A stretch of DNA of 64,000 bases, taken from assembly GCF_030534335.1 (NCBI RefSeq), contig NZ_CP130565.1, positions 1,261,501 through 1,325,500 of the forward strand, in the 5' to 3' direction. Below the pieces are notes generated by a model. The model was not told the origin of the DNA. It worked only from the letters and a program-made list of their open reading frames with translations, and did not search any database. Every line of letters begins with the position of its first letter. Positions within the stretch are counted from its first letter, which is position 1. Below, in pieces: positions 1 to 64,000 of the stretch. The stretch is from Marivirga harenae (GTDB lineage: Bacteria; Bacteroidota; Bacteroidia; Cytophagales; Cyclobacteriaceae). The translations under genes were made by a program, and so were the position numbers.

Positions 1-3000
1 ATTATTTTGCATGATAAGGAGGAAGCGGCTTATTTTCAAAATGACTTGCAAAACCTATTAGATTTTAAAGAACCACTACTTTTTCCCACTTCCTATAAAA
101 GACCTTATCAGTTTGATGACATAGAAAATGCGAATGTGCTGATGAGGGCTGAAATTTTAAACCGGATCAATAACAAATCGTCCACAGGAGAAATTATTGT
201 AACCTATCCTGAGGCACTTTCTGAAAAAGTAATCAATAAAAAGTCCTTAAAGTCAAATACCTTCACCGCTAAAGTAGGTGAAAGTCTGGATGTGGAATTC
301 ATAGCAGAACTATTACAGACTTACGATTTTGAACCTACGGATTTTGTATACGAACCCGGGCAATATGCCATTCGTGGGGGAATAATAGATATATTTTCCT
401 ATGCCAGTGATGAACCTTACAGGATAGAATTGTTTGGAAACGAAATTGATAGCATCCGGACTTTTGATGTGGCTTCGCAACTTTCTACAGACACAGTAAA
501 GCAAATCAACATCATTCCCAATGTGCAAACAAAGCTATTGGAGGAAAGCAGAGAATCTTTACTGGAATACATTCCTAACAATACAAAAATTTGGTTCAAG
601 GATTTTAAGCAAACACTAGATGTGCTAGCGCAATATTACGATAAAGCTTCCAAGTCTTTCAAAGAAATACTGGAAAGCACACAGCAAACGAAAGTCGTTT
701 TAGAACCTCATATGTTGTTTGAAACGCCTGGCAGTTTCAAAACAGGGATGGAAAAATTTCTGAAAGTAGAATTTGGTAATCGTTTTTATTTAAAGGCAAA
801 TCAGGAATTTGAGTATCAAGCGAAACCTCAGCCTTCTTTCAATAAAAATTTTGATTTCATAGCAGACAATCTTTCAAGCAATCAAGAAGCGGGGTTAATC
901 AATATCATTTCTTCGGAATCTTTAACTCAAACCGAGCGACTGAAAAATATCTTTGAAGAAATTGATCCTTTTATCAAATTTCAATCTTTGCCGCATACAC
1001 TGCGAGCAGGATTTATAGATGAGCAACTAAAATTAGCTTGCTATACTGATCATCAGATTTTCGAGCGTTTCCACCGCTACAAAACCAAAGACAAACAAAG
1101 CAAATCCAAAGCCATTACCATTCGGGAGTTGAAAAACCTTCAGCCGGGAGATTTTGTAACGCATATTGATTATGGTGTGGGGCGTTTTGCCGGGATGGAT
1201 AAGGTGGACAATAATGGTAAGAAGCAGGAAGTCATCCGTTTAATATATCGTGATAATGATTTGCTTTATGTCAGCATTCATGCCCTCCACAAAATTTCAA
1301 AATACAGTGGAAAAGAAGGGAGCACCCCGAGCATAAGCAAATTAGGTTCACCTGAATGGGAAAATAAAAAGAAGAAAGCTAAGAGACAAGTAAAGGATAT
1401 TGCCAAGGATTTAATTGAGCTATATGCGAAAAGAAAATCTGCCCCAGGTTTTGGATGTGATCGAGATAGTTTCTTACAGGCAGAATTAGAATCCTCTTTC
1501 ATTTATGAAGATACTCCAGACCAGGCCAAATCTACTGCGGACGTAAAGGCTGATATGGAATTAGAGCACCCAATGGATCGACTAGTTTGTGGTGATGTGG
1601 GATTTGGTAAGACTGAAGTAGCCATCCGAGCAGCTTTTAAAGCAGTGGATAATAATAAACAAGTGGCGGTTTTGGTACCCACTACGATTTTAGCCATGCA
1701 ACATTTCAGAACTTTTTCTGAGCGGTTAGAAAAAATGCCGATTACGGTGGAATACATCAATCGATTCAAGTCCACCAAGCAAATTAAAGAGATTCTCAAA
1801 AGAACAGAAGAAGGAAAAGTTGATATCTTAATAGGAACACATAGAATTGTAAATAAAGATGTGAAGTTTAAAGACTTAGGATTATTAGTTATCGATGAGG
1901 AGCAAAAATTTGGTGTCTCTGTAAAGGATAAACTAAAGGAATTCCGTGTCAACGTAGATGTTTTGACACTTACCGCCACGCCTATACCAAGGACATTGCA
2001 CTTTAGTTTAATGGGAGCAAGAGATTTAAGTGTAATCCAAACCCCACCACCCAATCGCCAACCCGTCACTACGGAGCTACATACTTTCAATGAAGAAGTT
2101 TTGCGAGATGCCATTGCATTTGAACTGCAAAGAGGTGGACAAGTGTTTTTTGTACATAACCGAATTGGTGATATAGAACAAGTTGGGAATATCATTCTCA
2201 AATTAGTGCCTGATGCTAGAATTGGAGTTGCTCACGGACAAATGGACGGGGCAAAGTTGGAAAAAGCCATGATGCGTTTCATCGAAGGAGAGTTTGATGT
2301 ACTGGTTTCCACAAATATCATCGAATCCGGTTTGGATATACCTAATGCCAATACCATTATCATTAATCATGCGCATATGTTTGGCATGTCCGATTTGCAC
2401 CAAATGCGCGGACGTGTTGGGCGCTCCAACAAAAAAGCTTTTTGCTATTTGTTGACGCCTCCAACCATAGGGTTAAGTTCAGATTCACGAAAGAGATTGA
2501 CCACTTTAGAAGAATTTTCCGATTTGGGCGATGGCTTCAAAGTCGCCATGCGTGATTTGGATATTCGTGGAGCCGGGAATATGTTGGGAGCAGAACAAAG
2601 CGGTTTTATCACCGATTTAGGTTTTGATATGTACCACAAAATTTTGGATGATGCCGTGGCAGAATTGAAAGAGAGTCATTTTGCTGATTTATTTAAGGAC
2701 GAGCTAGCTAAAAAAGCCAAAATCATTGCACAGGATTGCACCATTGAAACTGACTTGGAAATCCTGATTCCGGAGGATTATGTGGGCAATATCACGGAAA
2801 GATTAAGCCTATATTCACAACTGGACAATATCAAAAACGAAGAAGAGCTGGGTGTTTTTGAAAAATCCTTGCAAGACCGTTTTGGACCAATACCTGAGCC
2901 TGTTTACGATTTGATAGAAACTGTACGCATCCGCTGGAAAGCTGAAAGCCTTGGTTTTGAGAAATTGTTAATTAAAAATGGTAGCTTAAAAGCTTATTTC

Positions 3001-3198
3001 GTTCCGGCTGATAATGAAAAATATTTTAAATCAGATGTTTTCGGTAGGATTCTAACTTTCGTGCAAATGCATTCTAAAAAATGTAAGATGAAAGACTATA
3101 AAGGTAGACCAATACTTAAAATAGAGAATATAGAAAATATAGAACAGGCCAAATCGATAATATTTGATATGGCTGGGGAAGAAGTGGAAACGGCTTAG
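1..3198 (+). CDS. mfd: Transcription-repair coupling factor Mfd, 5'-truncated
   Basis: Mfd is a DNA translocase that removes RNA polymerase stalled at lesions and recruits UvrA for nucleotide excision repair. The reading frame is open from the first base, so the true start lies outside the window; the family is about 1,100 aa and some tens of N-terminal residues are probably missing. Counting from the TTG at position 7, one sees a UvrB-like N-terminal region, a CarD-like RNA-polymerase interaction module beginning near residue 375 (LQPGDFVTHIDYGVG), the helicase P-loop GDVGFGKTE near residue 529, the DEEQ box near 630, TATPIPRT, the motif VI segment GRVGRS, and a C-terminal TRCF domain. gpmI follows after 76 bp on the same strand. 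Identification is secure. Confidence 0.97.
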   Translation: MILHDKEEAAYFQNDLQNLLDFKEPLLFPTSYKRPYQFDDIENANVLMRAEILNRINNKSSTGEIIVTYPEALSEKVINKKSLKSNTFTAKVGESLDVEFIAELLQTYDFEPTDFVYEPGQYAIRGGIIDIFSYASDEPYRIELFGNEIDSIRTFDVASQLSTDTVKQINIIPNVQTKLLEESRESLLEYIPNNTKIWFKDFKQTLDVLAQYYDKASKSFKEILESTQQTKVVLEPHMLFETPGSFKTGMEKFLKVEFGNRFYLKANQEFEYQAKPQPSFNKNFDFIADNLSSNQEAGLINIISSESLTQTERLKNIFEEIDPFIKFQSLPHTLRAGFIDEQLKLACYTDHQIFERFHRYKTKDKQSKSKAITIRELKNLQPGDFVTHIDYGVGRFAGMDKVDNNGKKQEVIRLIYRDNDLLYVSIHALHKISKYSGKEGSTPSISKLGSPEWENKKKKAKRQVKDIAKDLIELYAKRKSAPGFGCDRDSFLQAELESSFIYEDTPDQAKSTADVKADMELEHPMDRLVCGDVGFGKTEVAIRAAFKAVDNNKQVAVLVPTTILAMQHFRTFSERLEKMPITVEYINRFKSTKQIKEILKRTEEGKVDILIGTHRIVNKDVKFKDLGLLVIDEEQKFGVSVKDKLKEFRVNVDVLTLTATPIPRTLHFSLMGARDLSVIQTPPPNRQPVTTELHTFNEEVLRDAIAFELQRGGQVFFVHNRIGDIEQVGNIILKLVPDARIGVAHGQMDGAKLEKAMMRFIEGEFDVLVSTNIIESGLDIPNANTIIINHAHMFGMSDLHQMRGRVGRSNKKAFCYLLTPPTIGLSSDSRKRLTTLEEFSDLGDGFKVAMRDLDIRGAGNMLGAEQSGFITDLGFDMYHKILDDAVAELKESHFADLFKDELAKKAKIIAQDCTIETDLEILIPEDYVGNITERLSLYSQLDNIKNEEELGVFEKSLQDRFGPIPEPVYDLIETVRIRWKAESLGFEKLLIKNGSLKAYFVPADNEKYFKSDVFGRILTFVQMHSKKCKMKDYKGRPILKIENIENIEQAKSIIFDMAGEEVETA

Positions 3199-3274
3199 TG
3201 AGTTTTTCAACAATTGCTATCTTTACATCGTAAAGAATGAGTAAATACATTTTTCTAAAGGAAATACTTTCAAC

Positions 3275-4795
3275 ATGAACAATAAAGTAATCTTAATGAT
3301 ATTGGATGGCTGGGGCATAGCCACCAACAAAGAAGTTTCTGCAATAGACAAAGCTAACACCCCTTTCGTGGATAGCCTCTATGGAAAATATAAAAACAGT
3401 AAACTTGATGCCTCTGGTCTGGCAGTGGGCTTGCCCGCAGGACAGATGGGAAATTCTGAAGTGGGCCACATGAATATTGGTGCCGGCCGAATCGTCTATC
3501 AAGATTTAGTGAAAATCAATAAAGCAATAGAAGAAAAGTCTATTAAAGAAAATCCCGTTTGGTCAGAAGCGATGAGCTATGCCAAGCAAAATAATAAGAA
3601 AGTCCATTTCATTGGTTTAGTTTCTGATGGTGGGGTTCATTCTCACATAGGGCACTTGAAAGGCTTAATGACTTTAGCTCATGAAGAAGGCGTAAAAGAT
3701 TTATTTGTACATGCTTTTTCTGATGGGCGAGATACTGACCCCAATGGAGGCAAAGCTTATCTGGAAGATGTAGAGAAGCATGCAAAAGAAACTGGTGCAA
3801 AGATAGCCTCTGTTACAGGCCGTTACTATGCTATGGATCGTGACAATAGATGGGAAAGAGTAAAATTAGCTTATGATGCGATGGTTCATGGCGAAGGAAA
3901 GCAAACTGAGTCCATTTCAAATGCAATACAAGCTTCCTATGACGAAGACGTAACGGATGAGTTCATCAAACCTATTATCAATACAGAAAACGGAGAGCCA
4001 ATTGCAAAAATTCAAGAGGGGGATGTAGTCATCTCTTTTAATTTCAGAACTGATAGAGGTAGAGAGATAACCCAAGCTTTAACTCAAAAAGCATTCCATG
4101 AGCAAAACATGCATCCTTTAGATCTGCATTATATTACCATGACCAAATATGATGATACATTTAAAGGGGTAAAAGTGCTTTTTGAAAAGGATAATTTGAC
4201 CAACACTTTAGGTGAGGTGCTGGAAAAAAATGGTAAAAAGCAGATTAGAATTGCCGAAACCGAAAAGTATCCTCACGTTACCTTTTTCTTTTCTGGTGGT
4301 CGAGAGACTGAATTTGATGGTGAAAAACGCTTAATGTGTCCATCTCCGAAAGTGGCTACTTATGATTTGCAACCCGAAATGAGCGCCTACGATATTCGAG
4401 ACAAAATTATTCCCGAATTGAAAAAAGGAGAGACTGATTTTGTTTGCTTGAATTTTGCAAATCCTGATATGGTGGGACATACCGGAGTATTTGAAGCAGC
4501 AGTTAAGGCTTGTGAAACAGTGGATAGTTGTGCAAAAACAGTGACAGAAGTGGCTAAAGAAAATGGATATGCTACGATCATCATAGCAGATCACGGAAAT
4601 TCAGATTATATGGTCAACGATGACGGAAGCCCAAACACGGCTCATACCACTAATCTTGTGCCTTGCATTTTAGTTGATGATGAATTTAACGGCTCCATGA
4701 AAGATGGTAAATTAGGAGATTTAGCGCCTACCATTTTAAAAATTATGGGGGTTCACATTCCAAAAGAAATGACAGGGGATATCCTGATTAGTTAA
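3275..4795 (+). CDS. gpmI: 2,3-bisphosphoglycerate-independent phosphoglycerate mutase
   Basis: This cytosolic glycolytic enzyme interconverts 3- and 2-phosphoglycerate using two metal ions (normally Mn) and a phosphoserine intermediate. The 506-aa length is typical. The N-terminus holds the metal-binding MILDGWG motif, and the phosphorylated serine is Ser61 in MGNSEVGHMNIGAGR. Further family blocks are SDGRDT, GRYYAMDRD, FNFRTDRGRE, NFANPDMVGHTG and the late metal-ligand block ADHGNSDYM with the following TAHTTN. The ATG start gives the conserved N-terminus directly. A hairpin follows the stop codon. Confidence 0.98.
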   Translation: MNNKVILMILDGWGIATNKEVSAIDKANTPFVDSLYGKYKNSKLDASGLAVGLPAGQMGNSEVGHMNIGAGRIVYQDLVKINKAIEEKSIKENPVWSEAMSYAKQNNKKVHFIGLVSDGGVHSHIGHLKGLMTLAHEEGVKDLFVHAFSDGRDTDPNGGKAYLEDVEKHAKETGAKIASVTGRYYAMDRDNRWERVKLAYDAMVHGEGKQTESISNAIQASYDEDVTDEFIKPIINTENGEPIAKIQEGDVVISFNFRTDRGREITQALTQKAFHEQNMHPLDLHYITMTKYDDTFKGVKVLFEKDNLTNTLGEVLEKNGKKQIRIAETEKYPHVTFFFSGGRETEFDGEKRLMCPSPKVATYDLQPEMSAYDIRDKIIPELKKGETDFVCLNFANPDMVGHTGVFEAAVKACETVDSCAKTVTEVAKENGYATIIIADHGNSDYMVNDDGSPNTAHTTNLVPCILVDDEFNGSMKDGKLGDLAPTILKIMGVHIPKEMTGDILIS

Positions 4796-4804
4796 TAATT
4801 TCAG

Positions 4805-4830
4805 AAGGGGTTTGATATAACAAATCCCTT
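4805..4830 (+). terminator. Hairpin downstream of gpmI
   Basis: AAGGGGTTTG and CAAATCCCTT form a 10-bp stem with one G-T wobble around the loop ATATAA, followed by a T-rich run (TCAATTTTCATTT). It begins 10 bp after the gpmI stop, so it probably ends that transcript; the lipoprotein gene starting 20 bp further on would then need its own promoter. Confidence 0.55.
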
Positions 4831-4850
4831 TCAATTTTCATTTATAAAAT

Positions 4851-5429
4851 ATGAGAAAGCTCAACAGTATTCTTTTTTCAGTAATAGTAGTGTCCTTCTT
4901 TGCTTGCGAAACAGCCGTCAGGGAAAAGCCCATCAATGAGTACTATGATGTAGAGAACCTAATTGACAAGCAGTCCCAATTACTGACTGAACTACAACCA
5001 AAAGTTGAAAAGTCCATAGAGGTAGATGGAAAACATGAGACTGACACTATGAAATTCGATTCATTAGGTTGGAAAAATGAGTTGGAAGTCTTCAAATTAG
5101 CGGACATTAATAAGCCTACCTTATTTGATGCCTATGAAGCCACTGAAGAACAAACAAGCGATGGGAAAATCTGGCGATATACCACTGAAAAACCTTCTTT
5201 AGGAATAGAGTACTTGTATGTGTATTTCGATAATGATAGCTCCGTAAAAAAACTGGAAGCTCGCTATCATGAAAATAATGCGCTTTATGTTTCCGAAAGA
5301 AATTTTGAAATCAACTTCAAAAAATCTGAAGATTATAGTGTTTTAGACTCTTACAAAATTTATGGTCGACAAAAAATGGCCATGAAAGATGAGGTGAGGT
5401 TTTCTATTGAGAGTGAGGTGGTGGATTAA
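4851..5429 (+). CDS. Hypothetical lipoprotein
   Basis: A 192-aa protein that I do not recognise. The N-terminus (MRKLNSILFSVIVVSFFAC) is a lipoprotein signal peptide with the lipidated cysteine at residue 19. The mature part is acidic and soluble-looking, with several Lys/Glu-rich stretches and no further membrane segment. It is followed by a hairpin-rich repeat region rather than another gene on this strand, so context gives no functional hint. It is probably anchored to the inner or outer membrane facing the periplasm. Confidence 0.8.
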   Translation: MRKLNSILFSVIVVSFFACETAVREKPINEYYDVENLIDKQSQLLTELQPKVEKSIEVDGKHETDTMKFDSLGWKNELEVFKLADINKPTLFDAYEATEEQTSDGKIWRYTTEKPSLGIEYLYVYFDNDSSVKKLEARYHENNALYVSERNFEINFKKSEDYSVLDSYKIYGRQKMAMKDEVRFSIESEVVD

Positions 5430-5495
5430 CTATGCCAATTAAGTAAATAATTTATATTTTTAAATAACCGACACAACAAGGTTTTTCATACAACC

Positions 5496-5687
5496 ACCCC
5501 GTCCTACGGACACCCCTCCTTTTCCTAAGGAGGGGAACTGCTTCGAGCAAATTGTTGCATTTTATTCCTCTCCCTGAATCCTTAATTTAGTATACTAGGT
5601 AAAGGATTCAATTTAGCATATTGCTAATATTTAGCACAAACCAGCTTCTCCCCTGTTTCAGGGGAGATGTCCGAAGGACAGAGGGGT
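5496..5687. repeat. REP/MITE-like inverted repeat with four hairpins
   Basis: Two similar arms of about 42 bp lie in opposite orientation, separated by roughly 110 bp. Left arm: hairpin GTCC-TAC-GGAC (5501-5511), then a 9-bp stem CCCCTCCTT/AAGGAGGGG (5513-5535). Right arm, reversed: 8-bp stem CTCCCCTG/CAGGGGAG (5648-5666), then TGTCC-GAA-GGACA (5668-5680). The right arm runs up to the stop codon of the lamin-tail gene. The GC-rich arms contrast with the AT-rich surroundings. This looks like a dispersed non-autonomous REP or MITE element that could also act as a terminator; copy number cannot be judged here. Confidence 0.6.
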
Positions 5688-8600
5688 CTAAAACCCCACA
5701 GCCACCCGTTCCTTCACCACTCTCTTATTTCCCTCCGCTGTAAAAAGTTCAAAATAAATAATATAATAACCAGTTCTTACTTTTCTGCCATTAAAATCTA
5801 CTCCATCCCAGCGAAAAAAGCCCGTATTGCTGAGGGTTTCATTATTGGCTAGAGTATTCACCATAGTGCCTTTCATATCAAATATCTTTACCGTGGCCTT
5901 TGTTCCTGCATCATCTAATCGATAATTAATTAAGGTGAAATTTCTACCGGGCTGATTATGCGCAAAAGTTTTCGGATTGGCTTCTATATTTCCAAAGCCG
6001 GTATTTTCATTTGTTAATTGGGAATTTACTTTACCAGGAGTGGCATAACCCACAGCCGAAGCAGCGGAGCTCCATGAATCTGCTTCATTGATTGGCGCTT
6101 CAGGATGGATTCTTTCTAATGAAACTCCATCCACGGTGCGTAAAAAAGGCAAATGCAAGTCATCTGAATATTCTAAATATTCCTCTAATGCTTTATTGGC
6201 GGAAATTATTCTAACTATTCCTTCAGCATTAGTCAATGTAGGCAAATTGGCTTCTACAATGTTTTCCTCATGATGGGATGTAGGATAATCTTCAATGATA
6301 CTTATTTTATCAGTTGTTAAGGCCAGATATTGACCTGGTGCTACGATAACATTTTCGTTTTTAAAAATCACATTTTCATCGCTATTACCTTCTACTGTCC
6401 AACCACTGAGATTAATATATTTATCAGAAATATTAAGCAATTCTATAAAATCTGCTCCTCCTGATTTTTGATCATAAAGTACCTCATTCAATACAACATC
6501 TCCTTGTTCAGGAGGTTCTGCTAAAGCAAAATGTACTTGATTAGCATCAGAATTGATAATATTTCCGACACAATCCGTTAGGTTATTAGTATTTAAACTG
6601 TAGCGAACTTTTACTTTTAATTCATCTGTTAATTTTAATTTTACTGAACTCAAATCGAGCATTTCTACGCTTTCAATTTGAATGGAAGGGCTGATACGAA
6701 ATTGATTTCTTCGAATTTGGGTTATGTCAATTACCTCATTAAAATTGGCGATTACTGTTTTTGGATTAGGAGCAAAAGCTTTTTCCAGCTCAGGACCAGA
6801 TTGGTCTATATTTTCTTCTGTCACCGAATTCTCCATTCCTGGTGTCCCTTGTGCATCGGCTATAGATGCTCTCCAATTCGAAATGCCCAAGCACGGATTT
6901 CGGACATCAATCATTTCCAACGACCAACCTCCCTCATCATATTTAAAATTTTCTTTATACCACTGATCACTATAAAAAGCTTGATTGACAATGGTATCAT
7001 CGGTTATTAACTGTAGATCATCTCCTCTATTATTCAGATTGGGCCAAGGGCTTAAACCAATCACCCTAGCATAAGGACTCAAACCCTCCTCAGCAGAGCT
7101 AGGAGCTAAAAGCAAATATTCTCCAGCTTCAATATAATTCAAGTCTAATGCAACCGTATCCCGCTCATCCATATATTTTACATCCACAAGCGACAGTAAT
7201 TCATCAGTCGGATTGTAAATTTCCACATATTGCCTATTAGGCAATTCTTGATCTCCATTAGGATTGGCCATAATTTCCGTGATGATCAACTCATTAAATC
7301 CCGGCTTGGCAGGACTTGTTAAAATAATTTCTTTTTCGAAATCCAAAATTGGGTTCTCTGATAAATCTGTAATACCATTTAAAGTCAAAGTATATGGGAA
7401 TCCCGTTATCCAATCATTCTTCCATATCAAAACCACTTGGTTTTCGCTCCATAGTCGAGCTTCTTCTAAATTTATTTGAGGAGATAAATCATAATTTTCT
7501 ATATTTTCTACACTTACTGTATCCAAGGGTTCATCAAGGGTTAAAAGCAAAACGGAATCGGAAAGAAATAATACAGAATCCAGTTGTGGCGGGATAATAT
7601 CATATAAAAAACTTGAAGACAGATTTTGTGAAATATTTCCATTGCAATCTGCTACTTCATCAATATTGACTTCATAGGTAACTTCATTTTGTAATTCATC
7701 GGCTAAATTCAGTTTAATAGTGTTTTCCAGGTCGCCTTCAAAGCCAATTCCAGAAATTTCTATCGCAGGTTTGAGAGTATATACAGCATCGAGTACGGAA
7801 TTTGAATCCATCCTTTTATCGAATACAATTGCCAGTTGGTTATTTTGGGTAGCTTTAAAAGAGTTGATTTCAGGCGGATGACCTGAAAATCCAGAATCTG
7901 AAATGCTATTTTCCTTTCCTGGTGTTCCTCCCTCAGTAGCTTCAGATGCTCGCCAATTGTTTTCGTCAAAGCAAATCAAATCAGGATTTATGATTTCTAT
8001 GGTATAGCCTCCTTCTGATTTTTCTTCATCTTGATACCAACTTAAATCATAACCTAATCCATCAATTTTAATGCCCTGAGCATTGGAAATAATCACGCTA
8101 TCACTACCATTATTCAAAGCTCTCCATGAAGATGGGATTATGACTTCTCCAAATTCCGCATAGCTCTCTTCGGCTGATGAAGGGGCTAAGATCAGATATT
8201 CTCCAGGATACAAAATAAAAGATGGTAATAGTCCAGAAGAGGAAGTATTGTCTGAAATTTGCCAGTCTGCCAAATCGATGAATTTATCAGAGCGGTTATA
8301 GATTTCCACAAATTCTTCATCGGGTAAGCCCAAAACGGGTGTGGGGTCTGGAAAAAACTCACTAATGATCACATCGCCAACTTCCGCCTCTTCCACTTCA
8401 AAATAGAAAAACTCAACAGTATCGCTATCGGATAGATTTCCTTCTAAATCACTAAGATTTTCAATGCCCAAACTGTAATCCAATCCGCTTTCGAGTGCAT
8501 CTTCAAAAGTTAGCCAAACGGTATCTTCACTATGCTTAATTGTTGAAGGCGGGATTTCTCCTGGACTTAAAAAATAATGGCTAGTGTCAGTGGCTGAAGA

Positions 8601-9371
8601 TTCCGTAATCTCCTCGGAAAACAACACTTGAATTTCCTGATTATTTAAAATTTCATATTCCAAGATCTGCGGAGGAATAGTATCAAAAATGTAATCTCCC
8701 AAATAGACATTATCAAAATAAAAGCTATTACTTCGGCTGGAGGTGAAATAACAAATGAAACCTGTATATCCTGTTTCATTAAAACTGGCTTCTGTACCCG
8801 TGGCAATGGTGGTGAAATTTTCGCCTTTGTTCCGGTCAACGGCAATTTCCCACTTAGCAGCAGCATCTCTTCTTACCCTAATTCGAATATCAAAAGCAGC
8901 AGCAAAATCGCGATCTCCTCCTCGGGCAATTACTTGTTCATCACTTCCATTTCTGTAAAAGAGACTTATACCATCATTGCTTCCATTTTCTCCGATCTCC
9001 AGATAGTATCCCTCTTGAATGCTTTCCTCATTTTCAAAATCTCGCAAATCGGGTGTAGTACTGGCTAAATATATTTCAACCTTATTAGAGTTTGAAGGAC
9101 TGAAATCTAGATTCACATCAAATCGCCATTCTTTGTCATCCAAATTTCCACTTTCTGATAATGTAGCAATATAGGCGGGTTGTAATACTTCATCTTGAAA
9201 ATTCAGCTGTAATTGAAAAGCATCGTTCACGATATAATCATTCCCATTTCCGATCCATTCTGGGTTATTAGTGAAATTACCATCCGAAAAGTCATCTTGA
9301 ATGATTTGGGCATGCAAAGGGGAATAAGAACAGCAAAGTAAAATACTAAGGCTCAATACGATTTTTATCAT
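5688..9371 (-). CDS. Secreted multidomain lamin-tail / Ig-like protein, probable T9SS substrate
   Basis: The open frame extends upstream to 9440, but the ATG at 9371 gives a normal signal peptide (MIKIVLSLSILLCCSYSPLHAQ), so that start is preferred (about 1,227 aa). After a concanavalin-like N-terminal region, three lamin-tail (LTD) modules can be recognised by GDVIISEFFPDP, NELIITEIMANPNG and GDVVLNEVLYD, each followed by a 'VEIYN' or 'IELLN' strand. They alternate with bacterial Ig-like segments of the SbsA/Big_5 type (FSEEIT, FDKRMDS, FNEVIDI). The C-terminus (FRWDGVDFNGRKVRTGYY, then a Lys/Arg-rich end) resembles the FlgD-like or type IX sorting domain of Bacteroidota. Likely a large cell-surface or secreted structural protein; its ligand is unknown. 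Confidence 0.85.
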   Translation of the reverse strand: MIKIVLSLSILLCCSYSPLHAQIIQDDFSDGNFTNNPEWIGNGNDYIVNDAFQLQLNFQDEVLQPAYIATLSESGNLDDKEWRFDVNLDFSPSNSNKVEIYLASTTPDLRDFENEESIQEGYYLEIGENGSNDGISLFYRNGSDEQVIARGGDRDFAAAFDIRIRVRRDAAAKWEIAVDRNKGENFTTIATGTEASFNETGYTGFICYFTSSRSNSFYFDNVYLGDYIFDTIPPQILEYEILNNQEIQVLFSEEITESSATDTSHYFLSPGEIPPSTIKHSEDTVWLTFEDALESGLDYSLGIENLSDLEGNLSDSDTVEFFYFEVEEAEVGDVIISEFFPDPTPVLGLPDEEFVEIYNRSDKFIDLADWQISDNTSSSGLLPSFILYPGEYLILAPSSAEESYAEFGEVIIPSSWRALNNGSDSVIISNAQGIKIDGLGYDLSWYQDEEKSEGGYTIEIINPDLICFDENNWRASEATEGGTPGKENSISDSGFSGHPPEINSFKATQNNQLAIVFDKRMDSNSVLDAVYTLKPAIEISGIGFEGDLENTIKLNLADELQNEVTYEVNIDEVADCNGNISQNLSSSFLYDIIPPQLDSVLFLSDSVLLLTLDEPLDTVSVENIENYDLSPQINLEEARLWSENQVVLIWKNDWITGFPYTLTLNGITDLSENPILDFEKEIILTSPAKPGFNELIITEIMANPNGDQELPNRQYVEIYNPTDELLSLVDVKYMDERDTVALDLNYIEAGEYLLLAPSSAEEGLSPYARVIGLSPWPNLNNRGDDLQLITDDTIVNQAFYSDQWYKENFKYDEGGWSLEMIDVRNPCLGISNWRASIADAQGTPGMENSVTEENIDQSGPELEKAFAPNPKTVIANFNEVIDITQIRRNQFRISPSIQIESVEMLDLSSVKLKLTDELKVKVRYSLNTNNLTDCVGNIINSDANQVHFALAEPPEQGDVVLNEVLYDQKSGGADFIELLNISDKYINLSGWTVEGNSDENVIFKNENVIVAPGQYLALTTDKISIIEDYPTSHHEENIVEANLPTLTNAEGIVRIISANKALEEYLEYSDDLHLPFLRTVDGVSLERIHPEAPINEADSWSSAASAVGYATPGKVNSQLTNENTGFGNIEANPKTFAHNQPGRNFTLINYRLDDAGTKATVKIFDMKGTMVNTLANNETLSNTGFFRWDGVDFNGRKVRTGYYIIYFELFTAEGNKRVVKERVAVGF

Positions 9372-9381
9372 TAGGTTTTGG

Positions 9382-9411
9382 TTTGGTTCTATTTCAAATA
9401 TGTTATTTTTG
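9382..9411 (+). promoter_or_regulatory. Bacteroidota-type promoter for asd
   Basis: TTTG (9382-9385), an 18-bp spacer and TATTTTTG (9404-9411) match the phylum's -33/-7 consensus TTTG...TAnnTTTG. Transcription would start near 9417 and run into asd, whose ATG is at 9473. The divergent lamin-tail gene begins at 9371. Confidence 0.5.
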
Positions 9412-9472
9412 CCCTTAAAGAAATACGCAGAATTCAACACTGCAAATTACAAAAGTATAAATATTTGTGAAA

Positions 9473-10483
9473 ATGAAAATAGCTGTTGTAGGTGCCACTG
9501 GATTGGTAGGTGGTGAAATGTTAAAGGTTTTGGATGAAAGAAACGTCCAATTTGATGAATTACTTTTAGTTGCTTCTGCGCGATCTGCAGGCAAGAAGAT
9601 GGTCTTCAAGGGTAAAGAATATACCGTTATCACCTTGGAAGAAGCCGTGAAAGCCAAACCTGATTTAGCTTTGTTTTCTGCAGGCGGAGGCACTTCTCTG
9701 GAATGGGCTCCTAAATTTGAGGAAATCGGAACAGTAGTCATTGACAACAGCTCTGCTTTCAGAATGAATGACCGCATAAAATTGATCGTACCCGAAATCA
9801 ATGGTCATGAATTGAAAATTGACCACCGAATAATTGCCAATCCGAATTGTTCTACCATTCAGATGGTGATGGCATTAGCTCCTTTGCATAAAAAATATAA
9901 AATGCAACGCATTGTGGTTTCTACTTATCAATCTGTAACAGGAACTGGGAAAGCAGCAGTAGACCAGTTGATGGATGAAAGGGCTGGAAGAGAAGGAGAA
10001 AAGGTTTATCCACATCCTATAGATATGAATGCATTGCCTCATATCGATGTGTTTTTGGAAAATGATTACACCAAAGAGGAAATGAAAATGGTCAACGAAA
10101 CCAAGAAAATCTTTGGTGATAATTCCATAGGGCTTTCTGCGACTTGCGTTCGTTTGCCAGTGATGGGCGGTCATTCTGAATCAGTCAATGTTACATTTGA
10201 AAGAGATTTTGATGTTGCTGAAATAAAAGAAATTTTAGCCAATACACCAGGGGTGGTTTTACAGGATGACCCAAAAAACAATATTTATCCATTGCCATTG
10301 AATGCACATGGAAAAGATCAAGTTTTTGTAGGTAGAATCAGAAGGGACGAATCGGCTGCAAATACATTGAACATGTGGATAGTAGCAGATAACTTACGAA
10401 AAGGCGCGGCAACAAATGCTGTACAAATTGCAGAATATATGATTGAGCACAGTTTAGTTCATCCTTATGGAATTGAACGTTAA
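9473..10483 (+). CDS. asd: Aspartate-semialdehyde dehydrogenase
   Basis: Asd reduces aspartyl phosphate to aspartate semialdehyde with NADPH, the branch point to lysine/diaminopimelate, threonine and methionine. An in-frame GTG at 9467 lies two codons upstream, but the ATG at 9473 puts the NADP-binding motif VVGATGLVG right at the N-terminus, as in the family. The active-site cysteine is Cys126 in ANPNCSTIQM; SVTGTGKAAVDQL and VRLPVMGGHSESV (substrate-binding His region) follow. The length of 336 aa is normal. The next gene starts inside the last 17 bp of asd, implying co-transcription. Confidence 0.97.
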   Translation: MKIAVVGATGLVGGEMLKVLDERNVQFDELLLVASARSAGKKMVFKGKEYTVITLEEAVKAKPDLALFSAGGGTSLEWAPKFEEIGTVVIDNSSAFRMNDRIKLIVPEINGHELKIDHRIIANPNCSTIQMVMALAPLHKKYKMQRIVVSTYQSVTGTGKAAVDQLMDERAGREGEKVYPHPIDMNALPHIDVFLENDYTKEEMKMVNETKKIFGDNSIGLSATCVRLPVMGGHSESVNVTFERDFDVAEIKEILANTPGVVLQDDPKNNIYPLPLNAHGKDQVFVGRIRRDESAANTLNMWIVADNLRKGAATNAVQIAEYMIEHSLVHPYGIER

Positions 10484-11654
10484 AAACGAAGAATACTGGA
10501 AATTCATAAAAGACCATGAGCAGGATGACCCTGCTCATTTGGTTTTAAAGCAAAAGCAATTTCCTGATTTACCTTTAAAAGAGCTGGCTTCACAGATTGC
10601 CGCCAGACAAAAAGCTAAAACTAAATTGCCTGAATTTCATGCAAAGAAAGTCTGGTTCCCACCCAAGCTGTCTTTAGAGCAATGCAGCTCTGAGGCTACC
10701 GCAAAATTTAAAAGCCGCTTAGTATCAGGAAGTAGTTTTGCGGATTTAACGGGTGGGTTTGGAATTGACACCTATTATCTATCCCAAAATTTTGCAGAAA
10801 GGCATTACGTTGAACAGCAGCAAAACTTATGTGAGTTAGCTGATTATAATTTTCATGAATTAGGGACTAACATTTCTATTCACAATACAAGTTCAGAGGA
10901 ATTTCTCTCCTCCATTTCACACCGTCTTGATTGGATTTATCTGGATCCCGCCAGAAGAGGAGATCGTAACCAGAAAGTTTTTTTATGGGAAGACTGCAGT
11001 CCAAACTTAGTAGAGCTTTTGCCTTTGCTTTTTGAGAAATCAGAAAATATACTAGTGAAAGCGGCTCCAATGCAAGATATCAGCAGGGCTATTGCAGAAT
11101 TGGGGAATAAAGTAAAAGAAGTTTACATCATAGAATGGCAAAATGAGGTAAAAGAGCTCCTTTATCTATTGAGTAAAGAGTCTGTTGAGTACCCGAAAAT
11201 TCATGCTGTACAAATATCCGCTGTAGGACAACCCATATTCACATTTACTGGAGATAAATTGAAGGAAACTGAGAACAAGATTAGTTTCGAATTACCTGAA
11301 CAATACTTATACGAACCATCTCCTGCCATTATGAAAGCAGGCCTTTTTAGACAATTGGCAGCCCGGTATGGAATTTCAAAATTACACCCGAACACACAGC
11401 TTTTCACTTCTGATATTCTGGTTGAAGATTTTCCGGGCAGAGTCTTTAAAATTCTACATTCAATTCCGGTACAAAAAAAAGAATTGAAAAAATTGTTGCC
11501 TGAAATGAAAGCCAATTTGAGCACCCGCAATTTTCCTATGCCCATTGCTCAGCTCAAGAAAAAGCTTGGCTTAAAAGATGGAGGGGATAGTTATATATTT
11601 GCTACCACTTTGAAGGATGAGGGGAAGGGGTTGTTGGCTTGTGATAAGTTATGA
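10467..11654 (+). CDS. Class I SAM-dependent methyltransferase with THUMP-like C-terminal domain
   Basis: A 395-aa protein with a central Rossmann methyltransferase fold: ADLTGGFGIDTYYL is the SAM-binding motif I, and WIYLDPARRGDRN is a motif IV of the DPPY-like type. The C-terminal third resembles the THUMP-like domain of a conserved but poorly characterised bacterial family, and an RNA substrate is plausible by analogy. The ATG at 10467 overlaps asd by 17 bp, so translation is probably coupled to it. No substrate can be assigned from sequence alone. Confidence 0.85.
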   Translation: MELNVKNEEYWKFIKDHEQDDPAHLVLKQKQFPDLPLKELASQIAARQKAKTKLPEFHAKKVWFPPKLSLEQCSSEATAKFKSRLVSGSSFADLTGGFGIDTYYLSQNFAERHYVEQQQNLCELADYNFHELGTNISIHNTSSEEFLSSISHRLDWIYLDPARRGDRNQKVFLWEDCSPNLVELLPLLFEKSENILVKAAPMQDISRAIAELGNKVKEVYIIEWQNEVKELLYLLSKESVEYPKIHAVQISAVGQPIFTFTGDKLKETENKISFELPEQYLYEPSPAIMKAGLFRQLAARYGISKLHPNTQLFTSDILVEDFPGRVFKILHSIPVQKKELKKLLPEMKANLSTRNFPMPIAQLKKKLGLKDGGDSYIFATTLKDEGKGLLACDKL

Positions 11655-12066
11655 ATTATGAGTTATCAATTATGAATAATAAAAAAGAGAATATCCTTCT
11701 TGTCAAATCCTTCTCCTTTGCTGTCAGGATTGTAAAGCTTTTTCAATATTTGGCTAAAAGAAAACAAGAGTATGTATTAAGTAAGCAATTTTAAGAAGTG
11801 GAACCGCTGTAGGAGCATTAATTCGTGAAGCTCAAAATGCAGAAAGTAAAAAAGACTTCATTCATAAATTAGCAATAGCACAAAAAGAATGTAATGAAAC
11901 GGTTTATTGGCTTGAATTACTAAAAGAGACCGAATATAATTATGAAGAAGAATTTCAAAGCATTTTTGAAAATGCCAATGAACTTTTGAGAATAATTAAA
12001 AGCTCAATTTTAACCATAAAACAGAAACCCCTCCATTCATAATTCATCTCTCATCATTCATAATTG
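11653..12066. repeat. Short inverted-repeat arms around the four-helix gene
   Basis: GAATTATGA (11653-11661) and CAATTATGAAT (11667-11677) lie just before or at the start of the frameshifted gene. Their reverse complements TCATAATTC (12037-12045) and ATTCATAATTG (12056-12066) lie at its end. Arms of this AT-rich type bracket the gene almost exactly, giving it the look of a cassette. No target-site duplication was identified. Confidence 0.4.
11672..12042 (+). pseudogene. Four-helix-bundle (S23/IVP family) gene with a one-base frameshift
   Basis: From ATG 11672 the frame reads a start typical of the family (ENILLVKSFSFAVRIVKLFQ, then VLSKQF) and then hits TAA at 11792-11794. Reading on in the frame starting at 11791 gives the expected continuation, LRSGTAVGALIREAQNAES, then KDFIHKLAIAQKECNETVYW, and runs to TAA at 12040. 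One T missing from the run before the stop (TTTT instead of TTTTT) restores a single protein of about 123 aa. This is the family named after the intervening-sequence protein of 23S rRNA genes; stand-alone copies are common in Bacteroidota and their role is unclear. Either a pseudogene or a homopolymer error in the assembly. An in-frame ATG at 11651 is an alternative start. Confidence 0.8.
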
Positions 12067-12072
12067 GCATGT

Positions 12073-12243
12073 TTAACTAAAAATAAACTTCAAAATTAAG
12101 ACAATTAGCAAGGGGGCACCGTAGTACTTAAGCACCTTCAGTCGGTTTGGTGCGTCATTCCACCACAATACCCACCAAGGCTTGATATAGCCAAACAAAA
12201 AGAGTATCCCAAAGCAAATCAAAAAGAAATTAATATAATACAA
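12073..12243 (-). CDS. Small two-helix membrane protein (56 aa)
   Basis: This short ORF fills what otherwise looks like an empty gap. From a TTG at 12243 it encodes a hydrophobic segment (NFFLICFGILFLFGYI), a tryptophan-rich loop (KPWWVLWWNDAPNRLKVLKY) and a second hydrophobic segment (APLLIVLILKFIF) before TAA. Helix-loop-helix polarity, the basic amphipathic loop and no internal stop argue for a real gene. The loop resembles small uncharacterised membrane proteins I associate with Bacteroidota. No ATG is available, and the start rests on TTG directly after an in-frame stop. It is divergent from the SpoIIAA-like gene at 12343; function unknown. Confidence 0.55.
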   Translation of the reverse strand: MYYINFFLICFGILFLFGYIKPWWVLWWNDAPNRLKVLKYYGAPLLIVLILKFIFS

Positions 12244-12342
12244 TTACTTATCCGGTTAAATCTGATAATTATCGAAAACGAGCCATAGCACAAAACAAAA
12301 TTAAGATTTTATCGGATACAAGTTTGAAACAAAAATTTTGAT

Positions 12343-12726
12343 ATGATAACGATTGCAAAAAACGAGCAATATTCTTTAAAAGTAGATATCACAAAAAACA
12401 GAGCTTTCTTAAAAATCAATGGCTTTTGGAGAAACAAAGAAGACATTCCTGGTTACCTACAGGATTGGAATGAGGCTATTAATAAATTATCAAAAGGCTT
12501 TACATTATTAACGGATGCTACTGATATGACTATCCATCCTGGAGATGTGAGAGATGTTCATTCCAAAGCGCAGGAAAAAATAGTAAAAGCTGGTGTCAAA
12601 AAAGTAGCAGAACTGCATGGTGAAAATGTAGCAAGTATGCAATTGGACGGTGTTTCGAATGAATCCGGTATGCCTAAGAAAAATTTTAATGATAGAACGA
12701 AAGCCGAGTCTTGGCTTGATTCTTAA
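12343..12726 (+). CDS. SpoIIAA-like (STAS-type) hypothetical protein
   Basis: A 127-aa soluble protein without a signal peptide. The pattern of short strands followed by a helix (FLKINGFWRN, then FTLLTDATDM and a Lys-rich helix) suggests the SpoIIAA/STAS-like fold found in many small Bacteroidota proteins, but this assignment is from overall pattern and not from a diagnostic motif. The serine phosphorylated in anti-anti-sigma factors cannot be located with confidence. It stands alone and is followed by a hairpin shared with the convergent PLP-enzyme gene. Confidence 0.6.
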   Translation: MITIAKNEQYSLKVDITKNRAFLKINGFWRNKEDIPGYLQDWNEAINKLSKGFTLLTDATDMTIHPGDVRDVHSKAQEKIVKAGVKKVAELHGENVASMQLDGVSNESGMPKKNFNDRTKAESWLDS

Positions 12727-12736
12727 CTTATCAACA

Positions 12737-12765
12737 AAAGGGCTTGGTTTAAACACCAGCCCTTT
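12737..12765. terminator. Hairpin between convergent genes
   Basis: AAAGGGCT...GGT and ACCAGCCCTTT form an 11-bp stem with one bulged T around a six-base loop. It sits between the stop codons of the SpoIIAA-like gene and the PLP-enzyme gene and could serve both directions; neither side has a long T run. Confidence 0.55.
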
Positions 12766-12788
12766 ACTCCCATTCTATTGTAATTGTT

Positions 12789-13688
12789 TTACCTTGAAGA
12801 AAGGTCAAAACCAAAGCGTTCATTAAAACCCGCAATTCCCTGCAGTCCTCCTGAGTGGACAGCTAAAATATGGTCATCAGAAGAAATATTATCTTTCTTC
12901 CACTCCATCATTAATCCGTACATCATTTTGCCCGTATAAATTGGATCAAGGGGTACAGCCGTTTTCTCATAAAACTCAGTAATAAAATCAACTAATTCTG
13001 GCTTCCATTTGGCATAGCCCCCAAAGTGATATTGAGTCATCAACTCCCAATCATGTCTATTATTATTTGTTAAATTGCTCAGTTCCTCCTTGACCCAATC
13101 CCCTTTTAGCACTGAAATGCCTAATACTTTTTGATGCTCTGATTTTCCCTGTATTAAACCCGCCAAGGTCCCACCTGTACCAAAACAGGCACTTATTAAA
13201 TTATAATGCTTCGGAATAAAATCATGTATTTCTGCTGTGCCTACAATCGCTTTATCATTTGTACCACCTTCTGGAATTATGTACGGCTCATTAAACCGAG
13301 TCTTTAACATGCTGGTGAAATCCGGATTGTCTTTGTTTCTATATTCCTCTCGGTTGATAAAGTGGAGTTCCATTCCATATTTTTTGGCAAGATTTAAGGT
13401 GGGATTGCTTACCTCCTCACCTCGAATTACACCGATCGATTCAAAACCACAAGCTTTAGCAGATATAGCAGTTGCTACAACATGATTTGAAAAAGCACCA
13501 CCAAATGTTAATATGTTTTTGAAGCCTTTTAGCTCCGCTTCTAAGAAATTATACTTGAGTTTAAAAAATTTATTACCAGAGGCACCACGATGTATTTTAT
13601 CTAATCGCAAGATATCAAATATTAATCCGGCAAACTGCACTCTTTGAATAGGTACCTCTTCGGGAGCAAAGAAATTTTTGACAGACAT
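12789..13688 (-). CDS. PLP-dependent ACC deaminase / D-cysteine desulfhydrase family protein
   Basis: A 299-aa fold-type II PLP enzyme. Lys40 in GASGNKFFKLKYN is the expected Schiff-base lysine, and TFGGAFSNHVVATA is the conserved Ser-Asn-His loop that binds substrate. SACFGTGGTLAGL is the phosphate-binding loop. Family members deaminate 1-aminocyclopropane-1-carboxylate or desulfurate D-cysteine; motif reading does not distinguish these. The protein is about 30-40 aa shorter than the best-studied ACC deaminases, which favours a desulfhydrase-like or other amino-acid role. It is a single gene, convergent with its left neighbour. Confidence 0.85.
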   Translation of the reverse strand: MSVKNFFAPEEVPIQRVQFAGLIFDILRLDKIHRGASGNKFFKLKYNFLEAELKGFKNILTFGGAFSNHVVATAISAKACGFESIGVIRGEEVSNPTLNLAKKYGMELHFINREEYRNKDNPDFTSMLKTRFNEPYIIPEGGTNDKAIVGTAEIHDFIPKHYNLISACFGTGGTLAGLIQGKSEHQKVLGISVLKGDWVKEELSNLTNNNRHDWELMTQYHFGGYAKWKPELVDFITEFYEKTAVPLDPIYTGKMMYGLMMEWKKDNISSDDHILAVHSGGLQGIAGFNERFGFDLSSR

Positions 13689-13760
13689 AAAGCTAATTTA
13701 TAGGGATTTGATTAAATTTATTCTGTTCAACGGAGATTTGTTGAAATAAAATCAATTTTT

Positions 13761-14891
13761 ATGAGGAAGTATTCCATTTTCATGACTTTAGTAGCGATTG
13801 GGTTTTCATCTTGCATGAAGTCAGTTTCCATTAACACCTTAAGGCCTGCTGATATTAATATACCCAATGAAATCCAATCGATTACCTTAGTGGACCGAAC
13901 TGCTTATGAACGAGATGCCATAGGTGTAATTGAGGGAATTATTACGGGTGAAGGAATAAATGAGGATCAAGATGGAGTAATGGCTATGTTCTCTAGTTTA
14001 CAGAATAGTTTAAGGGTTTCCCCTCGTTTTGATGTGGTCTTGGCATCCGAAAAACTAAGAGGTCAAAATATTTTAGGCTCATTTCCTGATCCATTGGATT
14101 GGAGGCAAGTTGATCAGTTGACTAGAAAATATAATACTGATGCCTTATTGGCTATTGAAATCTTTGACAGCAACTTTATCATTACCAACGGCAAAAGGAA
14201 AAACACCAGAACTGTGGAAGATGCTGATGGCAAAAAAGTAGAAGAAGAATATACAGAATTTTTTGCTGAAGGGGTTGGAAATACTAGAATTGGTGTTCGA
14301 TTGTATGATGCAAAAAACAGAACCGTAATAGATCAAGATATATATACTCAAAATAAAACTTGGGAGGCTTCTGCTACTAGCTTGAAAGAGGCATTAGCTC
14401 AATTAGTTAGTAAGTCGCAAGCCACTAAATACTTAGCTCAATCCGTTGGCAATACCTATGCTAGTAAAATTGCTCCTATGCCCGTTAGAATATCCAGAAG
14501 CTATTATACAAAACCTAAAAAGAATTCCTATCTAAGCAAAGGGGCTAGACAAGCCAGCGTTAATCAATGGGAGTCGGCTATAGAAACATGGAAGGCAGGT
14601 TTAAAAAATGCCTCTGATACCAAAGCAAGTGGAAGAATGGCATATAATATTGCGATCGGATATGAGATATTGGGAGATTTGTTTTTAGCTCATGAATGGG
14701 CTGGAAAGTCATTTGTAGATTATGGTGAGAAAAAAGGAAGAAGCTATGCCAGCCAAATCAATAACCGCATGATTACAGAAGAGATATTGGACGAACAACT
14801 TCAATTACCAGAGCCCAAGTCGCAAACCGAAACTGGAAATAAGGACAAGCTAGATAAGCCCACTATAAAAATCAAGATGAAAGACAACTAG
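13761..14891 (+). CDS. Lipoprotein with C-terminal TPR-like region (DUF6340-like)
   Basis: A 376-aa protein with a lipoprotein signal (MRKYSIFMTLVAIGFSSC, Cys18). The body has an N-terminal alpha/beta part, LVDRTAYERDAIGVIEGI and later VDQLTRKYNTDALLAIEIFD, like the penicillin-binding-protein activator or CsgG-type nucleotide-free folds seen in envelope lipoproteins. A helical C-terminal region (WESAIETWKAGLKNA, MAYNIAIGYEILGDLFLA) looks like one or two TPR units. From memory it resembles DUF6340 of Bacteroidota. Role unknown; periplasmic-facing membrane anchoring is inferred. Confidence 0.8.
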   Translation: MRKYSIFMTLVAIGFSSCMKSVSINTLRPADINIPNEIQSITLVDRTAYERDAIGVIEGIITGEGINEDQDGVMAMFSSLQNSLRVSPRFDVVLASEKLRGQNILGSFPDPLDWRQVDQLTRKYNTDALLAIEIFDSNFIITNGKRKNTRTVEDADGKKVEEEYTEFFAEGVGNTRIGVRLYDAKNRTVIDQDIYTQNKTWEASATSLKEALAQLVSKSQATKYLAQSVGNTYASKIAPMPVRISRSYYTKPKKNSYLSKGARQASVNQWESAIETWKAGLKNASDTKASGRMAYNIAIGYEILGDLFLAHEWAGKSFVDYGEKKGRSYASQINNRMITEEILDEQLQLPEPKSQTETGNKDKLDKPTIKIKMKDN

Positions 14892-14910
14892 ATTAATTAG
14901 AAATTACAAA

Positions 14911-15028
14911 TTAATAATTGATGGTTAGATATATTGGGCTTCAGATAGAATCATTATTCTCTATTAAAGCTTGATCATTATTCAATTAAATAAAAATTTA
15001 ATCATTGACTTTATTCATCAATTATTAA
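14911..15028. repeat. AT-rich inverted repeat between convergent genes
   Basis: TTAATAATTGATG (14911-14923) is repeated as its exact reverse complement CATCAATTATTAA at 15016-15028, a 13-bp perfect inverted repeat enclosing 92 bp; the right arm covers the rlmB stop codon. The enclosed bases carry no ORF. It could fold into a long AT hairpin at the end of both transcripts. Confidence 0.45.
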
Positions 15029-15798
15029 TCATTAATTGCACTCCTTTGTCTGACTGCTTCAAATACTGCGATGGCACAAGAAACAGAAACATTAAGGGAG
15101 GCTATTTTACCGCTCATAGGGATTTTAGCCAGAAAATCAGCGGTTCTTATTAAATCATTGCTGATCCCATCCTCTTCTGAACCAAGAACAATAGCTAAAG
15201 GCTGATTCATTGGTGTATCATAAATTAAATCAGTCCCTTTTTCGGTGCATGCAACTACCTGTAGTCCACTTTTTTGCAAGTACTGCACGGTGTTTTTCAA
15301 ACTGTTTTCCCTACAAATCGGGATATAATGCAAAGCCCCTGCTGAAGTCTTTACCGCATCAGAATTGATTTGCGCACTTCCTTTAAATGGAATTACTATG
15401 GCATCTACTCCCGCACATTCCGCTGATCGAGCAATCGCTCCAAAATTCCGTACATCTGTCACTCTATCCAAAATCAAAATCAATGGGTCTTTCCCTTTTG
15501 CATATGCTTCGTTAATGACATTGTCTAAAGAGGCGTAGCTCACTGCAGAAACCATGGCTATTACACCTTGATGGTTTTTCATCGTGATACGATTCAACTT
15601 TTCAATTGGCACTTTTGTGAAAGGTACTTTTTGTTCTTTGCACAAATCCATCAGCTCACCTACCAATTCATTTCGGACTTCTTTATCAATATAAATATTA
15701 TCCATCTCCTTACCAGCATGAATAGCCTCAAGGATAGCACGGGTGCCGAAAATATAATCTTTATCGTTTAGTTTAGGTCTTTTTTGAAATCCTGCCAT
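15025..15798 (-). CDS. rlmB: 23S rRNA (guanosine-2'-O-)-methyltransferase, TrmH/SpoU family
   Basis: The 257-aa protein has the N-terminal RNA 2'-O-ribose methyltransferase substrate-binding domain (IFGTRAILEAI) followed by the knotted SpoU domain: motif 1 VRNFGAIARSAECAG, motif 2 IVLGSEEDGI and motif 3 IPMSGKIASLNVSVSCAIA. This is the usual RlmB architecture, which methylates G2251 in the peptidyl-transferase loop; assignment to RlmB and not a paralogue is by architecture and length. No neighbour shares its transcript obviously, since a terminator lies upstream of it. Confidence 0.9.
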   Translation of the reverse strand: MAGFQKRPKLNDKDYIFGTRAILEAIHAGKEMDNIYIDKEVRNELVGELMDLCKEQKVPFTKVPIEKLNRITMKNHQGVIAMVSAVSYASLDNVINEAYAKGKDPLILILDRVTDVRNFGAIARSAECAGVDAIVIPFKGSAQINSDAVKTSAGALHYIPICRENSLKNTVQYLQKSGLQVVACTEKGTDLIYDTPMNQPLAIVLGSEEDGISNDLIRTADFLAKIPMSGKIASLNVSVSCAIAVFEAVRQRSAIND

Positions 15799-15879
15799 AG
15801 TCTAGAAATTGAATCGCAAAATTCTTAATCTAATTTGGGAAAAGCTAATAATCTGCTTTTTATAAAATAAATAAGTCAA

Positions 15880-15913
15880 AAAAATAGCCCACAAATATTT
15901 GTGAGCTATTTTT
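15880..15913 (-). terminator. Rho-independent terminator of the DUF2723 gene
   Basis: A near-perfect 17-bp inverted repeat (AAAAATAGC...GCTATTTTT with inner CCACAAAT/ATTTGTGA, one mismatch). On the minus strand it is followed by TTTTTTTGACTTATT, a classic terminator just after the DUF2723 stop and before rlmB. Confidence 0.8.
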
Positions 15914-15931
15914 ATCCGTCTTCATAAAGCC

Positions 15932-18886
15932 TTACATCCTCTCGTAAAGTACCCTTAATTGATCTTGATATTCTATAGCTTGTTCATTCATTCCATATTG
16001 TCTCATAATTTGAACTATCTGACTTAAAATGGCAAAGCTAATTTGTCTTTCTCGGCCCATATATATTAATTCATTGTTCACAAGATACTGGAACTGTTCA
16101 AAGTTTTGCTCCCATAAAATATTGATTATTTCATTGGCTTTTTCTTCATTCCCAGTAGCCAAGTAAACTTGAATATAATCTAAGGCGGTCATATCAAAAG
16201 GTACAACCTCATTTGGAACCTTTTTAATAATAAAATCAACTACTTCAAGCGCTCTTTTTTCATCGCCTTCAGCCACCAATGATTTAGCCAAAGCCGTATA
16301 AACAGACCGATGATTTAAAAAGAAGTTTCTGTAATTTTCATTGTAATAAACATCAGGATCTGTTGTATTTGTGAAATGGAAATCGTTCATCAAATTATTG
16401 TACATCACCTCAGTATTCACAAATTCGGATTGCACATCATCTCTTTCTATCGGCAATAACCTATAAGTCAGTCCTTCTTGTACCACGTATTTACGAAGAT
16501 CCATTTTGATGCCATTCAAGGAGGTAGTATTGAAGTAAATTGGTCTTTCCCAATTATTTTCATTCATGATATCCAAAATCATAAGGTCCTTTTTCTCCAA
16601 CCCATTACCTTTCACATTCCACACCATTCTATCCACCATCATATTTGCCTTATCATCTGGGATTATTCCTAAACTTCTGACATGAGCAGAGTCCACCTTT
16701 AAGCTCAATTGCTTAGACGGCAACATATTATAGCTTCCCACAGATGTTGGCACCTCTAAACTTTTATTGTTGCTTCGGATTAAACTTAGATATCGGTCAA
16801 TTGGAATAGCTCCTTTAATTCCTGCATTTGCCATATAAGGTAAGAAATCATTCTTGCCTCCTTGTGCCACTTGCTCCTCACTAAGTGTTATTGGCAAAGG
16901 CTCAGAATCATAAGCATTTTGACGCATTTGATTAATGTACCAGTCTGTATTGAAGTAGCTCAATACAATAACCCGGACATCAGTCCTGAAACCTTCTACT
17001 TCTTGAACAAACCAAAGGGGGAAAGTATCATTATCACCGCCAGTAAACAAAATTGCATTTGGCTCACAGGAAGCTAAATAATTCCTAGCTGCATCAACTG
17101 AAAAATACCGGTCTGATCTGTCATGGTCATCCCAACCTTCAGAAGCCATAATGCCAGGAACGATCAAACAAACAACTCCGGCTACTGCGCCCGCAACTTT
17201 AGGGTTTTTGATAGCTCTTTCCAATAAAGATGCAACGGCCAATACTCCAAAGCCTATCCAAAAAGCAAAAGCATAATACGAACCGGCATAAATATAATCT
17301 CTTTCTCTAGGTTCAGTAGCCGGTGAATTCAGATAAAGAATTAGTGCAATTCCCGTTAAGAAAAAGAAAAGCCCTACTACACTGAATCCTTTTACATCTT
17401 TTCTATACTGAAAGAAAATTCCAATTAAACCTAAAATGAAAGGCAGCATATAGAAATTATTACGCGCCTTGTTTTCTTTCATGATATCAGGCATTTCGCT
17501 AGTATCCTGAAACATGGTTTTCCAACCCGCCCCTTCAATGTCACTTTCTCTGCCAGCAAAATTCCACATTAAATAACGGAAATACATATGTCCAAGCTGG
17601 TAGCGGAATAAAAATTTTATGTTATCTGCAAAATTTGGTTTTTCATTTTGACGTAAGCCCGTCCACCTTCTGTATTCCTCTGCATGGCCCGGTGCTCCAC
17701 TGTACATTCTAGGAAAAATAGTCGTCCTACTAGGGTCATGTTGTGTCGTGATTTTGTAATCCGTTACTTCATATTCTTCCTCTCCTTTGCTATAGACGGC
17801 ATCACCTCGGTCTTGCGAAACAACCTCTGCATCAAAATATTGTCCATGAACTAAAGGTCTTGACCCATATTGATCTCTATTTAAATAAGACAATAAGGTC
17901 ATTACATTTTCGGGATTATTTTGATCAATTGGAGGATTGTAGTTCGATCTGATTAATACTATAAAGTAAGACGAATAGCCAATCAAAATAAATGTAAACG
18001 CCAATAAGAAGGTATGAAGGGTAACTTTCTCGTTTTTTATAGCATAGTATATACCATAAGAAAGTCCGCCAATTAAAAGTAACGCAAAAATTAAAGCTCC
18101 AGAACCAAAAGGTAGTCCGATAGAATTAATAAAGAAAATCTCAAACTTACCAATTAAGTTAGGTACACCTAAAATAATAAACTGCCAAATCACGATCAGG
18201 ATAGCGCTACTGATAAGTAGTGCAAAAAAGATTCCCTTGAAGGTTACATTTTTATACTTTTTGAAATAGTAAATCAAACCTAAAGCAGGAAGCGCGACTA
18301 TGTTCAATAAGTGAACCCCGATGGAGATTCCAATGATATAGGCAATTAAAATTAGCCATCTATTTTCTGCAGACTCATCTTCAATTAAATCCCATTTCAA
18401 CATGGCCCAAAAAACTAAGGCAATTAAGAATGAAGACATGGCATAAACTTCTGCTTCTACAGCAGACCACCAAAAAGAATCCGAAAAAGTAAACGCTAAA
18501 CTTCCAATAGCACCTGCAGCAAAAATTTTGATCATTTGCCCAGTGTTGGCCTCGCCCACTTTTATCTTCATTATTTTATGGGATAATATATTTATGGACC
18601 AGTACATAAAAAGAATGGTAAACCCACTACTTAAAGCAGATACCAAGTTTACCGCAAAACCAACTGATTCCACATCACTGCTTGCAAACATGGAGAACAT
18701 TCTCCCAATCAAAAGAAACATTGGGGCACCAGCAGGATGCGGAACTTGTAATTTATAAGCACTGGCTATAAATTCTGCACAGTCCCAAAAGCTGGCAACC
18801 GGCTCTAAAGTGAAGATATAAACGGCAGAAGCGATTAAGAAAATAATCCAACCACTGATGTTGTTAATCTTTTGGTATGACATCAT
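15932..18886 (-). CDS. DUF2723 membrane protein, probable O-mannosyltransferase-like (GT117)
   Basis: A polytopic protein of about 984 aa. The open frame reaches 18943, but the double ATG at 18886/18883 begins the conserved start (MSYQKINN, then a first membrane helix), so 18886 is chosen. The DUF2723 signature is SFWDCAEFIASAYKLQVPHP followed by AGAPMFLLIGRMF, with the catalytic-type Asp-Glu pair near the first periplasmic loop as in GT-C glycosyltransferases. About a dozen membrane segments are followed by a soluble C-terminal region with TPR-like helices (residues about 870-980). The human homologue TMEM260 is a protein O-mannosyltransferase, so glycosylation of exported proteins is plausible. 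It has its own terminator. Confidence 0.88.
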   Translation of the reverse strand: MMSYQKINNISGWIIFLIASAVYIFTLEPVASFWDCAEFIASAYKLQVPHPAGAPMFLLIGRMFSMFASSDVESVGFAVNLVSALSSGFTILFMYWSINILSHKIMKIKVGEANTGQMIKIFAAGAIGSLAFTFSDSFWWSAVEAEVYAMSSFLIALVFWAMLKWDLIEDESAENRWLILIAYIIGISIGVHLLNIVALPALGLIYYFKKYKNVTFKGIFFALLISSAILIVIWQFIILGVPNLIGKFEIFFINSIGLPFGSGALIFALLLIGGLSYGIYYAIKNEKVTLHTFLLAFTFILIGYSSYFIVLIRSNYNPPIDQNNPENVMTLLSYLNRDQYGSRPLVHGQYFDAEVVSQDRGDAVYSKGEEEYEVTDYKITTQHDPSRTTIFPRMYSGAPGHAEEYRRWTGLRQNEKPNFADNIKFLFRYQLGHMYFRYLMWNFAGRESDIEGAGWKTMFQDTSEMPDIMKENKARNNFYMLPFILGLIGIFFQYRKDVKGFSVVGLFFFLTGIALILYLNSPATEPRERDYIYAGSYYAFAFWIGFGVLAVASLLERAIKNPKVAGAVAGVVCLIVPGIMASEGWDDHDRSDRYFSVDAARNYLASCEPNAILFTGGDNDTFPLWFVQEVEGFRTDVRVIVLSYFNTDWYINQMRQNAYDSEPLPITLSEEQVAQGGKNDFLPYMANAGIKGAIPIDRYLSLIRSNNKSLEVPTSVGSYNMLPSKQLSLKVDSAHVRSLGIIPDDKANMMVDRMVWNVKGNGLEKKDLMILDIMNENNWERPIYFNTTSLNGIKMDLRKYVVQEGLTYRLLPIERDDVQSEFVNTEVMYNNLMNDFHFTNTTDPDVYYNENYRNFFLNHRSVYTALAKSLVAEGDEKRALEVVDFIIKKVPNEVVPFDMTALDYIQVYLATGNEEKANEIINILWEQNFEQFQYLVNNELIYMGRERQISFAILSQIVQIMRQYGMNEQAIEYQDQLRVLYERM

Positions 18887-19074
18887 AAATAATTGATTTT
18901 TTATAGTAGAGGCGAAAATAAGAAATTTCATTCTATCGGGCATTAGAACGTAGCAATTAATTCAGAATTGCGGTCTTTAATGTTTTTAATTAACATTTTT
19001 AAGAAGCTTTAAGCCGGCTATTATTCTTAAGAATCCCTATATTAGTAAATAGAGACCTTTTAAAATAAAAGACA

Positions 19075-19338
19075 ATGACTGGTGGAATTGGATTTAGTAG
19101 GCAGGCTAGTGACTCATTTAAGCAAAACCGTGCTTTAAGAAATAAGCGAAAATCAATGAATAGCAACCCTTATTCTTCACAGAAGATGGGAGTAAAAAGG
19201 AGTCGTGGTAATTTTGACTTCAATGAAATTCAAAACTTCCGATCCAAAAGAAAAAGAAAGTCTCGGCTTATAAGCATTATTGTTATGCTCGTTTTCTTAA
19301 TGGTTGTCTCCGTTTTGATGGCTTTGATAATGACTTAA
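19075..19338 (+). CDS. Small basic single-pass membrane protein
   Basis: An 87-aa protein with a strongly basic N-terminal two-thirds (about residues 1-63, many Lys/Arg/Ser/Asn, no acidic run) and a single C-terminal hydrophobic helix (LISIIVMLVFLMVVSVLMAL). This tail-anchored layout suggests a cytosolic basic domain at the inner membrane, perhaps contacting nucleic acid or acidic lipids. I do not recognise a named family. Its stop codon overlaps that of the convergent esterase gene by three bases. Confidence 0.7.
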   Translation: MTGGIGFSRQASDSFKQNRALRNKRKSMNSNPYSSQKMGVKRSRGNFDFNEIQNFRSKRKRKSRLISIIVMLVFLMVVSVLMALIMT

Positions 19339-20018
19339 ATCAAAGGCTCCAAATACTTCCAAATCGTTTTGGCTACAATTTTATGGCCTTCAGGTGTTGG
19401 GTGAATTCCATCTGGCTGGTTTAAATCTGCTTCTCCACCTACATCTTTCAATAGAAAAGGAATAAGGTTCACCTCTTTATCTTCAGCTATTTTAGGAAAT
19501 ACCTTTTGAAACTCTTCTGCATAGGCTTGTCCCATATTGGGTGGAACCATCATGCCAGCCAGCAAAACCTTTATTTCAGGGTGAATTGCTCTTACTTTAT
19601 CAATTATCGCACGAAGGTTTTTATTCGTTTCCTCAGGTTTAATTCCTCTTAAGCCATCATTTCCACCTAATTCCAAAACGAATATTTCGACTGGCTGACG
19701 TTTTACAACCCACTCCACACGGGATAGGCCACTGGCAGTGGTTTCCCCACTTACTCCAGCATTGATAATATTATAGTCATAATCCAAAGAATCCAACCTT
19801 TTCTGGATTAAACCTGGAAAAGCTTCTTCAGCCTCTACTCCATATCCTGCTGTCAAACTATTTCCAAAGAAAATGATAGTATTCTTTTGGATCTCTTTTT
19901 GAACTTCCGCTTTTTGTTCAAGAGTTTCAGATTTCTTTTCTGACTTTTTATTGTTGGGTCCACATGCTGTGAGCACTAAAATAAATATAGTAATGATTGA
20001 ATTGAAATATATTTTCAT
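19335..20018 (-). CDS. GDSL/SGNH arylesterase-like lipoprotein (TesA type)
   Basis: A 227-aa lipoprotein (signal MKIYFNSIITIFILVLTAC, Cys19) with an SGNH-hydrolase domain. Block I is FFGNSLTAGYG with nucleophile Ser54, block II contains the glycine of NAGVSGET (Gly91), block III is LELGGND (Asn120) and block V is QPDGIHPTPEGH with Asp203 and His206. This is the arrangement of E. coli TesA-like multifunctional arylesterase/lysophospholipases. The enzyme should act in the periplasm on ester or thioester substrates, but the physiological substrate is not evident. It is divergent from the SMP-30 gene that starts about 70 bp away. Confidence 0.92.
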   Translation of the reverse strand: MKIYFNSIITIFILVLTACGPNNKKSEKKSETLEQKAEVQKEIQKNTIIFFGNSLTAGYGVEAEEAFPGLIQKRLDSLDYDYNIINAGVSGETTASGLSRVEWVVKRQPVEIFVLELGGNDGLRGIKPEETNKNLRAIIDKVRAIHPEIKVLLAGMMVPPNMGQAYAEEFQKVFPKIAEDKEVNLIPFLLKDVGGEADLNQPDGIHPTPEGHKIVAKTIWKYLEPLI

Positions 20019-20084
20019 CTGCTTATTGTATTGAATTCTTATTGCTTTCTTTTAAAAGTATTAAATTACGCAAATTGTTACAAA

Positions 20085-20975
20085 ATGATGGATTATATGA
20101 AAATTCCTCTCTTATTAATTTTCGTGTTTTTAACTATTTCTTGTAATCAGCAATCAAAAAAAACCATTTCTGATGATGCAGAAATCAAGAAAGTATCTGA
20201 TGGCTTTAGTTTTACCGAGGGCCCGACATCAGATAAAGTTGGAAATCTTTATTTTACCGACCAACCGAATAATCGGATTTATAAATATGACATCGCTGGA
20301 AACTTGAGCATATTTTCTGATCGTTCCGGGAGATCCAATGGTTTGTATATTGATGATAAACAAAACCTTTGGGCTTGTGCCGATGGAAAAAATCAACTGT
20401 GGAAATATTCTTTGGATGGTGAAAAGGAAATAGTTTTAAACCCTTCCGGTGAAGTCAATTTCAATGGCCCCAATGATGTTTGGGTGCATCAAAATGGAAA
20501 CCTATATTTTACGGATCCAATTTACCAAAGACCCTATTGGGTAAACGAACATGATACGGTTGGACCGCAATCCATTTTTCTATTGAAAAATGGAAATCCT
20601 ATTTTATTGGATTCCACCTTAATGCAAGCCAATGGAGTGGTCGGAAATTCCAAAGAAAATTTATTGTTTGTGGCTGATATTGGAGCCCATAAAACCTATC
20701 GCTACAAAATCAATATTGAAGGCGAACTGGAAAGTAAAACGCTTTTTATTGAAAAAGGCTCTGATGGCATGACTTTAGACGCTAACGGTAATTTATATCT
20801 GACAGGCGAGGGGATCGATATTTATGATAGAGATGGTCATTTTCTTCAACACATTGACATCCCTGAAAAATGGACGGCCAATGTGTGTTTTGGAGGTGAA
20901 AATTTTGAGTATTTATTTATTACAGCATCGAAATCATTGTATCGCGTTAAAACTAATGTCAACTCCGTTCGTTGA
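20085..20975 (+). CDS. SMP-30/gluconolactonase-like lipoprotein
   Basis: A six-bladed beta-propeller of the SMP-30/gluconolactonase/LRE family, recognised by FTEGPTSDKVGNLYFTDQP, FNGPNDVWVHQNGNLYFTDP and DGMTLDANGNLYLTG. The open frame begins at 20031, but three ATGs (20085, 20088, 20097) lie directly ahead of the lipoprotein signal IPLLLIFVFLTISC, so one of these is the true start. Family members hydrolyse sugar lactones with a single divalent metal; the glutamate of the EGP motif and the Asn of PND are present. It heads a run of four plus-strand envelope genes. Confidence 0.87.
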   Translation: MMDYMKIPLLLIFVFLTISCNQQSKKTISDDAEIKKVSDGFSFTEGPTSDKVGNLYFTDQPNNRIYKYDIAGNLSIFSDRSGRSNGLYIDDKQNLWACADGKNQLWKYSLDGEKEIVLNPSGEVNFNGPNDVWVHQNGNLYFTDPIYQRPYWVNEHDTVGPQSIFLLKNGNPILLDSTLMQANGVVGNSKENLLFVADIGAHKTYRYKINIEGELESKTLFIEKGSDGMTLDANGNLYLTGEGIDIYDRDGHFLQHIDIPEKWTANVCFGGENFEYLFITASKSLYRVKTNVNSVR

Positions 20976-20981
20976 AAAACA

Positions 20982-21012
20982 CTTGCAAATAGCTGCCCTA
21001 CTTATATTTTTG
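20982..21012 (+). promoter_or_regulatory. Promoter ahead of the DUF2490 gene, with an inverted repeat
   Basis: CTTG (20982-20985), a 19-bp spacer and TATTTTTG (21005-21012) closely match the Bacteroidota consensus. The two elements lie within an inverted repeat, ACTTGCAAA (20981-20989) and TTTGCAAGT (21010-21018), which could be an operator or the terminator of the preceding gene. Start of transcription would be near 21018. Confidence 0.45.
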
Positions 21013-21042
21013 CAAGTACTTTAACTTTTCAAATTGAATAGT

Positions 21043-21726
21043 ATGATTTTTAGAATTGTCACTGTAGTGCTTTTTATGTCTTCTTTTTCAACAGTTTTCG
21101 CTCAAGATGATCCTGATTTAGGAGCATGGTATATGTATTTCGGAGGCTTTGAATTTGAAGATAGCCAGTTTGGAATTCATGCAGAAGCTCAATACAGAAA
21201 TCATAATTTCATTGGTGATTTAGAGCAATTACTATTGAGAACTGGCGTCCGCTATCATCTGAAGGATGGTTCAGCCACTTTCACTTTTGGTTATGGAAAT
21301 ATTACCACTCAAGCTGTAGGTGAACCGAATAACCCAGTGGCTGAAAACAGAATATATCAAGAGGCCTTGTTGAAGCAAAATGTTTCTTTAGCATCACTGA
21401 ATCACCGTTTTCGATATGAACAACGCTTTGTAGAAGGACAAGATTTCAGAACCAGGTTTCGTTATGCTTTATTTATCAATATACCGCTGACCTCTAAAAA
21501 ATTTGCTCCCGGTGGGTTTTACATTCCTATTTATAATGAGGTATTTATCAATGGAGAAAAAATGGAAAACATTGAATATTTTGATAGAAACAGACTTTAT
21601 GGGGGGTTGGGCTATGTTTGGAAAGACAATACAAGAGTGCAATTAGGAATTATGGAGCAGACCCTGAACTTTGGTTTTAGCAAAACTCAATTGCAGTTTT
21701 CTCTGCATCATAATTTTCAATTATAA
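21043..21726 (+). CDS. DUF2490 outer-membrane-type protein
   Basis: A TTG at 21034 opens the frame, but the ATG at 21043 gives a clean signal peptide (MIFRIVTVVLFMSSFSTVFAQ). The mature 207 residues are rich in alternating aromatic strands (LGAWYMYFGGFEF, IHAEAQYRNHNF, LLLRTGVRYHL, YGGLGYVWKD, TQLQFSLHHNFQL) ending in an aromatic/Leu C-terminus, as expected for a small outer-membrane beta-barrel. It matches the DUF2490 pattern common in Bacteroidota. Function unknown. A promoter lies directly upstream, and a lipoprotein gene follows after 22 bp. Confidence 0.8.
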   Translation: MIFRIVTVVLFMSSFSTVFAQDDPDLGAWYMYFGGFEFEDSQFGIHAEAQYRNHNFIGDLEQLLLRTGVRYHLKDGSATFTFGYGNITTQAVGEPNNPVAENRIYQEALLKQNVSLASLNHRFRYEQRFVEGQDFRTRFRYALFINIPLTSKKFAPGGFYIPIYNEVFINGEKMENIEYFDRNRLYGGLGYVWKDNTRVQLGIMEQTLNFGFSKTQLQFSLHHNFQL

Positions 21727-21748
21727 ATAAATTCAAAGAACCATAAAA

Positions 21749-22411
21749 ATGAAGAGCTCAACCTTATCATTTCTCATCCTTACCATTCTATTTCTTACTT
21801 CCTGTAAATCTGCTCAGCAACGAAAAATCGATGCCGAAGAAAAATATGGATATCTTCCAGATGAAGTGAGAAACCTAGAAACCATCAAAGCTTATGCATC
21901 AGAATGGGGTATTCCACAAGAGTCACTTTACATAATGGATACTAAAAATTATAGTGATGAGATATATAGTTACGAAAGTGACAATAAAAGACTCACCCAT
22001 GATTTATACCAATGGCATCAATTAATGGTTTTTGATCAATCTGATAGTCTATTGTCATATCAACTAAACTGCACAACAAAAAGAGTAGATAATAATTGGA
22101 AATGGAATTATGAAGGTACGTTTGATCAATATCCTCCTAAAGATAAATCGGTTAAGAAATATCAGAGAGAACTAAGGTTGTCAAATGTTTCTCCCTATTT
22201 TAAAGACTTATCAGGCAAGCCTTTCAGTGAAAAGATCAGTGAAGATACTGAATTATTCATTATTGTTTATTGGACTATTTATAATGGAAGGCAGTCCAAA
22301 AACTTAATTGAAGAAGTATTAAACTATAGAAGAATGCAGGCGGACAAAAAAATTGAACTCGTTTTCTTGAATCAACCGTCTGTCTTCATTGAAAACGAAA
22401 TGATTCATTAA
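21749..22411 (+). CDS. Hypothetical lipoprotein
   Basis: A 220-aa protein with a lipoprotein signal (MKSSTLSFLILTILFLTSC, Cys19) and an otherwise unrecognised mature part. Notable are a run IKAYASEWGIPQESLYIMD and a predicted strand TELFIIVYWTIYNG; the pattern is reminiscent of a thioredoxin-like fold, but no CxxC is present and this is weak. It follows the DUF2490 gene closely and may share its transcript, so an envelope function is likely. Confidence 0.7.
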   Translation: MKSSTLSFLILTILFLTSCKSAQQRKIDAEEKYGYLPDEVRNLETIKAYASEWGIPQESLYIMDTKNYSDEIYSYESDNKRLTHDLYQWHQLMVFDQSDSLLSYQLNCTTKRVDNNWKWNYEGTFDQYPPKDKSVKKYQRELRLSNVSPYFKDLSGKPFSEKISEDTELFIIVYWTIYNGRQSKNLIEEVLNYRRMQADKKIELVFLNQPSVFIENEMIH

Positions 22412-22604
22412 TTTTTTGTTTATTTAATCCTATACTTTGTCTAATACTGAGATTCATTAGGCCTGTATGCTTTTCAGTTATTGCACAGCGTAACATACCG
22501 TCTATCTATTTAAATTTGGATTGATGTAATTCCGGCATCCTGTTCTTCAAAAATGTGTTAACATTGGGTGTCAGGTTAATAATTCTATAAAGTAGCCATA
22601 CAGG

Positions 22605-25079
22605 ATGTATAAAAAATTATCTGTTATCTTCATTTTTCTAGTTTTCTCAAGTGTAACTATTTCAGCAAAAGAAAAAGAAAAAAAAGCTTTCCGGGAAATG
22701 GAGACCCAATTTGTGGAAAAACTTACACCCTCCATTGATGGTGATTTAGAGGATGCTTTTTGGCAAGATATCACAGAAACTGAAGCCAATTTCATCACAT
22801 TTGTGCCAGAAAATGGAGCTAAATCAGATCAAAAAACTTATATCAAAACCGCTTATACTGATTTCGGAATTTACATTTCTGCCAGAATGGTAGATACTAG
22901 TGGTGAGCCAATCAGACAAGAACTGGGAATTAGAGATGATGACAATAGAAATGCCGATCAATTTGGTGTCATTTTAGATACATACCAGAACGGACAAAAC
23001 GCATTTTACCTAAAAGTTAGCGCAGCTGGTGTTCAAACTGATATATTTATCAATAGAGGTCGAAGTGATTACAATTGGGATGCTGTTTGGAAAAGCGAAG
23101 CAAAACTAACGCAAGACGGTTGGCAAGTTGAAATGGAAATTCCATATTCTGCTATTCGTTTTCCAAAAAATCAAAATCAAGACTGGAATGTTAATTTCAT
23201 GCGTAAAATCCAAAGCAAGAACGAAACTTCCTATTGGAATTATGTGGACAATTCTGTTGATGGATTAGTGAATCAATCAGGTGTTTTAAAAGGTTTGAAG
23301 GGAATAAAACCTCCATTAAGATTATCGGTTTCTCCATACATCACTGCCTATTACAATAAAAGAGGTGCTGAAAGCGGTATGGACATTACAGGCGGTATGG
23401 ATTTAAAATATGGTTTAACCGAAAGTTTTACCTTAGATATGACTTTGATCCCAGATTTTGGCCAAACTGTTTCTGATAATCTAGTTTACAACCTCGGTCC
23501 TTTTGAAGTTCAATATGCGGAAAACAGAGCCTTTTTTACAGAAGGTACTGAGCTGTTTAATAAAGGGGGCTTGTTCTATTCTCGTAGAGTTGGACAGTCA
23601 TTCGGTTCCGTAGATCTGCAAGCTTCGGATTCCCTTATCAATAGACCTTCCGAAGCACCATTGTTAAATGCTTCAAAAATTACTGGCAGAACAAAAAGTG
23701 GATTAGGAATTGGCTTTTTCAATGCGGTCACCAATAGAACATTTGCTGAAGTCTACGATAAAGAGAGCAAAGGCAAAAGATTGGAGCAAGTTGATGACCT
23801 TACGAATTTCAATGTTATGGTAGTCGATCAAAGCTTGAAAAACAATAGCAACATCAGTTTGATTAACACAAACGTTCAGCGTTTTGATGGAGGTCAAAAT
23901 GCTAATGTAATCGGTTCAGATTTTAGATTAAGAGATAAAAGCAACACTTACCAAATTGAAGGTTTTGGAGCCTACAATAACATACAAAATCCCGAAGGAT
24001 TTGTAGAAGATGGTTACAAGTACAATGCATCCTTTGCAAAAATAAGTGGTAAATATCAGTTTGAAGTCGGGAGAAATGTTGAAAGTGATAGCTACAATCC
24101 TAATGATATGGGATTTTTACGAAACCCCAACGAGATATCTCATTTTGCTTCAATCGGCTATAATCAATTTCAACCCACTCCACTTTTTAATCAATATAGA
24201 ATATGGGCCGGAGCTGATTACAGTGAACTATATGAGCCCAAGTTATATCAAAATTTCTCTCTTTGGAATCAATGGTGGGCCCAGACAAAGGATTTTCAGA
24301 CTTTTTCTGTGAATTTGAATTACCGTCCCGCTAAATCATTTGATTATTTTGAGCCTCGGGTACAGGGTGCCAAATATTTCAGGACCTGGAATTATAGTAC
24401 CAACTTCCGGTATTCATCTGACAGTAGAAAGGCGCTTATGAGTAATATTTCTGTCGGTGTTTGGAATGCTCCAGATAGAGATCAGTTTGACTATTGGGTG
24501 AACATTTCTCCTCGATATCGATTAAATGATCAGTTTTCTGTTGATTACGGTTTTAATTTCAACAAACAGTTTAGTTCTATCGGGTTTGCTGAGCATTTCA
24601 CAAATGATGAAGGAACTGTATCGCAAGTTATCTTTGGAGAAAGGGATATTGATGTGATGTCCAATGTTTTGGGAATCAACTATACTATCAACAATAAAAT
24701 GGGGTTCAATTTCCGATTACGACATTATTGGAATAAAGTAGATTACTTTAATTACTTTAACTTAAATGCCCAAGGAGACATTGAGCCTATCGCCTATTCA
24801 GGGAAAGATTTGACTTCTGATAATTACGAAAAGCATGACACAAACTTTAATGTCTTCAATATTGACGCTGTTTATTCCTGGCAAATTGCCCCTGGCAGTT
24901 TTGTAAATGTCGTATGGAAGGATGCCGTTCAAGAAGTAAACCAAAGTGTGGATATGAATTTTTCAGATAATTTCAGAAACGTACTATCTACCATGCACCA
25001 GCAAAACTTGAGTGTTAGATTAATATACTTTTTAGATTATACACAAATTAAAAGGGATTTAGCACTAAACAGAAGTTAA
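22605..25079 (+). CDS. DUF5916 protein with N-terminal CBM9-like domain, outer-membrane barrel
   Basis: An 824-aa exported protein with signal peptide MYKKLSVIFIFLVFSSVTISA. Residues about 30-220 form a carbohydrate-binding family 9-like domain (IDGDLEDAFWQDI, WQVEMEIPYSAIRFP). The rest matches DUF5916, many beta strands ending in an aromatic C-terminal strand-like segment, consistent with a large outer-membrane barrel. Such proteins are widespread in Bacteroidota and often poorly characterised; binding of a glycan or peptide at the surface is an inference. A gap of about 190 bp precedes it and shows no ORF. Confidence 0.85.
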   Translation: MYKKLSVIFIFLVFSSVTISAKEKEKKAFREMETQFVEKLTPSIDGDLEDAFWQDITETEANFITFVPENGAKSDQKTYIKTAYTDFGIYISARMVDTSGEPIRQELGIRDDDNRNADQFGVILDTYQNGQNAFYLKVSAAGVQTDIFINRGRSDYNWDAVWKSEAKLTQDGWQVEMEIPYSAIRFPKNQNQDWNVNFMRKIQSKNETSYWNYVDNSVDGLVNQSGVLKGLKGIKPPLRLSVSPYITAYYNKRGAESGMDITGGMDLKYGLTESFTLDMTLIPDFGQTVSDNLVYNLGPFEVQYAENRAFFTEGTELFNKGGLFYSRRVGQSFGSVDLQASDSLINRPSEAPLLNASKITGRTKSGLGIGFFNAVTNRTFAEVYDKESKGKRLEQVDDLTNFNVMVVDQSLKNNSNISLINTNVQRFDGGQNANVIGSDFRLRDKSNTYQIEGFGAYNNIQNPEGFVEDGYKYNASFAKISGKYQFEVGRNVESDSYNPNDMGFLRNPNEISHFASIGYNQFQPTPLFNQYRIWAGADYSELYEPKLYQNFSLWNQWWAQTKDFQTFSVNLNYRPAKSFDYFEPRVQGAKYFRTWNYSTNFRYSSDSRKALMSNISVGVWNAPDRDQFDYWVNISPRYRLNDQFSVDYGFNFNKQFSSIGFAEHFTNDEGTVSQVIFGERDIDVMSNVLGINYTINNKMGFNFRLRHYWNKVDYFNYFNLNAQGDIEPIAYSGKDLTSDNYEKHDTNFNVFNIDAVYSWQIAPGSFVNVVWKDAVQEVNQSVDMNFSDNFRNVLSTMHQQNLSVRLIYFLDYTQIKRDLALNRS

Positions 25080-25295
25080 TCTGTTAGCTCATCTTTCATT
25101 AGAGCCTGATTCAATATTTACTTAACGACAAGATTGATGTTCTGCGATTTTCTTAGAAGGCTTTTCCCAGAAAAGAATAAGCAAAAAACGGAATGTATTT
25201 TAACTCCGACTGTCAATGATTCCTGTAAAGAAAATCAATCATAAACTGTCAGATGCTGCGCATTATTATTTAAGTGACCGACCCGTAAATAATAC

Positions 25296-25532
25296 TTAGC
25301 TTTCAATTTCCTCATAACCTACCCTTAAAAGTACATAAGCCAAAGTACCAGAAAGAGCCATAAGAAATATCACCATTGCAAAAACTCCCCATGTGTTTTC
25401 AGCTCCTTGAAATAATGTTTTGTATGCCATAACCAATAATGCTACCAAGCATATTACTGTGGTGATTAAGCTGCCAATACCGAAATAAATGGCTAGTCCT
25501 CCATTTACTCTTTTTTGCAATCTTCTAGACAT
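25296..25532 (-). CDS. Small two-helix membrane protein
   Basis: A 78-aa protein with basic start MSRRLQKRVNGG and two hydrophobic helices (AIYFGIGSLITTVICLVALLVMAY and WGVFAMVIFLMALSGTLAYVLL). It sits downstream of the membrane J-protein gene with a 130-bp gap and may or may not be on the same transcript. No named family recognised. The 216 bp downstream, up to the end of the DUF5916 gene, shows nothing further. Confidence 0.7.
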   Translation of the reverse strand: MSRRLQKRVNGGLAIYFGIGSLITTVICLVALLVMAYKTLFQGAENTWGVFAMVIFLMALSGTLAYVLLRVGYEEIES

Positions 25533-25662
25533 AATATTTCCCTTTAAAAAAAGGTTATGCTAATCTGCATTAAATAACCAAAAACCATAAATGCATCCAA
25601 TCCTAAACGCAAATCACAGTTTCTTACTTTATAAAAGTATAAATATTGTGATAAAAATATTA

Positions 25663-26475
25663 TTATAAAAGCAAAACAAATTGAATCAAGAATATCAATG
25701 CTGCAATTAAAAATATTGTTAACCTATATTCATTATTTTTAACGTAGTATAAATAAGCTAGTAGTATCAAAATTGTTGTGGGTATCAAAAATCCAAAAAC
25801 TCTGAAAACGCTATATTCACTGTAGATTGTGACGGTTTTTTTATTATTTGTTAAGAAGTCTCCTTGCTTAAATATCATACTTCTTTTTAAGACAAGTGTA
25901 TCATCAATTTCTATCTTTGCTATTTCTTCCTTTCCAAACCTAAAAGTCATCCCATTATTTAATTCCGCTCTATAAATGTAATCAGTATTTGGTTTCGTTG
26001 TCCCTGATCCATATCGCGAAAAAGCTTTTACCGTTTCTATTTCATCGATTTTTACTGGTTCAGATACTTTAGGTAGGCAGAAATCAATCAAGAGAAGTAT
26101 ATTAAAAACTAGAATTATAAAAACGAAAAGCTTCAACCTTACAAACAACCACTTAAACATCTCATCTTTTTGGGCTTTCGCTTTTTTAGATTTTTGCCTT
26201 TGATGATACGCTCTCTTTCTCCTTTCATAATCTTTTTGTGAATTAGAATGAACAGACTCATTTTCGTCTTGCGTTGGAGGATCAGGATACCTTTTTAGAA
26301 ATCGATAAGCAGAGTTTATTTCCTTAAATTTTGCCCCACCATCTATTTTATAAATATCAGGATGATATTGCTTAGCTAAATTTCGATATGATTCTTTTAT
26401 CTCTTGTTGAGATGCTCCAGCATTCAAGCCCAATATTGAAATGGATTCAATATACGTTCTCTTGCTACTAGCCAT
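25663..26475 (-). CDS. Membrane-anchored J-domain (DnaJ-like) protein
   Basis: The 270-aa protein starts with a J-domain ([23 protein letters not shown] motif at residues 38-40, so DnaK stimulation should be possible). A Lys/Arg-rich linker (about residues 80-105) leads to a membrane helix ([17 protein letters not shown]), a periplasmic or cytosolic strand-rich segment, and two more C-terminal helices ([17 protein letters not shown] and [17 protein letters not shown]). There is no zinc-finger or substrate domain, so it is a type III J-protein. The ATG at 26475 overlaps the stop of the 51-aa gene, indicating coupling with it and the M14 peptidase upstream. Confidence 0.88.
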
Positions 26476-26623
26476 TTGATTTACTAATATAAAAATAGCC
26501 TAAACCCAGCGCAAACCCAATTCCGGTGAACAATGAAATATTATGTAAAAAGTATCCTGTTAACATTCCCGCAAGAGTAGAGAGCCCGACTTTAAAGAAA
26601 GGATTTTGCCAGATATTTTTCAT
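26468..26623 (-). CDS. Small membrane protein (51 aa) inside the M14-DnaJ operon
   Basis: This short gene lies in the gap between the M14 peptidase and the J-protein. Its ATG (26623) overlaps the peptidase TGA in the sequence ATGA, and its TAG (26468-26470) lies inside the start of the J-protein gene, an 8-bp overlap. It begins [20 protein letters not shown] and continues with a glycine-rich hydrophobic segment ([16 protein letters not shown]) ending in SKSNG, consistent with two short membrane helices. Start and stop overlaps at both ends make translational coupling very likely. No named family recognised. Confidence 0.75.
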
Positions 26624-28362
26624 TCTGCCATTAACCTGTATACAGGGTATCTTTTATGAGATTTTTCGTAATGCTCTGATCGTTTGAAAATCCAATCTAA
26701 TTGAGCATAATTACTGGATGCAAAAGAGGAGTCATTCTCCTGCTTATTGGAAAATTCGTTTTGCTCTTCTTCAGGCATATCCGATAATATATTTTCAGCC
26801 TTCTGTTCGAATACATAGCCAGAAAATCCTTCCTTTTGCTGTAAAATGCTATCGAAAAAATTCCAGTTGAAAAAAGAATCCTGTGCCTCTGGCTCTAGAA
26901 TTTCTACTAAATATCTTCTTGCTTTTTGACGAGTATCAATCAAATAATCACCTTTTCTTAGTGCTACTTTTTGATTTGACGATTTCACTTTTGTATTGTA
27001 ATGCACATAGTGCCCTTCATATGGATTGGATACCGTTTTATAATCTTCAATATGATAGATCTCTACCGATAAAACCGTATCCTTTTTCAAAGCATCCATC
27101 TTCACTCCATTGGCTTTTAACCTATTGATCACTTCAAACCAAGCTTGCGGAATTACATAATAATTTGGAACCTTTACAGACTTCTCTGCTTTATAATAGT
27201 TGTAAAAAGGAACCTCTTTTTCAAAGGTATCATCCCTGTTATATTTTAATAGTGGGTTTCCTGTCAAGTCACTTTCAGGATAGCTTGTTTTATATCCATT
27301 CAAAGTAATCATTTTAAATTGATCCTTATCGTTTTTCCACATAATGGGTAGAGAATCTGCTTGCTGAATTTGATCTCGATCATGTGCTTTTAATTTTTGA
27401 ATTTTAGCTCCTTCTTTAGCAGTAAGTTTCGAAGCAATACTTAAAAAATCGTATATATTTTCAACTCTAGTTTTATAGTCTTTCCACATATGGTCTTCAG
27501 TCATAAAACCAAAAGTCTGAAATAATGTAGTATATCCTGTTGAATAACGTGGTGCATCCCAAAATTGACTCCAACCATTTTCTGGTGTCGTACCATGCAC
27601 ATTTACATATTCAATAGGATTTCTGTCTTTGTCTTCCATCATTTTGAAAATCATGGGTTCGAATTCCTCTTCCAAATATTTACCCAGCTCGCCACCAAGT
27701 TTATCCTTTTGAGTAGTTAGAACCGTCACTACATGCTGATGATCGGAACCATTGGTAACATGTGTGTCAATAAAAACATCAGGGTCAAGCTGATGGAAAA
27801 TTTCTGCAAAGGCAAATGCATTTTTAGAATCCATTTTGATAAAGTCCCTGTTCAAATCGTAATTCTGAGCATTTCCTCGAAAACCATAGGACTTCGGACC
27901 ATTTTGATTCGTTCGAGTTGTGCTATTTCTATTTAATGCTCCACCAACATTATAGAACGGAATCACTGCTACGATCACGCTATCCAAAAATGAATGCTGA
28001 CTTAAATTTTGTGCCCAATTTCTCAACATCATAATTGAAGCATCAATTCCATCTGATTCTCCTGGGTGAATTCCATTATTAATTAATAAAATAGGCTTTT
28101 CTGAATCCTGTAGCTCACTAAATGGAAATTTTTCAGATTTATTAAAAATTACCAAATGCAAGGGCTCTCCGCTATCTGTTTTGCTCATTTCTCGCATATC
28201 TATTTGTGGGAACTTTTGCGCAAGTGCTTTATAGAAAGCTATTCCTTCTTGATAAGTAGCTGTTTCGGTTCCATTGGATTTTTCGAAAGGAGAAACCAAA
28301 TCTTGAGCCATTGAAATTGAAGAGCAAAGGGCAAGTACAGTAAAAAGGAATGATCGCATCAT
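26620..28362 (-). CDS. M14-family zinc carboxypeptidase, exported
   Basis: A 580-aa exported metallopeptidase with signal MMRSFLFTVLALCSSISMAQ. The zinc site is HPGE (His99, Glu102) plus His201 in FIDTHVTNGSDHQ; NRDF (Arg172) matches the substrate-carboxylate arginine. About 250 residues follow the catalytic domain, as in other Bacteroidota members of this group. It should trim C-terminal residues or cleave peptides in the periplasm. It is the first gene of a probable operon with a 51-aa membrane protein and a membrane J-protein. Confidence 0.9.
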   Translation of the reverse strand: MMRSFLFTVLALCSSISMAQDLVSPFEKSNGTETATYQEGIAFYKALAQKFPQIDMREMSKTDSGEPLHLVIFNKSEKFPFSELQDSEKPILLINNGIHPGESDGIDASIMMLRNWAQNLSQHSFLDSVIVAVIPFYNVGGALNRNSTTRTNQNGPKSYGFRGNAQNYDLNRDFIKMDSKNAFAFAEIFHQLDPDVFIDTHVTNGSDHQHVVTVLTTQKDKLGGELGKYLEEEFEPMIFKMMEDKDRNPIEYVNVHGTTPENGWSQFWDAPRYSTGYTTLFQTFGFMTEDHMWKDYKTRVENIYDFLSIASKLTAKEGAKIQKLKAHDRDQIQQADSLPIMWKNDKDQFKMITLNGYKTSYPESDLTGNPLLKYNRDDTFEKEVPFYNYYKAEKSVKVPNYYVIPQAWFEVINRLKANGVKMDALKKDTVLSVEIYHIEDYKTVSNPYEGHYVHYNTKVKSSNQKVALRKGDYLIDTRQKARRYLVEILEPEAQDSFFNWNFFDSILQQKEGFSGYVFEQKAENILSDMPEEEQNEFSNKQENDSSFASSNYAQLDWIFKRSEHYEKSHKRYPVYRLMAE

Positions 28363-28438
28363 TTTGGGATTTTAGGTGAAAATTAAAATTACAAAATCAG
28401 AAATGATTATTATAAACAGAAATGGGTTAATTAGATAT

Positions 28439-29680
28439 TTATCTCCTCCCTCCCTTAGTGCCTTTCTTTTTACGATTTGCGAAAAACTCTTGCTTCCTTC
28501 TTTGCTTTTCCTTTTCGAACTCTTTTTTCTCTGCGGTGGTCATCGGTTTATCTGTTTGTGGAAACGGATTATTCTTCACTACAGGTATTTTCTGATTGAT
28601 GAGTTTTTCAATATCTTTCAGGTAGTCATTTTCTTCTGGTTCACATAAGGAAATAGAAACTCCTGCCTCCCCGGCCCTTCCGGATCGGCCAATTCGATGG
28701 ACATATGTCTCGGCAATATTGGGGATATCATAGTTAATCACATATTGCAATTTGTCGATATCAATTCCACGGGCTGCAATATCAGTGGCAACCAACACAC
28801 GTATTTCTTTATCTTTAAATTGATTTAAGGCCTTTTGTCTTTGGTTTTGCGCTTTGTCTCCGTGAATGGCAGCTGCTGAAATATTCTTCTTTTTTAGGTC
28901 CCTTACAATTCTATCTGCACCATGTTTCGTTCTATCAAATAGTAAAACCTGATCCATTTTTGGGTCTTTTAAAATGTGAAGTAGTAAATCCTTTTTATCT
29001 GATTTATTGGTATAATAAAGATATTGTTGAATCGTTTCAGCCGTGGAAGAAACTGGGGTCACCGCTATCTTTTTAGGGTTATTCAAAATTTTTCTCGAAA
29101 GTTCCACAATCACATCGGGCATAGTGGCCGAGAAAAATAAAGATTGTCTCCTTTGTGGTAAAGCGGCAATCACTTTTCTGATATCGTGAATAAAACCCAT
29201 ATCCAACATGCGATCTGCTTCATCTAAAACGAAATACTGAATATCTCTTAAATTAATAAAGCCTTGATTCATTAAATCCAATAATCGTCCTGGAGTTGCA
29301 ATTAAAACCTGCACACCGTTCTTTATGGCATTGGTTTGCTTATTCTGATTTACTCCACCAAAAATTACTGTGTTTTTTATGGATGTATACTTTCCATAGC
29401 TGGTAAAACTTTCACCGATTTGAATAGCTAATTCTCTAGTTGGAGTTAGGACTAATGCCTTAATTTTTTTCGCATTTACTTGATCTTTTTCCAGATGTTG
29501 CAAAATGGGTATAGCAAAAGCTGCAGTTTTTCCGGTTCCAGTTTGAGCACTGGCCATGATATCATTTTTCTCAAGTAATAGCGGAATAGCTTGTTCTTGA
29601 ATAGAGGTAGGCTCAGTGTAATTTTCTTCTTTAAGCGCTTTCAAAATTGGCGCAATAATATTCAGTTCTTCGAATCGCAT
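28439..29680 (-). CDS. DEAD-box RNA helicase (RhlE-like)
   Basis: The 413-aa protein shows the full motif set: the Q motif region (EPTSIQEQAIP), Walker A AQTGTGKT at residues 45-52, PTRELA, DEAD, SAT, and motif VI HRIGRSGRAG. The C-terminus is a short Lys/Arg-rich tail as in RhlE-type proteins involved in ribosome assembly and mRNA turnover. It has no close neighbour in the same transcript; the next gene upstream starts more than 130 bp away. Confidence 0.95.
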   Translation of the reverse strand: MRFEELNIIAPILKALKEENYTEPTSIQEQAIPLLLEKNDIMASAQTGTGKTAAFAIPILQHLEKDQVNAKKIKALVLTPTRELAIQIGESFTSYGKYTSIKNTVIFGGVNQNKQTNAIKNGVQVLIATPGRLLDLMNQGFINLRDIQYFVLDEADRMLDMGFIHDIRKVIAALPQRRQSLFFSATMPDVIVELSRKILNNPKKIAVTPVSSTAETIQQYLYYTNKSDKKDLLLHILKDPKMDQVLLFDRTKHGADRIVRDLKKKNISAAAIHGDKAQNQRQKALNQFKDKEIRVLVATDIAARGIDIDKLQYVINYDIPNIAETYVHRIGRSGRAGEAGVSISLCEPEENDYLKDIEKLINQKIPVVKNNPFPQTDKPMTTAEKKEFEKEKQRRKQEFFANRKKKGTKGGRR

Positions 29681-29817
29681 ATATAGGATTTTTTGTTCCT
29701 ATTAACGTAATAACGACAAGGAACTTTGGGTATGAAAGATTAAGAATTCAAAGGTAGGAAATTAGAATTCATTTATCCGCTGATACAATCTTTATTTTAA
29801 AAATTGAAAGATCTCAT

Positions 29818-31626
29818 TTAATTCACAAAGTCTCCCCGTAACAGGCGGAATCTTTTTCTAGCTTCTGCTACAAAAATACTACCGGGATACTCTGTTAATA
29901 ATTGTTGATAATATTCCTTGGCTTTATTTTGGTCTTGAATAAGTTCTTCATAAATCAGTCCCATTTCGAATAGTGCATCATCTGTTAATATATCATATGG
30001 CATATCTGTAGCAATTCTCTCCAACAAACTTATCGCATCGGCATAGTTCCCTATTTCCTTATCCCTTTTGGCTTTTAGCCAAAGCAACTCATCAAGAATC
30101 GGATGTTCTTCATATTCTTCTATTAAACTATCCAGAGCTCTTTGTGCCTTTAAATACTTATTTTGATAAAGCAATAAATCGACATCTGCATAGGCGCGAA
30201 GCGCCTTTTGCGTACTATCCAAAATAGTATTGTTTTTTATTAGAATACTTAGGTCCATTGCATCATTAGCGATTTCTCTTCGGGTGGCATTTTTTAAAAT
30301 ATCTAAATGTTCCTGTGCCAATTCAAATTCACCTTTATAAAAAGATAGTTTGGCGTTTTTCAATTTTGCATTTTCGCCCAAATTTTCATTTTTATGGCTT
30401 TTTTCCACTTGATAGTATAAAAGGACAGATTCCCATGGCTGTTCTTTAATAATATAAATATCACCCAAATTCAGTTTAGCGATGGCTACAATATCTTTTT
30501 CTGCATTTGGGAAATCTATAACATTTTGAAGCATATTAATTGCCTTATCATGTTCATTCAAGTAAAAAGCATGTAGCAAAGCTTGTTGTCTGTAGGCTTC
30601 CAATGTATAATGAGAAAGGCCAATCTCATTTACAAGGTTTTTGTATGAAACAACCAGGTTTCGAATTGAGGCTGTATCAATGGGAAAGTGATTCTTTATT
30701 CTTATTTCTTGTGTTTTAATTTTTAATTGCTTTGCTCTTATGTAGTTCATAGAATTTGGGAAATTATCCACCACATAAGAAAAAATCATTTCAGCTATAT
30801 CGTAATCCTCATTTTGATATGCCAGTTCGCCTATTTCCAAACTATTCTCTCCTTCCAATTGATTTCTTTTATCAATAGCTCTGGCCTGCATAAATGCACC
30901 ATAAAAATTTTCTAATTGTAAATTTGCCCAAATAAGAAGATCGGAATACATATCCTTTTCTTTACTGCTTTGTAACTCCTCCATTATTTTTTCTACAAAA
31001 TCATGAAGTTCATCTTTCTCTGTAAGTGAGAGTTGCAGCATATTTTTCACGTATCGTAAATTCCCTGGCCTTTCATTGGCATACTTTAAATACTCAGTAA
31101 CCATTTTATCTTTTTGGTTGGTATATCTATACAATGTAGCCAGCTGAATCGCAAATGCATTTGGATCTCGCATTATTTCACGAGCTGACAAATAAAGCCG
31201 TTCGGCATATTCTCTGTGTTGCTTGTTAATAAAATATTGAGCTGCTGATCTTAAGTTTCCAAGGTTATCTAAGACTCTCGATTCAATTTGCTGGTAAATT
31301 TTTTCAGCTTTTGAGCTATCATTTATAGTAATGTAGAAATCCACAAAATCAACTTGATAATTAATATTTGCCGGAAAAATCTTGTTAATAGATTTCAAAT
31401 ACTTTTCGGCTTCATCATTGTATTGTTTTGCATATAATATCTCAATATAGTTAGTATGAATAAAAGATAGATTTTGCGGTGCTTTTGCCAGCTCTCGATA
31501 TATTGAAATTGCTTTGTCATATTCACCTTCTTGATAATATGCATTAGCCAAACCGATCTTTTGGTTTGATTGTCCATAACTTATTATGCTAGTCAATAAA
31601 AAAAATGAGAAGATCCAATATTTCAT
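29818..31626 (-). CDS. Exported tetratricopeptide-repeat protein
   Basis: A 602-aa protein with signal peptide MKYWIFSFFLLTSIISYGQ and a body made of many helical TPR-like repeats (NAYYQEGEYDKAISIYREL near the start, KAKEYYQQLLTEYPGSIF near the end). There is no other recognisable domain, so it is a periplasmic scaffold, perhaps for envelope or protein-export machinery. It lies alone, directly left of the AT-rich gap with DnaA-box-like sites. Confidence 0.85.
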   Translation of the reverse strand: MKYWIFSFFLLTSIISYGQSNQKIGLANAYYQEGEYDKAISIYRELAKAPQNLSFIHTNYIEILYAKQYNDEAEKYLKSINKIFPANINYQVDFVDFYITINDSSKAEKIYQQIESRVLDNLGNLRSAAQYFINKQHREYAERLYLSAREIMRDPNAFAIQLATLYRYTNQKDKMVTEYLKYANERPGNLRYVKNMLQLSLTEKDELHDFVEKIMEELQSSKEKDMYSDLLIWANLQLENFYGAFMQARAIDKRNQLEGENSLEIGELAYQNEDYDIAEMIFSYVVDNFPNSMNYIRAKQLKIKTQEIRIKNHFPIDTASIRNLVVSYKNLVNEIGLSHYTLEAYRQQALLHAFYLNEHDKAINMLQNVIDFPNAEKDIVAIAKLNLGDIYIIKEQPWESVLLYYQVEKSHKNENLGENAKLKNAKLSFYKGEFELAQEHLDILKNATRREIANDAMDLSILIKNNTILDSTQKALRAYADVDLLLYQNKYLKAQRALDSLIEEYEEHPILDELLWLKAKRDKEIGNYADAISLLERIATDMPYDILTDDALFEMGLIYEELIQDQNKAKEYYQQLLTEYPGSIFVAEARKRFRLLRGDFVN

Positions 31627-32025
31627 ATTTCTTCAAGTTTTAACCTGATGTGTTTTTCCACACACGTAATATTATATTATTTAATTATATATAAACTATT
31701 ATCTATTGTTAATCGTGTTGATATGTTGATAAATACTTAATTTAATTAAATCTTTTCTTCTTTGTATAGAATATGTAGATAAGATTTGAAGATATCCACT
31801 TCTATTTATTTGAAAATTAAATACTTAACATTAAACTGGATTTATGTTAATAAAAAATTGTATTCTACTGTGTGAAATAAATCTGTGGATTAAGTTGTAG
31901 ATATGTTTCAGTTTTTCATACTTATCATCTTAACTTATTCACTTTATCCTCTATCTTATTTATGCTTGTTAAGTTATGTGTATAAACCCTAATTTTTTAC
32001 ACTACTATCCACTTGCTTATCCACA
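31627..32025. other. Candidate oriC: AT-rich gap with a cluster of DnaA-box-like 9-mers
   Basis: The gap between the TPR gene and the Ig-like lipoprotein is very AT-rich and has no ORF. Sites matching TTWTNCACA are TTTTCCACA (31654-31662), TTATACACA on the minus strand (31977-31985) and TTATCCACA (32017-32025, inside the end of the lipoprotein gene). One-mismatch sites are TTTCACACA and TAATCCACA on the minus strand (31869-31877, 31884-31892), TTATTCACT (31935-31943) and TTTTACACT (31995-32003). An extreme A/T stretch at 31667-31697 could be the unwinding element. The parS-like sites and mnmG lie within 5 kb. Gene directions on both sides are the same, which does not support bidirectional replication from here. 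Confidence 0.5.
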
Positions 32026-33830
32026 CTTAAATCAAAGTCTTTGTCTATTATTTCCCAGTTTGCTTTTACAGTTATTTCTTCATTAAAAAAAATATATTCT
32101 TCTGGTTTCTCTAATGTGTAAACATTACCTGCATCCCAAACTTGGTTGTTATTGATGTCTTTCAGAAGCCTTAATCTGTATTTTCCAGGTTTAACATAAT
32201 TGAATTTATAGTCATGTTGATTAACTAAGGTGTCAATGACTTCATATTTATCATTGAGTAATTGGACAACAAAGGGAAAACCAGGATTAATAATTTTTCC
32301 TGTAATAGTCCCATGGTCTTCGATTTTCTTGAAAGATAGTGAAACTTCGGTTTGCTGACTGGAATCGTTCTCAATACCCCTGAAGGCTGATTTTCCGAAG
32401 TAAAGTTGTAATTTTCCAGAGGTGCTTGGAGAAGTATTGACTTGCCTTTCGCCTATATTAGATGTTCTTCTTGAGAGATCTCTTGACATGGCTTCTTTTT
32501 TTGTGTTAGTGTCTGATACGATGGTTGTATCTGGTGAATCATCCTTTAGGGAATCAGTTGCCAATAATTTTTGATGTTTGACAGATAGACTATCAATGAT
32601 ATTATCAATTGTACTTTGTACGATTGTTGTTGTTATTTTAATCTGTTTTTTACTGAAGTTTTGTTCGATGTCTTCTGGACTGAAGGTATATATAGGAATG
32701 CTATCGATTCTTAATTGTATAGAATCATAGATGATCTGATTTACTGGTTTTGAAAGAGTTAGCAGAAATTCTTGTTTTCCAGAGATTAGTTCAGCTTTAG
32801 GTTTATCAATGATCTTTATAGTATCATTTGTCAACCTACTTTCTCTCAGCCTGAAATATACAGAATCTGTTATCTGTGAACCGATAGAGTCAGTCGCCTT
32901 GACCATTAACAATGTAGAATCCGTATCAAAATTGAGCTGTGGAAAGTTTTCTTTGTATACTTTTAGATATTTTGAATTTTCTATGTTATTGGTGTAAATA
33001 TATTGATTAGTATCTCTCGGATTAGTTATTTGGTAATTGACCAAGCCTTTATTGTATTGAATGATGAAGTCTTTGCCAACCGGACTGTACTTTTTTAACC
33101 GTAAAGTATCTTCATTTCTTTTGTAAGTATTAACATCAATTGTTCCTATGCTGTCATATAAGTCGATGATTTCAGTGTGAAAACCAAAGGCTTCATTTTG
33201 AGAATTATTTAGTAAATCATCGTTGTTATCTTGAAAAGTATATAATCTATATTTACCGTTTCTGAGATTCTTCATTTGATACTGTCCATTCTTATCTGTT
33301 GTGGTAAAATATACCGGTTTGCCCTGTCTCAAGTTAGCAGTATCATAAGCAGTGGTGTATAAACCAACAATGTAGCCTTCTTTTACTGTATTGTCTTTAA
33401 GTTTGGTAACAGTCCCGGATATTTGCAAAGAATCAAGGTAAGGTCCAGTACTAAAGGCGATTACAGGATTTTGCCATAGGTTACCCTCAGTGATATCTTT
33501 TAATGCCTTTCTGAAATTGAAGGTGTAAGTGGTAGAGTCTTGCAGTGGCTCCTCTAATTCTATAGTGAGTTCTTGTTTTTTTAAGCTTGCTTCATATTTG
33601 ATATCTTCTCTAGGAGTTATAATTAGTTCTTTATCAAGTTGTTCAAGCTTCATCCACTCACTAAAAAATAGTTTTATTTCTTGGCCCTTAAATTTAATTG
33701 ATTGATTTGCAGGATTTGATTGGTACAACTTGGGAGGTACCTCGTCTTTATCACCGCCTGTGGGTCCTTGTACTGTTGCGCATGCGTAAACGATAATTAG
33801 TGTTAAAAGGGATGCTACTTTTTTAATCAT
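31989..33830 (-). CDS. Lipoprotein with bacterial Ig-like (SbsA/Big_5) domain
   Basis: A 613-aa lipoprotein (MIKKVASLLTLIIVYAC, Cys17; then GPTGGDKDEVPP, a motif shared by this Bacteroidota family). Residues about 30-110 are an SbsA-type Ig-like domain (LFFSEWMKLEQLDKEL, STTYTFNFRKAL). A carboxypeptidase-regulatory-like segment (QYQMKNLRNGKYRLYTFQDN) and a similar C-terminal unit (YVKPGKYRLRLLKDINNNQ) follow. It overlaps the methyltransferase gene by 4 bp and ends the mnmG transcript. Role unknown. Confidence 0.82.
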   Translation of the reverse strand: MIKKVASLLTLIIVYACATVQGPTGGDKDEVPPKLYQSNPANQSIKFKGQEIKLFFSEWMKLEQLDKELIITPREDIKYEASLKKQELTIELEEPLQDSTTYTFNFRKALKDITEGNLWQNPVIAFSTGPYLDSLQISGTVTKLKDNTVKEGYIVGLYTTAYDTANLRQGKPVYFTTTDKNGQYQMKNLRNGKYRLYTFQDNNDDLLNNSQNEAFGFHTEIIDLYDSIGTIDVNTYKRNEDTLRLKKYSPVGKDFIIQYNKGLVNYQITNPRDTNQYIYTNNIENSKYLKVYKENFPQLNFDTDSTLLMVKATDSIGSQITDSVYFRLRESRLTNDTIKIIDKPKAELISGKQEFLLTLSKPVNQIIYDSIQLRIDSIPIYTFSPEDIEQNFSKKQIKITTTIVQSTIDNIIDSLSVKHQKLLATDSLKDDSPDTTIVSDTNTKKEAMSRDLSRRTSNIGERQVNTSPSTSGKLQLYFGKSAFRGIENDSSQQTEVSLSFKKIEDHGTITGKIINPGFPFVVQLLNDKYEVIDTLVNQHDYKFNYVKPGKYRLRLLKDINNNQVWDAGNVYTLEKPEEYIFFNEEITVKANWEIIDKDFDLSVDKQVDSSVKN

Positions 33831-34711
33831 TTTTTGATAACGTAAATAAGACTTGAGAAATTATTGTTATGATTAGTGGCGTAAGTATTGGATTTATAGC
33901 CAGTTATAATAGAATTGATGAAATTATTTTTATTATATTTATATTTATTGCTAAGTAAACTTATGTAGTATGCATCCAGTTTCATGGGATAGACTTTTTT
34001 CACCTTGAGGCCGTGTTTCAACATCAAGGTCTTCATTGTTTCCTGGCTGAAGTGGTACAAGTGTCTTGGTACGTCATAAGCTGCCCATTCTTCGTCAAAG
34101 ACTGAATTCTCGTAACTTTCAATATTTGGTACTGCAACAACAATCTTACCTTTCTCTTTAAGAATTGTTTTAAGTATTTTAATTGTATTGTTTATGTCAT
34201 GGATATGTTCCAAAACATGCCATAAGGTTATAACGTCAAACTTTCTATTTTTAAGGTTCAGATTTTGGATATTATTATGGACTGCCGTTTTTTTATTAGC
34301 AATAGTCCGTGCAATATCATTAGGTTCAATTCCATAGGTTTTCCACCCATTAGCTTTCATGGTTTCTAGAAAATAACCCGTACCACAGCCATAATCTAAT
34401 ATTCTACCTTTTTTCTGTTTTGCTATTGAATTAATTAATTTTCTTTTAGAGGCTAATGCATATTTTCTGGCCAATTTGTACAGAAGGTTAATCGGTGAAT
34501 TTGCTTTATCCGAATGAGAGATATAATCCTCAGATTGATAGTATTTTCCTATATCGTTTTCACTTGGTCTTGGATTTGTAAATTGAAAATTACAATTCTC
34601 GCATATCATTATATTAAAGCTTTCCTTACTAACAGAATGATCTTTAATTACTTTATGGTTTCGTAAATTAGAAGCGCCACAAACTGGGCATTCGTCAAGC
34701 TTTTCGTACAT
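33827..34711 (-). CDS. SAM-dependent methyltransferase with N-terminal zinc-ribbon
   Basis: A 294-aa protein. Cys8/Cys11 (CPVCG) and Cys37/Cys40 (CENC) form a probable zinc-ribbon, followed by FTNPRP, a combination typical of methyltransferases acting on sugars or small metabolites. The methyltransferase domain has motif I GRILDYGCGTGYFLE and later VITLWHVLEHI and IVVAVPNIESYE. It starts 2 bp after mnmG ends and overlaps the lipoprotein gene by 4 bp, so all three are co-transcribed. Substrate unknown. Confidence 0.87.
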   Translation of the reverse strand: MYEKLDECPVCGASNLRNHKVIKDHSVSKESFNIMICENCNFQFTNPRPSENDIGKYYQSEDYISHSDKANSPINLLYKLARKYALASKRKLINSIAKQKKGRILDYGCGTGYFLETMKANGWKTYGIEPNDIARTIANKKTAVHNNIQNLNLKNRKFDVITLWHVLEHIHDINNTIKILKTILKEKGKIVVAVPNIESYENSVFDEEWAAYDVPRHLYHFSQETMKTLMLKHGLKVKKVYPMKLDAYYISLLSNKYKYNKNNFINSIITGYKSNTYATNHNNNFSSLIYVIKK

Positions 34712-34713
34712 AT

Positions 34714-36579
34714 CTATCGTCCTAAGTAAACCATTAGTATTGAAATATCTGCAGGAGTAACACCGCTTATTCTTGAGGCTTGTCCTAAGGTCTGTGGTCT
34801 GACTTTCCTTAGCTTTTCTTTGGCTTCAGCCGACAAAGCTGGAATCTGATTAAAATCTAAAGAATCTTTGATTTTTAAATCTTCAAGATTTTTCATTTTC
34901 TCAATCATTTGATTTTCCTTTTCAATATAGCTTTCATACTTTATATGAATTTCTGACGCTTCAATCACATCTTGGGTGAAGCCGTTTATCATTTGATTCA
35001 AATCATCTTCAATATGCTGAAGTTCCTTGAAGCTAATTTCTGGTCTTTTAAGAATACTATATGCATTAGTTTTTTCTTTTATAGGAGCAGAGTTGATCTC
35101 ACCTAATCTGTCATTAACAATATTAGGTTTGACCTTATGAGTTTTTAGATTGTTAATAAAGGAGTCAATATGGTCTTGTTTTTCTTCTACCTGTTTTAGT
35201 CGTTCATCAGATGCTAATCCAATTTTATGTCCCAAGGGAGTCAAGCGGGTATCTGCATTATCCTGTCTTAATAAGATCCTATGTTCAGCCCTGGATGTGA
35301 ACATTCTATAAGGTTCTTCTGTACCTTTATTTATTAAGTCATCTATCAGTACGCCTATATATGCTTCCGATCTAGATAAGATAAAGGGCTCCTTCTCATT
35401 TATTTTTAGATGAGCATTAATACCAGCCATCAAGCCTTGACAAGCTGCTTCTTCGTATCCAGTAGTTCCATTAATTTGTCCAGCAAAATATAGATTGTCT
35501 ACTAATTTGGTTTCTAAGGTAGTTTTCAGTTGCGTTGGAGGAAAGAAGTCATATTCTATAGCGTATCCAGGTCGAAACATTTTAACATGCTTAAAGCCTT
35601 CAATTTCTCTAATTGCCTTGTATTGGATATCTTCTGGCAAGGAAGTTGAGAATCCATTTACATAGACTTCTACTGTATCCCAGCCTTCGGGCTCCACAAA
35701 AATTTGGTGTCTATTTCTTTCTGCAAAACGGTTGATTTTATCCTCAATAGAAGGGCAGTATCTAGGTCCTAAGCCTTGGATTCTTCCATTAAACATAGGA
35801 GATCGTTCAAAGCCTTCCTCGAGGATTTCGTGAACCAGTGGGTTTGTATAGGTTATGTGGCAGCTTCTTTGTTTTGCTAGCCTTTGCGTTTGATTAGAAA
35901 ATGAGAATTTTTCTGGGAATTCGTCTCCCTTTTGTTCTTCTATTATACTGTAATCAATTGTTCTGCCATCTACTCTTGGAGGGGTGCCTGTCTTCATTCG
36001 TCCCGACTCAAAACCTAGTTCTTCTAATTGTTCAGTTATTCCTTTAGATGCTCTTTCTGCTGATCTACCACCACCGAATTGCTTTTCTCCAATATGAATT
36101 AAACCATTTAGGAAGGTTCCATTAGTTAGTACTACTGCTTTTGCTTTTATTTTTAGACCCATGCTGGTTTCAATACCTACAACCTTATTGTTTTCCACTA
36201 TTATTCCAGCAACCATTTCTTGCCAGAAATCAAGTGTGGGGATTTTTTCCAACTGCAATCGCCATTCTTCCGCAAAACGCATTCGATCATTTTGGGTTCT
36301 TGGACTCCACATTGCTGGGCCTTTGGATTTATTAAGCATCCTGAACTGGATCATAGATTTGTCTGCAATGATACCCGAATATCCACCTAAAGCATCAATT
36401 TCCCTAACTATTTGTCCTTTAGCCACACCACCAACTGCTGGATTGCAAGACATTTGTGCAATCGTATTCATATTCATTGTGGCTAATAGGACTTTTGAAC
36501 CCATATTTGCCGCTGCGGCTGCAGCTTCGCAGCCTGCGTGCCCACCTCCTACTACTATTAAGTCGTAATCTTGAAACAT
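34714..36579 (-). CDS. mnmG: tRNA uridine-5-carboxymethylaminomethyl modification enzyme MnmG (GidA)
   Basis: The frame is open to 36648, but the added residues are only the translated parS palindromes; the ATG at 36579 gives the canonical start MFQDYDLIVVGGGHAGCEAA, so the protein is about 621 aa. With MnmE it installs the carboxymethylaminomethyl group on the wobble uridine of certain tRNAs using FAD, methylenetetrahydrofolate and glycine. Visible are the FAD loop VGGGHAGCEAA, the conserved CNPAVGGVAKGQIVREIDAL block, and the C-terminal helical region ending near ASRISGVTPADISILMVYL. It is a classic neighbour of replication origins. Three parS-like sites lie directly upstream. Confidence 0.97.
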   Translation of the reverse strand: MFQDYDLIVVGGGHAGCEAAAAAANMGSKVLLATMNMNTIAQMSCNPAVGGVAKGQIVREIDALGGYSGIIADKSMIQFRMLNKSKGPAMWSPRTQNDRMRFAEEWRLQLEKIPTLDFWQEMVAGIIVENNKVVGIETSMGLKIKAKAVVLTNGTFLNGLIHIGEKQFGGGRSAERASKGITEQLEELGFESGRMKTGTPPRVDGRTIDYSIIEEQKGDEFPEKFSFSNQTQRLAKQRSCHITYTNPLVHEILEEGFERSPMFNGRIQGLGPRYCPSIEDKINRFAERNRHQIFVEPEGWDTVEVYVNGFSTSLPEDIQYKAIREIEGFKHVKMFRPGYAIEYDFFPPTQLKTTLETKLVDNLYFAGQINGTTGYEEAACQGLMAGINAHLKINEKEPFILSRSEAYIGVLIDDLINKGTEEPYRMFTSRAEHRILLRQDNADTRLTPLGHKIGLASDERLKQVEEKQDHIDSFINNLKTHKVKPNIVNDRLGEINSAPIKEKTNAYSILKRPEISFKELQHIEDDLNQMINGFTQDVIEASEIHIKYESYIEKENQMIEKMKNLEDLKIKDSLDFNQIPALSAEAKEKLRKVRPQTLGQASRISGVTPADISILMVYLGR

Positions 36580-36596
36580 AACTAGATTATATTCTG

Positions 36597-36612
36597 TGTT
36601 CCACGTGGAACA
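36597..36612. promoter_or_regulatory. parS-like site 1
   Basis: TGTTCCACGTGGAACA, an exact match to the ParB-binding consensus TGTTNCACGTGNAACA, extended by one further base pair (G...C) to 18 bp. It lies 17 bp upstream of the mnmG ATG. Confidence 0.85.
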
Positions 36613-36640
36613 CGTGATTTTGATTTTATTAATGCTGAAC

Positions 36641-36656
36641 TGTTCCACGTGGAACA
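36641..36656. promoter_or_regulatory. parS-like site 2
   Basis: The same 16-bp palindrome, extended to a 20-bp perfect palindrome ACTGTTCCACGTGGAACAGT (36639-36658). It starts 44 bp after site 1. Confidence 0.85.
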
Positions 36657-36680
36657 GTAGTTATTCTTTATTGTGTCAAA

Positions 36681-36696
36681 TGTTCCACGTGGAACA
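36681..36696. promoter_or_regulatory. parS-like site 3
   Basis: A third exact copy of the 16-bp palindrome, extended by A...T to 18 bp, starting 40 bp after site 2 and ending 9 bp from the ybeY stop codon. Confidence 0.85.
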
Positions 36697-36705
36697 TCTT
36701 CTGAC

Positions 36706-37134
36706 TTATAATAATTCAATTGCTTTGTTTTCTGCAATTCTCATTTCTTTTTTCTGCTCCTCGGTTTTGTCCTTAAATCCTATAATATGCAATAGACCAT
36801 GTGCCATTACTCTGGCCAATTCAATTTCTTGCTTTGTTTTGAAACTCGCACTATTTGCTTTTATTCGCTCCATACTGATGAATATATCTGCTTCTACAGT
36901 GTTTTGTTCTTCTGAATAATCATTTAGATCAAATGTAATAATGTCAGTATAAGTATCGTGGTTAAGATATTCCAGATTGATTTTAAGTAAATATTCATCG
37001 GAACAAAAGATATAATTAAGCTCAGAAATCTTGTGCTCATAGGATTTAGCGACATTATTAAGCCATTTTTTATGCTTTTGTAATGTCCTTAAATCTATAT
37101 TGTAATCTTCCTTAAAGAAGTAAATATTTGTCAT
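36706..37134 (-). CDS. ybeY: rRNA maturation endoribonuclease YbeY
   Basis: A 142-aa metal-dependent endoribonuclease involved in 16S rRNA 3' end processing and ribosome quality control. The hallmark is MAHGLLHIIGFKDKT; the first two histidines of the zinc site are present, and the third position is Asp rather than the His found in E. coli, a form I associate with Bacteroidota members. Its start overlaps the anti-sigma-like gene stop by one base (TAATG), so it is translationally coupled to that gene. Confidence 0.93.
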   Translation of the reverse strand: MTNIYFFKEDYNIDLRTLQKHKKWLNNVAKSYEHKISELNYIFCSDEYLLKINLEYLNHDTYTDIITFDLNDYSEEQNTVEADIFISMERIKANSASFKTKQEIELARVMAHGLLHIIGFKDKTEEQKKEMRIAENKAIELL

Positions 37135-37535
37135 TAATTGATGTAGAAGCTTAGTTTTACTTTCTTGCCTTCTTCTTCAAAACTTAATTCATCGCTTAGT
37201 GCTTTCATTAAGAATATTCCTCTACCGCCTGGTTTGTCAATGTTTTCTGGCGCAGTCGGATCAGGAAGTGCGTTATAGTCAAAGCCGGTACCTTGATCTG
37301 AAACATTAAATACTATGGTGTTCTCTTCCATAGTTAATGATAGAAATACGTTTTTATCCTTATTGCCTTGGTTTCCATGAATAATAGCATTATTGACGGA
37401 TTCCGTAACAGCAATCATGATGTTGCCATAAATGTCATCATCTAGATCAAATTTTTCTTTTGCATTGTCAATAAAGCTCTCAACTATTCTGATGTTTTCG
37501 CTGAGAGATGGAATACTTATACTGATGTCGCTCAT
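37134..37535 (-). CDS. Anti-sigma-factor-type ATP-binding protein (RsbW/SpoIIAB-like)
   Basis: A 133-aa GHKL-ATPase domain without other domains. The N box is AVTESVNNAIIHGNQG, the G1 box VSDQGTGFD and the G2 box GGRGIFLMKALSDEL. Proteins of this kind phosphorylate an anti-sigma-factor antagonist or bind a sigma factor directly. No obvious antagonist is adjacent; the SpoIIAA-like protein at 12.3 kb is too far away to assign. The start overlaps the DUF4175 stop by 4 bp (ATGA). Confidence 0.88.
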   Translation of the reverse strand: MSDISISIPSLSENIRIVESFIDNAKEKFDLDDDIYGNIMIAVTESVNNAIIHGNQGNKDKNVFLSLTMEENTIVFNVSDQGTGFDYNALPDPTAPENIDKPGGRGIFLMKALSDELSFEEEGKKVKLSFYIN

Positions 37536-38551
37536 TTTATTAGGTTTTCTTTAGATTTTAATCGGTTATAATATTTATTTATTTCATTCTTGTAATATGG
37601 AGTGAAATTAGGTGACACGTTTCTTAGCTGCTCAATTTCTCTTTGCTTTTCTTTAATGTAATCTTCAAATGCATTGGGAATTCTTTCCCTTTCATACTCT
37701 GTTGCAGTCTCTCCTTTGCGTTCGTCCTTTTCCTCTTGTTCGTCCTTAGCTTTCTCTGATTCTAGAAGTCGGGTAACTATTTTTTGTTGCCTTTCTAAAA
37801 GTTGTCGATTTAATCGTTTATTTACTAAGTCTTCCTCGATTTTCTCCATCTCTGCGGAAATGCTACCGCTATTGCCACCGTCTTCCTTACCTTCTTGGCC
37901 GCTCAGTTTTTTTTCAAGCGCTTCCATCATTTTCCTGATTTTAGCTTGTTCTCCGGCTAATTGGCCTAATTGTTCTGAAAACTGCCTTCCGCTTTTTTGA
38001 CCCTTGCTCAATTCTTGTGTTTTTTGATTCAAGGATTCTTGCATTTGTGATAAACTAGGGCTTTGCTGATTGCCTTGCGATTCTTGGCCCATTCCCATCG
38101 CAGATTGCATCTGCATTTGCATTTGTTCTAATACATCGTCCAGCATTAAGGCGAGATTGTTCATAGCAGTCATGGCAAATTGCTGTTCACCAATCGCTCT
38201 GCTATTTTCCCTTTCTCTTAAAGCCTTAACGCTTGCCTCCATAGACTCATTCATTTGGTCAAGCTCTTTATATATAAAGTTTTTTAGTTGAAAAACTCTT
38301 TCTGCTAAACTAGAAAGGCTGTCCTCTACGATTTTAGCATCATCTTGCATAGCCAGTTGCTTCTCTGATAATGTAATGAACCTCGGGTCGCTAGGGTTAA
38401 CCGCTTTAAAGTCATTCATAAGGGTTTCTTGTCGAAATGAAAGCTTCAAAAGATTATCAACAATATTTTTTAAATCATCGATGTTTTCTTGCAACATCTC
38501 CATTTCCATACCCATCTGCATTGAAGACAGCATTTCAGACATCTTCTTCAT
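37532..38551 (-). CDS. DUF4175 protein, C-terminal fragment downstream of an in-frame stop
   Basis: A 339-aa coiled-coil fragment, rich in Met, Gln, Glu and Lys, continuing the frame of the upstream 707-aa ORF. The sense frame runs without interruption from 38779, but the first ATG available is at 38551 (MKKMSEMLSS), so about 76 codons (beginning AEALNKQKELNEEFEDL) lie between the stop and this ATG. If expressed at all, it would need reinitiation or suppression. The end overlaps the ATPase gene by 4 bp, a layout expected of an intact operon. Confidence 0.8.
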   Translation of the reverse strand: MKKMSEMLSSMQMGMEMEMLQENIDDLKNIVDNLLKLSFRQETLMNDFKAVNPSDPRFITLSEKQLAMQDDAKIVEDSLSSLAERVFQLKNFIYKELDQMNESMEASVKALRERENSRAIGEQQFAMTAMNNLALMLDDVLEQMQMQMQSAMGMGQESQGNQQSPSLSQMQESLNQKTQELSKGQKSGRQFSEQLGQLAGEQAKIRKMMEALEKKLSGQEGKEDGGNSGSISAEMEKIEEDLVNKRLNRQLLERQQKIVTRLLESEKAKDEQEEKDERKGETATEYERERIPNAFEDYIKEKQREIEQLRNVSPNFTPYYKNEINKYYNRLKSKENLIK

Positions 38552-38779
38552 TTCCTCTGAGGCCTTTTTCTGTTGTTCACTAGCCCCATTTTTATCGTTT
38601 TCTTGGATCTTTTGTTGGCTGTTCTGTTGGCTTAGTTCTATTTCACTTTCTTGCTCTTTAGTGTCTTGCAGTGCATTAGGTTGCTTTAGTGACTGATTGC
38701 GCTGTTCAATATCTCTTAACTCTTCTTGTAAATCTTCAAACTCTTCATTTAATTCCTTTTGTTTATTTAATGCTTCTGC

Positions 38780-38782
38780 CTA
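38780..38782 (-). other. In-frame TAG interrupting the DUF4175 gene
   Basis: On the minus strand the codon reads TAG between AAG (Lys) and GCA (Ala). A C-to-T change of CAG (Gln), common in this Gln-rich region, would explain it. The frame on both sides is the same (distance between the two ATGs is a multiple of three) and the intervening 76 codons have no further stop. Confidence 0.8.
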
Positions 38783-40903
38783 CTTTTGTTCTGTTTGAAA
38801 CTTCCTTTCTTGATTTTCATTATCAATCTTGCTTTCTTGGCTTTCTTGTGGTTTATTCTCTTCTGATAATGCCTTTTGTTCTTCTTCTAAATCTTTAAAC
38901 TTCTCCCCTACTTCCTTCATATCATATTGAATTTCCATTCTTTTGAAGAGTTCCATCAATCTTTCCATTTCCTTAAGCTTGTTTTTCTGTTGCTTTTTAA
39001 GGTCTTCAACCGATTCCCTAAAATCATCCGATTGATTTTGCTCTTCTAGAAGTGATTTGATTTTTTCCATGAGTTCTTCATTTTCATCTTGAAGCATCTC
39101 TTCCATTAAGTTTTCAAGCTGTTCGGATTTCTCACGCAGTTGTTCATCTTGCTTATTAAATCGGTCTCTTTTGGCTTGATTCTTTTCTAATTCGTTCTTA
39201 ATTTTCTCTAATTCTTTTCTTCGGTTTTCTCGGTCTTGAAAGATTTCTTCTATTAACTTTTTATCTTGCCAATCTAATGTTCGTTTTGTTTTAAGAATTT
39301 CTTCTAATTCCTCAAGTTTAAGATTTGTACGTTTGGCAGCATCGATGTTTTTATCTATCTGATTTTCAGTTTCTTGACGCGTTTTTTTAATTTCTTCCTC
39401 AATCTTATCTGCATCTGGTAATTGAAATTGATAGGTTGCACTTTTTGAGAATTTTGCACCATTTACTCCGTCATTATCTGCAACTTCAACGAAATATTCA
39501 ATTCTCATCTCTTTCTCTGTTAATAAAGAATCAATTTCCCATACCTTAAAGTATTTTTGATTTAGTATTTTTCTGTCAAAGGCTAACGGGATAAGGCCTT
39601 TGTCAAGCAGTTCACCATCTTTAAACTTTTGATAGATGATTCTCAACTGCGAAAATCCGTAATCATCGCTTATTTCACCTGCCAGAGCGACTTGATTGAA
39701 GTAGGTGCTATCGTTAATGGGACTTAGGTTGATTTCTGGATATTTATCTTTGATTACTTCAATTGAGTAGTTGATTTTCTGGCTATAGGCTGCTTCTATG
39801 TTGATTAAGTTCAATTGATAGCTAGAATTTTTTATCAATTTTTTCGATAGATTAAAAGCATTACTTCTAATTTTATTGAACTGGGAACTGTCTTTTTTAG
39901 TAGTATAATAAATTTGATCACTGGATTTGCTTTTTATTAGCCATTCTGCTTCCGTTCCCTCGGGGATGATTAGATTTCCTGAATTATTAATTCTTTCTGT
40001 TTTGGTCCCGATATAATCTGGATAGTTCAGGGTGATATTCATTTCCTGAATTCTAGGTTTTTCGTACACAGTTAGTTTGTAATCTTTGGAATTGAACCCC
40101 GCTGCTTCCAACTTAAAATTTAAACTTTTCTGGACATTCTTTATGGTATATAAGTACTCATTGTTTGAAAGCCTTTCAAATTTTTGCTTTAAACCATCTT
40201 TGTTTATGAAAAGATTCTGTGGTAGTTCATTCCCTTGTAATTTAGCTTTTAAAGTATAATTATCTCCTTTAAAACTTCGTAAATCATTATTTTCTAGGAT
40301 AAAAGAAAATGGTGCTTCTACTATAAATTCTTCATTAAATTTTAATACGCGGTAGCTTCCTTCTGTAATCATATTAGGAGAAAACATGAGAATTAATCCA
40401 ATAATAATAGTTGGTATTATTAGATAAGGAAGGTAAGCAGAGTTGGAGCTTTTTATATTGATGCTTTCCTTGAAATTCAGTAAAGCAATTTTGCCGGACT
40501 TCTGTTCTATACTTGCTGAAATTAGACTGTTATCAGAAGAAGATAAGCTGCTTAACTGTATGATGTTCAGTAGTTTATCGCTTATCTCGGGAAAATATTT
40601 TCCTATTTGCCTGGCAGCATCAGTATCACTCAAGTGTTCTCCATTTCTTAGGAGATGATAGATTGGAATTAAAAGGTAACGGACAGAAAAGAAAGCTATG
40701 AGTACAAAAGAGAGACTAAAAATAATAGTTCTTGCCAATCGGCTCATCTGGAAACTATATTCCAACCAACTGCTTATCAAGAGCGCAACAAGAAAAATAG
40801 CAATACTGATTATCAGGCCCTTTACTATTTTATTCAAATAGTATTTGCGCTTATAGGCCTTTAGCTTTAGTAATATATCCGCTATGTTGCTGTTTTGAGT
40901 CAC
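38780..40903 (-). CDS. DUF4175 membrane protein, N-terminal part truncated by amber stop
   Basis: A 707-aa fragment of a protein that would be about 1,120 aa when intact. Residues 1-70 hold two membrane helices (GLIISIAIFLVALLISSWLE and ARTIIFSLSFVLIAFFSVRYL) and a third lies near residue 155. A long periplasmic-type part with Ig-like strands follows (about 180-490), then a charged coiled coil (EEIKKTRQETENQIDKNIDA onward). The DUF4175 family is conserved in Bacteroidota, usually next to an RsbW-like ATPase as here; function unknown. The gene follows xth by 51 bp. Confidence 0.85.
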   Translation of the reverse strand: MTQNSNIADILLKLKAYKRKYYLNKIVKGLIISIAIFLVALLISSWLEYSFQMSRLARTIIFSLSFVLIAFFSVRYLLIPIYHLLRNGEHLSDTDAARQIGKYFPEISDKLLNIIQLSSLSSSDNSLISASIEQKSGKIALLNFKESINIKSSNSAYLPYLIIPTIIIGLILMFSPNMITEGSYRVLKFNEEFIVEAPFSFILENNDLRSFKGDNYTLKAKLQGNELPQNLFINKDGLKQKFERLSNNEYLYTIKNVQKSLNFKLEAAGFNSKDYKLTVYEKPRIQEMNITLNYPDYIGTKTERINNSGNLIIPEGTEAEWLIKSKSSDQIYYTTKKDSSQFNKIRSNAFNLSKKLIKNSSYQLNLINIEAAYSQKINYSIEVIKDKYPEINLSPINDSTYFNQVALAGEISDDYGFSQLRIIYQKFKDGELLDKGLIPLAFDRKILNQKYFKVWEIDSLLTEKEMRIEYFVEVADNDGVNGAKFSKSATYQFQLPDADKIEEEIKKTRQETENQIDKNIDAAKRTNLKLEELEEILKTKRTLDWQDKKLIEEIFQDRENRRKELEKIKNELEKNQAKRDRFNKQDEQLREKSEQLENLMEEMLQDENEELMEKIKSLLEEQNQSDDFRESVEDLKKQQKNKLKEMERLMELFKRMEIQYDMKEVGEKFKDLEEEQKALSEENKPQESQESKIDNENQERKFQTEQK

Positions 40904-40954
40904 TTCAGTACTAACGGTAATTTTATGACAATGATTTCCAATATATTATCAATT

Positions 40955-41722
40955 TCATGATACATCCAATTCAATTTTGATCGGGCAGTGATCAGAGTGT
41001 TTTACGTCTTGCAAAATGTCTACTGACTTTATTCTATCCTGTAAATTGTCAGAGAGCATATGATAATCAATTCTCCAACCCTTATTTCTTTCTCTTGCTG
41101 CAGCCCGATAGCTCCACCAACTGTATTGATCAGCTTCTTTGTTTAAATATCTAAATGTATCGATAAAGCCATCGCTCAAGAATTCGGTCATCCATTCTCT
41201 TTCCTCAGGTAAAAATCCGGAGCTGTTTTTATTTCGTACCGGATCATGAATGTCTATAGCTTGATGGCATATATTGTAGTCACCACAAATTAATAGATTG
41301 GGATAGTCCTTTTTTAGCTCTTGAATGTAGTTTCTGAAATCGGACAACCATTTCATTTTAAAATCTTGGCGAGTGTCCCCACTTGAGCCACTAGGCATAT
41401 AGGTGCAGATAACAGAAAACCCTTCAAAATCTGCACGAATCACTCTACCTTCTCTATCGTATTCGGGCATCCCGCAACCAATTTCCACGTTTTTCGGTTT
41501 TACCTTTGTAAAAATACCTACACCGCTATAACCCTTTTTTTCTGCTGAATGCCAATATATATGGTAGCCTAGGTTTTCGAAAACGGAAACATCGATTTGA
41601 TCTTGATTAGCTTTTAATTCTTGTATACAAAAAACATCGGGCTGTTCTGCTTGGAGCCATTCGCTCAATCCTTTTCTTTCTGCAGCCCTAATTCCATTCA
41701 CATTATAAGAGATGATATTCAT
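40955..41722 (-). CDS. xth: Exodeoxyribonuclease III (AP endonuclease)
   Basis: A 255-aa endonuclease/exonuclease/phosphatase-fold enzyme of base excision repair that cleaves 5' to abasic sites and trims 3' ends. Metal-ligand Glu35 lies in CIQELKA, the catalytic loop is CGDYNICH, and the C-terminal motif is SDHCPI with the general-base histidine. The start MNIISYNVNGIRAA is canonical. It is followed by the DUF4175 gene and preceded by a small uncharacterised gene 15 bp away. Confidence 0.96.
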   Translation of the reverse strand: MNIISYNVNGIRAAERKGLSEWLQAEQPDVFCIQELKANQDQIDVSVFENLGYHIYWHSAEKKGYSGVGIFTKVKPKNVEIGCGMPEYDREGRVIRADFEGFSVICTYMPSGSSGDTRQDFKMKWLSDFRNYIQELKKDYPNLLICGDYNICHQAIDIHDPVRNKNSSGFLPEEREWMTEFLSDGFIDTFRYLNKEADQYSWWSYRAAARERNKGWRIDYHMLSDNLQDRIKSVDILQDVKHSDHCPIKIELDVS

Positions 41723-41737
41723 TAAAAACTTTTCAAG

Positions 41738-42097
41738 TTAAAATTCTAATCCGATTTCTTGTTCAAAGTACTCAATTACATGCATTTTAAGCAATTTTTC
41801 CTGTTCTAATAAGTCAAAATGTGGAAGATTTTTGATTAACTTCCAATGTGGCCATCCGTTGTTATCTACTCCTTCCAATTCATAAAAGCCAGAAAGACTT
41901 AATACTTTACAAATGGCAATATGCATTAAGTCTTGTTTTTCCTCCTTACTGAAATTATGAGGACCTTTTCCCAACTCTTGAACCCCAACTAAAAAGAGGA
42001 TGGCATTCATGTCTTTTGGTTTTCTTCCAACAGCATCTTTCAAAGACAATCGTAGTGCTTGCCACTTTCTTTCAAGATCAAGGTCTTTTTTAATCAT
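41738..42097 (-). CDS. Small soluble hypothetical protein
   Basis: A 119-aa acidic/basic-mixed helical protein with Trp and Lys/Glu-rich helices (LERKWQALRLSLKDAVGRKP, EQEKLLKMHVIEYFEQEIGL) and no signal peptide. I do not recognise a named family, though the sequence looks typical of a conserved Bacteroidota cytosolic protein. Its start overlaps the AhpD-like gene by 8 bp and xth follows at 15 bp, so it is part of the same transcript. Confidence 0.75.
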   Translation of the reverse strand: MIKKDLDLERKWQALRLSLKDAVGRKPKDMNAILFLVGVQELGKGPHNFSKEEKQDLMHIAICKVLSLSGFYELEGVDNNGWPHWKLIKNLPHFDLLEQEKLLKMHVIEYFEQEIGLEF

Positions 42098-42440
42098 CAG
42101 CGGTTTCTTTCAAATATTCCCAATATTCTACCGCTCTTCTCAAATGAGGAATCACGATAGTTCCGCCAATTAAATTAGCGATTGAAAAAACTTCAAAAAC
42201 TTGATCTTCCGTAACACCTAATTCAAAGCATTTTCCTAAGTGATAGCGCACGCAGTCATCACAACGCAAAACCATCGAAGAAGATAATCCAATCATTTCT
42301 TTAGTTTTTTTGTCTACACTACCTTCTGCAAAAGCATTTGTGTCAAGGTTGAATATACGCTTAAGGATTTTGTTATTGCTCCCCACGATTTTATCGTTCA
42401 TTTTTGCGCGATATTCGTTGAATTCTTCTACTTTATTCAT
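42090..42440 (-). CDS. Carboxymuconolactone decarboxylase / AhpD-like protein
   Basis: A 116-aa helical protein with the CxxC...H catalytic pattern of the AhpD-like superfamily: Cys60 and Cys63 in LRCDDCVRYHL with His67, and downstream IANLIGGTIVIPHLRRAVEYW. Such proteins act as alkylhydroperoxidase-like thiol enzymes or decarboxylases; the CxxC favours a redox activity. It leads a transcript with the 119-aa gene and xth, so a link to oxidative damage repair is plausible but inferred. The start ATG is preceded by a 170-bp AT-rich gap with no other gene. Confidence 0.85.
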   Translation of the reverse strand: MNKVEEFNEYRAKMNDKIVGSNNKILKRIFNLDTNAFAEGSVDKKTKEMIGLSSSMVLRCDDCVRYHLGKCFELGVTEDQVFEVFSIANLIGGTIVIPHLRRAVEYWEYLKETADD

Positions 42441-42613
42441 ATATATTATTACTTCTGTTGCTTATAAGCCGGCCCGTAACTATTGAAGACTAACATTTGA
42501 TAAAAAATTAACTTCCCACAGCATTAAATATAAACTTGTGTTTTTAATGTTGATTTCATAAATTAATTCTACTATCAGATTAAAAAATTATTTAACCCGC
42601 AAAGTTAGCCGTT

Positions 42614-43321
42614 GTGAACTTAGGAAACCAAAACTTTACCTTAATTGTATCAGATTTTTTGTCATTATTTTTCCCTAATTATTGCACCCTCTGCAATTTA
42701 ACTTTATCGAAGTCCGAGAATCTGGTTTGTAGTCATTGTCTTTCAAACCTGAACAGAACGAATTTGCATCGTGATCAGCCAAATCAACTTCATAGACGAT
42801 TTTTTGAAATTCCTAATCTACATTATGTTATGAGTTACACTTGGTTTCAAAAAGATACCGCAATTCAAGAACTTCTACATCAACTTAAGTATGAAGGAAA
42901 CGAGGCGATAGGCCTTTTGTTGGGAGAATATTATGGGAAAGAATTATCTCAATACTTTTTTGGAGAATGGGATTTAATAACCACAGTGCCCATTCACTAC
43001 AAAAAACAAAGAAAAAGAGGGTATAATCAAAGCGATCTTATTGCAGAGGGGATGAGTTTAGCTTTAAACATCCCGTTTGAGCCCCTTATTGTAAAGGCAG
43101 TCAATAAAAAAAGTCAAACCAAAAAGGACCGATTGGAAAGGTTTGATAATGTTGAATCAAGCTTTCAACTTCTTAACCCGAACAGGAGTTTGCGTGACAA
43201 GAATATCTTACTGGTTGATGATGTATTTACCACTGGGGCAACACTTCAAGCGAGTAGTCAACCATTAATAAGAGCGGGTGCTGAAATTTCCATTGCTACT
43301 ATTGCCGCTACCAGAAGTTAG
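42614..43321 (+). CDS. comF: ComF-type phosphoribosyltransferase-fold protein
   Basis: A 235-aa protein of the ComF family, required for DNA uptake in naturally competent bacteria. The N-terminal zinc finger is visible as CTLCNLTLS with a second pair CSHC, followed by the phosphoribosyltransferase motif ILLVDDVFTTGATL and a preceding RGYNQSDLIAEG block. The frame has no ATG at its start; GTG at 42614 is the only start that keeps the conserved LSLFFPNYCTLC segment, so a non-ATG start is used. It is convergent with the periplasmic binding protein gene. Confidence 0.9.
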   Translation: MNLGNQNFTLIVSDFLSLFFPNYCTLCNLTLSKSENLVCSHCLSNLNRTNLHRDQPNQLHRRFFEIPNLHYVMSYTWFQKDTAIQELLHQLKYEGNEAIGLLLGEYYGKELSQYFFGEWDLITTVPIHYKKQRKRGYNQSDLIAEGMSLALNIPFEPLIVKAVNKKSQTKKDRLERFDNVESSFQLLNPNRSLRDKNILLVDDVFTTGATLQASSQPLIRAGAEISIATIAATRS

Positions 43322-43322
43322 T

Positions 43323-44183
43323 TTACTCTTGATTAATTGAATTCAGCATTGCCACTACGTGAGTACCGAGCGATTCAGCTACTATTTTTTTATACTCCGT
43401 GCTACTTGTAAACCCACCATCTTTATTAAAGAATTCTGCTAATATAGGCTCCCAGTCGCTATTTATCGGCATAATGAAACCAAACTCCTCTCCTGTCTTA
43501 TCTCCCGCAACGTGCCTCTTGATATTACTGACTTCTTCAATTGCGGTTAAGTAAGAGGAAAAATCCAGATAAGTAAAATAATTACTATTTTGATTTACTC
43601 TTTCATAACATTCCTTAAAGGAATTAACAGATTCAATTTTTAATTGAGGGAATGATCCAGCTTTTAATTCATGAGCTCTTTTTTCATGGGTAGTACCTTT
43701 TTGAACAATTAGGGTTTTGCCAGAAAATTCACTGGAAATATTACTAAAGCTCTTTAGATCTGGAACGGATTTATTAGTCAGCAATATAGATACGTTAGAA
43801 AAGAAAGAGGGGCTGAATTGCACTTCCTTCTTACGGGACTGTGTAATCGTGACATCGGCCAGTCCAAAGACTCCCCCGCTTCCGTTTTCAACACTTTGGT
43901 AGAATTCGGAGAAATCAACAGCATCTTGAGGTTGATGAACATTCACATCTAAGTTTACTTTATGTGTGCTTTCAACATATTCCACGAATTCATTCCAAAT
44001 TTTAATGCATAAGCCATCTAATTCACCATTATTTTGGAAGATGAATTTGCCAGAATAGTTGTAAGTAACCGTGACTTCGCCAGTCCCTTTGGACTTAGTT
44101 TGTTTCCAGCTGTCCCCTGATAATTGTGAGTTTGCAGTATAACTTAAAAAAAATGCCGAGATAATTAATATTAGATTCTTCAT
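43323..44183 (-). CDS. Periplasmic solute-binding protein (SBP_bac_3-like)
   Basis: The ORF extends upstream to 44237, but the ATG at 44183 gives a signal peptide (MKNLILIISAFFLSYTANSQ), so the protein is 286 aa. The mature part matches family 3 extracellular binding proteins: GKFIFQNNGELDGLCIKIWN, GVFGLADVTITQSRKKEVQFS (typically the FSxP motif) and LIVQKGTTHEKRA. No ABC permease or ATPase adjoins it, so it may be an orphan receptor domain or partner of a distant transporter. It lies downstream of the ParA-like pair, separated by about 350 bp. Confidence 0.82.
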   Translation of the reverse strand: MKNLILIISAFFLSYTANSQLSGDSWKQTKSKGTGEVTVTYNYSGKFIFQNNGELDGLCIKIWNEFVEYVESTHKVNLDVNVHQPQDAVDFSEFYQSVENGSGGVFGLADVTITQSRKKEVQFSPSFFSNVSILLTNKSVPDLKSFSNISSEFSGKTLIVQKGTTHEKRAHELKAGSFPQLKIESVNSFKECYERVNQNSNYFTYLDFSSYLTAIEEVSNIKRHVAGDKTGEEFGFIMPINSDWEPILAEFFNKDGGFTSSTEYKKIVAESLGTHVVAMLNSINQE

Positions 44184-44537
44184 ATCTGTTAAGTTTATTG
44201 CTAATTTTTGAATATGAGTTTTATTCAATTTAAACAATTCTAATGTGAAATAAAACAGATATTGAATTGCTTTTGTTCTATTACCTATAGAAAGAGGACG
44301 TGAATAGGATTAGAAAAGTCTAATTTTATGTAAGTTGTAGAGCTTATTACATGGCAAAAGCAAACGTGATTTTCAATTAAAAGAATTATAATCTAATTTG
44401 GTCTAATTCAATAATTCGTTAATCGAAACTGTGCATGATTTTATATAGCGTGATAGATTAGTTAAGATTGCGCCTTGTTTTGAGTGGTTTTTATTCCATA
44501 GTAAGGAACAAATGCTGAGGGAAATAAGAATTTCTGA
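44184..44537. other. Intergenic region, nothing recognisable
   Basis: About 350 bp of AT-rich sequence between the binding protein start and the end of the small ParA-partner gene. No ORF of length, no strong hairpin and no known RNA motif is seen. A nine-codon ORF at 44351 (ATGGCAAAAGC) looks accidental. Confidence 0.6.
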
Positions 44538-44909
44538 TTATCTAAGTTTTTCCAATATTAAATCCTGATGTTGTAGATATACAATCAGGTTTTCTAATAA
44601 TATGTCCGACCCTTCTTTTTCATCTTGTTGCGCCAATACTTTTTCACAAACCTTGTATAGCACTTGTCTAGATGATAAACCATGAATTTTGGCAGCTTTC
44701 AAAATGAATTTAGCAACCTCATCCTCGTGTAATGCTCCTTCGGGCAAATTGTCCAGTTTTTTGATTTCAGATTTTAAAGCTTCCACCTCGGCCAATTGAG
44801 TCGGTTTTTTAGATAAAAAATCTTTGCTCTCATCGCCAGAACCGGGAGCCTGGTTTTTCATAAATTCATTTAGGTCTTTCAATGTATCTTTTTTCTTAGC
44901 CATAGTCAT
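44538..44909 (-). CDS. Small partner of ParA-like ATPase, hypothetical
   Basis: A 123-aa protein with a Lys-rich N-terminus (MTMAKKKDTLKDLNEFMKNQ; an alternative ATG is two codons inside), a Gly/Ser linker, a helical middle (LAEVEALKSEIKKLD) and a C-terminal helical domain (SSRQVLYKVCEKVLAQQDE). It starts 5 bp after the ParA-like gene stops. Basic N-termini that stimulate a ParA ATPase are typical of ParB-type and cargo-adaptor partners, so it could be one, but this is inference. No family recognised. Confidence 0.7.
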   Translation of the reverse strand: MTMAKKKDTLKDLNEFMKNQAPGSGDESKDFLSKKPTQLAEVEALKSEIKKLDNLPEGALHEDEVAKFILKAAKIHGLSSRQVLYKVCEKVLAQQDEKEGSDILLENLIVYLQHQDLILEKLR

Positions 44910-44914
44910 TATTA

Positions 44915-45535
44915 TTAAAGATGTGAAAGTATCGCTTTTGTGATAGGTAAAAACTCTTTTTCTGCTAAAATGGTACTGAAATTAGCAAAAATATTCTTTG
45001 CCGGAACTTTTACTTCCAAAATTTCAGCATCTAATTCCGAAAGAGCGTCCTTAACGGTATCAATTTTTGTGGCTGAGTGAACTCTGTTGGGCAATACCAA
45101 TATTTTTAATTTTTCATTTTCTTTTAGAGCATATTTAATGTCTTCCACAGTTTGATAAGTTACTAACAAATCATTAGGTGTCAAACTTGTCGGGACAATC
45201 ACTAAGTCACTACTTAAACTTAGTTTTTTAATGTGCTCATCTGTAGTTTTCCCGGCACTATCTATTATTATAAAATCCAGCTTTCGATTCTGTAGTTCTT
45301 TTATATCTTCCAAGGCCTTGTGGTCCTCAGAAGCGATAATTGGAAAAACAGCAGATTCTTTTGCTCCTGTTTTGTAAAGTTCCATTTTTCTCAAGGTATT
45401 GAGCGTGTAATTGGTGTCTGTCTCCAACATTGCCAAAGAATGTCCCAAACTGTGTAACATAGTGGCAAAATGAATAGCGCTAGTGGTTTTTCCCGTACCG
45501 CCCTTTCGTGAAATAAATGAAATTATTTTTGTCAT
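44915..45535 (-). CDS. Orphan ParA/MinD-type ATPase
   Basis: A 206-aa deviant Walker ATPase, short for the family. The P-loop is ISRKGGTGKTTS with the signature lysine Lys11 and Lys16, followed by the switch region FIIIDSAGKTTDEH. There is no HTH domain, and no parB lies beside it. Such orphan ParAs position plasmids, chromosomes or protein cargo on the nucleoid. The parS-like sites are about 8 kb away, but a direct link is not shown. The divergent nitroreductase gene begins 78 bp from its start. Confidence 0.87.
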   Translation of the reverse strand: MTKIISFISRKGGTGKTTSAIHFATMLHSLGHSLAMLETDTNYTLNTLRKMELYKTGAKESAVFPIIASEDHKALEDIKELQNRKLDFIIIDSAGKTTDEHIKKLSLSSDLVIVPTSLTPNDLLVTYQTVEDIKYALKENEKLKILVLPNRVHSATKIDTVKDALSELDAEILEVKVPAKNIFANFSTILAEKEFLPITKAILSHL

Positions 45536-45612
45536 AACAAAAAATGAATATCAATAAAAATACATAGCTGTAACCCTTTTTCCAAATCTAGGTTAAATTT
45601 GCAAAAAAGATA

Positions 45613-46212
45613 ATGAAGAAAATTATTAATATAGAAGAATTTAACGAATTAATAAGGTCCAGAAGATCTATTTATCCAGCACAATATTCCGGTGAAAAAG
45701 TGAATGATCTTATTATTGAGCAAATGTTAGAAAACGCGAATTGGGCACCTAACCATAAACATACGGAACCATGGAGGTTTATAGTTTTTACTGATAAAGG
45801 CTTGGACCAGTTAGGTAAATTTCAATCTGATATTTATCAACAAGTATCTAAAGCAAAAGGGAGCTTTGATCAGGCTAAAATGGAGACCCTTAGAAATAAA
45901 CCATTGATGGCATCGCATGTAATAGCCATTGGTATGAAAAGAGATGAAAAACAAAGCATTCCAGTTGAAGAAGAAATTTCTGCTGTTGCTTCTGCAGTAC
46001 AAAATATGCAATTAACAGCTAGTGCATATGGTGTAGGTTGTTATTGGGGTTCAGGAGGAATCACTTATATGAAAGAAGCAAAAAACGCATTAGGATTAGA
46101 AGAAGATGACAAGTTAATGGGCTTTTTATATGTTGGCATGCCTAAAGAAGGCTTTTGGCCAGAAGGAAAAAGAAACCCAATGAATGACAAAGTAAACTGG
46201 GTAACTGGATAA
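45613..46212 (+). CDS. Nitroreductase-family protein
   Basis: A 199-aa FMN-dependent oxidoreductase. The N-terminal SRRSIYPAQYSGEKV and the following ANWAPNHKHTEPWRF form the flavin-binding region, and GVGCYWGSGG is the second conserved block. Substrates of this family range from nitroaromatics to quinones and cannot be told apart here. A TAAATTTG element at 45594-45601 is a possible -7 box for it. The membrane methyltransferase-like gene follows after 9 bp. Confidence 0.92.
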   Translation: MKKIINIEEFNELIRSRRSIYPAQYSGEKVNDLIIEQMLENANWAPNHKHTEPWRFIVFTDKGLDQLGKFQSDIYQQVSKAKGSFDQAKMETLRNKPLMASHVIAIGMKRDEKQSIPVEEEISAVASAVQNMQLTASAYGVGCYWGSGGITYMKEAKNALGLEEDDKLMGFLYVGMPKEGFWPEGKRNPMNDKVNWVTG

Positions 46213-46221
46213 TTCGGACCT

Positions 46222-46800
46222 ATGATTCAATATTGGGAATATTTACAGGTAGTAATTGCATGGTTAATTTTTGGAATTGCCCATTCAGTTTTGGCGTCTT
46301 CTCTAGTTAAGGAGAAGGTGAATTTAAGGCCACGTTCTTATCGCAGGCTGTATAATGTAATTTCAGTTTTTGCTGTACTATTTATTTTTTTATTAGGGAG
46401 CACAATTCAACCGGAATTTTTATTTCCAAAGGACCAAAGTAGTAAGGCAATTGGTTTGATTATTGCCACGTTTGGGTTTTTATTAGCGAAGTTGGCCTTT
46501 AAGCCGATTAGCTTTTCAGAATTCTTAGGAATTAAATCTGAAACAAATCAAAAGCTAATCACTCACGGTATTTATGGTAGAATGCGCCATCCACTTTACA
46601 CCGCATTGATTTTAGGAATCGTAGGTTTTGTAGTTTTTAGCCCAACTTATACTAATTTGTTACATGCTATTTGCATCTCCTTTTACCTCTTCATTGGTAT
46701 TCATTATGAGGAAAGGAGATTGATAGCACATTTTGGTAAAAAATACGAAGACTATAAAAGTAAAACTCCAATGCTATTTCCTACTTTCAGACGAAAATGA
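46222..46800 (+). CDS. Membrane methyltransferase-like protein (isoprenylcysteine/PEMT-type)
   Basis: A 192-aa protein with about five membrane segments and the signature region of the isoprenylcysteine carboxyl methyltransferase / phospholipid methyltransferase group: GIYGRMRHPLYTA (the RHP motif) and ending YEERRLIAHFGKKYEDYKSK. These integral proteins bind SAM at the membrane face. The bacterial substrate is unknown, probably a lipid or small molecule. It is co-transcribed with the nitroreductase gene. Confidence 0.85.
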   Translation: MIQYWEYLQVVIAWLIFGIAHSVLASSLVKEKVNLRPRSYRRLYNVISVFAVLFIFLLGSTIQPEFLFPKDQSSKAIGLIIATFGFLLAKLAFKPISFSEFLGIKSETNQKLITHGIYGRMRHPLYTALILGIVGFVVFSPTYTNLLHAICISFYLFIGIHYEERRLIAHFGKKYEDYKSKTPMLFPTFRRK

Positions 46801-46940
46801 CTGAAATAATAATGAGAGATTTTGGCACTTTTTAAAGTAAAAAAGGGTTTACTCATTTGATTGCACTTACATTTGGGCTCGTTAGTCGAAATATGTAAGG
46901 AAAACTGAAAAATTAACAGTGAAATATTTTACTTTTTATG

Positions 46941-46970
46941 TTAGCAAACTACATTTGAAGTGTATATTTG
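46941..46970 (+). promoter_or_regulatory. Probable promoter of the oxygenase-like gene
   Basis: TTAG (46941-46944), 18 bp and TATATTTG (46963-46970) approximate the Bacteroidota consensus. Transcription would begin near 46976, which places the upstream TTG start outside the message and supports the ATG at 46995. Confidence 0.4.
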
Positions 46971-46994
46971 CGCCACGAAATTCTAAATTCCTTT

Positions 46995-47750
46995 ATGGAA
47001 CTTATTCAAAGTAAGCATTTTAGTCAAGAACAAATCGACCAGTACAGGGAAGAGTTTGAATCTTCCAAACCATTCCACCACCTTATCCTAGATGACTTTT
47101 TGTCAACAGAGGTAGCTGAAAAACTTCATAACTTCTTTCCAGAAGATGATCTTTTCAATAAGCCTAAAAAGGATAAGCATGAAAATAAGCTTGAGGGAGA
47201 TAAATTTGAGGAATATCCTCGATTATTTAATCTCTTGAAGGAAGAAATTGCCCAGCCTAAATTTTTGGAACTTATCGAAAAGGTAACTGGCATCAAAAAT
47301 GCTTTTATCACTAATGACGGTTTTGGAGTGGGAATTCAAAAAGGAAAGAAAGGTTCTTTTGAAGATGTACATGTAGATTTTAACATTCATCCAGAAAAAG
47401 ATGTACAAAGAAGGCTTAATCTTCAGCTTTACTTAACTCCTAGGTGGAAACCCGAATGGAACGGGGCATTGGAAATGTGGAACGATTGTGTTTCCAAATG
47501 TAAAAAAGCGGTTTCATGTAGATTTAACCGGGCAGTAATTTTTGAAGTGAAAGACACTTCCTACTATGGGTATACCAAGCCCTTAGACTGTCCTGATAAA
47601 GAAGAAAGAAAAATGTTTTCTGCGACTTTTTATACCAAGAAAGAGAAAGAAGATATTGCTTTTCATGACACAATATTTCCGGAGCATCAAGAGGAAAAGC
47701 AACAACCAACATTTTTTGAGAGTATCAAAAAAGCTTTAAAAGTCAGCTAA
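46995..47750 (+). CDS. 2OG-Fe(II) oxygenase homologue with a substituted iron ligand
   Basis: The frame opens at a TTG at 46968, but the ATG at 46995 fits the promoter and is preferred (251 aa). It matches the prolyl-4-hydroxylase-like 2OG-FeII_Oxy_3 family: HLILDDFL at the start, the HxD pair His126/Asp128 in VHVDFNIHP, then LYLTPRW and RFNRAVIFE. In family members the distal histidine lies in a 'SYHGHP' segment; here it reads SYYGYTKP, so Tyr191 replaces it (TAT at 47565-47567). The protein may therefore bind iron differently or be inactive. A methyltransferase gene follows after 10 bp. Confidence 0.8.
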   Translation: MELIQSKHFSQEQIDQYREEFESSKPFHHLILDDFLSTEVAEKLHNFFPEDDLFNKPKKDKHENKLEGDKFEEYPRLFNLLKEEIAQPKFLELIEKVTGIKNAFITNDGFGVGIQKGKKGSFEDVHVDFNIHPEKDVQRRLNLQLYLTPRWKPEWNGALEMWNDCVSKCKKAVSCRFNRAVIFEVKDTSYYGYTKPLDCPDKEERKMFSATFYTKKEKEDIAFHDTIFPEHQEEKQQPTFFESIKKALKVS

Positions 47751-47760
47751 GCAATAAATC

Positions 47761-48537
47761 ATGGCCAACGTTTCAACTACGGAGATAACCTCCGACTCCA
47801 TTGCATCCGATAACCCTATTCATCAGCGACTTTTGTCTGCCTATGTTTATGCTCAGCCGCAGGTTGAAGGCAGGTTATTAGAAATAGGATGTGGGACAGG
47901 AAGAGGGTTGGAGATTCTGGTCAATTCAGCTGATCATTATACTGGCATTGATAAATATAAAAGCTTAACAGACGAATTACAGGAAAAATATCCTCAGGCT
48001 GATTTCAAATCCATGCATATTCCGCCTTTGACAGGAATTAAGGATAATTCCTTTGATACTGTGGTTTCATTTCAGGTAATTGAGCATATAAAAGATGATG
48101 AAAGCTTCTTGAAAGAAATCTACAGAGTATTAAAGCCTGGGGGAAAAGCGATCATTTCCACACCCAATAAGAAAATGACTTTGACCAGAAATCCCTGGCA
48201 TGTTCGCGAATACTTTGCTCATGAGTTAGTATCACTCTGCCAAACGATTTTTTCAAAAGTGGAAGCTAACGGCATTGCAGGAAATGATAAGGTAATGGAT
48301 TATCATGAGAAGAACAGACAATCAGTCCAGAAGATTACCCGATTCGACATTTTGAATTTGCAATATCGCTTACCAGCGCCATTACTAAGGATTCCTTATG
48401 AGTTTTTGAACAGACTCAATAGAAATAAGCTAGATCAGGCAGATAACGCCCTTGTGAAATCAATCACAGTGGCGGATTATTTTGTAAATGAAAGTGCTGC
48501 GGAAAGCTTAGATTTATTTTACACCTTGGAAAAGTAA
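47761..48537 (+). CDS. SAM-dependent methyltransferase
   Basis: A 258-aa class I methyltransferase of the Methyltransf_11 type: motif I RLLEIGCGTGRGLEIL, acidic loop TGIDKYK, VVSFQVIEHI and VLKPGGKAIISTPN. The C-terminal region beyond residue 180 is helical and uncharacterised. Its start is 10 bp downstream of the oxygenase-like gene, so they are probably co-transcribed and may act on the same molecule. Substrate unknown. The gene is convergent with dgt, whose stop lies 9 bp away. Confidence 0.88.
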   Translation: MANVSTTEITSDSIASDNPIHQRLLSAYVYAQPQVEGRLLEIGCGTGRGLEILVNSADHYTGIDKYKSLTDELQEKYPQADFKSMHIPPLTGIKDNSFDTVVSFQVIEHIKDDESFLKEIYRVLKPGGKAIISTPNKKMTLTRNPWHVREYFAHELVSLCQTIFSKVEANGIAGNDKVMDYHEKNRQSVQKITRFDILNLQYRLPAPLLRIPYEFLNRLNRNKLDQADNALVKSITVADYFVNESAAESLDLFYTLEK

Positions 48538-48546
48538 GTTAGCAAC

Positions 48547-49902
48547 CTACTTCATTCCTGGCAAACTGATTCCTTTTAATTTCCTATAAAGATTTATTGC
48601 ATATCGATCCGTCATTCCACTGATGTAATCAATGCAAATTAGACTGATTTCATAAAGACTGGCTGTATCGGTAATTAATTCCTGATAGGTTTCGGGCAAT
48701 AATCTAAAAACAGTTAGATCTTTCTTGCTAGATTCTTCTATTCCTTTTTGTGCAATGGCCGCCCCCAAAAATTCTTCTAACAAGCCCTCCAAAACACGAT
48801 GCCCAACAACTTCTGTCTGTAAAACTAAATGGGAACGATAAATTTTCTGAACCGAGACTTCGATAATATCACGTAAAACTCTTTTAGACGGCACCTGGCT
48901 CATCAATGAGGAGTCGAATTTTCCATTCAAAATGTCTTCTTCATTTGCTATGAATACTTCAGCACATTCATTAATAAGTTTGTTTATGCATAGCGCTCTT
49001 AAGTAAGCAATCTTCTCATTTTTGCCCTTTGTTTTTTCAAGCTTTTCAGGTAAGTAGGATTCACCTAGCACATTAGCTAACAAATCACGTGCTTGCTCAT
49101 ACGAAACCCAACCCAAACGGCAGCCGTCTTCCAAATCAATAACATGATAGCAAATGTCATCTGCGGCTTCTACCAAAAATGTTAATGGATGACGAACCCA
49201 ACTCATTTCATTTGAAAGGCGAATCAATCCTAATTCATTCGCTAATTCTTCGAAATAGTGCTTCTCCGTTTGAAAAAAGCCATATTTCTTCTGACTTTTT
49301 CTACTGTTATCTTTTTCAAACAAATGGGCAGTTCTAGGATATTTACTAAAGGCGGCTAAAGTGCTATAAGTCAATTTTATCCCCCTATTATCGGGCCTGT
49401 GGAATAAACGGAACCCTTGAGCATTGCCTTCAAAATGCGTTAAATCTTCCCACTCTTCAACAGACACTTGTGATTGTATCCATTTTCCAAGTTGACTATT
49501 TTTGAAGAAAGCGGAGATGGCATCTTCCCCTGAATGACCGAATGGTGGGTTTCCTATGTCGTGAGCTAAAGAAGCGGCTGCAACTATCGCTCCGAAATCA
49601 AAAGATGAAAAGCCGGATTCTTGCAATTCAGCGTATTTTTCGACTATTGATTCGCCTACTTTTTTGCCCAATGAACGGCCCACACTACTTACTTCCAAGC
49701 TGTGCGTCAGCCGAGTATGAACAAAATCTTCCTCGGGTAAGGGAACCACCTGGGTTTTATCCTGCAATCTTCGGAAGGGATGAGAAAAAATAATTCTATC
49801 ATAATCCTGCTCGAAAAATGAGCGTGCAGAAGATTGATTGGTATTGGTGCTTTGTTCTAAGCGATTTGGGTTTAGTAATTTTAGCCAGTTCATTTTTTTC
49901 AT
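48547..49902 (-). CDS. dgt: Deoxyguanosinetriphosphate triphosphohydrolase (dGTPase)
   Basis: A 451-aa HD-domain enzyme that hydrolyses dNTPs to deoxynucleosides and tripolyphosphate, adjusting dNTP pools. Motifs: TRLTHSLEVSSVGRSLG (His67 as the first metal ligand), SLAHDIGNPPFGHSGEDA (His114/Asp115), then the later DDICYHVIDLEDG. An ATG at codon 4 is an alternative start. The gene is preceded by a terminator, so it has its own promoter. Confidence 0.93.
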   Translation of the reverse strand: MKKMNWLKLLNPNRLEQSTNTNQSSARSFFEQDYDRIIFSHPFRRLQDKTQVVPLPEEDFVHTRLTHSLEVSSVGRSLGKKVGESIVEKYAELQESGFSSFDFGAIVAAASLAHDIGNPPFGHSGEDAISAFFKNSQLGKWIQSQVSVEEWEDLTHFEGNAQGFRLFHRPDNRGIKLTYSTLAAFSKYPRTAHLFEKDNSRKSQKKYGFFQTEKHYFEELANELGLIRLSNEMSWVRHPLTFLVEAADDICYHVIDLEDGCRLGWVSYEQARDLLANVLGESYLPEKLEKTKGKNEKIAYLRALCINKLINECAEVFIANEEDILNGKFDSSLMSQVPSKRVLRDIIEVSVQKIYRSHLVLQTEVVGHRVLEGLLEEFLGAAIAQKGIEESSKKDLTVFRLLPETYQELITDTASLYEISLICIDYISGMTDRYAINLYRKLKGISLPGMK

Positions 49903-49950
49903 AGCTTAAAATTAATGGAAAGAATTGATTTTGGAATTATAGATTGAGTT

Positions 49951-49972
49951 AAAAAAAGAGCCAAGAGGCTCT
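49951..49972 (-). terminator. Rho-independent terminator after the Rieske-like gene
   Basis: Read on the minus strand: stem AGAGCC/GGCTCT with loop TCTT, followed by a run of seven T's. It lies between the Rieske-like lipoprotein gene and dgt and should end the transcript coming from pheS, hbd and the lipoprotein. Confidence 0.85.
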
Positions 49973-50036
49973 CCCCAAAATGGAAGTAGTACGTACTTCC
50001 TAGAATAGGCCTATACATGTTAGGAAACAAAAGTTT

Positions 50037-50501
50037 TTACCTGTTCTCACTTCTAACAATAGTATTATCAATATATAAATTCCGTCCAGATAAACTAGTA
50101 TAATATTCTCTCAATTTTCTGGGAGAAGGGCTATTGGTAGGATACCCACTTAAATTATAGAATGAATTTCCGCATTCGCATTCCAGATATTGTTGACCAG
50201 CATTCATGGACACTATTGAGCAATCTTTTTCTGGTTCGTAAGGACATGTTCTTTCAAAAGCAGCATAGTCATTTTCTGCTCTTTTGACTACAATCACTCC
50301 ATTTAAGCCAACATCGGGTAAAATTACATTTTTCTCAAACTGCAGACTTTGATAGCTTACTAGATCAAGATTCAACGATAATTGAAAAGGATCTGGTAAA
50401 GGAAGTTCATCTACGAATACTTCAGGATTCTCTTCTCCACAGCTTAAAAACAGTAAAAAAGGTAATAATAGAACAAATGAAAATCTCTTAATTGTAATCA
50501 T
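50037..50501 (-). CDS. Rieske-like lipoprotein with four cysteines in place of Cys/His ligands
   Basis: The open frame reaches 50600, but the ATG at 50501 starts a lipoprotein signal (MITIKRFSFVLLLPFLLFLS then Cys21); the protein is 154 aa. The C-terminal half resembles a Rieske domain: AAFERTCPYEP, then LECECGNSFYNLSGYPTNSP and a strand pair PRKLREYYTSL. The usual CxH...CxxH ligands are changed: position after Cys86 is Pro-Tyr, and the second motif is CECGNS (Cys108, Cys110) with Cys94 between. Four cysteines could hold an Fe-S cluster or zinc in the periplasm. It overlaps hbd by 14 bp. Confidence 0.75.
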   Translation of the reverse strand: MITIKRFSFVLLLPFLLFLSCGEENPEVFVDELPLPDPFQLSLNLDLVSYQSLQFEKNVILPDVGLNGVIVVKRAENDYAAFERTCPYEPEKDCSIVSMNAGQQYLECECGNSFYNLSGYPTNSPSPRKLREYYTSLSGRNLYIDNTIVRSENR

Positions 50502-51345
50502 AAAATCCTTTGCCGCTTTTTCTTCCGTGGTGGCCGGCATCCACTTTTTGTTGTTGTATTCTGCTTGGTCTGAATTTACTATCGTAATAAAAAGACTCAA
50601 ACATAGATTTGGTCACTGAAAAATTAGTATCTACACCAATCAAATCCATTAACCGAAAAGGACCCATTTTAAATCCCGAACTTTCCACTAATCTGTCTAC
50701 TTGTTCAAAATCAGCCACATTTTCTTCGGCTATCTTCAGCGATTCAACATAAAAATGGCGCGCTACACGATTAACGATGAAACCGGGCGAATCTTTTGCC
50801 ATCACGGCCTTTTTGCCCATTTTTTCAGCTAGGGCTTTAGTAGTTGCAGCAATTTCTGGATGTGTTGAGGCTCCAGAAATGATTTCCACTAATTTCATTA
50901 TGTGAGCAGGATTGAAAAAATGCATCCCAACTAATCTTTCAGGATTTTGCAAGCCAGCGCCAATTTGCGTAATGGGAATGGAAGAAGTATTTGTGGCTAA
51001 AATAGTACTTTCTAAATTGATCTTTTCCAATTTACTGAAAAGGTCAATTTTTACCTGCAGTTTTTCTACAATGGCTTCAATAATGACATCAGCTTTCAGC
51101 TGTTCTAAATCAGAAATAAAACTGATGTTCGCTAAGCAAGCATCTTTTTGATCTTCTGAGACCTTTCCTTTTTCAATCCCCTTATCCAGGTTTTTTGTAA
51201 TCGCTTTTTTGGCTTTGTCCAAAGCCGCTTCCTGAATATCAAATATTGTGGTTTTATAGCCGGCCATAGCACTCATTTGTGCAATTCCGGAACCCATGGT
51301 TCCTGCCCCTACTATGCCAATTGATTTGATTTCGTTTAATTTCAT
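50488..51345 (-). CDS. hbd: 3-hydroxyacyl-CoA (3-hydroxybutyryl-CoA) dehydrogenase
   Basis: The 285-aa enzyme oxidises 3-hydroxyacyl-CoA with NAD in fatty-acid degradation or butanoate metabolism. The dinucleotide loop is GIVGAGTMGSGIAQM; the catalytic His lies in GMHFFNPAHIMKLVE, with Ser/Asn partners nearby; the C-terminal domain starts at KDSPGFIVNRVARHF. The short single-domain length points to the monofunctional Hbd type. The assignment of hbd versus another short-chain 3-hydroxyacyl-CoA dehydrogenase is not certain. Its end overlaps the Rieske-like lipoprotein gene. Confidence 0.9.
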   Translation of the reverse strand: MKLNEIKSIGIVGAGTMGSGIAQMSAMAGYKTTIFDIQEAALDKAKKAITKNLDKGIEKGKVSEDQKDACLANISFISDLEQLKADVIIEAIVEKLQVKIDLFSKLEKINLESTILATNTSSIPITQIGAGLQNPERLVGMHFFNPAHIMKLVEIISGASTHPEIAATTKALAEKMGKKAVMAKDSPGFIVNRVARHFYVESLKIAEENVADFEQVDRLVESSGFKMGPFRLMDLIGVDTNFSVTKSMFESFYYDSKFRPSRIQQQKVDAGHHGRKSGKGFYDYN

Positions 51346-51399
51346 AATGCTTTGATATTTAAAACTAGAATGGTCTTTTTTCCAGAAAAGGTCTGAAGC

Positions 51400-52425
51400 T
51401 TAACTCAAATGCTTAAACTGATTTAAAAAGCGAACGTCATTTTCGGAGTAAAGTCTTAAATCATTTACTTGAAATTTCAACATGGCAATTCTTTCAATTC
51501 CCATCCCGAAAGCGAAGCCAGTATATTCTTCAGAATCAATTCCGCAATTTTCCAACACATTAGGGTCTATCATTCCAGAACCGAGAATTTCCACCCAGCC
51601 AGAATATTTACAAATATTGCAGCCTTTTCCCTTACAGATATTACAAGAAATATCCATTTCTGCACTTGGTTCCGTAAAAGGGAAATAGGATGGACGGAAT
51701 CTTACTTTAGTGTCTTGCCCGAACAGCTCTTTAGCGAAATAATATAGGGTTTGCTTTAAATCCACCAAACCCACATTTTTGTCTACGAAGAATCCTTCCA
51801 CCTGATGGAAAAAGCAATGTGCACGAGCAGAGATGGCCTCGTTTCTATAAACACGACCTGGCGCTAAGGTTCTGAAAGGTGGTTTTTGATTTTCCATCAC
51901 CCTGATTTGAACAGATGAAGTGTGAGTTCTTAATGCAATATCCGGATTGCTTTCAATAAAGAAAGTATCCTGCATTTCACGAGCTGGGTGATTCTCAGGA
52001 AAGTTTAAGGCTGTGAAATTATGGAAATCGTCCTCTATTTCTGGACCATCTGCTACATTAAAGCCGATTTTTTGAAAAATCTCTACTATTCGATTGTGCA
52101 CATAAGTCAATGGGTGAACAGTACCCAAATTAACATTGGGTGGCAAAGTCAAATCAATTGGGGCAGAAGACCTAGTTCCTGATTCCTTGCTTTCCAATCC
52201 AGCAATCAGTTCTTTAAACTTTTCTTCGGCCAGTTGTTTTACTTCATTCACTTCCTGACCGTAAGCTTTTCGGTCTTCAGGAGCAATATTTTTCATGTCA
52301 GCGAATAGATCGCCTAAAACGCTTTTACGACTAATGAATTTTAATCTATAAGCCTCCAGCTCTTCCTGCGTTTTGGCCGTTGCAGATGATATCTCTGCTT
52401 TAAATGCTCTTATCTTTTCAGACAT
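51400..52425 (-). CDS. pheS: Phenylalanine-tRNA ligase alpha subunit
   Basis: A 341-aa class II aminoacyl-tRNA synthetase subunit. The N-terminal coiled coil is followed by GTVHPLTYVHNRIVEIF, the motif 1 region, then motif 2 (FHQVEGFFVDKN preceded by RTHTSSVQIRVM) and motif 3 GFAFGMGIERIAMLKF. The beta subunit gene pheT is not adjacent, as is common in Bacteroidota. It leads the hbd and Rieske-like genes with a 54-bp gap. Confidence 0.97.
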   Translation of the reverse strand: MSEKIRAFKAEISSATAKTQEELEAYRLKFISRKSVLGDLFADMKNIAPEDRKAYGQEVNEVKQLAEEKFKELIAGLESKESGTRSSAPIDLTLPPNVNLGTVHPLTYVHNRIVEIFQKIGFNVADGPEIEDDFHNFTALNFPENHPAREMQDTFFIESNPDIALRTHTSSVQIRVMENQKPPFRTLAPGRVYRNEAISARAHCFFHQVEGFFVDKNVGLVDLKQTLYYFAKELFGQDTKVRFRPSYFPFTEPSAEMDISCNICKGKGCNICKYSGWVEILGSGMIDPNVLENCGIDSEEYTGFAFGMGIERIAMLKFQVNDLRLYSENDVRFLNQFKHLS

Positions 52426-52587
52426 TGAATTTATAATCAGTTTTCTCTAAAAAAACAAAGTTAAACGAAAATGGCGGAATATTAAATAAGAGGGAAGACT
52501 AGTTGGGATCATGATGTACTATTGCATTTACTCATTAAGAAATCTTAACCTTTGCGGACCACAAAAGAAACAAAGAACAAAAAAGAT

Positions 52588-52605
52588 TTTTCGCTTTAGC
52601 GAAAA
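52588..52605 (-). terminator. Hairpin terminator after asnB
   Basis: TTTTCGCT/AGCGAAAA forms an 8-bp stem. On the minus strand the sequence after it runs ATCTTTTTTGTTCTTTG, T-rich enough for factor-independent termination. It lies 26 bp beyond the asnB stop codon. Confidence 0.7.
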
Positions 52606-52631
52606 GTCATTCCTCGAGCTAGTGATAGAAA

Positions 52632-54527
52632 TTAATTCATATACCCATCCCACCATTCTTGAAAAACAATCAGCGCCCAAACATGTGCGTGACTATCTTC
52701 AGGATTGCTCGAAAAGAGTTTTTTCTTTAAAGCTTGAATACCGTCCCAATCAAATACTTCTTGTGACTCAATTAATTCTTTACTGAGCCATTTTTCGTTG
52801 ATCTCTGATTTTAAATCTTTTCGTAGCCAATCCAAAAGTGGCACCTCAAAGCCATGTTTTGGGCGATTGTAAATCTTTTCCGGCAATATATCACGGAAAG
52901 TATCTTGTAAAATCATTTTCTTTCTTTTGCCATTAGTTTTGAAAGTTTCGGGTAGGCTATTGGCAAAAGCTACTAACTCATGATCAAGAAAAGGAACACG
53001 AACTTCCAAAGCGTGTTGCATGCTCATCAAATCTACTTTCTGTAGCATATCGCCTTGCAACACCAATTCTTGGTCTAACTGTAAAGATTGGTTAATCGAC
53101 TTAGAGGTTAGTGTTGAAAGCAAATTATCCTTTAAAAGATCAAAAGCTTCAAAGTCAATATCTTCTAGTACTGAATTGGATAGTAAGTCTGTTGTTTTTC
53201 GAACTGATTGTAAACTAGCCAATATCCAATATTGTGATTGTATATCCAGTTTTGAAGCGTCCGCAAATTTCTTCAATTGCCGAACTAAATTTCCTACGGG
53301 GTTATTTCTTGACTTGGGTAATATATTCCATAATGGACTTAGTGCGCTCACCAATTTTTCCTTTGCGCCCGGATGCCAAAGTTTATACAGTGCAGCATGC
53401 TTATTGTAGCCTGCAAAGAGTTCATCTGCCCCATCTCCTGAAAGAGCAACAGTCAGATTTTCTTTGGTCAGTTGACTTAAAGCATAAACGGGCAAGGCAG
53501 AACTATCGGCAAAAGGCTCGGAGAAGCTTTTAAGCATTTTGGGTAAATAGCCATATAAATCATCTGAGCTTAAAGAAAAAACTTGATGCTTGGACCCTAT
53601 ATGTTGGGCTACGGCATTGGCATATTCGGTTTCATCAAAAAATGAATGCCCTTTATAGCCAATGGAAAATGTATGCAAACCTGCCACTTTGTTAGAAGCG
53701 ATCGCAGAAATAATAGATGAATCAACTCCTCCACTTAAAAAAGTACCTAAAGGAACATCCGCCACCAATCTTCTTTCCACAGCCTTTTCCATTTGTGCTT
53801 TAAGCTGATATTGAGCTTCTTGGTAAGAGCCTTCAAATGGATTCTCGAATGTTGTTTTCAATTCATAATAAGAATTGATTTCCACTGACTTCTTTTTGAT
53901 AAGCGCGTATTGCCCAGGCATTAGTTTTTTAACCCCTTTCACCATACTCATAGGGGCAGGTAAATAATTCAATTGCAGATAAGTATAGAGCGAGTTCGTG
54001 TCAATATTTCTATCGATGCCAAATTTCAGAATGGCTTTGACTTCACTGCCAAATATAAAGCGGTCTTCATCTTCAAAGTAGTAGAATGGTTTAATGCCAT
54101 ATCGATCACGAGCAACCAACATTTCTTCTTTTTGCTGATCATAAAAAGCAAAAGCGAAGAATCCGTGCAATTGGTTTAACGCATCTTTCCCTTCATGAAT
54201 CAGCAATTGCAAAAGTACTTCAGTATCAGACTCTGTTTCAAATTCTACTCCCTTAGAAATCAAATCTTGTCTAAGGCTTTTGTAATTATAAATTTCACCA
54301 TTAAAAACCAATTGGTAGCGGCCATCATGAGCAGACATGGGTTGGTTAGCATTGGGATTTAGATCAATAATAGATAATCGCCTATGGCCTATAGCCACAA
54401 AATCCCCAACAAAGACTTTCTGAAAATCTGGCCCACGATGTTCTAAGGTTTCCGTAGCTATGGAAATATTGGGAAGGTTGAACCTGCCAATTTCATTAAA
54501 TGCAAATACTCCTGTTATGCCGCACAT
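52632..54527 (-). CDS. asnB: Asparagine synthase (glutamine-hydrolysing)
   Basis: The 631-aa protein has an N-terminal class II glutaminase domain with nucleophile Cys2 (MCGITGVFAFNE) and LEHRGPD, NGEIYNY and ESDTEVLL. The synthetase domain has the PPi loop LSGGVDSSI and ALSGDGADELFAGYNKH. Members of this length (over 600 aa) are the AsnB type often found in polysaccharide loci as well as for amino-acid synthesis. It has its own terminator and no co-directed neighbour. Confidence 0.94.
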   Translation of the reverse strand: MCGITGVFAFNEIGRFNLPNISIATETLEHRGPDFQKVFVGDFVAIGHRRLSIIDLNPNANQPMSAHDGRYQLVFNGEIYNYKSLRQDLISKGVEFETESDTEVLLQLLIHEGKDALNQLHGFFAFAFYDQQKEEMLVARDRYGIKPFYYFEDEDRFIFGSEVKAILKFGIDRNIDTNSLYTYLQLNYLPAPMSMVKGVKKLMPGQYALIKKKSVEINSYYELKTTFENPFEGSYQEAQYQLKAQMEKAVERRLVADVPLGTFLSGGVDSSIISAIASNKVAGLHTFSIGYKGHSFFDETEYANAVAQHIGSKHQVFSLSSDDLYGYLPKMLKSFSEPFADSSALPVYALSQLTKENLTVALSGDGADELFAGYNKHAALYKLWHPGAKEKLVSALSPLWNILPKSRNNPVGNLVRQLKKFADASKLDIQSQYWILASLQSVRKTTDLLSNSVLEDIDFEAFDLLKDNLLSTLTSKSINQSLQLDQELVLQGDMLQKVDLMSMQHALEVRVPFLDHELVAFANSLPETFKTNGKRKKMILQDTFRDILPEKIYNRPKHGFEVPLLDWLRKDLKSEINEKWLSKELIESQEVFDWDGIQALKKKLFSSNPEDSHAHVWALIVFQEWWDGYMN

Positions 54528-54707
54528 GCTGCGAAGATAGTTAATAATTATTCGATAGAAGATAATGATTAAAACGGAATATTGAACATGAAAATATTTA
54601 TAAAAGTGACTGCTGTGGAGTCAACAAGTTGCTGGTAGTTAATAGAACAACCGAATGCCATAATTGGACTGGTTAGCTCACTAAGTGGCACAAAAAAGCT
54701 AAAAAAC

Positions 54708-54764
54708 TTTGCTTTCTACAAAATATGTTCTATGTTTGTAGAACAAGGTATTAAAACATAGAAC
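54708..54764 (+). promoter_or_regulatory. blaI promoter overlapped by nested palindromic operators
   Basis: TTTG (54708-54711), a 19-bp spacer and TATGTTTG (54731-54738) match the Bacteroidota promoter exactly. TTCTACAAA (54714-54722) pairs with TTTGTAGAA (54735-54743); GTTCTA-N6-TAGAAC spans 54727-54744 and straddles the -7 element; and GTTCTATGTTTG (54727-54738) pairs, with one mismatch, with AAAACATAGAAC (54753-54764) just before the ATG. This is the expected arrangement for autorepression by BlaI. Confidence 0.75.
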
Positions 54765-55139
54765 ATGAAGCTGTCAGAAACAGAGGAGAAATTAATGGAC
54801 TTAATATGGATGCATGAAAAAGTGTTCATGAAGGATTTAATTGATCATCATCCTGATCCAAAACCTGCGAAGTCAACAATCGCTACTTTGTTGAAGCGAA
54901 TGCAACAAAAAGGCTTTGTAGGATATAATTTATTTGGAAATTCCAGACAATATTATGCATTGATTAGTAAGGCAGATTACTTCTCAAATCGCCTAGGCAA
55001 TATGGTTAAAAATTATTTTGATGATTCTGCTCTCAAGTTTGCCTCATTTTTTACAAGTACCAGAAAAATGAGCTATGAAGAGCTAGAAAAATTAAGGAAT
55101 ATCATTGATTTAGAAATGAAACAAAAGAAAGATGATTAA
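54765..55139 (+). CDS. BlaI/MecI/CopY-family transcriptional repressor
   Basis: A 124-aa winged-helix repressor. The N-terminal ETEEKLMDLIWMHEKVFMKD is the expected first helix pair, followed by PAKSTIATLLKRMQQKGFVGY, the DNA-recognition helix and wing. The C-terminal dimerisation helices are cleaved or released by the M56 partner in characterised BlaR1 or MecR1 systems. The M56 gene starts 8 bp before this gene stops, confirming a sensor-repressor pair. Nested palindromes in its promoter suggest autoregulation. Confidence 0.93.
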   Translation: MKLSETEEKLMDLIWMHEKVFMKDLIDHHPDPKPAKSTIATLLKRMQQKGFVGYNLFGNSRQYYALISKADYFSNRLGNMVKNYFDDSALKFASFFTSTRKMSYEELEKLRNIIDLEMKQKKDD

Positions 55140-56520
55140 TTATCTGATTCAATTCACTTTGTGCTCTGGATTGTTTATTTCAGTCTATATGATGCTCCTT
55201 CAAAATGAGAGGATGCACAAATTTAACAGGCTATACTTACTTTTCAGTTTAGTGGCTTCAATGTCCATACCTACTTTAAATCTAGAAAGCCAAATCAATT
55301 TGTTGCAAAAAGCAGAAGGAACGGTAAGCACAAACATTGAATACGTTGGTAAAGAAGGAATTATGACCACTTCAACTTCTGAAAAATACCAATCAATAGT
55401 TAAAGCGCTATTTTCACTTTATTTGATTGTTTCAATAGTGCTCATATCACGCTTTTTGATACTAAACTGTATTATGATCAACAAGATTTTAGGCGCTAAA
55501 GCTAAATCTCTAAAAGACATTAAGCTTATAGTAGTTAGTGGAGAACAAGCTCCTTATAGTTATTGGAATTACATTTTTGTAAATCAGAAAGATCATGGTC
55601 AAGGGATAAAAAATGAAATATTTGAACATGAGCGAGCACATATCAAACAAAAGCATACGCTAGACATCCTCCTTATAGAGTTAATAATAGCTTTCTTTTG
55701 GTGTAACCCTTTTTTATATTTTTATAGAAATGCGATTCGTCTGAATCATGAATTTCTAGCCGACAGGGAAGTTTTAAATAAGGCTAATAATACAGCTCAG
55801 TATGCTGAATTGATATTAGAACATATAGTGTTGGCTAATAATCCAAAAATGAATAATCCATTATCGAGCTCATTTAACTATTTAAAAACCAAAAAAAGAT
55901 TAATTATGATGACCAAGAACTATTCAAAATCGCGAATTTTAATAAAGCAAATATTAATAATACCTATCGTAGCTTTGGCTATCCTGTTATTCAGCAACAA
56001 TTCTATTGCTCAAAAAACAGTTTCCACTGAAAATAAGACGGTATCAAAACAAGGAACTGATAGCGATCCGGACTTGCAATTCGCTTTTGACCAAATCATC
56101 AATAAATATATAATAAAAACTGAAAACGGGAATTCTTCACTTAATATAAGTTTCACAGAAGAAGAAAAGAAAAGATTACATGATATTTATTTAAAAATGT
56201 CGTCAAAACAGCAGGAAATGCAAATAGTAAAATTTAGTAAGAGAAGATATGAAAAAAATACTCCGACTATCAGTCAGTTTGAGGAGTGGAAAGACCCTGA
56301 GAAGTATGGTATATGGATAGATAATACAAGGATCAATAATGATGAGCTAAGGAATTTTTCAAATGCAGACTTTTCTCACTACTTTCTCAGTAAATTAGAA
56401 AAAAATGCAATGAATTACGGCAAACATGTTTTCCAATTGAATTTGATGTCAAATGAGAGATTTGAAATTCTTAATAATAGTCAAGACATTCGGATTAGAC
56501 CAAATAATGTAAATAAGTAG
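55132..56520 (+). CDS. M56 (BlaR1-like) membrane metallopeptidase
   Basis: A 462-aa membrane sensor protease. N-terminal membrane helices (LIQFTLCSGLFISVYMMLL and others) lead to the zinc site HERAH at residues 166-170 and the third ligand region RLNHEFLADREVL near 205-215. A fourth helix (IPIVALAILLFSNNSIAQ, about residue 275-293) leads to an external C-terminal domain of about 165 aa. That domain is not a penicillin-binding domain, so the ligand is unlikely to be a beta-lactam. It is co-transcribed with the BlaI-type repressor. Confidence 0.88.
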   Translation: MINYLIQFTLCSGLFISVYMMLLQNERMHKFNRLYLLFSLVASMSIPTLNLESQINLLQKAEGTVSTNIEYVGKEGIMTTSTSEKYQSIVKALFSLYLIVSIVLISRFLILNCIMINKILGAKAKSLKDIKLIVVSGEQAPYSYWNYIFVNQKDHGQGIKNEIFEHERAHIKQKHTLDILLIELIIAFFWCNPFLYFYRNAIRLNHEFLADREVLNKANNTAQYAELILEHIVLANNPKMNNPLSSSFNYLKTKKRLIMMTKNYSKSRILIKQILIIPIVALAILLFSNNSIAQKTVSTENKTVSKQGTDSDPDLQFAFDQIINKYIIKTENGNSSLNISFTEEEKKRLHDIYLKMSSKQQEMQIVKFSKRRYEKNTPTISQFEEWKDPEKYGIWIDNTRINNDELRNFSNADFSHYFLSKLEKNAMNYGKHVFQLNLMSNERFEILNNSQDIRIRPNNVNK

Positions 56521-56972
56521 AGATTGGATCCGAAGGACGAAGATGCTTTTCTCCAAGGCAGATAGTTTGCAATGATAAGGGAACATATATTGCACTCGCA
56601 GGACTAATAATTGGAGTAAAGTCTCAGATTGGAGTGCCTTGGATGAACGGAATTAGAAATGCTTCACTGTTTAAATTATTAATCCTACTTGGGCAAAGAT
56701 TATTTTTATTATATACCGACAATGTATAGGCCCCGATGTCAGCCAAACCAATAGGTTTAAGTTTAGAATTCAATTGCTTCATTTTTTTGAGACCACGTAT
56801 TTATGTCGGCTAAAAACCTTTTGAAGTACCTAAGAGTATTTTATATGCATTCTGATTTTCATCAAGCTAAGGAATTAGTAATTAAATAGAAGCCTGGTAG
56901 AGGCTCCTTTAAGCTACAAGAAAAAGATATTCCGTTGAATTAAACGTTGAATTATACTGTTATTTTTACTGA
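56521..56972. other. Intergenic region with possible gene remnants
   Basis: About 450 bp lie between the M56 gene and the convergent TolC gene. On the minus strand a 52-codon ORF (56624-56782) reads MKQLNSKLKPIGLADIGAYT, and a segment ADIGAYTLSVYNKNNLCPS is reminiscent of Ig-like repeats of secreted Bacteroidota proteins. No signal peptide or start context supports a gene, so I treat it as a possible remnant. A weak hairpin AGCCT-GGTAG-AGGCT (56892-56906) lies beyond the TolC stop. Confidence 0.35.
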
Positions 56973-58397
56973 TCAATTGGAAACCCATAGCTCAGGCTTT
57001 GCTCCTAAGCTGTGCAACCATTGGCGATAATACAATCTGTATTTAGCTTGAAGCTCTATGTATTTCATGCGCGCATTGACTAAACTCATTTGTCTATAGT
57101 TGATGAGGAAAATACTGCTTTCCCCAATTTCGAACTTCCGTAGTTCTGCTTCTAGTAATCCTTCATATTGAGTAACCACATTTTGATAGGTTTCAAGCTG
57201 TTGAGCAATATTTTCGAAAGTATTTTCATATTGTCTCGCTTTATTACGAATAGATAATTGCTTTTGCTGAAGCTCGAAATTAGTGTTTTCCAATTTGATT
57301 TCATTCATGCGCAGTTCGCCTCTTGGCTGTCTTAAAAGTAAAGGCATGCTGAAACTTAAACCCCAATTGTAATTGTCCAGATTTTGGATTTCACTAATAT
57401 CACCCGCTGGATCTTGTAATAGGTTGTATTCTAGATTTAGTTTTGGTTTTAGTTTTTCCCGTTTTAGTCTATTGTCAATTTGTAGATTTTGAATTTTATA
57501 TTCACTTTCTCTAATAGCTGGATGCTCCTGTATGAATATGGGCAGACTAGCTCTTAGACTGTCGATTTTATTTTGGGAAATACTGTTAATATCCGAAGCT
57601 TTTATATCTGTTTCCACAATGGGTTGATTGTTGCCCCAAAGAAATGTAAACAGATTTAATTTTGCATTGGCTAAATCTACTTCCAATTGCTGGTTTTGAA
57701 TTGTGAGGTTTTGCAATTGGATTGAGGCTTCTAAAGTATCTACCGCTGGTTTGTCCCCTTGCTCAAAAGATATTTTATAATTCTCAAAATTATCTTCCGC
57801 TAATTCAATAGCTTCTTCAATTACGTTTTTTTGATATTGAAATTTGGCGAAGTGCCAATAATAATTACTTGCTTCTAACAAAATGTCTATCAAGAGAAGC
57901 TGCGCTTCATTTTCAAATGCCCTTCTATCTACAAAGGCTTTTTGCAAGGCTGCTCTTCTATCATCAATAAAGAGACCCTGCAAAACAGGAACGCTTACGC
58001 CCGCATACCACAATCCAGCATTTGGCAGAGTAGATTCGTTGCTTAAAAATTCTCCAGCCGTATAATCATATCCTCCCTGGAAGGTAATACCTGTTCTAGT
58101 CGCTAAGCTAATTCCAGATTCACTATATTGATAGTAATTCTTTTGGTCGTAGTATTTTTGTTTATTCTTGGAGAAAAGTTCCGGGTCAAAATTTCCTCTG
58201 GCCGCCATTACCGCAAAGTCTCCCATTTGTTTTAGGTTTTCGGCCTGTTGAATTAAGGGATGATTTTGCATTACCAGCTGTAAGAAATCTTGTTCACTTA
58301 GTTTTTCTTGATTAAGCGTTTCCTGCGCTTGCGCTGAATGCAGAATTGTTACCAGGCAAAGGAATGTGATTAAAATATGTTTTACACTAAACATCAT
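56973..58397 (-). CDS. TolC-family outer-membrane efflux protein
   Basis: The 474-aa protein has signal peptide MMFSVKHILITFLCLVTILHSAQAQ and two long helical repeats joined by strands (QDFLQLVMQNHPLIQQAENL; AAKYRLYYRQWLHSLG at the end), the shape of a TolC-type channel. It is the last gene of the export operon and overlaps the HlyD gene by 4 bp, so the pore is made together with its adaptor and ABC partner. Confidence 0.9.
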   Translation of the reverse strand: MMFSVKHILITFLCLVTILHSAQAQETLNQEKLSEQDFLQLVMQNHPLIQQAENLKQMGDFAVMAARGNFDPELFSKNKQKYYDQKNYYQYSESGISLATRTGITFQGGYDYTAGEFLSNESTLPNAGLWYAGVSVPVLQGLFIDDRRAALQKAFVDRRAFENEAQLLLIDILLEASNYYWHFAKFQYQKNVIEEAIELAEDNFENYKISFEQGDKPAVDTLEASIQLQNLTIQNQQLEVDLANAKLNLFTFLWGNNQPIVETDIKASDINSISQNKIDSLRASLPIFIQEHPAIRESEYKIQNLQIDNRLKREKLKPKLNLEYNLLQDPAGDISEIQNLDNYNWGLSFSMPLLLRQPRGELRMNEIKLENTNFELQQKQLSIRNKARQYENTFENIAQQLETYQNVVTQYEGLLEAELRKFEIGESSIFLINYRQMSLVNARMKYIELQAKYRLYYRQWLHSLGAKPELWVSN

Positions 58398-59770
58398 TTC
58401 TTAGCTTTTCCGTCAAGTTTGTTTTTTTCACTGGAGGTGCCGGTATTTTCAGGCGTATAGAAATTTGGCGGAAATCCATTAATCTGCCTCCATATTTCAT
58501 ACCAAACAGGTACGATATCTAACAAGGCTAATCCGTTTGTACCACCACCAACTCTAAGCGCATCTGGCCATTCTGGTTCATCAGGATCTTGAGCAATCAA
58601 GATTCTGTATTTCCCATTGGGGCTGATGAACCGATCAATAGCTACAACTTCTCCACCAAATGTACCATAGGTAATTATAGGCCAACCAGAAAATACGATT
58701 GAAGGCCAGCCGTCAAATATCAATCTGACCTCATTACCCACATTAAAGAGAGGTAGGTCTCTCGGCATGATGTACATTTCTACAGCATAGTCAATGTTGG
58801 CAGGCATTATAGAGACTAAAGATTCACCCGCTTTAATGTTCTCTCCTATACCTGTGCTGACTGCTCTTGTAATATATCCATCTTGAGGTGCAGTTACATA
58901 ATAAAAACCAAATCGAACTTGATAATTGGTCAATTGGTTTTCCATTTTAACTACTTCTGCCTGGGCATCTTGCAATGTTGATCTGGTACTAAATAAATCT
59001 GAGCGTGCTTTCTGTAATTTATCAGTATACTCGTTATAGACCGAATTCAATTCAATTTTGGCATTGAGATATTGGTTTCTACTGCTCAGTAACTTACTTT
59101 CCATACTGATCTTTTTGGCTAAGGATTCCTGGTATTTATTCGTCCTCATTTCCAAGTCAGTCAAAGATTTCAAACCTTCATCATAGAGCTCTCTTTGACG
59201 ACCCAATTGCTTATCAGCAATACTCAAATTTGTTTGAGCAGCTTCATAATCAATGCTGTCGGCTTGGATTTTTAATTCTGCTTGACGCAAATAGTTTTTT
59301 GCCTGACTAAGTTTCAGTCCTCTATTTTCTTCTATGGCCTTAATTTGGCTTTGAAGTGCTTCTATTTTTTCTTGATAAAACCCTAGCGCTTGCCTTTTAG
59401 CAGAAATCTGTTCTTGAGTTCTTTCGAGTAGTTGAGGATCAAAATACTCATCTTTTATTTCTCGGATAAATATGATAGTATCTCCTTTAGCTACGTAATC
59501 ACCTTCTTGTACATACCACTCTTCAATTCTTCCATCAATCATTGAATTCAAATCTTGAGGACGGTGCATCGGAGAAAGAGCCGTTACTTGTCCGTTTCCT
59601 CGAATGTTTTGAGTCCAGGGCAGGAAAGCGACACCTAAAACAAGTAAGAAGAAAATAAGGAGCAAGCGCTTCAATATTTTATCCGCACGTATTTCTTTGA
59701 ACATGCTAAAGGTAGAGTACCTTTTGGTATCTACTTTATCTTTTATGGAATATGGACTTATATTAAGCAT
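58394..59770 (-). CDS. HlyD-family membrane-fusion (periplasmic adaptor) protein
   Basis: A 458-aa protein with one N-terminal membrane helix (LLLIFFLLVLGVAFLPW, about residues 36-53) followed by the barrel-lipoyl start GNGQVTALSPMHRPQDL. A long coiled-coil hairpin (about 120-290, e.g. QISAKRQALGFYQEKIEALQ) separates the two lipoyl halves (VQEGDYVAKGDTIIF and ITRAVSTGIGENIKAGESLV). It overlaps the ABC gene by 8 bp and TolC by 4 bp; it bridges them in the periplasm. The substrate is unknown. Confidence 0.9.
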   Translation of the reverse strand: MLNISPYSIKDKVDTKRYSTFSMFKEIRADKILKRLLLIFFLLVLGVAFLPWTQNIRGNGQVTALSPMHRPQDLNSMIDGRIEEWYVQEGDYVAKGDTIIFIREIKDEYFDPQLLERTQEQISAKRQALGFYQEKIEALQSQIKAIEENRGLKLSQAKNYLRQAELKIQADSIDYEAAQTNLSIADKQLGRQRELYDEGLKSLTDLEMRTNKYQESLAKKISMESKLLSSRNQYLNAKIELNSVYNEYTDKLQKARSDLFSTRSTLQDAQAEVVKMENQLTNYQVRFGFYYVTAPQDGYITRAVSTGIGENIKAGESLVSIMPANIDYAVEMYIMPRDLPLFNVGNEVRLIFDGWPSIVFSGWPIITYGTFGGEVVAIDRFISPNGKYRILIAQDPDEPEWPDALRVGGGTNGLALLDIVPVWYEIWRQINGFPPNFYTPENTGTSSEKNKLDGKAKK

Positions 59771-61496
59771 CTTTATTTAAAACTATTTTTTCAAACCATT
59801 TATGATTTTTGACCTCTTGACCAGCTATATCGTGAACGATCTCGCCTTTGTCCATCCCGATCACTCGATCGCATTTTTCCAACACTCTGATATCATTGCT
59901 GATCATAAGTACAGTTCTTGGATTGTCTTTAGTGCAAAGAAAATCTGTGAACTTATGCTTTTCCTCTTGAGACATCATTCCGAATACGTCTTCCCAAAGA
60001 ATTAATGTTTTCTGTCCTAAAATGCCTCTAGTCCACAGAATCTGTTGCTTTATTTGTTTTGGGAAAGTTCGGTCTCCAGGGAAAACCATCTTCTGATAGC
60101 CTTCCGGCTCAGTTTCCATATACTTGTCTAAACCAGTGATTTCTGCGGCTTTCTGAATTTCTTGAAGGCTACTTAGCGGAGAGCCAATACTAATATTTTC
60201 TTCTATGGTGCCAAGAAAAATTCCTCCCGAATTCATACAGTCCCCAATATGTCTTCTTACTTCCGAAATATTGAGGTCCCTTAAAGCAGTCCCATTAAAC
60301 ATGATATTGCCTTTGTAATTGCCGTACCAACCAGAGATTAACTGGATTAAAATGGACTTCCCAGCATTGGCAGTGCCTGAAATCCCTATTTTTTCTCCGG
60401 AATTAATATCAAGATTAACTTTATTTAAGAAAATATGCTCAGAATCGTGCTCTTGCAATTTTATGTCTCGCAACTTGATATGCATTCCCTCTGCGTTGTT
60501 TAGAGGTTGAACCCCAGAAATAAACTCCTCTAATGGTTTATCAGTGACCACCGCTAATTTTTCCACTGCTGTTAAAACATCGTAAACGGATTCTATGGTA
60601 AAGATGATCTTTTCAACGGAATTAATTATTAAGATTACTATAATCTCTGCAGCAACAAATTGTCCAATGTTCATCTGTTGCTCAATCACTAAGATACCTC
60701 CAATCAATAAAAGCCCCGCAGCTACAACGGCTTTGAAACCAATCATTAATGAGAATTGATTGATGATAACGTTGAAATGAGACCTTCGTGCATTCACATA
60801 ATTTTGGGTATTAGAATTGTTTTTCTCTAAAGGAAGAGAAGAGTCACCCGCCATTTTGAAACTTTCTACATTTCTGGCCAATTCCTCTAGCCAATGTGCT
60901 GTTTGGTATTTGTAATTTGATTCTTTTAAACTCGTTTTAAGACCTTTAGGTCCAGTCAAACGCACGATTAAGAATATAAGAATGATTAAGAAAAAGGAAA
61001 ATATAATGAAGAAAGGGTGATAAAACGAAATTAATGCTAACCCAAATATAATCTGGAAGAAAGCCGTTGAAAAATCAATTAGGATTTTTGCTAAACCTTT
61101 TTGCACAGACATTGTGTCGAAAAAGCGGTTGATTAACTCCGGCAAATATTCTTGACGGACTTCATCAATTTTGAATCTTGGAATCCTATAGGCAAATTCA
61201 AAGGATGCCCGGGTAAATATTTTCTGCTGCAGAACTTCATTTATCGTTAATTGCCGAACTTGCAATATGCCATTAATAATGATCCCTAAGATCACTAAAA
61301 AGACCAATATTATCCATGAAGTGCTGACCTGGCCACCCATAATTAGGTTTATAATGGCCTGAATTCCTAGGGGAAGTGAAAGACTAATTAAACCTGCGAA
61401 AATAGCATAAATGTAGATGGTAAAAACCAGGCTCTTTTCAGGCTGCAATAGGTTTAGAAACCTTTTAAATGGGTGTACTTTAAAGTTGTCTGCCAT
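59763..61496 (-). CDS. ABC transporter (fused membrane and ATPase domains) with degenerate ATPase motifs
   Basis: A 577-aa half-transporter. Membrane helices fill residues about 24-300, with no N-terminal peptidase domain. The Walker A loop GTANAGKS (374-381) is intact. The other motifs are altered: the Q-loop position reads DCMNSGG, the signature is TFPKQIKQQ (expected LSGGQ-like), Walker B is LILWEDV with Trp where Asp is expected, and the H-loop reads ISND (Asn534 instead of His). Weak or no ATP hydrolysis is possible. It starts 2 bp after the TetR gene ends and is coupled to HlyD, suggesting type I-like export. Confidence 0.87.
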   Translation of the reverse strand: MADNFKVHPFKRFLNLLQPEKSLVFTIYIYAIFAGLISLSLPLGIQAIINLIMGGQVSTSWIILVFLVILGIIINGILQVRQLTINEVLQQKIFTRASFEFAYRIPRFKIDEVRQEYLPELINRFFDTMSVQKGLAKILIDFSTAFFQIIFGLALISFYHPFFIIFSFFLIILIFLIVRLTGPKGLKTSLKESNYKYQTAHWLEELARNVESFKMAGDSSLPLEKNNSNTQNYVNARRSHFNVIINQFSLMIGFKAVVAAGLLLIGGILVIEQQMNIGQFVAAEIIVILIINSVEKIIFTIESVYDVLTAVEKLAVVTDKPLEEFISGVQPLNNAEGMHIKLRDIKLQEHDSEHIFLNKVNLDINSGEKIGISGTANAGKSILIQLISGWYGNYKGNIMFNGTALRDLNISEVRRHIGDCMNSGGIFLGTIEENISIGSPLSSLQEIQKAAEITGLDKYMETEPEGYQKMVFPGDRTFPKQIKQQILWTRGILGQKTLILWEDVFGMMSQEEKHKFTDFLCTKDNPRTVLMISNDIRVLEKCDRVIGMDKGEIVHDIAGQEVKNHKWFEKIVLNKDA

Positions 61497-61498
61497 TT

Positions 61499-62197
61499 TT
61501 AATTCTTCAAGTTTTTAAGAATAATCTGATAAAAAACATTTGAAAGTTCGTCTCTGTCATACTGTATGTCAGATAGAGAGGGCATATGTAATGCAAAATA
61601 CTGCTGATGTAAAATTCCAACAATACTGGTAGATGCAAGCGTATTGGCATAGCTAAAGTCTGGATTTATTTCAATCATTATGTCTGCCAATCTCTTAGAA
61701 ACCTTTTTAAAAGTTAGAAAGAGTCCAAATTGGTTTTCTTTATCCACTTCCTTGGTTAAATATGCCTTTGAAGATTCTGATATTACAATGTTGATCAATT
61801 GCTGAAAATTAAGAGCGCTAATGCTTTTATCTTCCTCATCAGGTTTACAAATAACTTCTACTGCCCTTCTTAATTTTGAATCCGGACTTGTGAGGTTATT
61901 TGTTTGAAAAGCGAGTTGGAGGTCAATCCAGCTCCAATACCAATTATAGAAATACAATAAAAGTTTGTGCTTGCTTTCGAAATAGCGATAGATAGAGCTT
62001 TCCGTGGTGCATAATGCTTTGGCCAACTTGCCGAAAGTAAAACTCTCCAATCCCATATCATCTATCATTTCTAAAGACTGGGAAAGGATTTTTCTCCCTA
62101 ATTCTGATGAATCAGGATCTTTTTGGAATAAATGAGGGTTAAGTTCGATTTTAATAGAAGAAAGTAAATTATCCACCGCTTGTTTTTTTACACGCAA
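61499..62197 (-). CDS. TetR/AcrR-family transcriptional regulator
   Basis: A 232-aa regulator. The DNA-binding helices are ILSQSLEMIDDMGLESFTFG, LAKALCTTESSIYRYFESKH and KLLLYFYNWYW, a typical TetR N-terminus preceded by about 30 extra residues. The C-terminal ligand-binding half is unrelated to named subfamilies at this level of reading. It is the first gene of the operon with the ABC, HlyD and TolC genes, and probably controls the export system's expression. Confidence 0.9.
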   Translation of the reverse strand: MRVKKQAVDNLLSSIKIELNPHLFQKDPDSSELGRKILSQSLEMIDDMGLESFTFGKLAKALCTTESSIYRYFESKHKLLLYFYNWYWSWIDLQLAFQTNNLTSPDSKLRRAVEVICKPDEEDKSISALNFQQLINIVISESSKAYLTKEVDKENQFGLFLTFKKVSKRLADIMIEINPDFSYANTLASTSIVGILHQQYFALHMPSLSDIQYDRDELSNVFYQIILKNLKN

Positions 62198-62252
62198 TAT
62201 TAAAAGTAATACTATCGAAAAACGGATAAATGCTCATCTTGTTTAAAAAATC

Positions 62253-63668
62253 TTAAAATATTTTTTCTGGGTTTAAAATATTATTTGGGTCAAATACATT
62301 TTTAATACCTCGCATCAAATCTAATTTCACATCGCCCATTGCCATTTGCATATATGGTCTTTTGGCGATACCAATTCCATGTTCACCAGAAAGAGTGCCT
62401 CCTAAGCGAACTACTTCTTCAAAGATTTCACCAATCCCTTCGTTTACTTCGTTATTCCAGTAGTTATCGCTCAAGTTTTCTTTCATAATATTGATGTGTA
62501 GGTTTCCGTCTCCGGCATGACCATAGCAAACTGAATTGAAGCCATATTTTTCACCTACATTTTTTATAAAAACAATCAAGGCAGGTAGATTTCCTCTGGG
62601 GACTACTACATCCTCCGCTTTTGTGAGTGAATAAGCATTTACCGCAGGGCTTACATTTCTTCTTAATTTCCACAGTTCATCCTTTTGGGCTTGAGTATCG
62701 GCAAACAGCACTTCTCCTCCGGTATCAAATTCATCCAATACGTTTAATATGACTTCGGCTTCATTCATCATAACTTCCTCGTCATTCCCGTCTAGCTCAA
62801 TTAGTAAGTGAGCTTTTACATGCTCGGGCAAATCAACACTCACCGTTTCACCCATTTCGTTTTGAATGTAAGCTTGAGTTTTCACAATGGCATCTCTTTC
62901 CATAAACTCCATTCCAGAAGGAGCCACACCAGCTTTGAAAATAGCCGCAATAGCTCTGCAGGCCTCTTCATTACTGGTAAATGGAGCTAATAAAGTGACA
63001 TCCTTTTTTGGATAAGGACGTAATTTGAAAACTATTTTAGTAATGATTCCTAATGTGCCTTCACTTCCACACATTAATTGAGTTAGGTTATATCCAGTAC
63101 TATTTTTCAATACATTAGCGGCTGTCCAAATGATCTCCCCATTAGGTAAAACGACCTCCATATTTAAAACATAGTCTCGGGTTACGCCATATTTCACAGC
63201 TTTGGGTCCTCCTGCATTTTCAGCCAAATTCCCACCTAAAAAGCAAGTGCCTTTACTAGATGGGTCAGGAGGATAAAATAATCCTTTTTCTTTAACAGCA
63301 TTTTGAAAAACTTCCGTTATAACTCCGGGCTCAACCGTAGCTTGTAAATTTAATTCATCAATGGATAATATTTTATTGAACTTTTCCATGCTGATAACCA
63401 CCCCTTTTTTGGTCGGGAGAGCGCCCCCACTGAGCCCCGTACCACCTCCTCTGGGAGTTACAGGGATCAAATGCTCATTACATTTTTTCATAATGGCACT
63501 GATTTCTTTAGCAGTTGAAGGTTTTAATACCACATCCGGCATGAAAGAATAGTCCTCAGTATGATCGTGAGAATATTTGTATTTGTCCTCATCTTGCAAA
63601 AAGGCATTTTTTGCACCTACAATGCTGACCAATTCCTCAAAAATGCTTTGATTTGTAACCGTATCCAT
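62253..63668 (-). CDS. FAD-linked oxidase (GlcD-type glycolate/D-lactate dehydrogenase)
   Basis: The 471-aa protein has the PCMH-type FAD-binding domain (VTPRGGGTGLSGGALPTKKG, then GNLAENAGGPKAVKYGVTRD) and the C-terminal FAD-oxidase domain with YGHAGDGNLHIN and SGEHGIGIAKRPY. Family members oxidise D-lactate, glycolate or D-2-hydroxyglutarate and pass electrons to the respiratory chain. No GlcE or GlcF genes adjoin it, so it may be a stand-alone D-lactate dehydrogenase. It is divergent from the NlpC/P60 gene. Confidence 0.9.
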   Translation of the reverse strand: MDTVTNQSIFEELVSIVGAKNAFLQDEDKYKYSHDHTEDYSFMPDVVLKPSTAKEISAIMKKCNEHLIPVTPRGGGTGLSGGALPTKKGVVISMEKFNKILSIDELNLQATVEPGVITEVFQNAVKEKGLFYPPDPSSKGTCFLGGNLAENAGGPKAVKYGVTRDYVLNMEVVLPNGEIIWTAANVLKNSTGYNLTQLMCGSEGTLGIITKIVFKLRPYPKKDVTLLAPFTSNEEACRAIAAIFKAGVAPSGMEFMERDAIVKTQAYIQNEMGETVSVDLPEHVKAHLLIELDGNDEEVMMNEAEVILNVLDEFDTGGEVLFADTQAQKDELWKLRRNVSPAVNAYSLTKAEDVVVPRGNLPALIVFIKNVGEKYGFNSVCYGHAGDGNLHINIMKENLSDNYWNNEVNEGIGEIFEEVVRLGGTLSGEHGIGIAKRPYMQMAMGDVKLDLMRGIKNVFDPNNILNPEKIF

Positions 63669-63695
63669 GAATTAATTGATTTCTGATCTTGAATT

Positions 63696-64000
63696 ATGCT
63701 TCAACACAAATTTAGGAAAATATATTCCAACCAGCTGATTTTATTATTATTGATTGTAGTTTTCCTATCAGGATGTGCGGCAAGTAAGAAAAGAAAAGTT
63801 AGAGAGAGGCGATTGGATATTATAATCCAAACCGCCCGTTCGTACACGGGAACACCCTACAAATGGGGAGGAGTAAATAGGTCAGGAATGGATTGCTCCG
63901 GTTTATTATATGTTAGTTTTAAGGCAGGAGATGTTAATATTCCAAGAGTTTCAAGAGACCAAGCTAAGGTTGGGAAGAAAGTGAAATTCAGACAACTTGA
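63696..64000 (+). CDS. NlpC/P60-family lipoprotein, 3'-truncated by the window
   Basis: The frame from ATG 63696 is open to the window edge. It starts with a lipoprotein signal (MLQHKFRKIYSNQLILLLLI, with LSGC lipobox; Cys28) and then a basic stretch. The catalytic domain begins at ARSYTGTPYKWGGVNRSGMD, and the nucleophile is the cysteine of MDCSGLLYV; the histidine and third residue lie beyond the edge. These enzymes cleave peptide stems in the cell wall, from the periplasmic side of the membrane. The gene is divergent from the GlcD-type oxidase. Confidence 0.85.
   Translation, partial: MLQHKFRKIYSNQLILLLLIVVFLSGCAASKKRKVRERRLDIIIQTARSYTGTPYKWGGVNRSGMDCSGLLYVSFKAGDVNIPRVSRDQAKVGKKVKFRQL

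Follow-up and report, generated by a model that had tools for sequence, protein, structure and literature searches.

The three identical palindromes between ybeY and mnmG are, with a probability of roughly 0.94, the chromosomal parS sites, that is, the centromere, of the cell's ParABS system. Judged by their sequence and surroundings, they appear to form an ordinary ParABS centromere adjoining a likely origin of replication. The sequence of the sites, their uniqueness, their position at the skew minimum, the neighbouring DnaA-box cluster, the presence of parA and parB and the conservation of the block were computed directly.

In the window (the whole stretch of DNA analysed, 64 kb), the 126-bp gap between the last base of the ybeY stop codon and the mnmG start codon is occupied by three TGTTCCACGTGGAACA palindromes (Table 1). 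The preliminary description had reported three exact copies of this 16-mer within 100 bp, a fit to the ParB consensus TGTTNCACGTGNAACA and extra flanking base pairing of up to 20 bp. All of this was confirmed: the three exact copies agree with the consensus, and the pairing including the flanks, which was read by eye from the sequence, extends over 18, 20 and 18 bp. The longest open reading frame of mnmG reaches GTG 36648, inside site 2, and this extension had been regarded as spurious. It does look spurious, since a nearly full-length match to the MnmG family is obtained from ATG 36579. No fourth copy of the 16-mer was found in the window at up to 3 mismatches, and in 100 window shuffles searched at the same threshold the mean number of sites was 0.11, with 0 of 100 reaching three. 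The genome-wide count of parS-like sites, which had been proposed as a check, gave exactly three TGTTCCACGTGGAACA sites at up to 2 mismatches in the single contig of 4,373,458 bp, all in this one cluster, and the reversed sequence of TGTTCCACGTGGAACA gave 0 matches in the whole genome at the same threshold. A first-order Markov model trained on 1.2 Mb of the genome predicts 0.00028 copies per genome, in line with the earlier statement that chance occurrence is negligible. Near ybeY, the window also carries a gene for an RsbW-like anti-sigma kinase and a 339-aa ORF (37134-38551), the latter having no Pfam or NCBIfam match; the two were matched in 26 and 25 of 30 loci, respectively, the window's own locus being counted.

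Table 1. Features of the parS region and of the candidate origin (window coordinates).
Feature	Position	Strand	Remarks
TPR-repeat gene	29818..31626	-	other side of candidate oriC
Candidate oriC	31627..32025	.	AT-rich (21-24% GC); six DnaA-box-like 9-mers TTATCCACA, up to 1 mismatch
DnaA-box-like 9-mers of candidate oriC	31654(+), 31724(-), 31774(-), 31884(-), 31977(-), 32017(+)
Big_5 (bacterial Ig-like) domain gene	31989..33830	-	PF13205; 3' end overlaps DnaA-box cluster
Methyltransferase-domain gene	33827..34711	-	Methyltransf_23; between mnmG and candidate oriC; in conserved block
mnmG (gidA)	34714..36579	-	TIGR00136, 864.6 bits; start is ATG at 36579
Putative parS site 1 (mnmG-proximal)	36597..36612	.	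TGTTCCACGTGGAACA; 18-bp palindrome including flanks; 17 nt before ATG
Putative parS site 2	36641..36656	.	TGTTCCACGTGGAACA copy; 20-bp palindrome including flanks
Putative parS site 3	36681..36696	.	TGTTCCACGTGGAACA copy; 18-bp palindrome including flanks
ybeY	36706..37134	-	TIGR00043, 94 bits; last base of stop at 36706, 9 bp beyond site 3

GC skew was sampled in 60 stretches of 20 kb across the genome and in a continuous piece of 312 kb around the window; skew and DnaA boxes were read over about a third of the genome. In the 60 samples, the cumulative GC skew had its minimum at about 1.24-1.41 Mb and its maximum near 3.36 Mb, and parS lies at 1.298 Mb. In the continuous piece the minimum fell at 1.325 Mb and was broad, its lowest point being 27 kb from parS. 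Comparison with the skew, which had also been proposed, places the cluster at the sampled minimum. Two of the samples (1-20000 and 512000-531999) were characterized by 27% GC, against 33-39% in the other 58, and by strongly negative skew; these GC-poor stretches are possibly acquired DNA. One relative (G022) was sampled in ten 5-kb pieces surrounding its parS, and these gave no clear change of skew sign.

Within the 312 kb, DnaA boxes are most densely packed at 31654-32025, with six boxes in 372 bp, and the best window in the 60 genome samples held fewer, namely 4 per 400 bp. None of 2000 dinucleotide shuffles of the candidate oriC reached six boxes (mean 0.16, maximum 3). With its DnaA boxes clustered in an AT-rich gap close to where the skew is lowest, the segment has the features of an origin; we infer that it is the working one, and it is likely oriC, 4.6 kb from parS, with mnmG, the methyltransferase gene and the Big_5-domain gene in between. 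Therefore, the parS triplet would be copied almost at once after initiation. The earlier expectations that parS lies near oriC and that mnmG is an origin neighbour are both supported, as far as can be judged from sequence. An origin at dnaA or parAB was rejected for this genome, because parB (2.751 Mb) and dnaA (2.821 Mb) lie 1.45-1.52 Mb from parS and from the skew minimum and the three 19-kb stretches around dnaA and parAB contain at most one DnaA-box-like 9-mer per 400 bp.

The absence of parB had been named beforehand as grounds for abandoning the parS reading. The genome does contain one parB match over the family cut-off (TIGR00180, 187.8 bits), directly preceded by a ParA-type ATPase ORF with a KGGVGKTT motif; among the matches listed, all ParA-type profile matches of this ORF are below the curated cut-offs. 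The Noc exception model gave the same ParB a score of 238.1, above the 187.8 of TIGR00180 and below that model's own cut-off of 315. In the passages of PMC7383237 that bear on specificity, R173 and G201 are described as absolutely conserved in ParB and as replaced in Noc by Q and R, respectively. The ParB of this genome has R (in GKNR) and G (in MGHARA) at these two reported parS-specific positions, as counted along ungapped alignments to other ParBs, the Caulobacter alignment itself not being displayed. Its position 184 is K, and K or R is reported there in about 28% of ParBs (PMC7383237, same passages). Eight relatives (G004, G005, G006, G009, G021, G022, G040 and G045) carry parS, parB and dnaA together on a single long contig; in all of them, dnaA and every parB match over the cut-off are separated from parS by some 0.77 Mb or more when the contigs are taken as circular. 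In these eight, the parS-mnmG pair, plus the DnaA-box cluster where examined, stay together, and parAB and dnaA are elsewhere. One genome of the same order (G056, 99% complete) has neither a parB match nor parS at mnmG; in this single case a loss of the ParABS system is possible.

Conservation was followed in 59 genomes from the genus, family and order, the own genome included. The exact 16-mer is present in 30 of them, its copies within one genome always falling inside 1 kb, and the mnmG start is less than 0.5 kb away in 28 of these 30 loci. With up to 2 mismatches allowed, a match occurs in 28 of the other 29 genomes, and for the reversed control in 15 of the 29; therefore, presence at this level says little by itself. 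The position is more telling, as mnmG lies within 0.5 kb in 21 of the 28 fetched loci with such a site, and two further mnmG-linked sites (G030 and G048) were found starting from the mnmG loci. In total, 51 of the 59 genomes have a parS-like site at mnmG. Among the remainder, G046 has only a 3-mismatch site there, no parS-like site was found at mnmG in G037, G041, G050 and G056, and G033 has no mnmG match. Other surroundings were also seen. In G049 (locus L092), parS adjoins ybeY and a DUF7935 gene and mnmG is on another contig, so that parS stayed with ybeY; in G054 it lies between a DUF423 gene and an NYN-domain gene; and in G048 an exact site adjoins an HTH gene at a distance of 25 kb from mnmG, and looser matches occur at mnmG itself. 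Among 21 sequences of at most 20 kb, counting the window, 18 have their densest group of DnaA boxes on the mnmG side of parS, at a distance of 4.3-5.1 kb, although in three of the 18 (L144, L151 and L154) this group consists of only three boxes. The three exceptions are a contig that ends too early (L141), a sequence with no cluster (L152) and one with no mnmG (L153).

The arrangement was also examined in the best 80 of 592 named MnmG relatives, a set that leans to close relatives; most titles in it are of genera that we take to belong to the Cytophagales, and a few are MAGs titled otherwise. A 16-mer with a CACGTG core and up to 3 mismatches, no more than 600 bp upstream of mnmG, was counted as a site. 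Such a parS-like site precedes mnmG in all 80 of these best loci, with two sites in 67, one in 6 and three to five in 7. Where at least 6 kb downstream was available (74 loci), 72 have a densest DnaA-box window between +3.5 and +6 kb relative to the mnmG start, and 66 of the 74 have at least four boxes there and no tie elsewhere.

Across the phylum, 118 genomes of at least 95% completeness were drawn from 30 unequally sampled families, 26 of the 118 coming from one family. An mnmG match was found in all 118 and exceeded the cut-off in 117, the one below it being in G172. The exact TGTTNCACGTGNAACA occurs in 87 genomes, the places of the sites being known for 85 of them (all but G071 and G091; in G141 for one of two sites), and 24 of the 31 genomes without it match its inner 14 bases. 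At least 102 of the 118 genomes, from 25 of the 30 families, have a parS site no more than about 1 kb away from mnmG. Among the matches listed for these 102, the sites are on both sides of mnmG in 26, upstream in 41 and downstream in 35, the one-sided classes being dependent on the pattern, as looser sites can add a second side (e.g., in G163). The other 16 genomes have no parS within about 1 kb of mnmG among the matches listed. Less exact matches adjoin mnmG in four of them (G048, G107, G133 and G087), four (G082, G094, G121 and G165) carry their sites on other contigs, G071 and G091 are the two genomes outside the 85 (with no site in the 20 kb around mnmG of G071), and G090, G104, G112, G138, G147 and G172 have no match to the 14-base pattern. 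The exact site of G121 is found between a proline-racemase gene and a COX15-CtaA gene. Three genomes of family f30 (G061, G066 and G115) have exact parS at two places, one next to mnmG and one some 5 kb downstream of it, and these two places may bracket an origin. With the single box model used, at least four DnaA-box-like 9-mers in 400 bp were found in 1 of 20 phylum-wide mnmG neighbourhoods (G151), and therefore the oriC part of the arrangement is shown only for the closer relatives of the window.

The consequences for the cell can be drawn from established ParABS biology, from which the ParB binding, sliding and segregation steps are taken. ParB, made from its distant locus, would load at the three parS sites with CTP and slide into the flanking few kilobases. 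ParA would then move the ParB complex, and the freshly replicated origin regions would thereby be the first to separate. At the Caulobacter parS cluster, ParB occupies about 10 kb according to a passage of PMC5815017. Since ParB occupies flanking DNA, mnmG, and perhaps the origin too, would fall inside the ParB-covered domain.

The same sites may also have a regulatory role, which is compatible with a ParABS centromere. ParB would then repress mnmG and the genes following it, or set their timing, and segregation would be coupled in a conserved manner to tRNA modification; this combined proposal is unlikely. A ParB effect on mnmG expression is possible, since the sites occupy the gap before the gene and, in the part of PMC5521831 concerned, P. 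aeruginosa ParB is reported to repress genes adjoining parS3 and parS4. A site falls inside the last 100 nt before mnmG in 79 of 81 sequences (the named set and the window), and in 71 of those 79 a distance of 13-20 nt separates the end of the proximal site from the ATG. Such a nearly fixed distance in the window's relatives, along with the phylum-wide presence of parS on one side of mnmG or on both, is consistent with a dual role. However, the tight spacing may only reflect short operon gaps and the avoidance of coding sequence, and repression of an mnmG promoter is at odds with the families that have downstream sites alone. A more far-reaching version, slightly more doubtful still, is that the Bacteroidota centromere is built around mnmG and was retained there while parAB and dnaA moved, so that ParB occupancy could couple mnmG expression to origin copying. 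If this coupling were true, a tRNA-modification enzyme would be part of a segregation-timed circuit.

It is very improbable that the palindromes are mainly an mnmG operator bound by a regulator, or an RNA leader hairpin controlling translation, with the ParB match being secondary. Their place in the ybeY-mnmG gap and the nearly constant spacing just described would suit such an element, as would the mnmG leader, which folds unusually well (-42 kcal/mol, z -7.0). If transcribed, the minus strand of the gap (36577-36705) would form this very stable fold with a stem adjoining the mnmG start codon. However, a strong leader fold is a likely by-product of repeated palindromes, and an RNA element was rejected on this ground and for want of an Rfam match, none reaching the gathering score in 31400-37200. 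Moreover, families f29, f30, f37, f38 and f40 have no upstream site by the pattern used, and none was found within 1.5 kb upstream at 3 mismatches in 14 of 14 f40 genomes, three f30 genomes and two f37 genomes. The downstream-only sites of several families cannot be an mnmG leader, which argues against this reading, and the single site in 6 of the best 80 of 592 loci indicates that a long hairpin is not kept. Of 81 loci, 21 have a promoter-like TAnnTTTG box ahead of the sites, compared with 3 of 81 for the reversed control; it was not counted for or against, because most of these boxes, in sequences read by eye, seem to lie within the last part of the ybeY coding frame. The possibility that the copies arose by chance or belong to a repeat element with no relation to ParB can practically be dismissed, as no support for it was found, the expected number per genome is minute and the position is conserved in 25 of the 30 sampled families.

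If the palindromes are the ParABS centromere, parS beside mnmG would be a simple marker of both centromere and origin for a phylum in which dnaA, normally used for this purpose, can mislead. parS can evidently remain linked to a single gene even though parAB and dnaA are about 1 Mb or more distant, and this is relevant to the question of what fixes the position of a bacterial centromere. Livny et al. (2007) reportedly gave the founding survey of parS sites. In Pseudomonas, parAB is located with the origin, whereas in the present genome a distance of 1.45-1.52 Mb separates parB and dnaA from parS and the likely origin. The Pseudomonas chromosomal ParABS system shares the 16-mer, in a tight cluster adjoining the origin, and a table in PMC7022226 gives three origin-near parS sites of TGTTCCACGTGGAACA for P. 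putida. A location of parS near the origin is described as the rule in a passage of PMC7333895. For gut bacteria, including B. caecimuris, passages of PMC10197239 describe parS clusters and skew as marking the origin, not always at dnaA; this is like the present case, with the difference that mnmG is not mentioned in those passages. Origins were predicted beside mnmG by Ori-Finder in Mariniflexile litorale (PMC11278836) and Algorimicrobium bowmanii (PMC12843772), which belong to another family, and the relevant passages do not mention parS. In Mariniflexile, the position of dnaA did not fit the skew, and a figure legend of the same paper labels mnmG as ter, contradicting its own text (PMC11278836, in the parts concerned). 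No paper tying parS to mnmG in Bacteroidota was found in searches of an open-access collection. Summarizing, parS near the origin, parS-marked origins away from dnaA and origins predicted beside mnmG are already known from the passages cited, and what the present sequence comparison appears to add is the phylum-wide tie of parS to mnmG and its separation from dnaA and parAB, the tightness of the tie being the less expected part.
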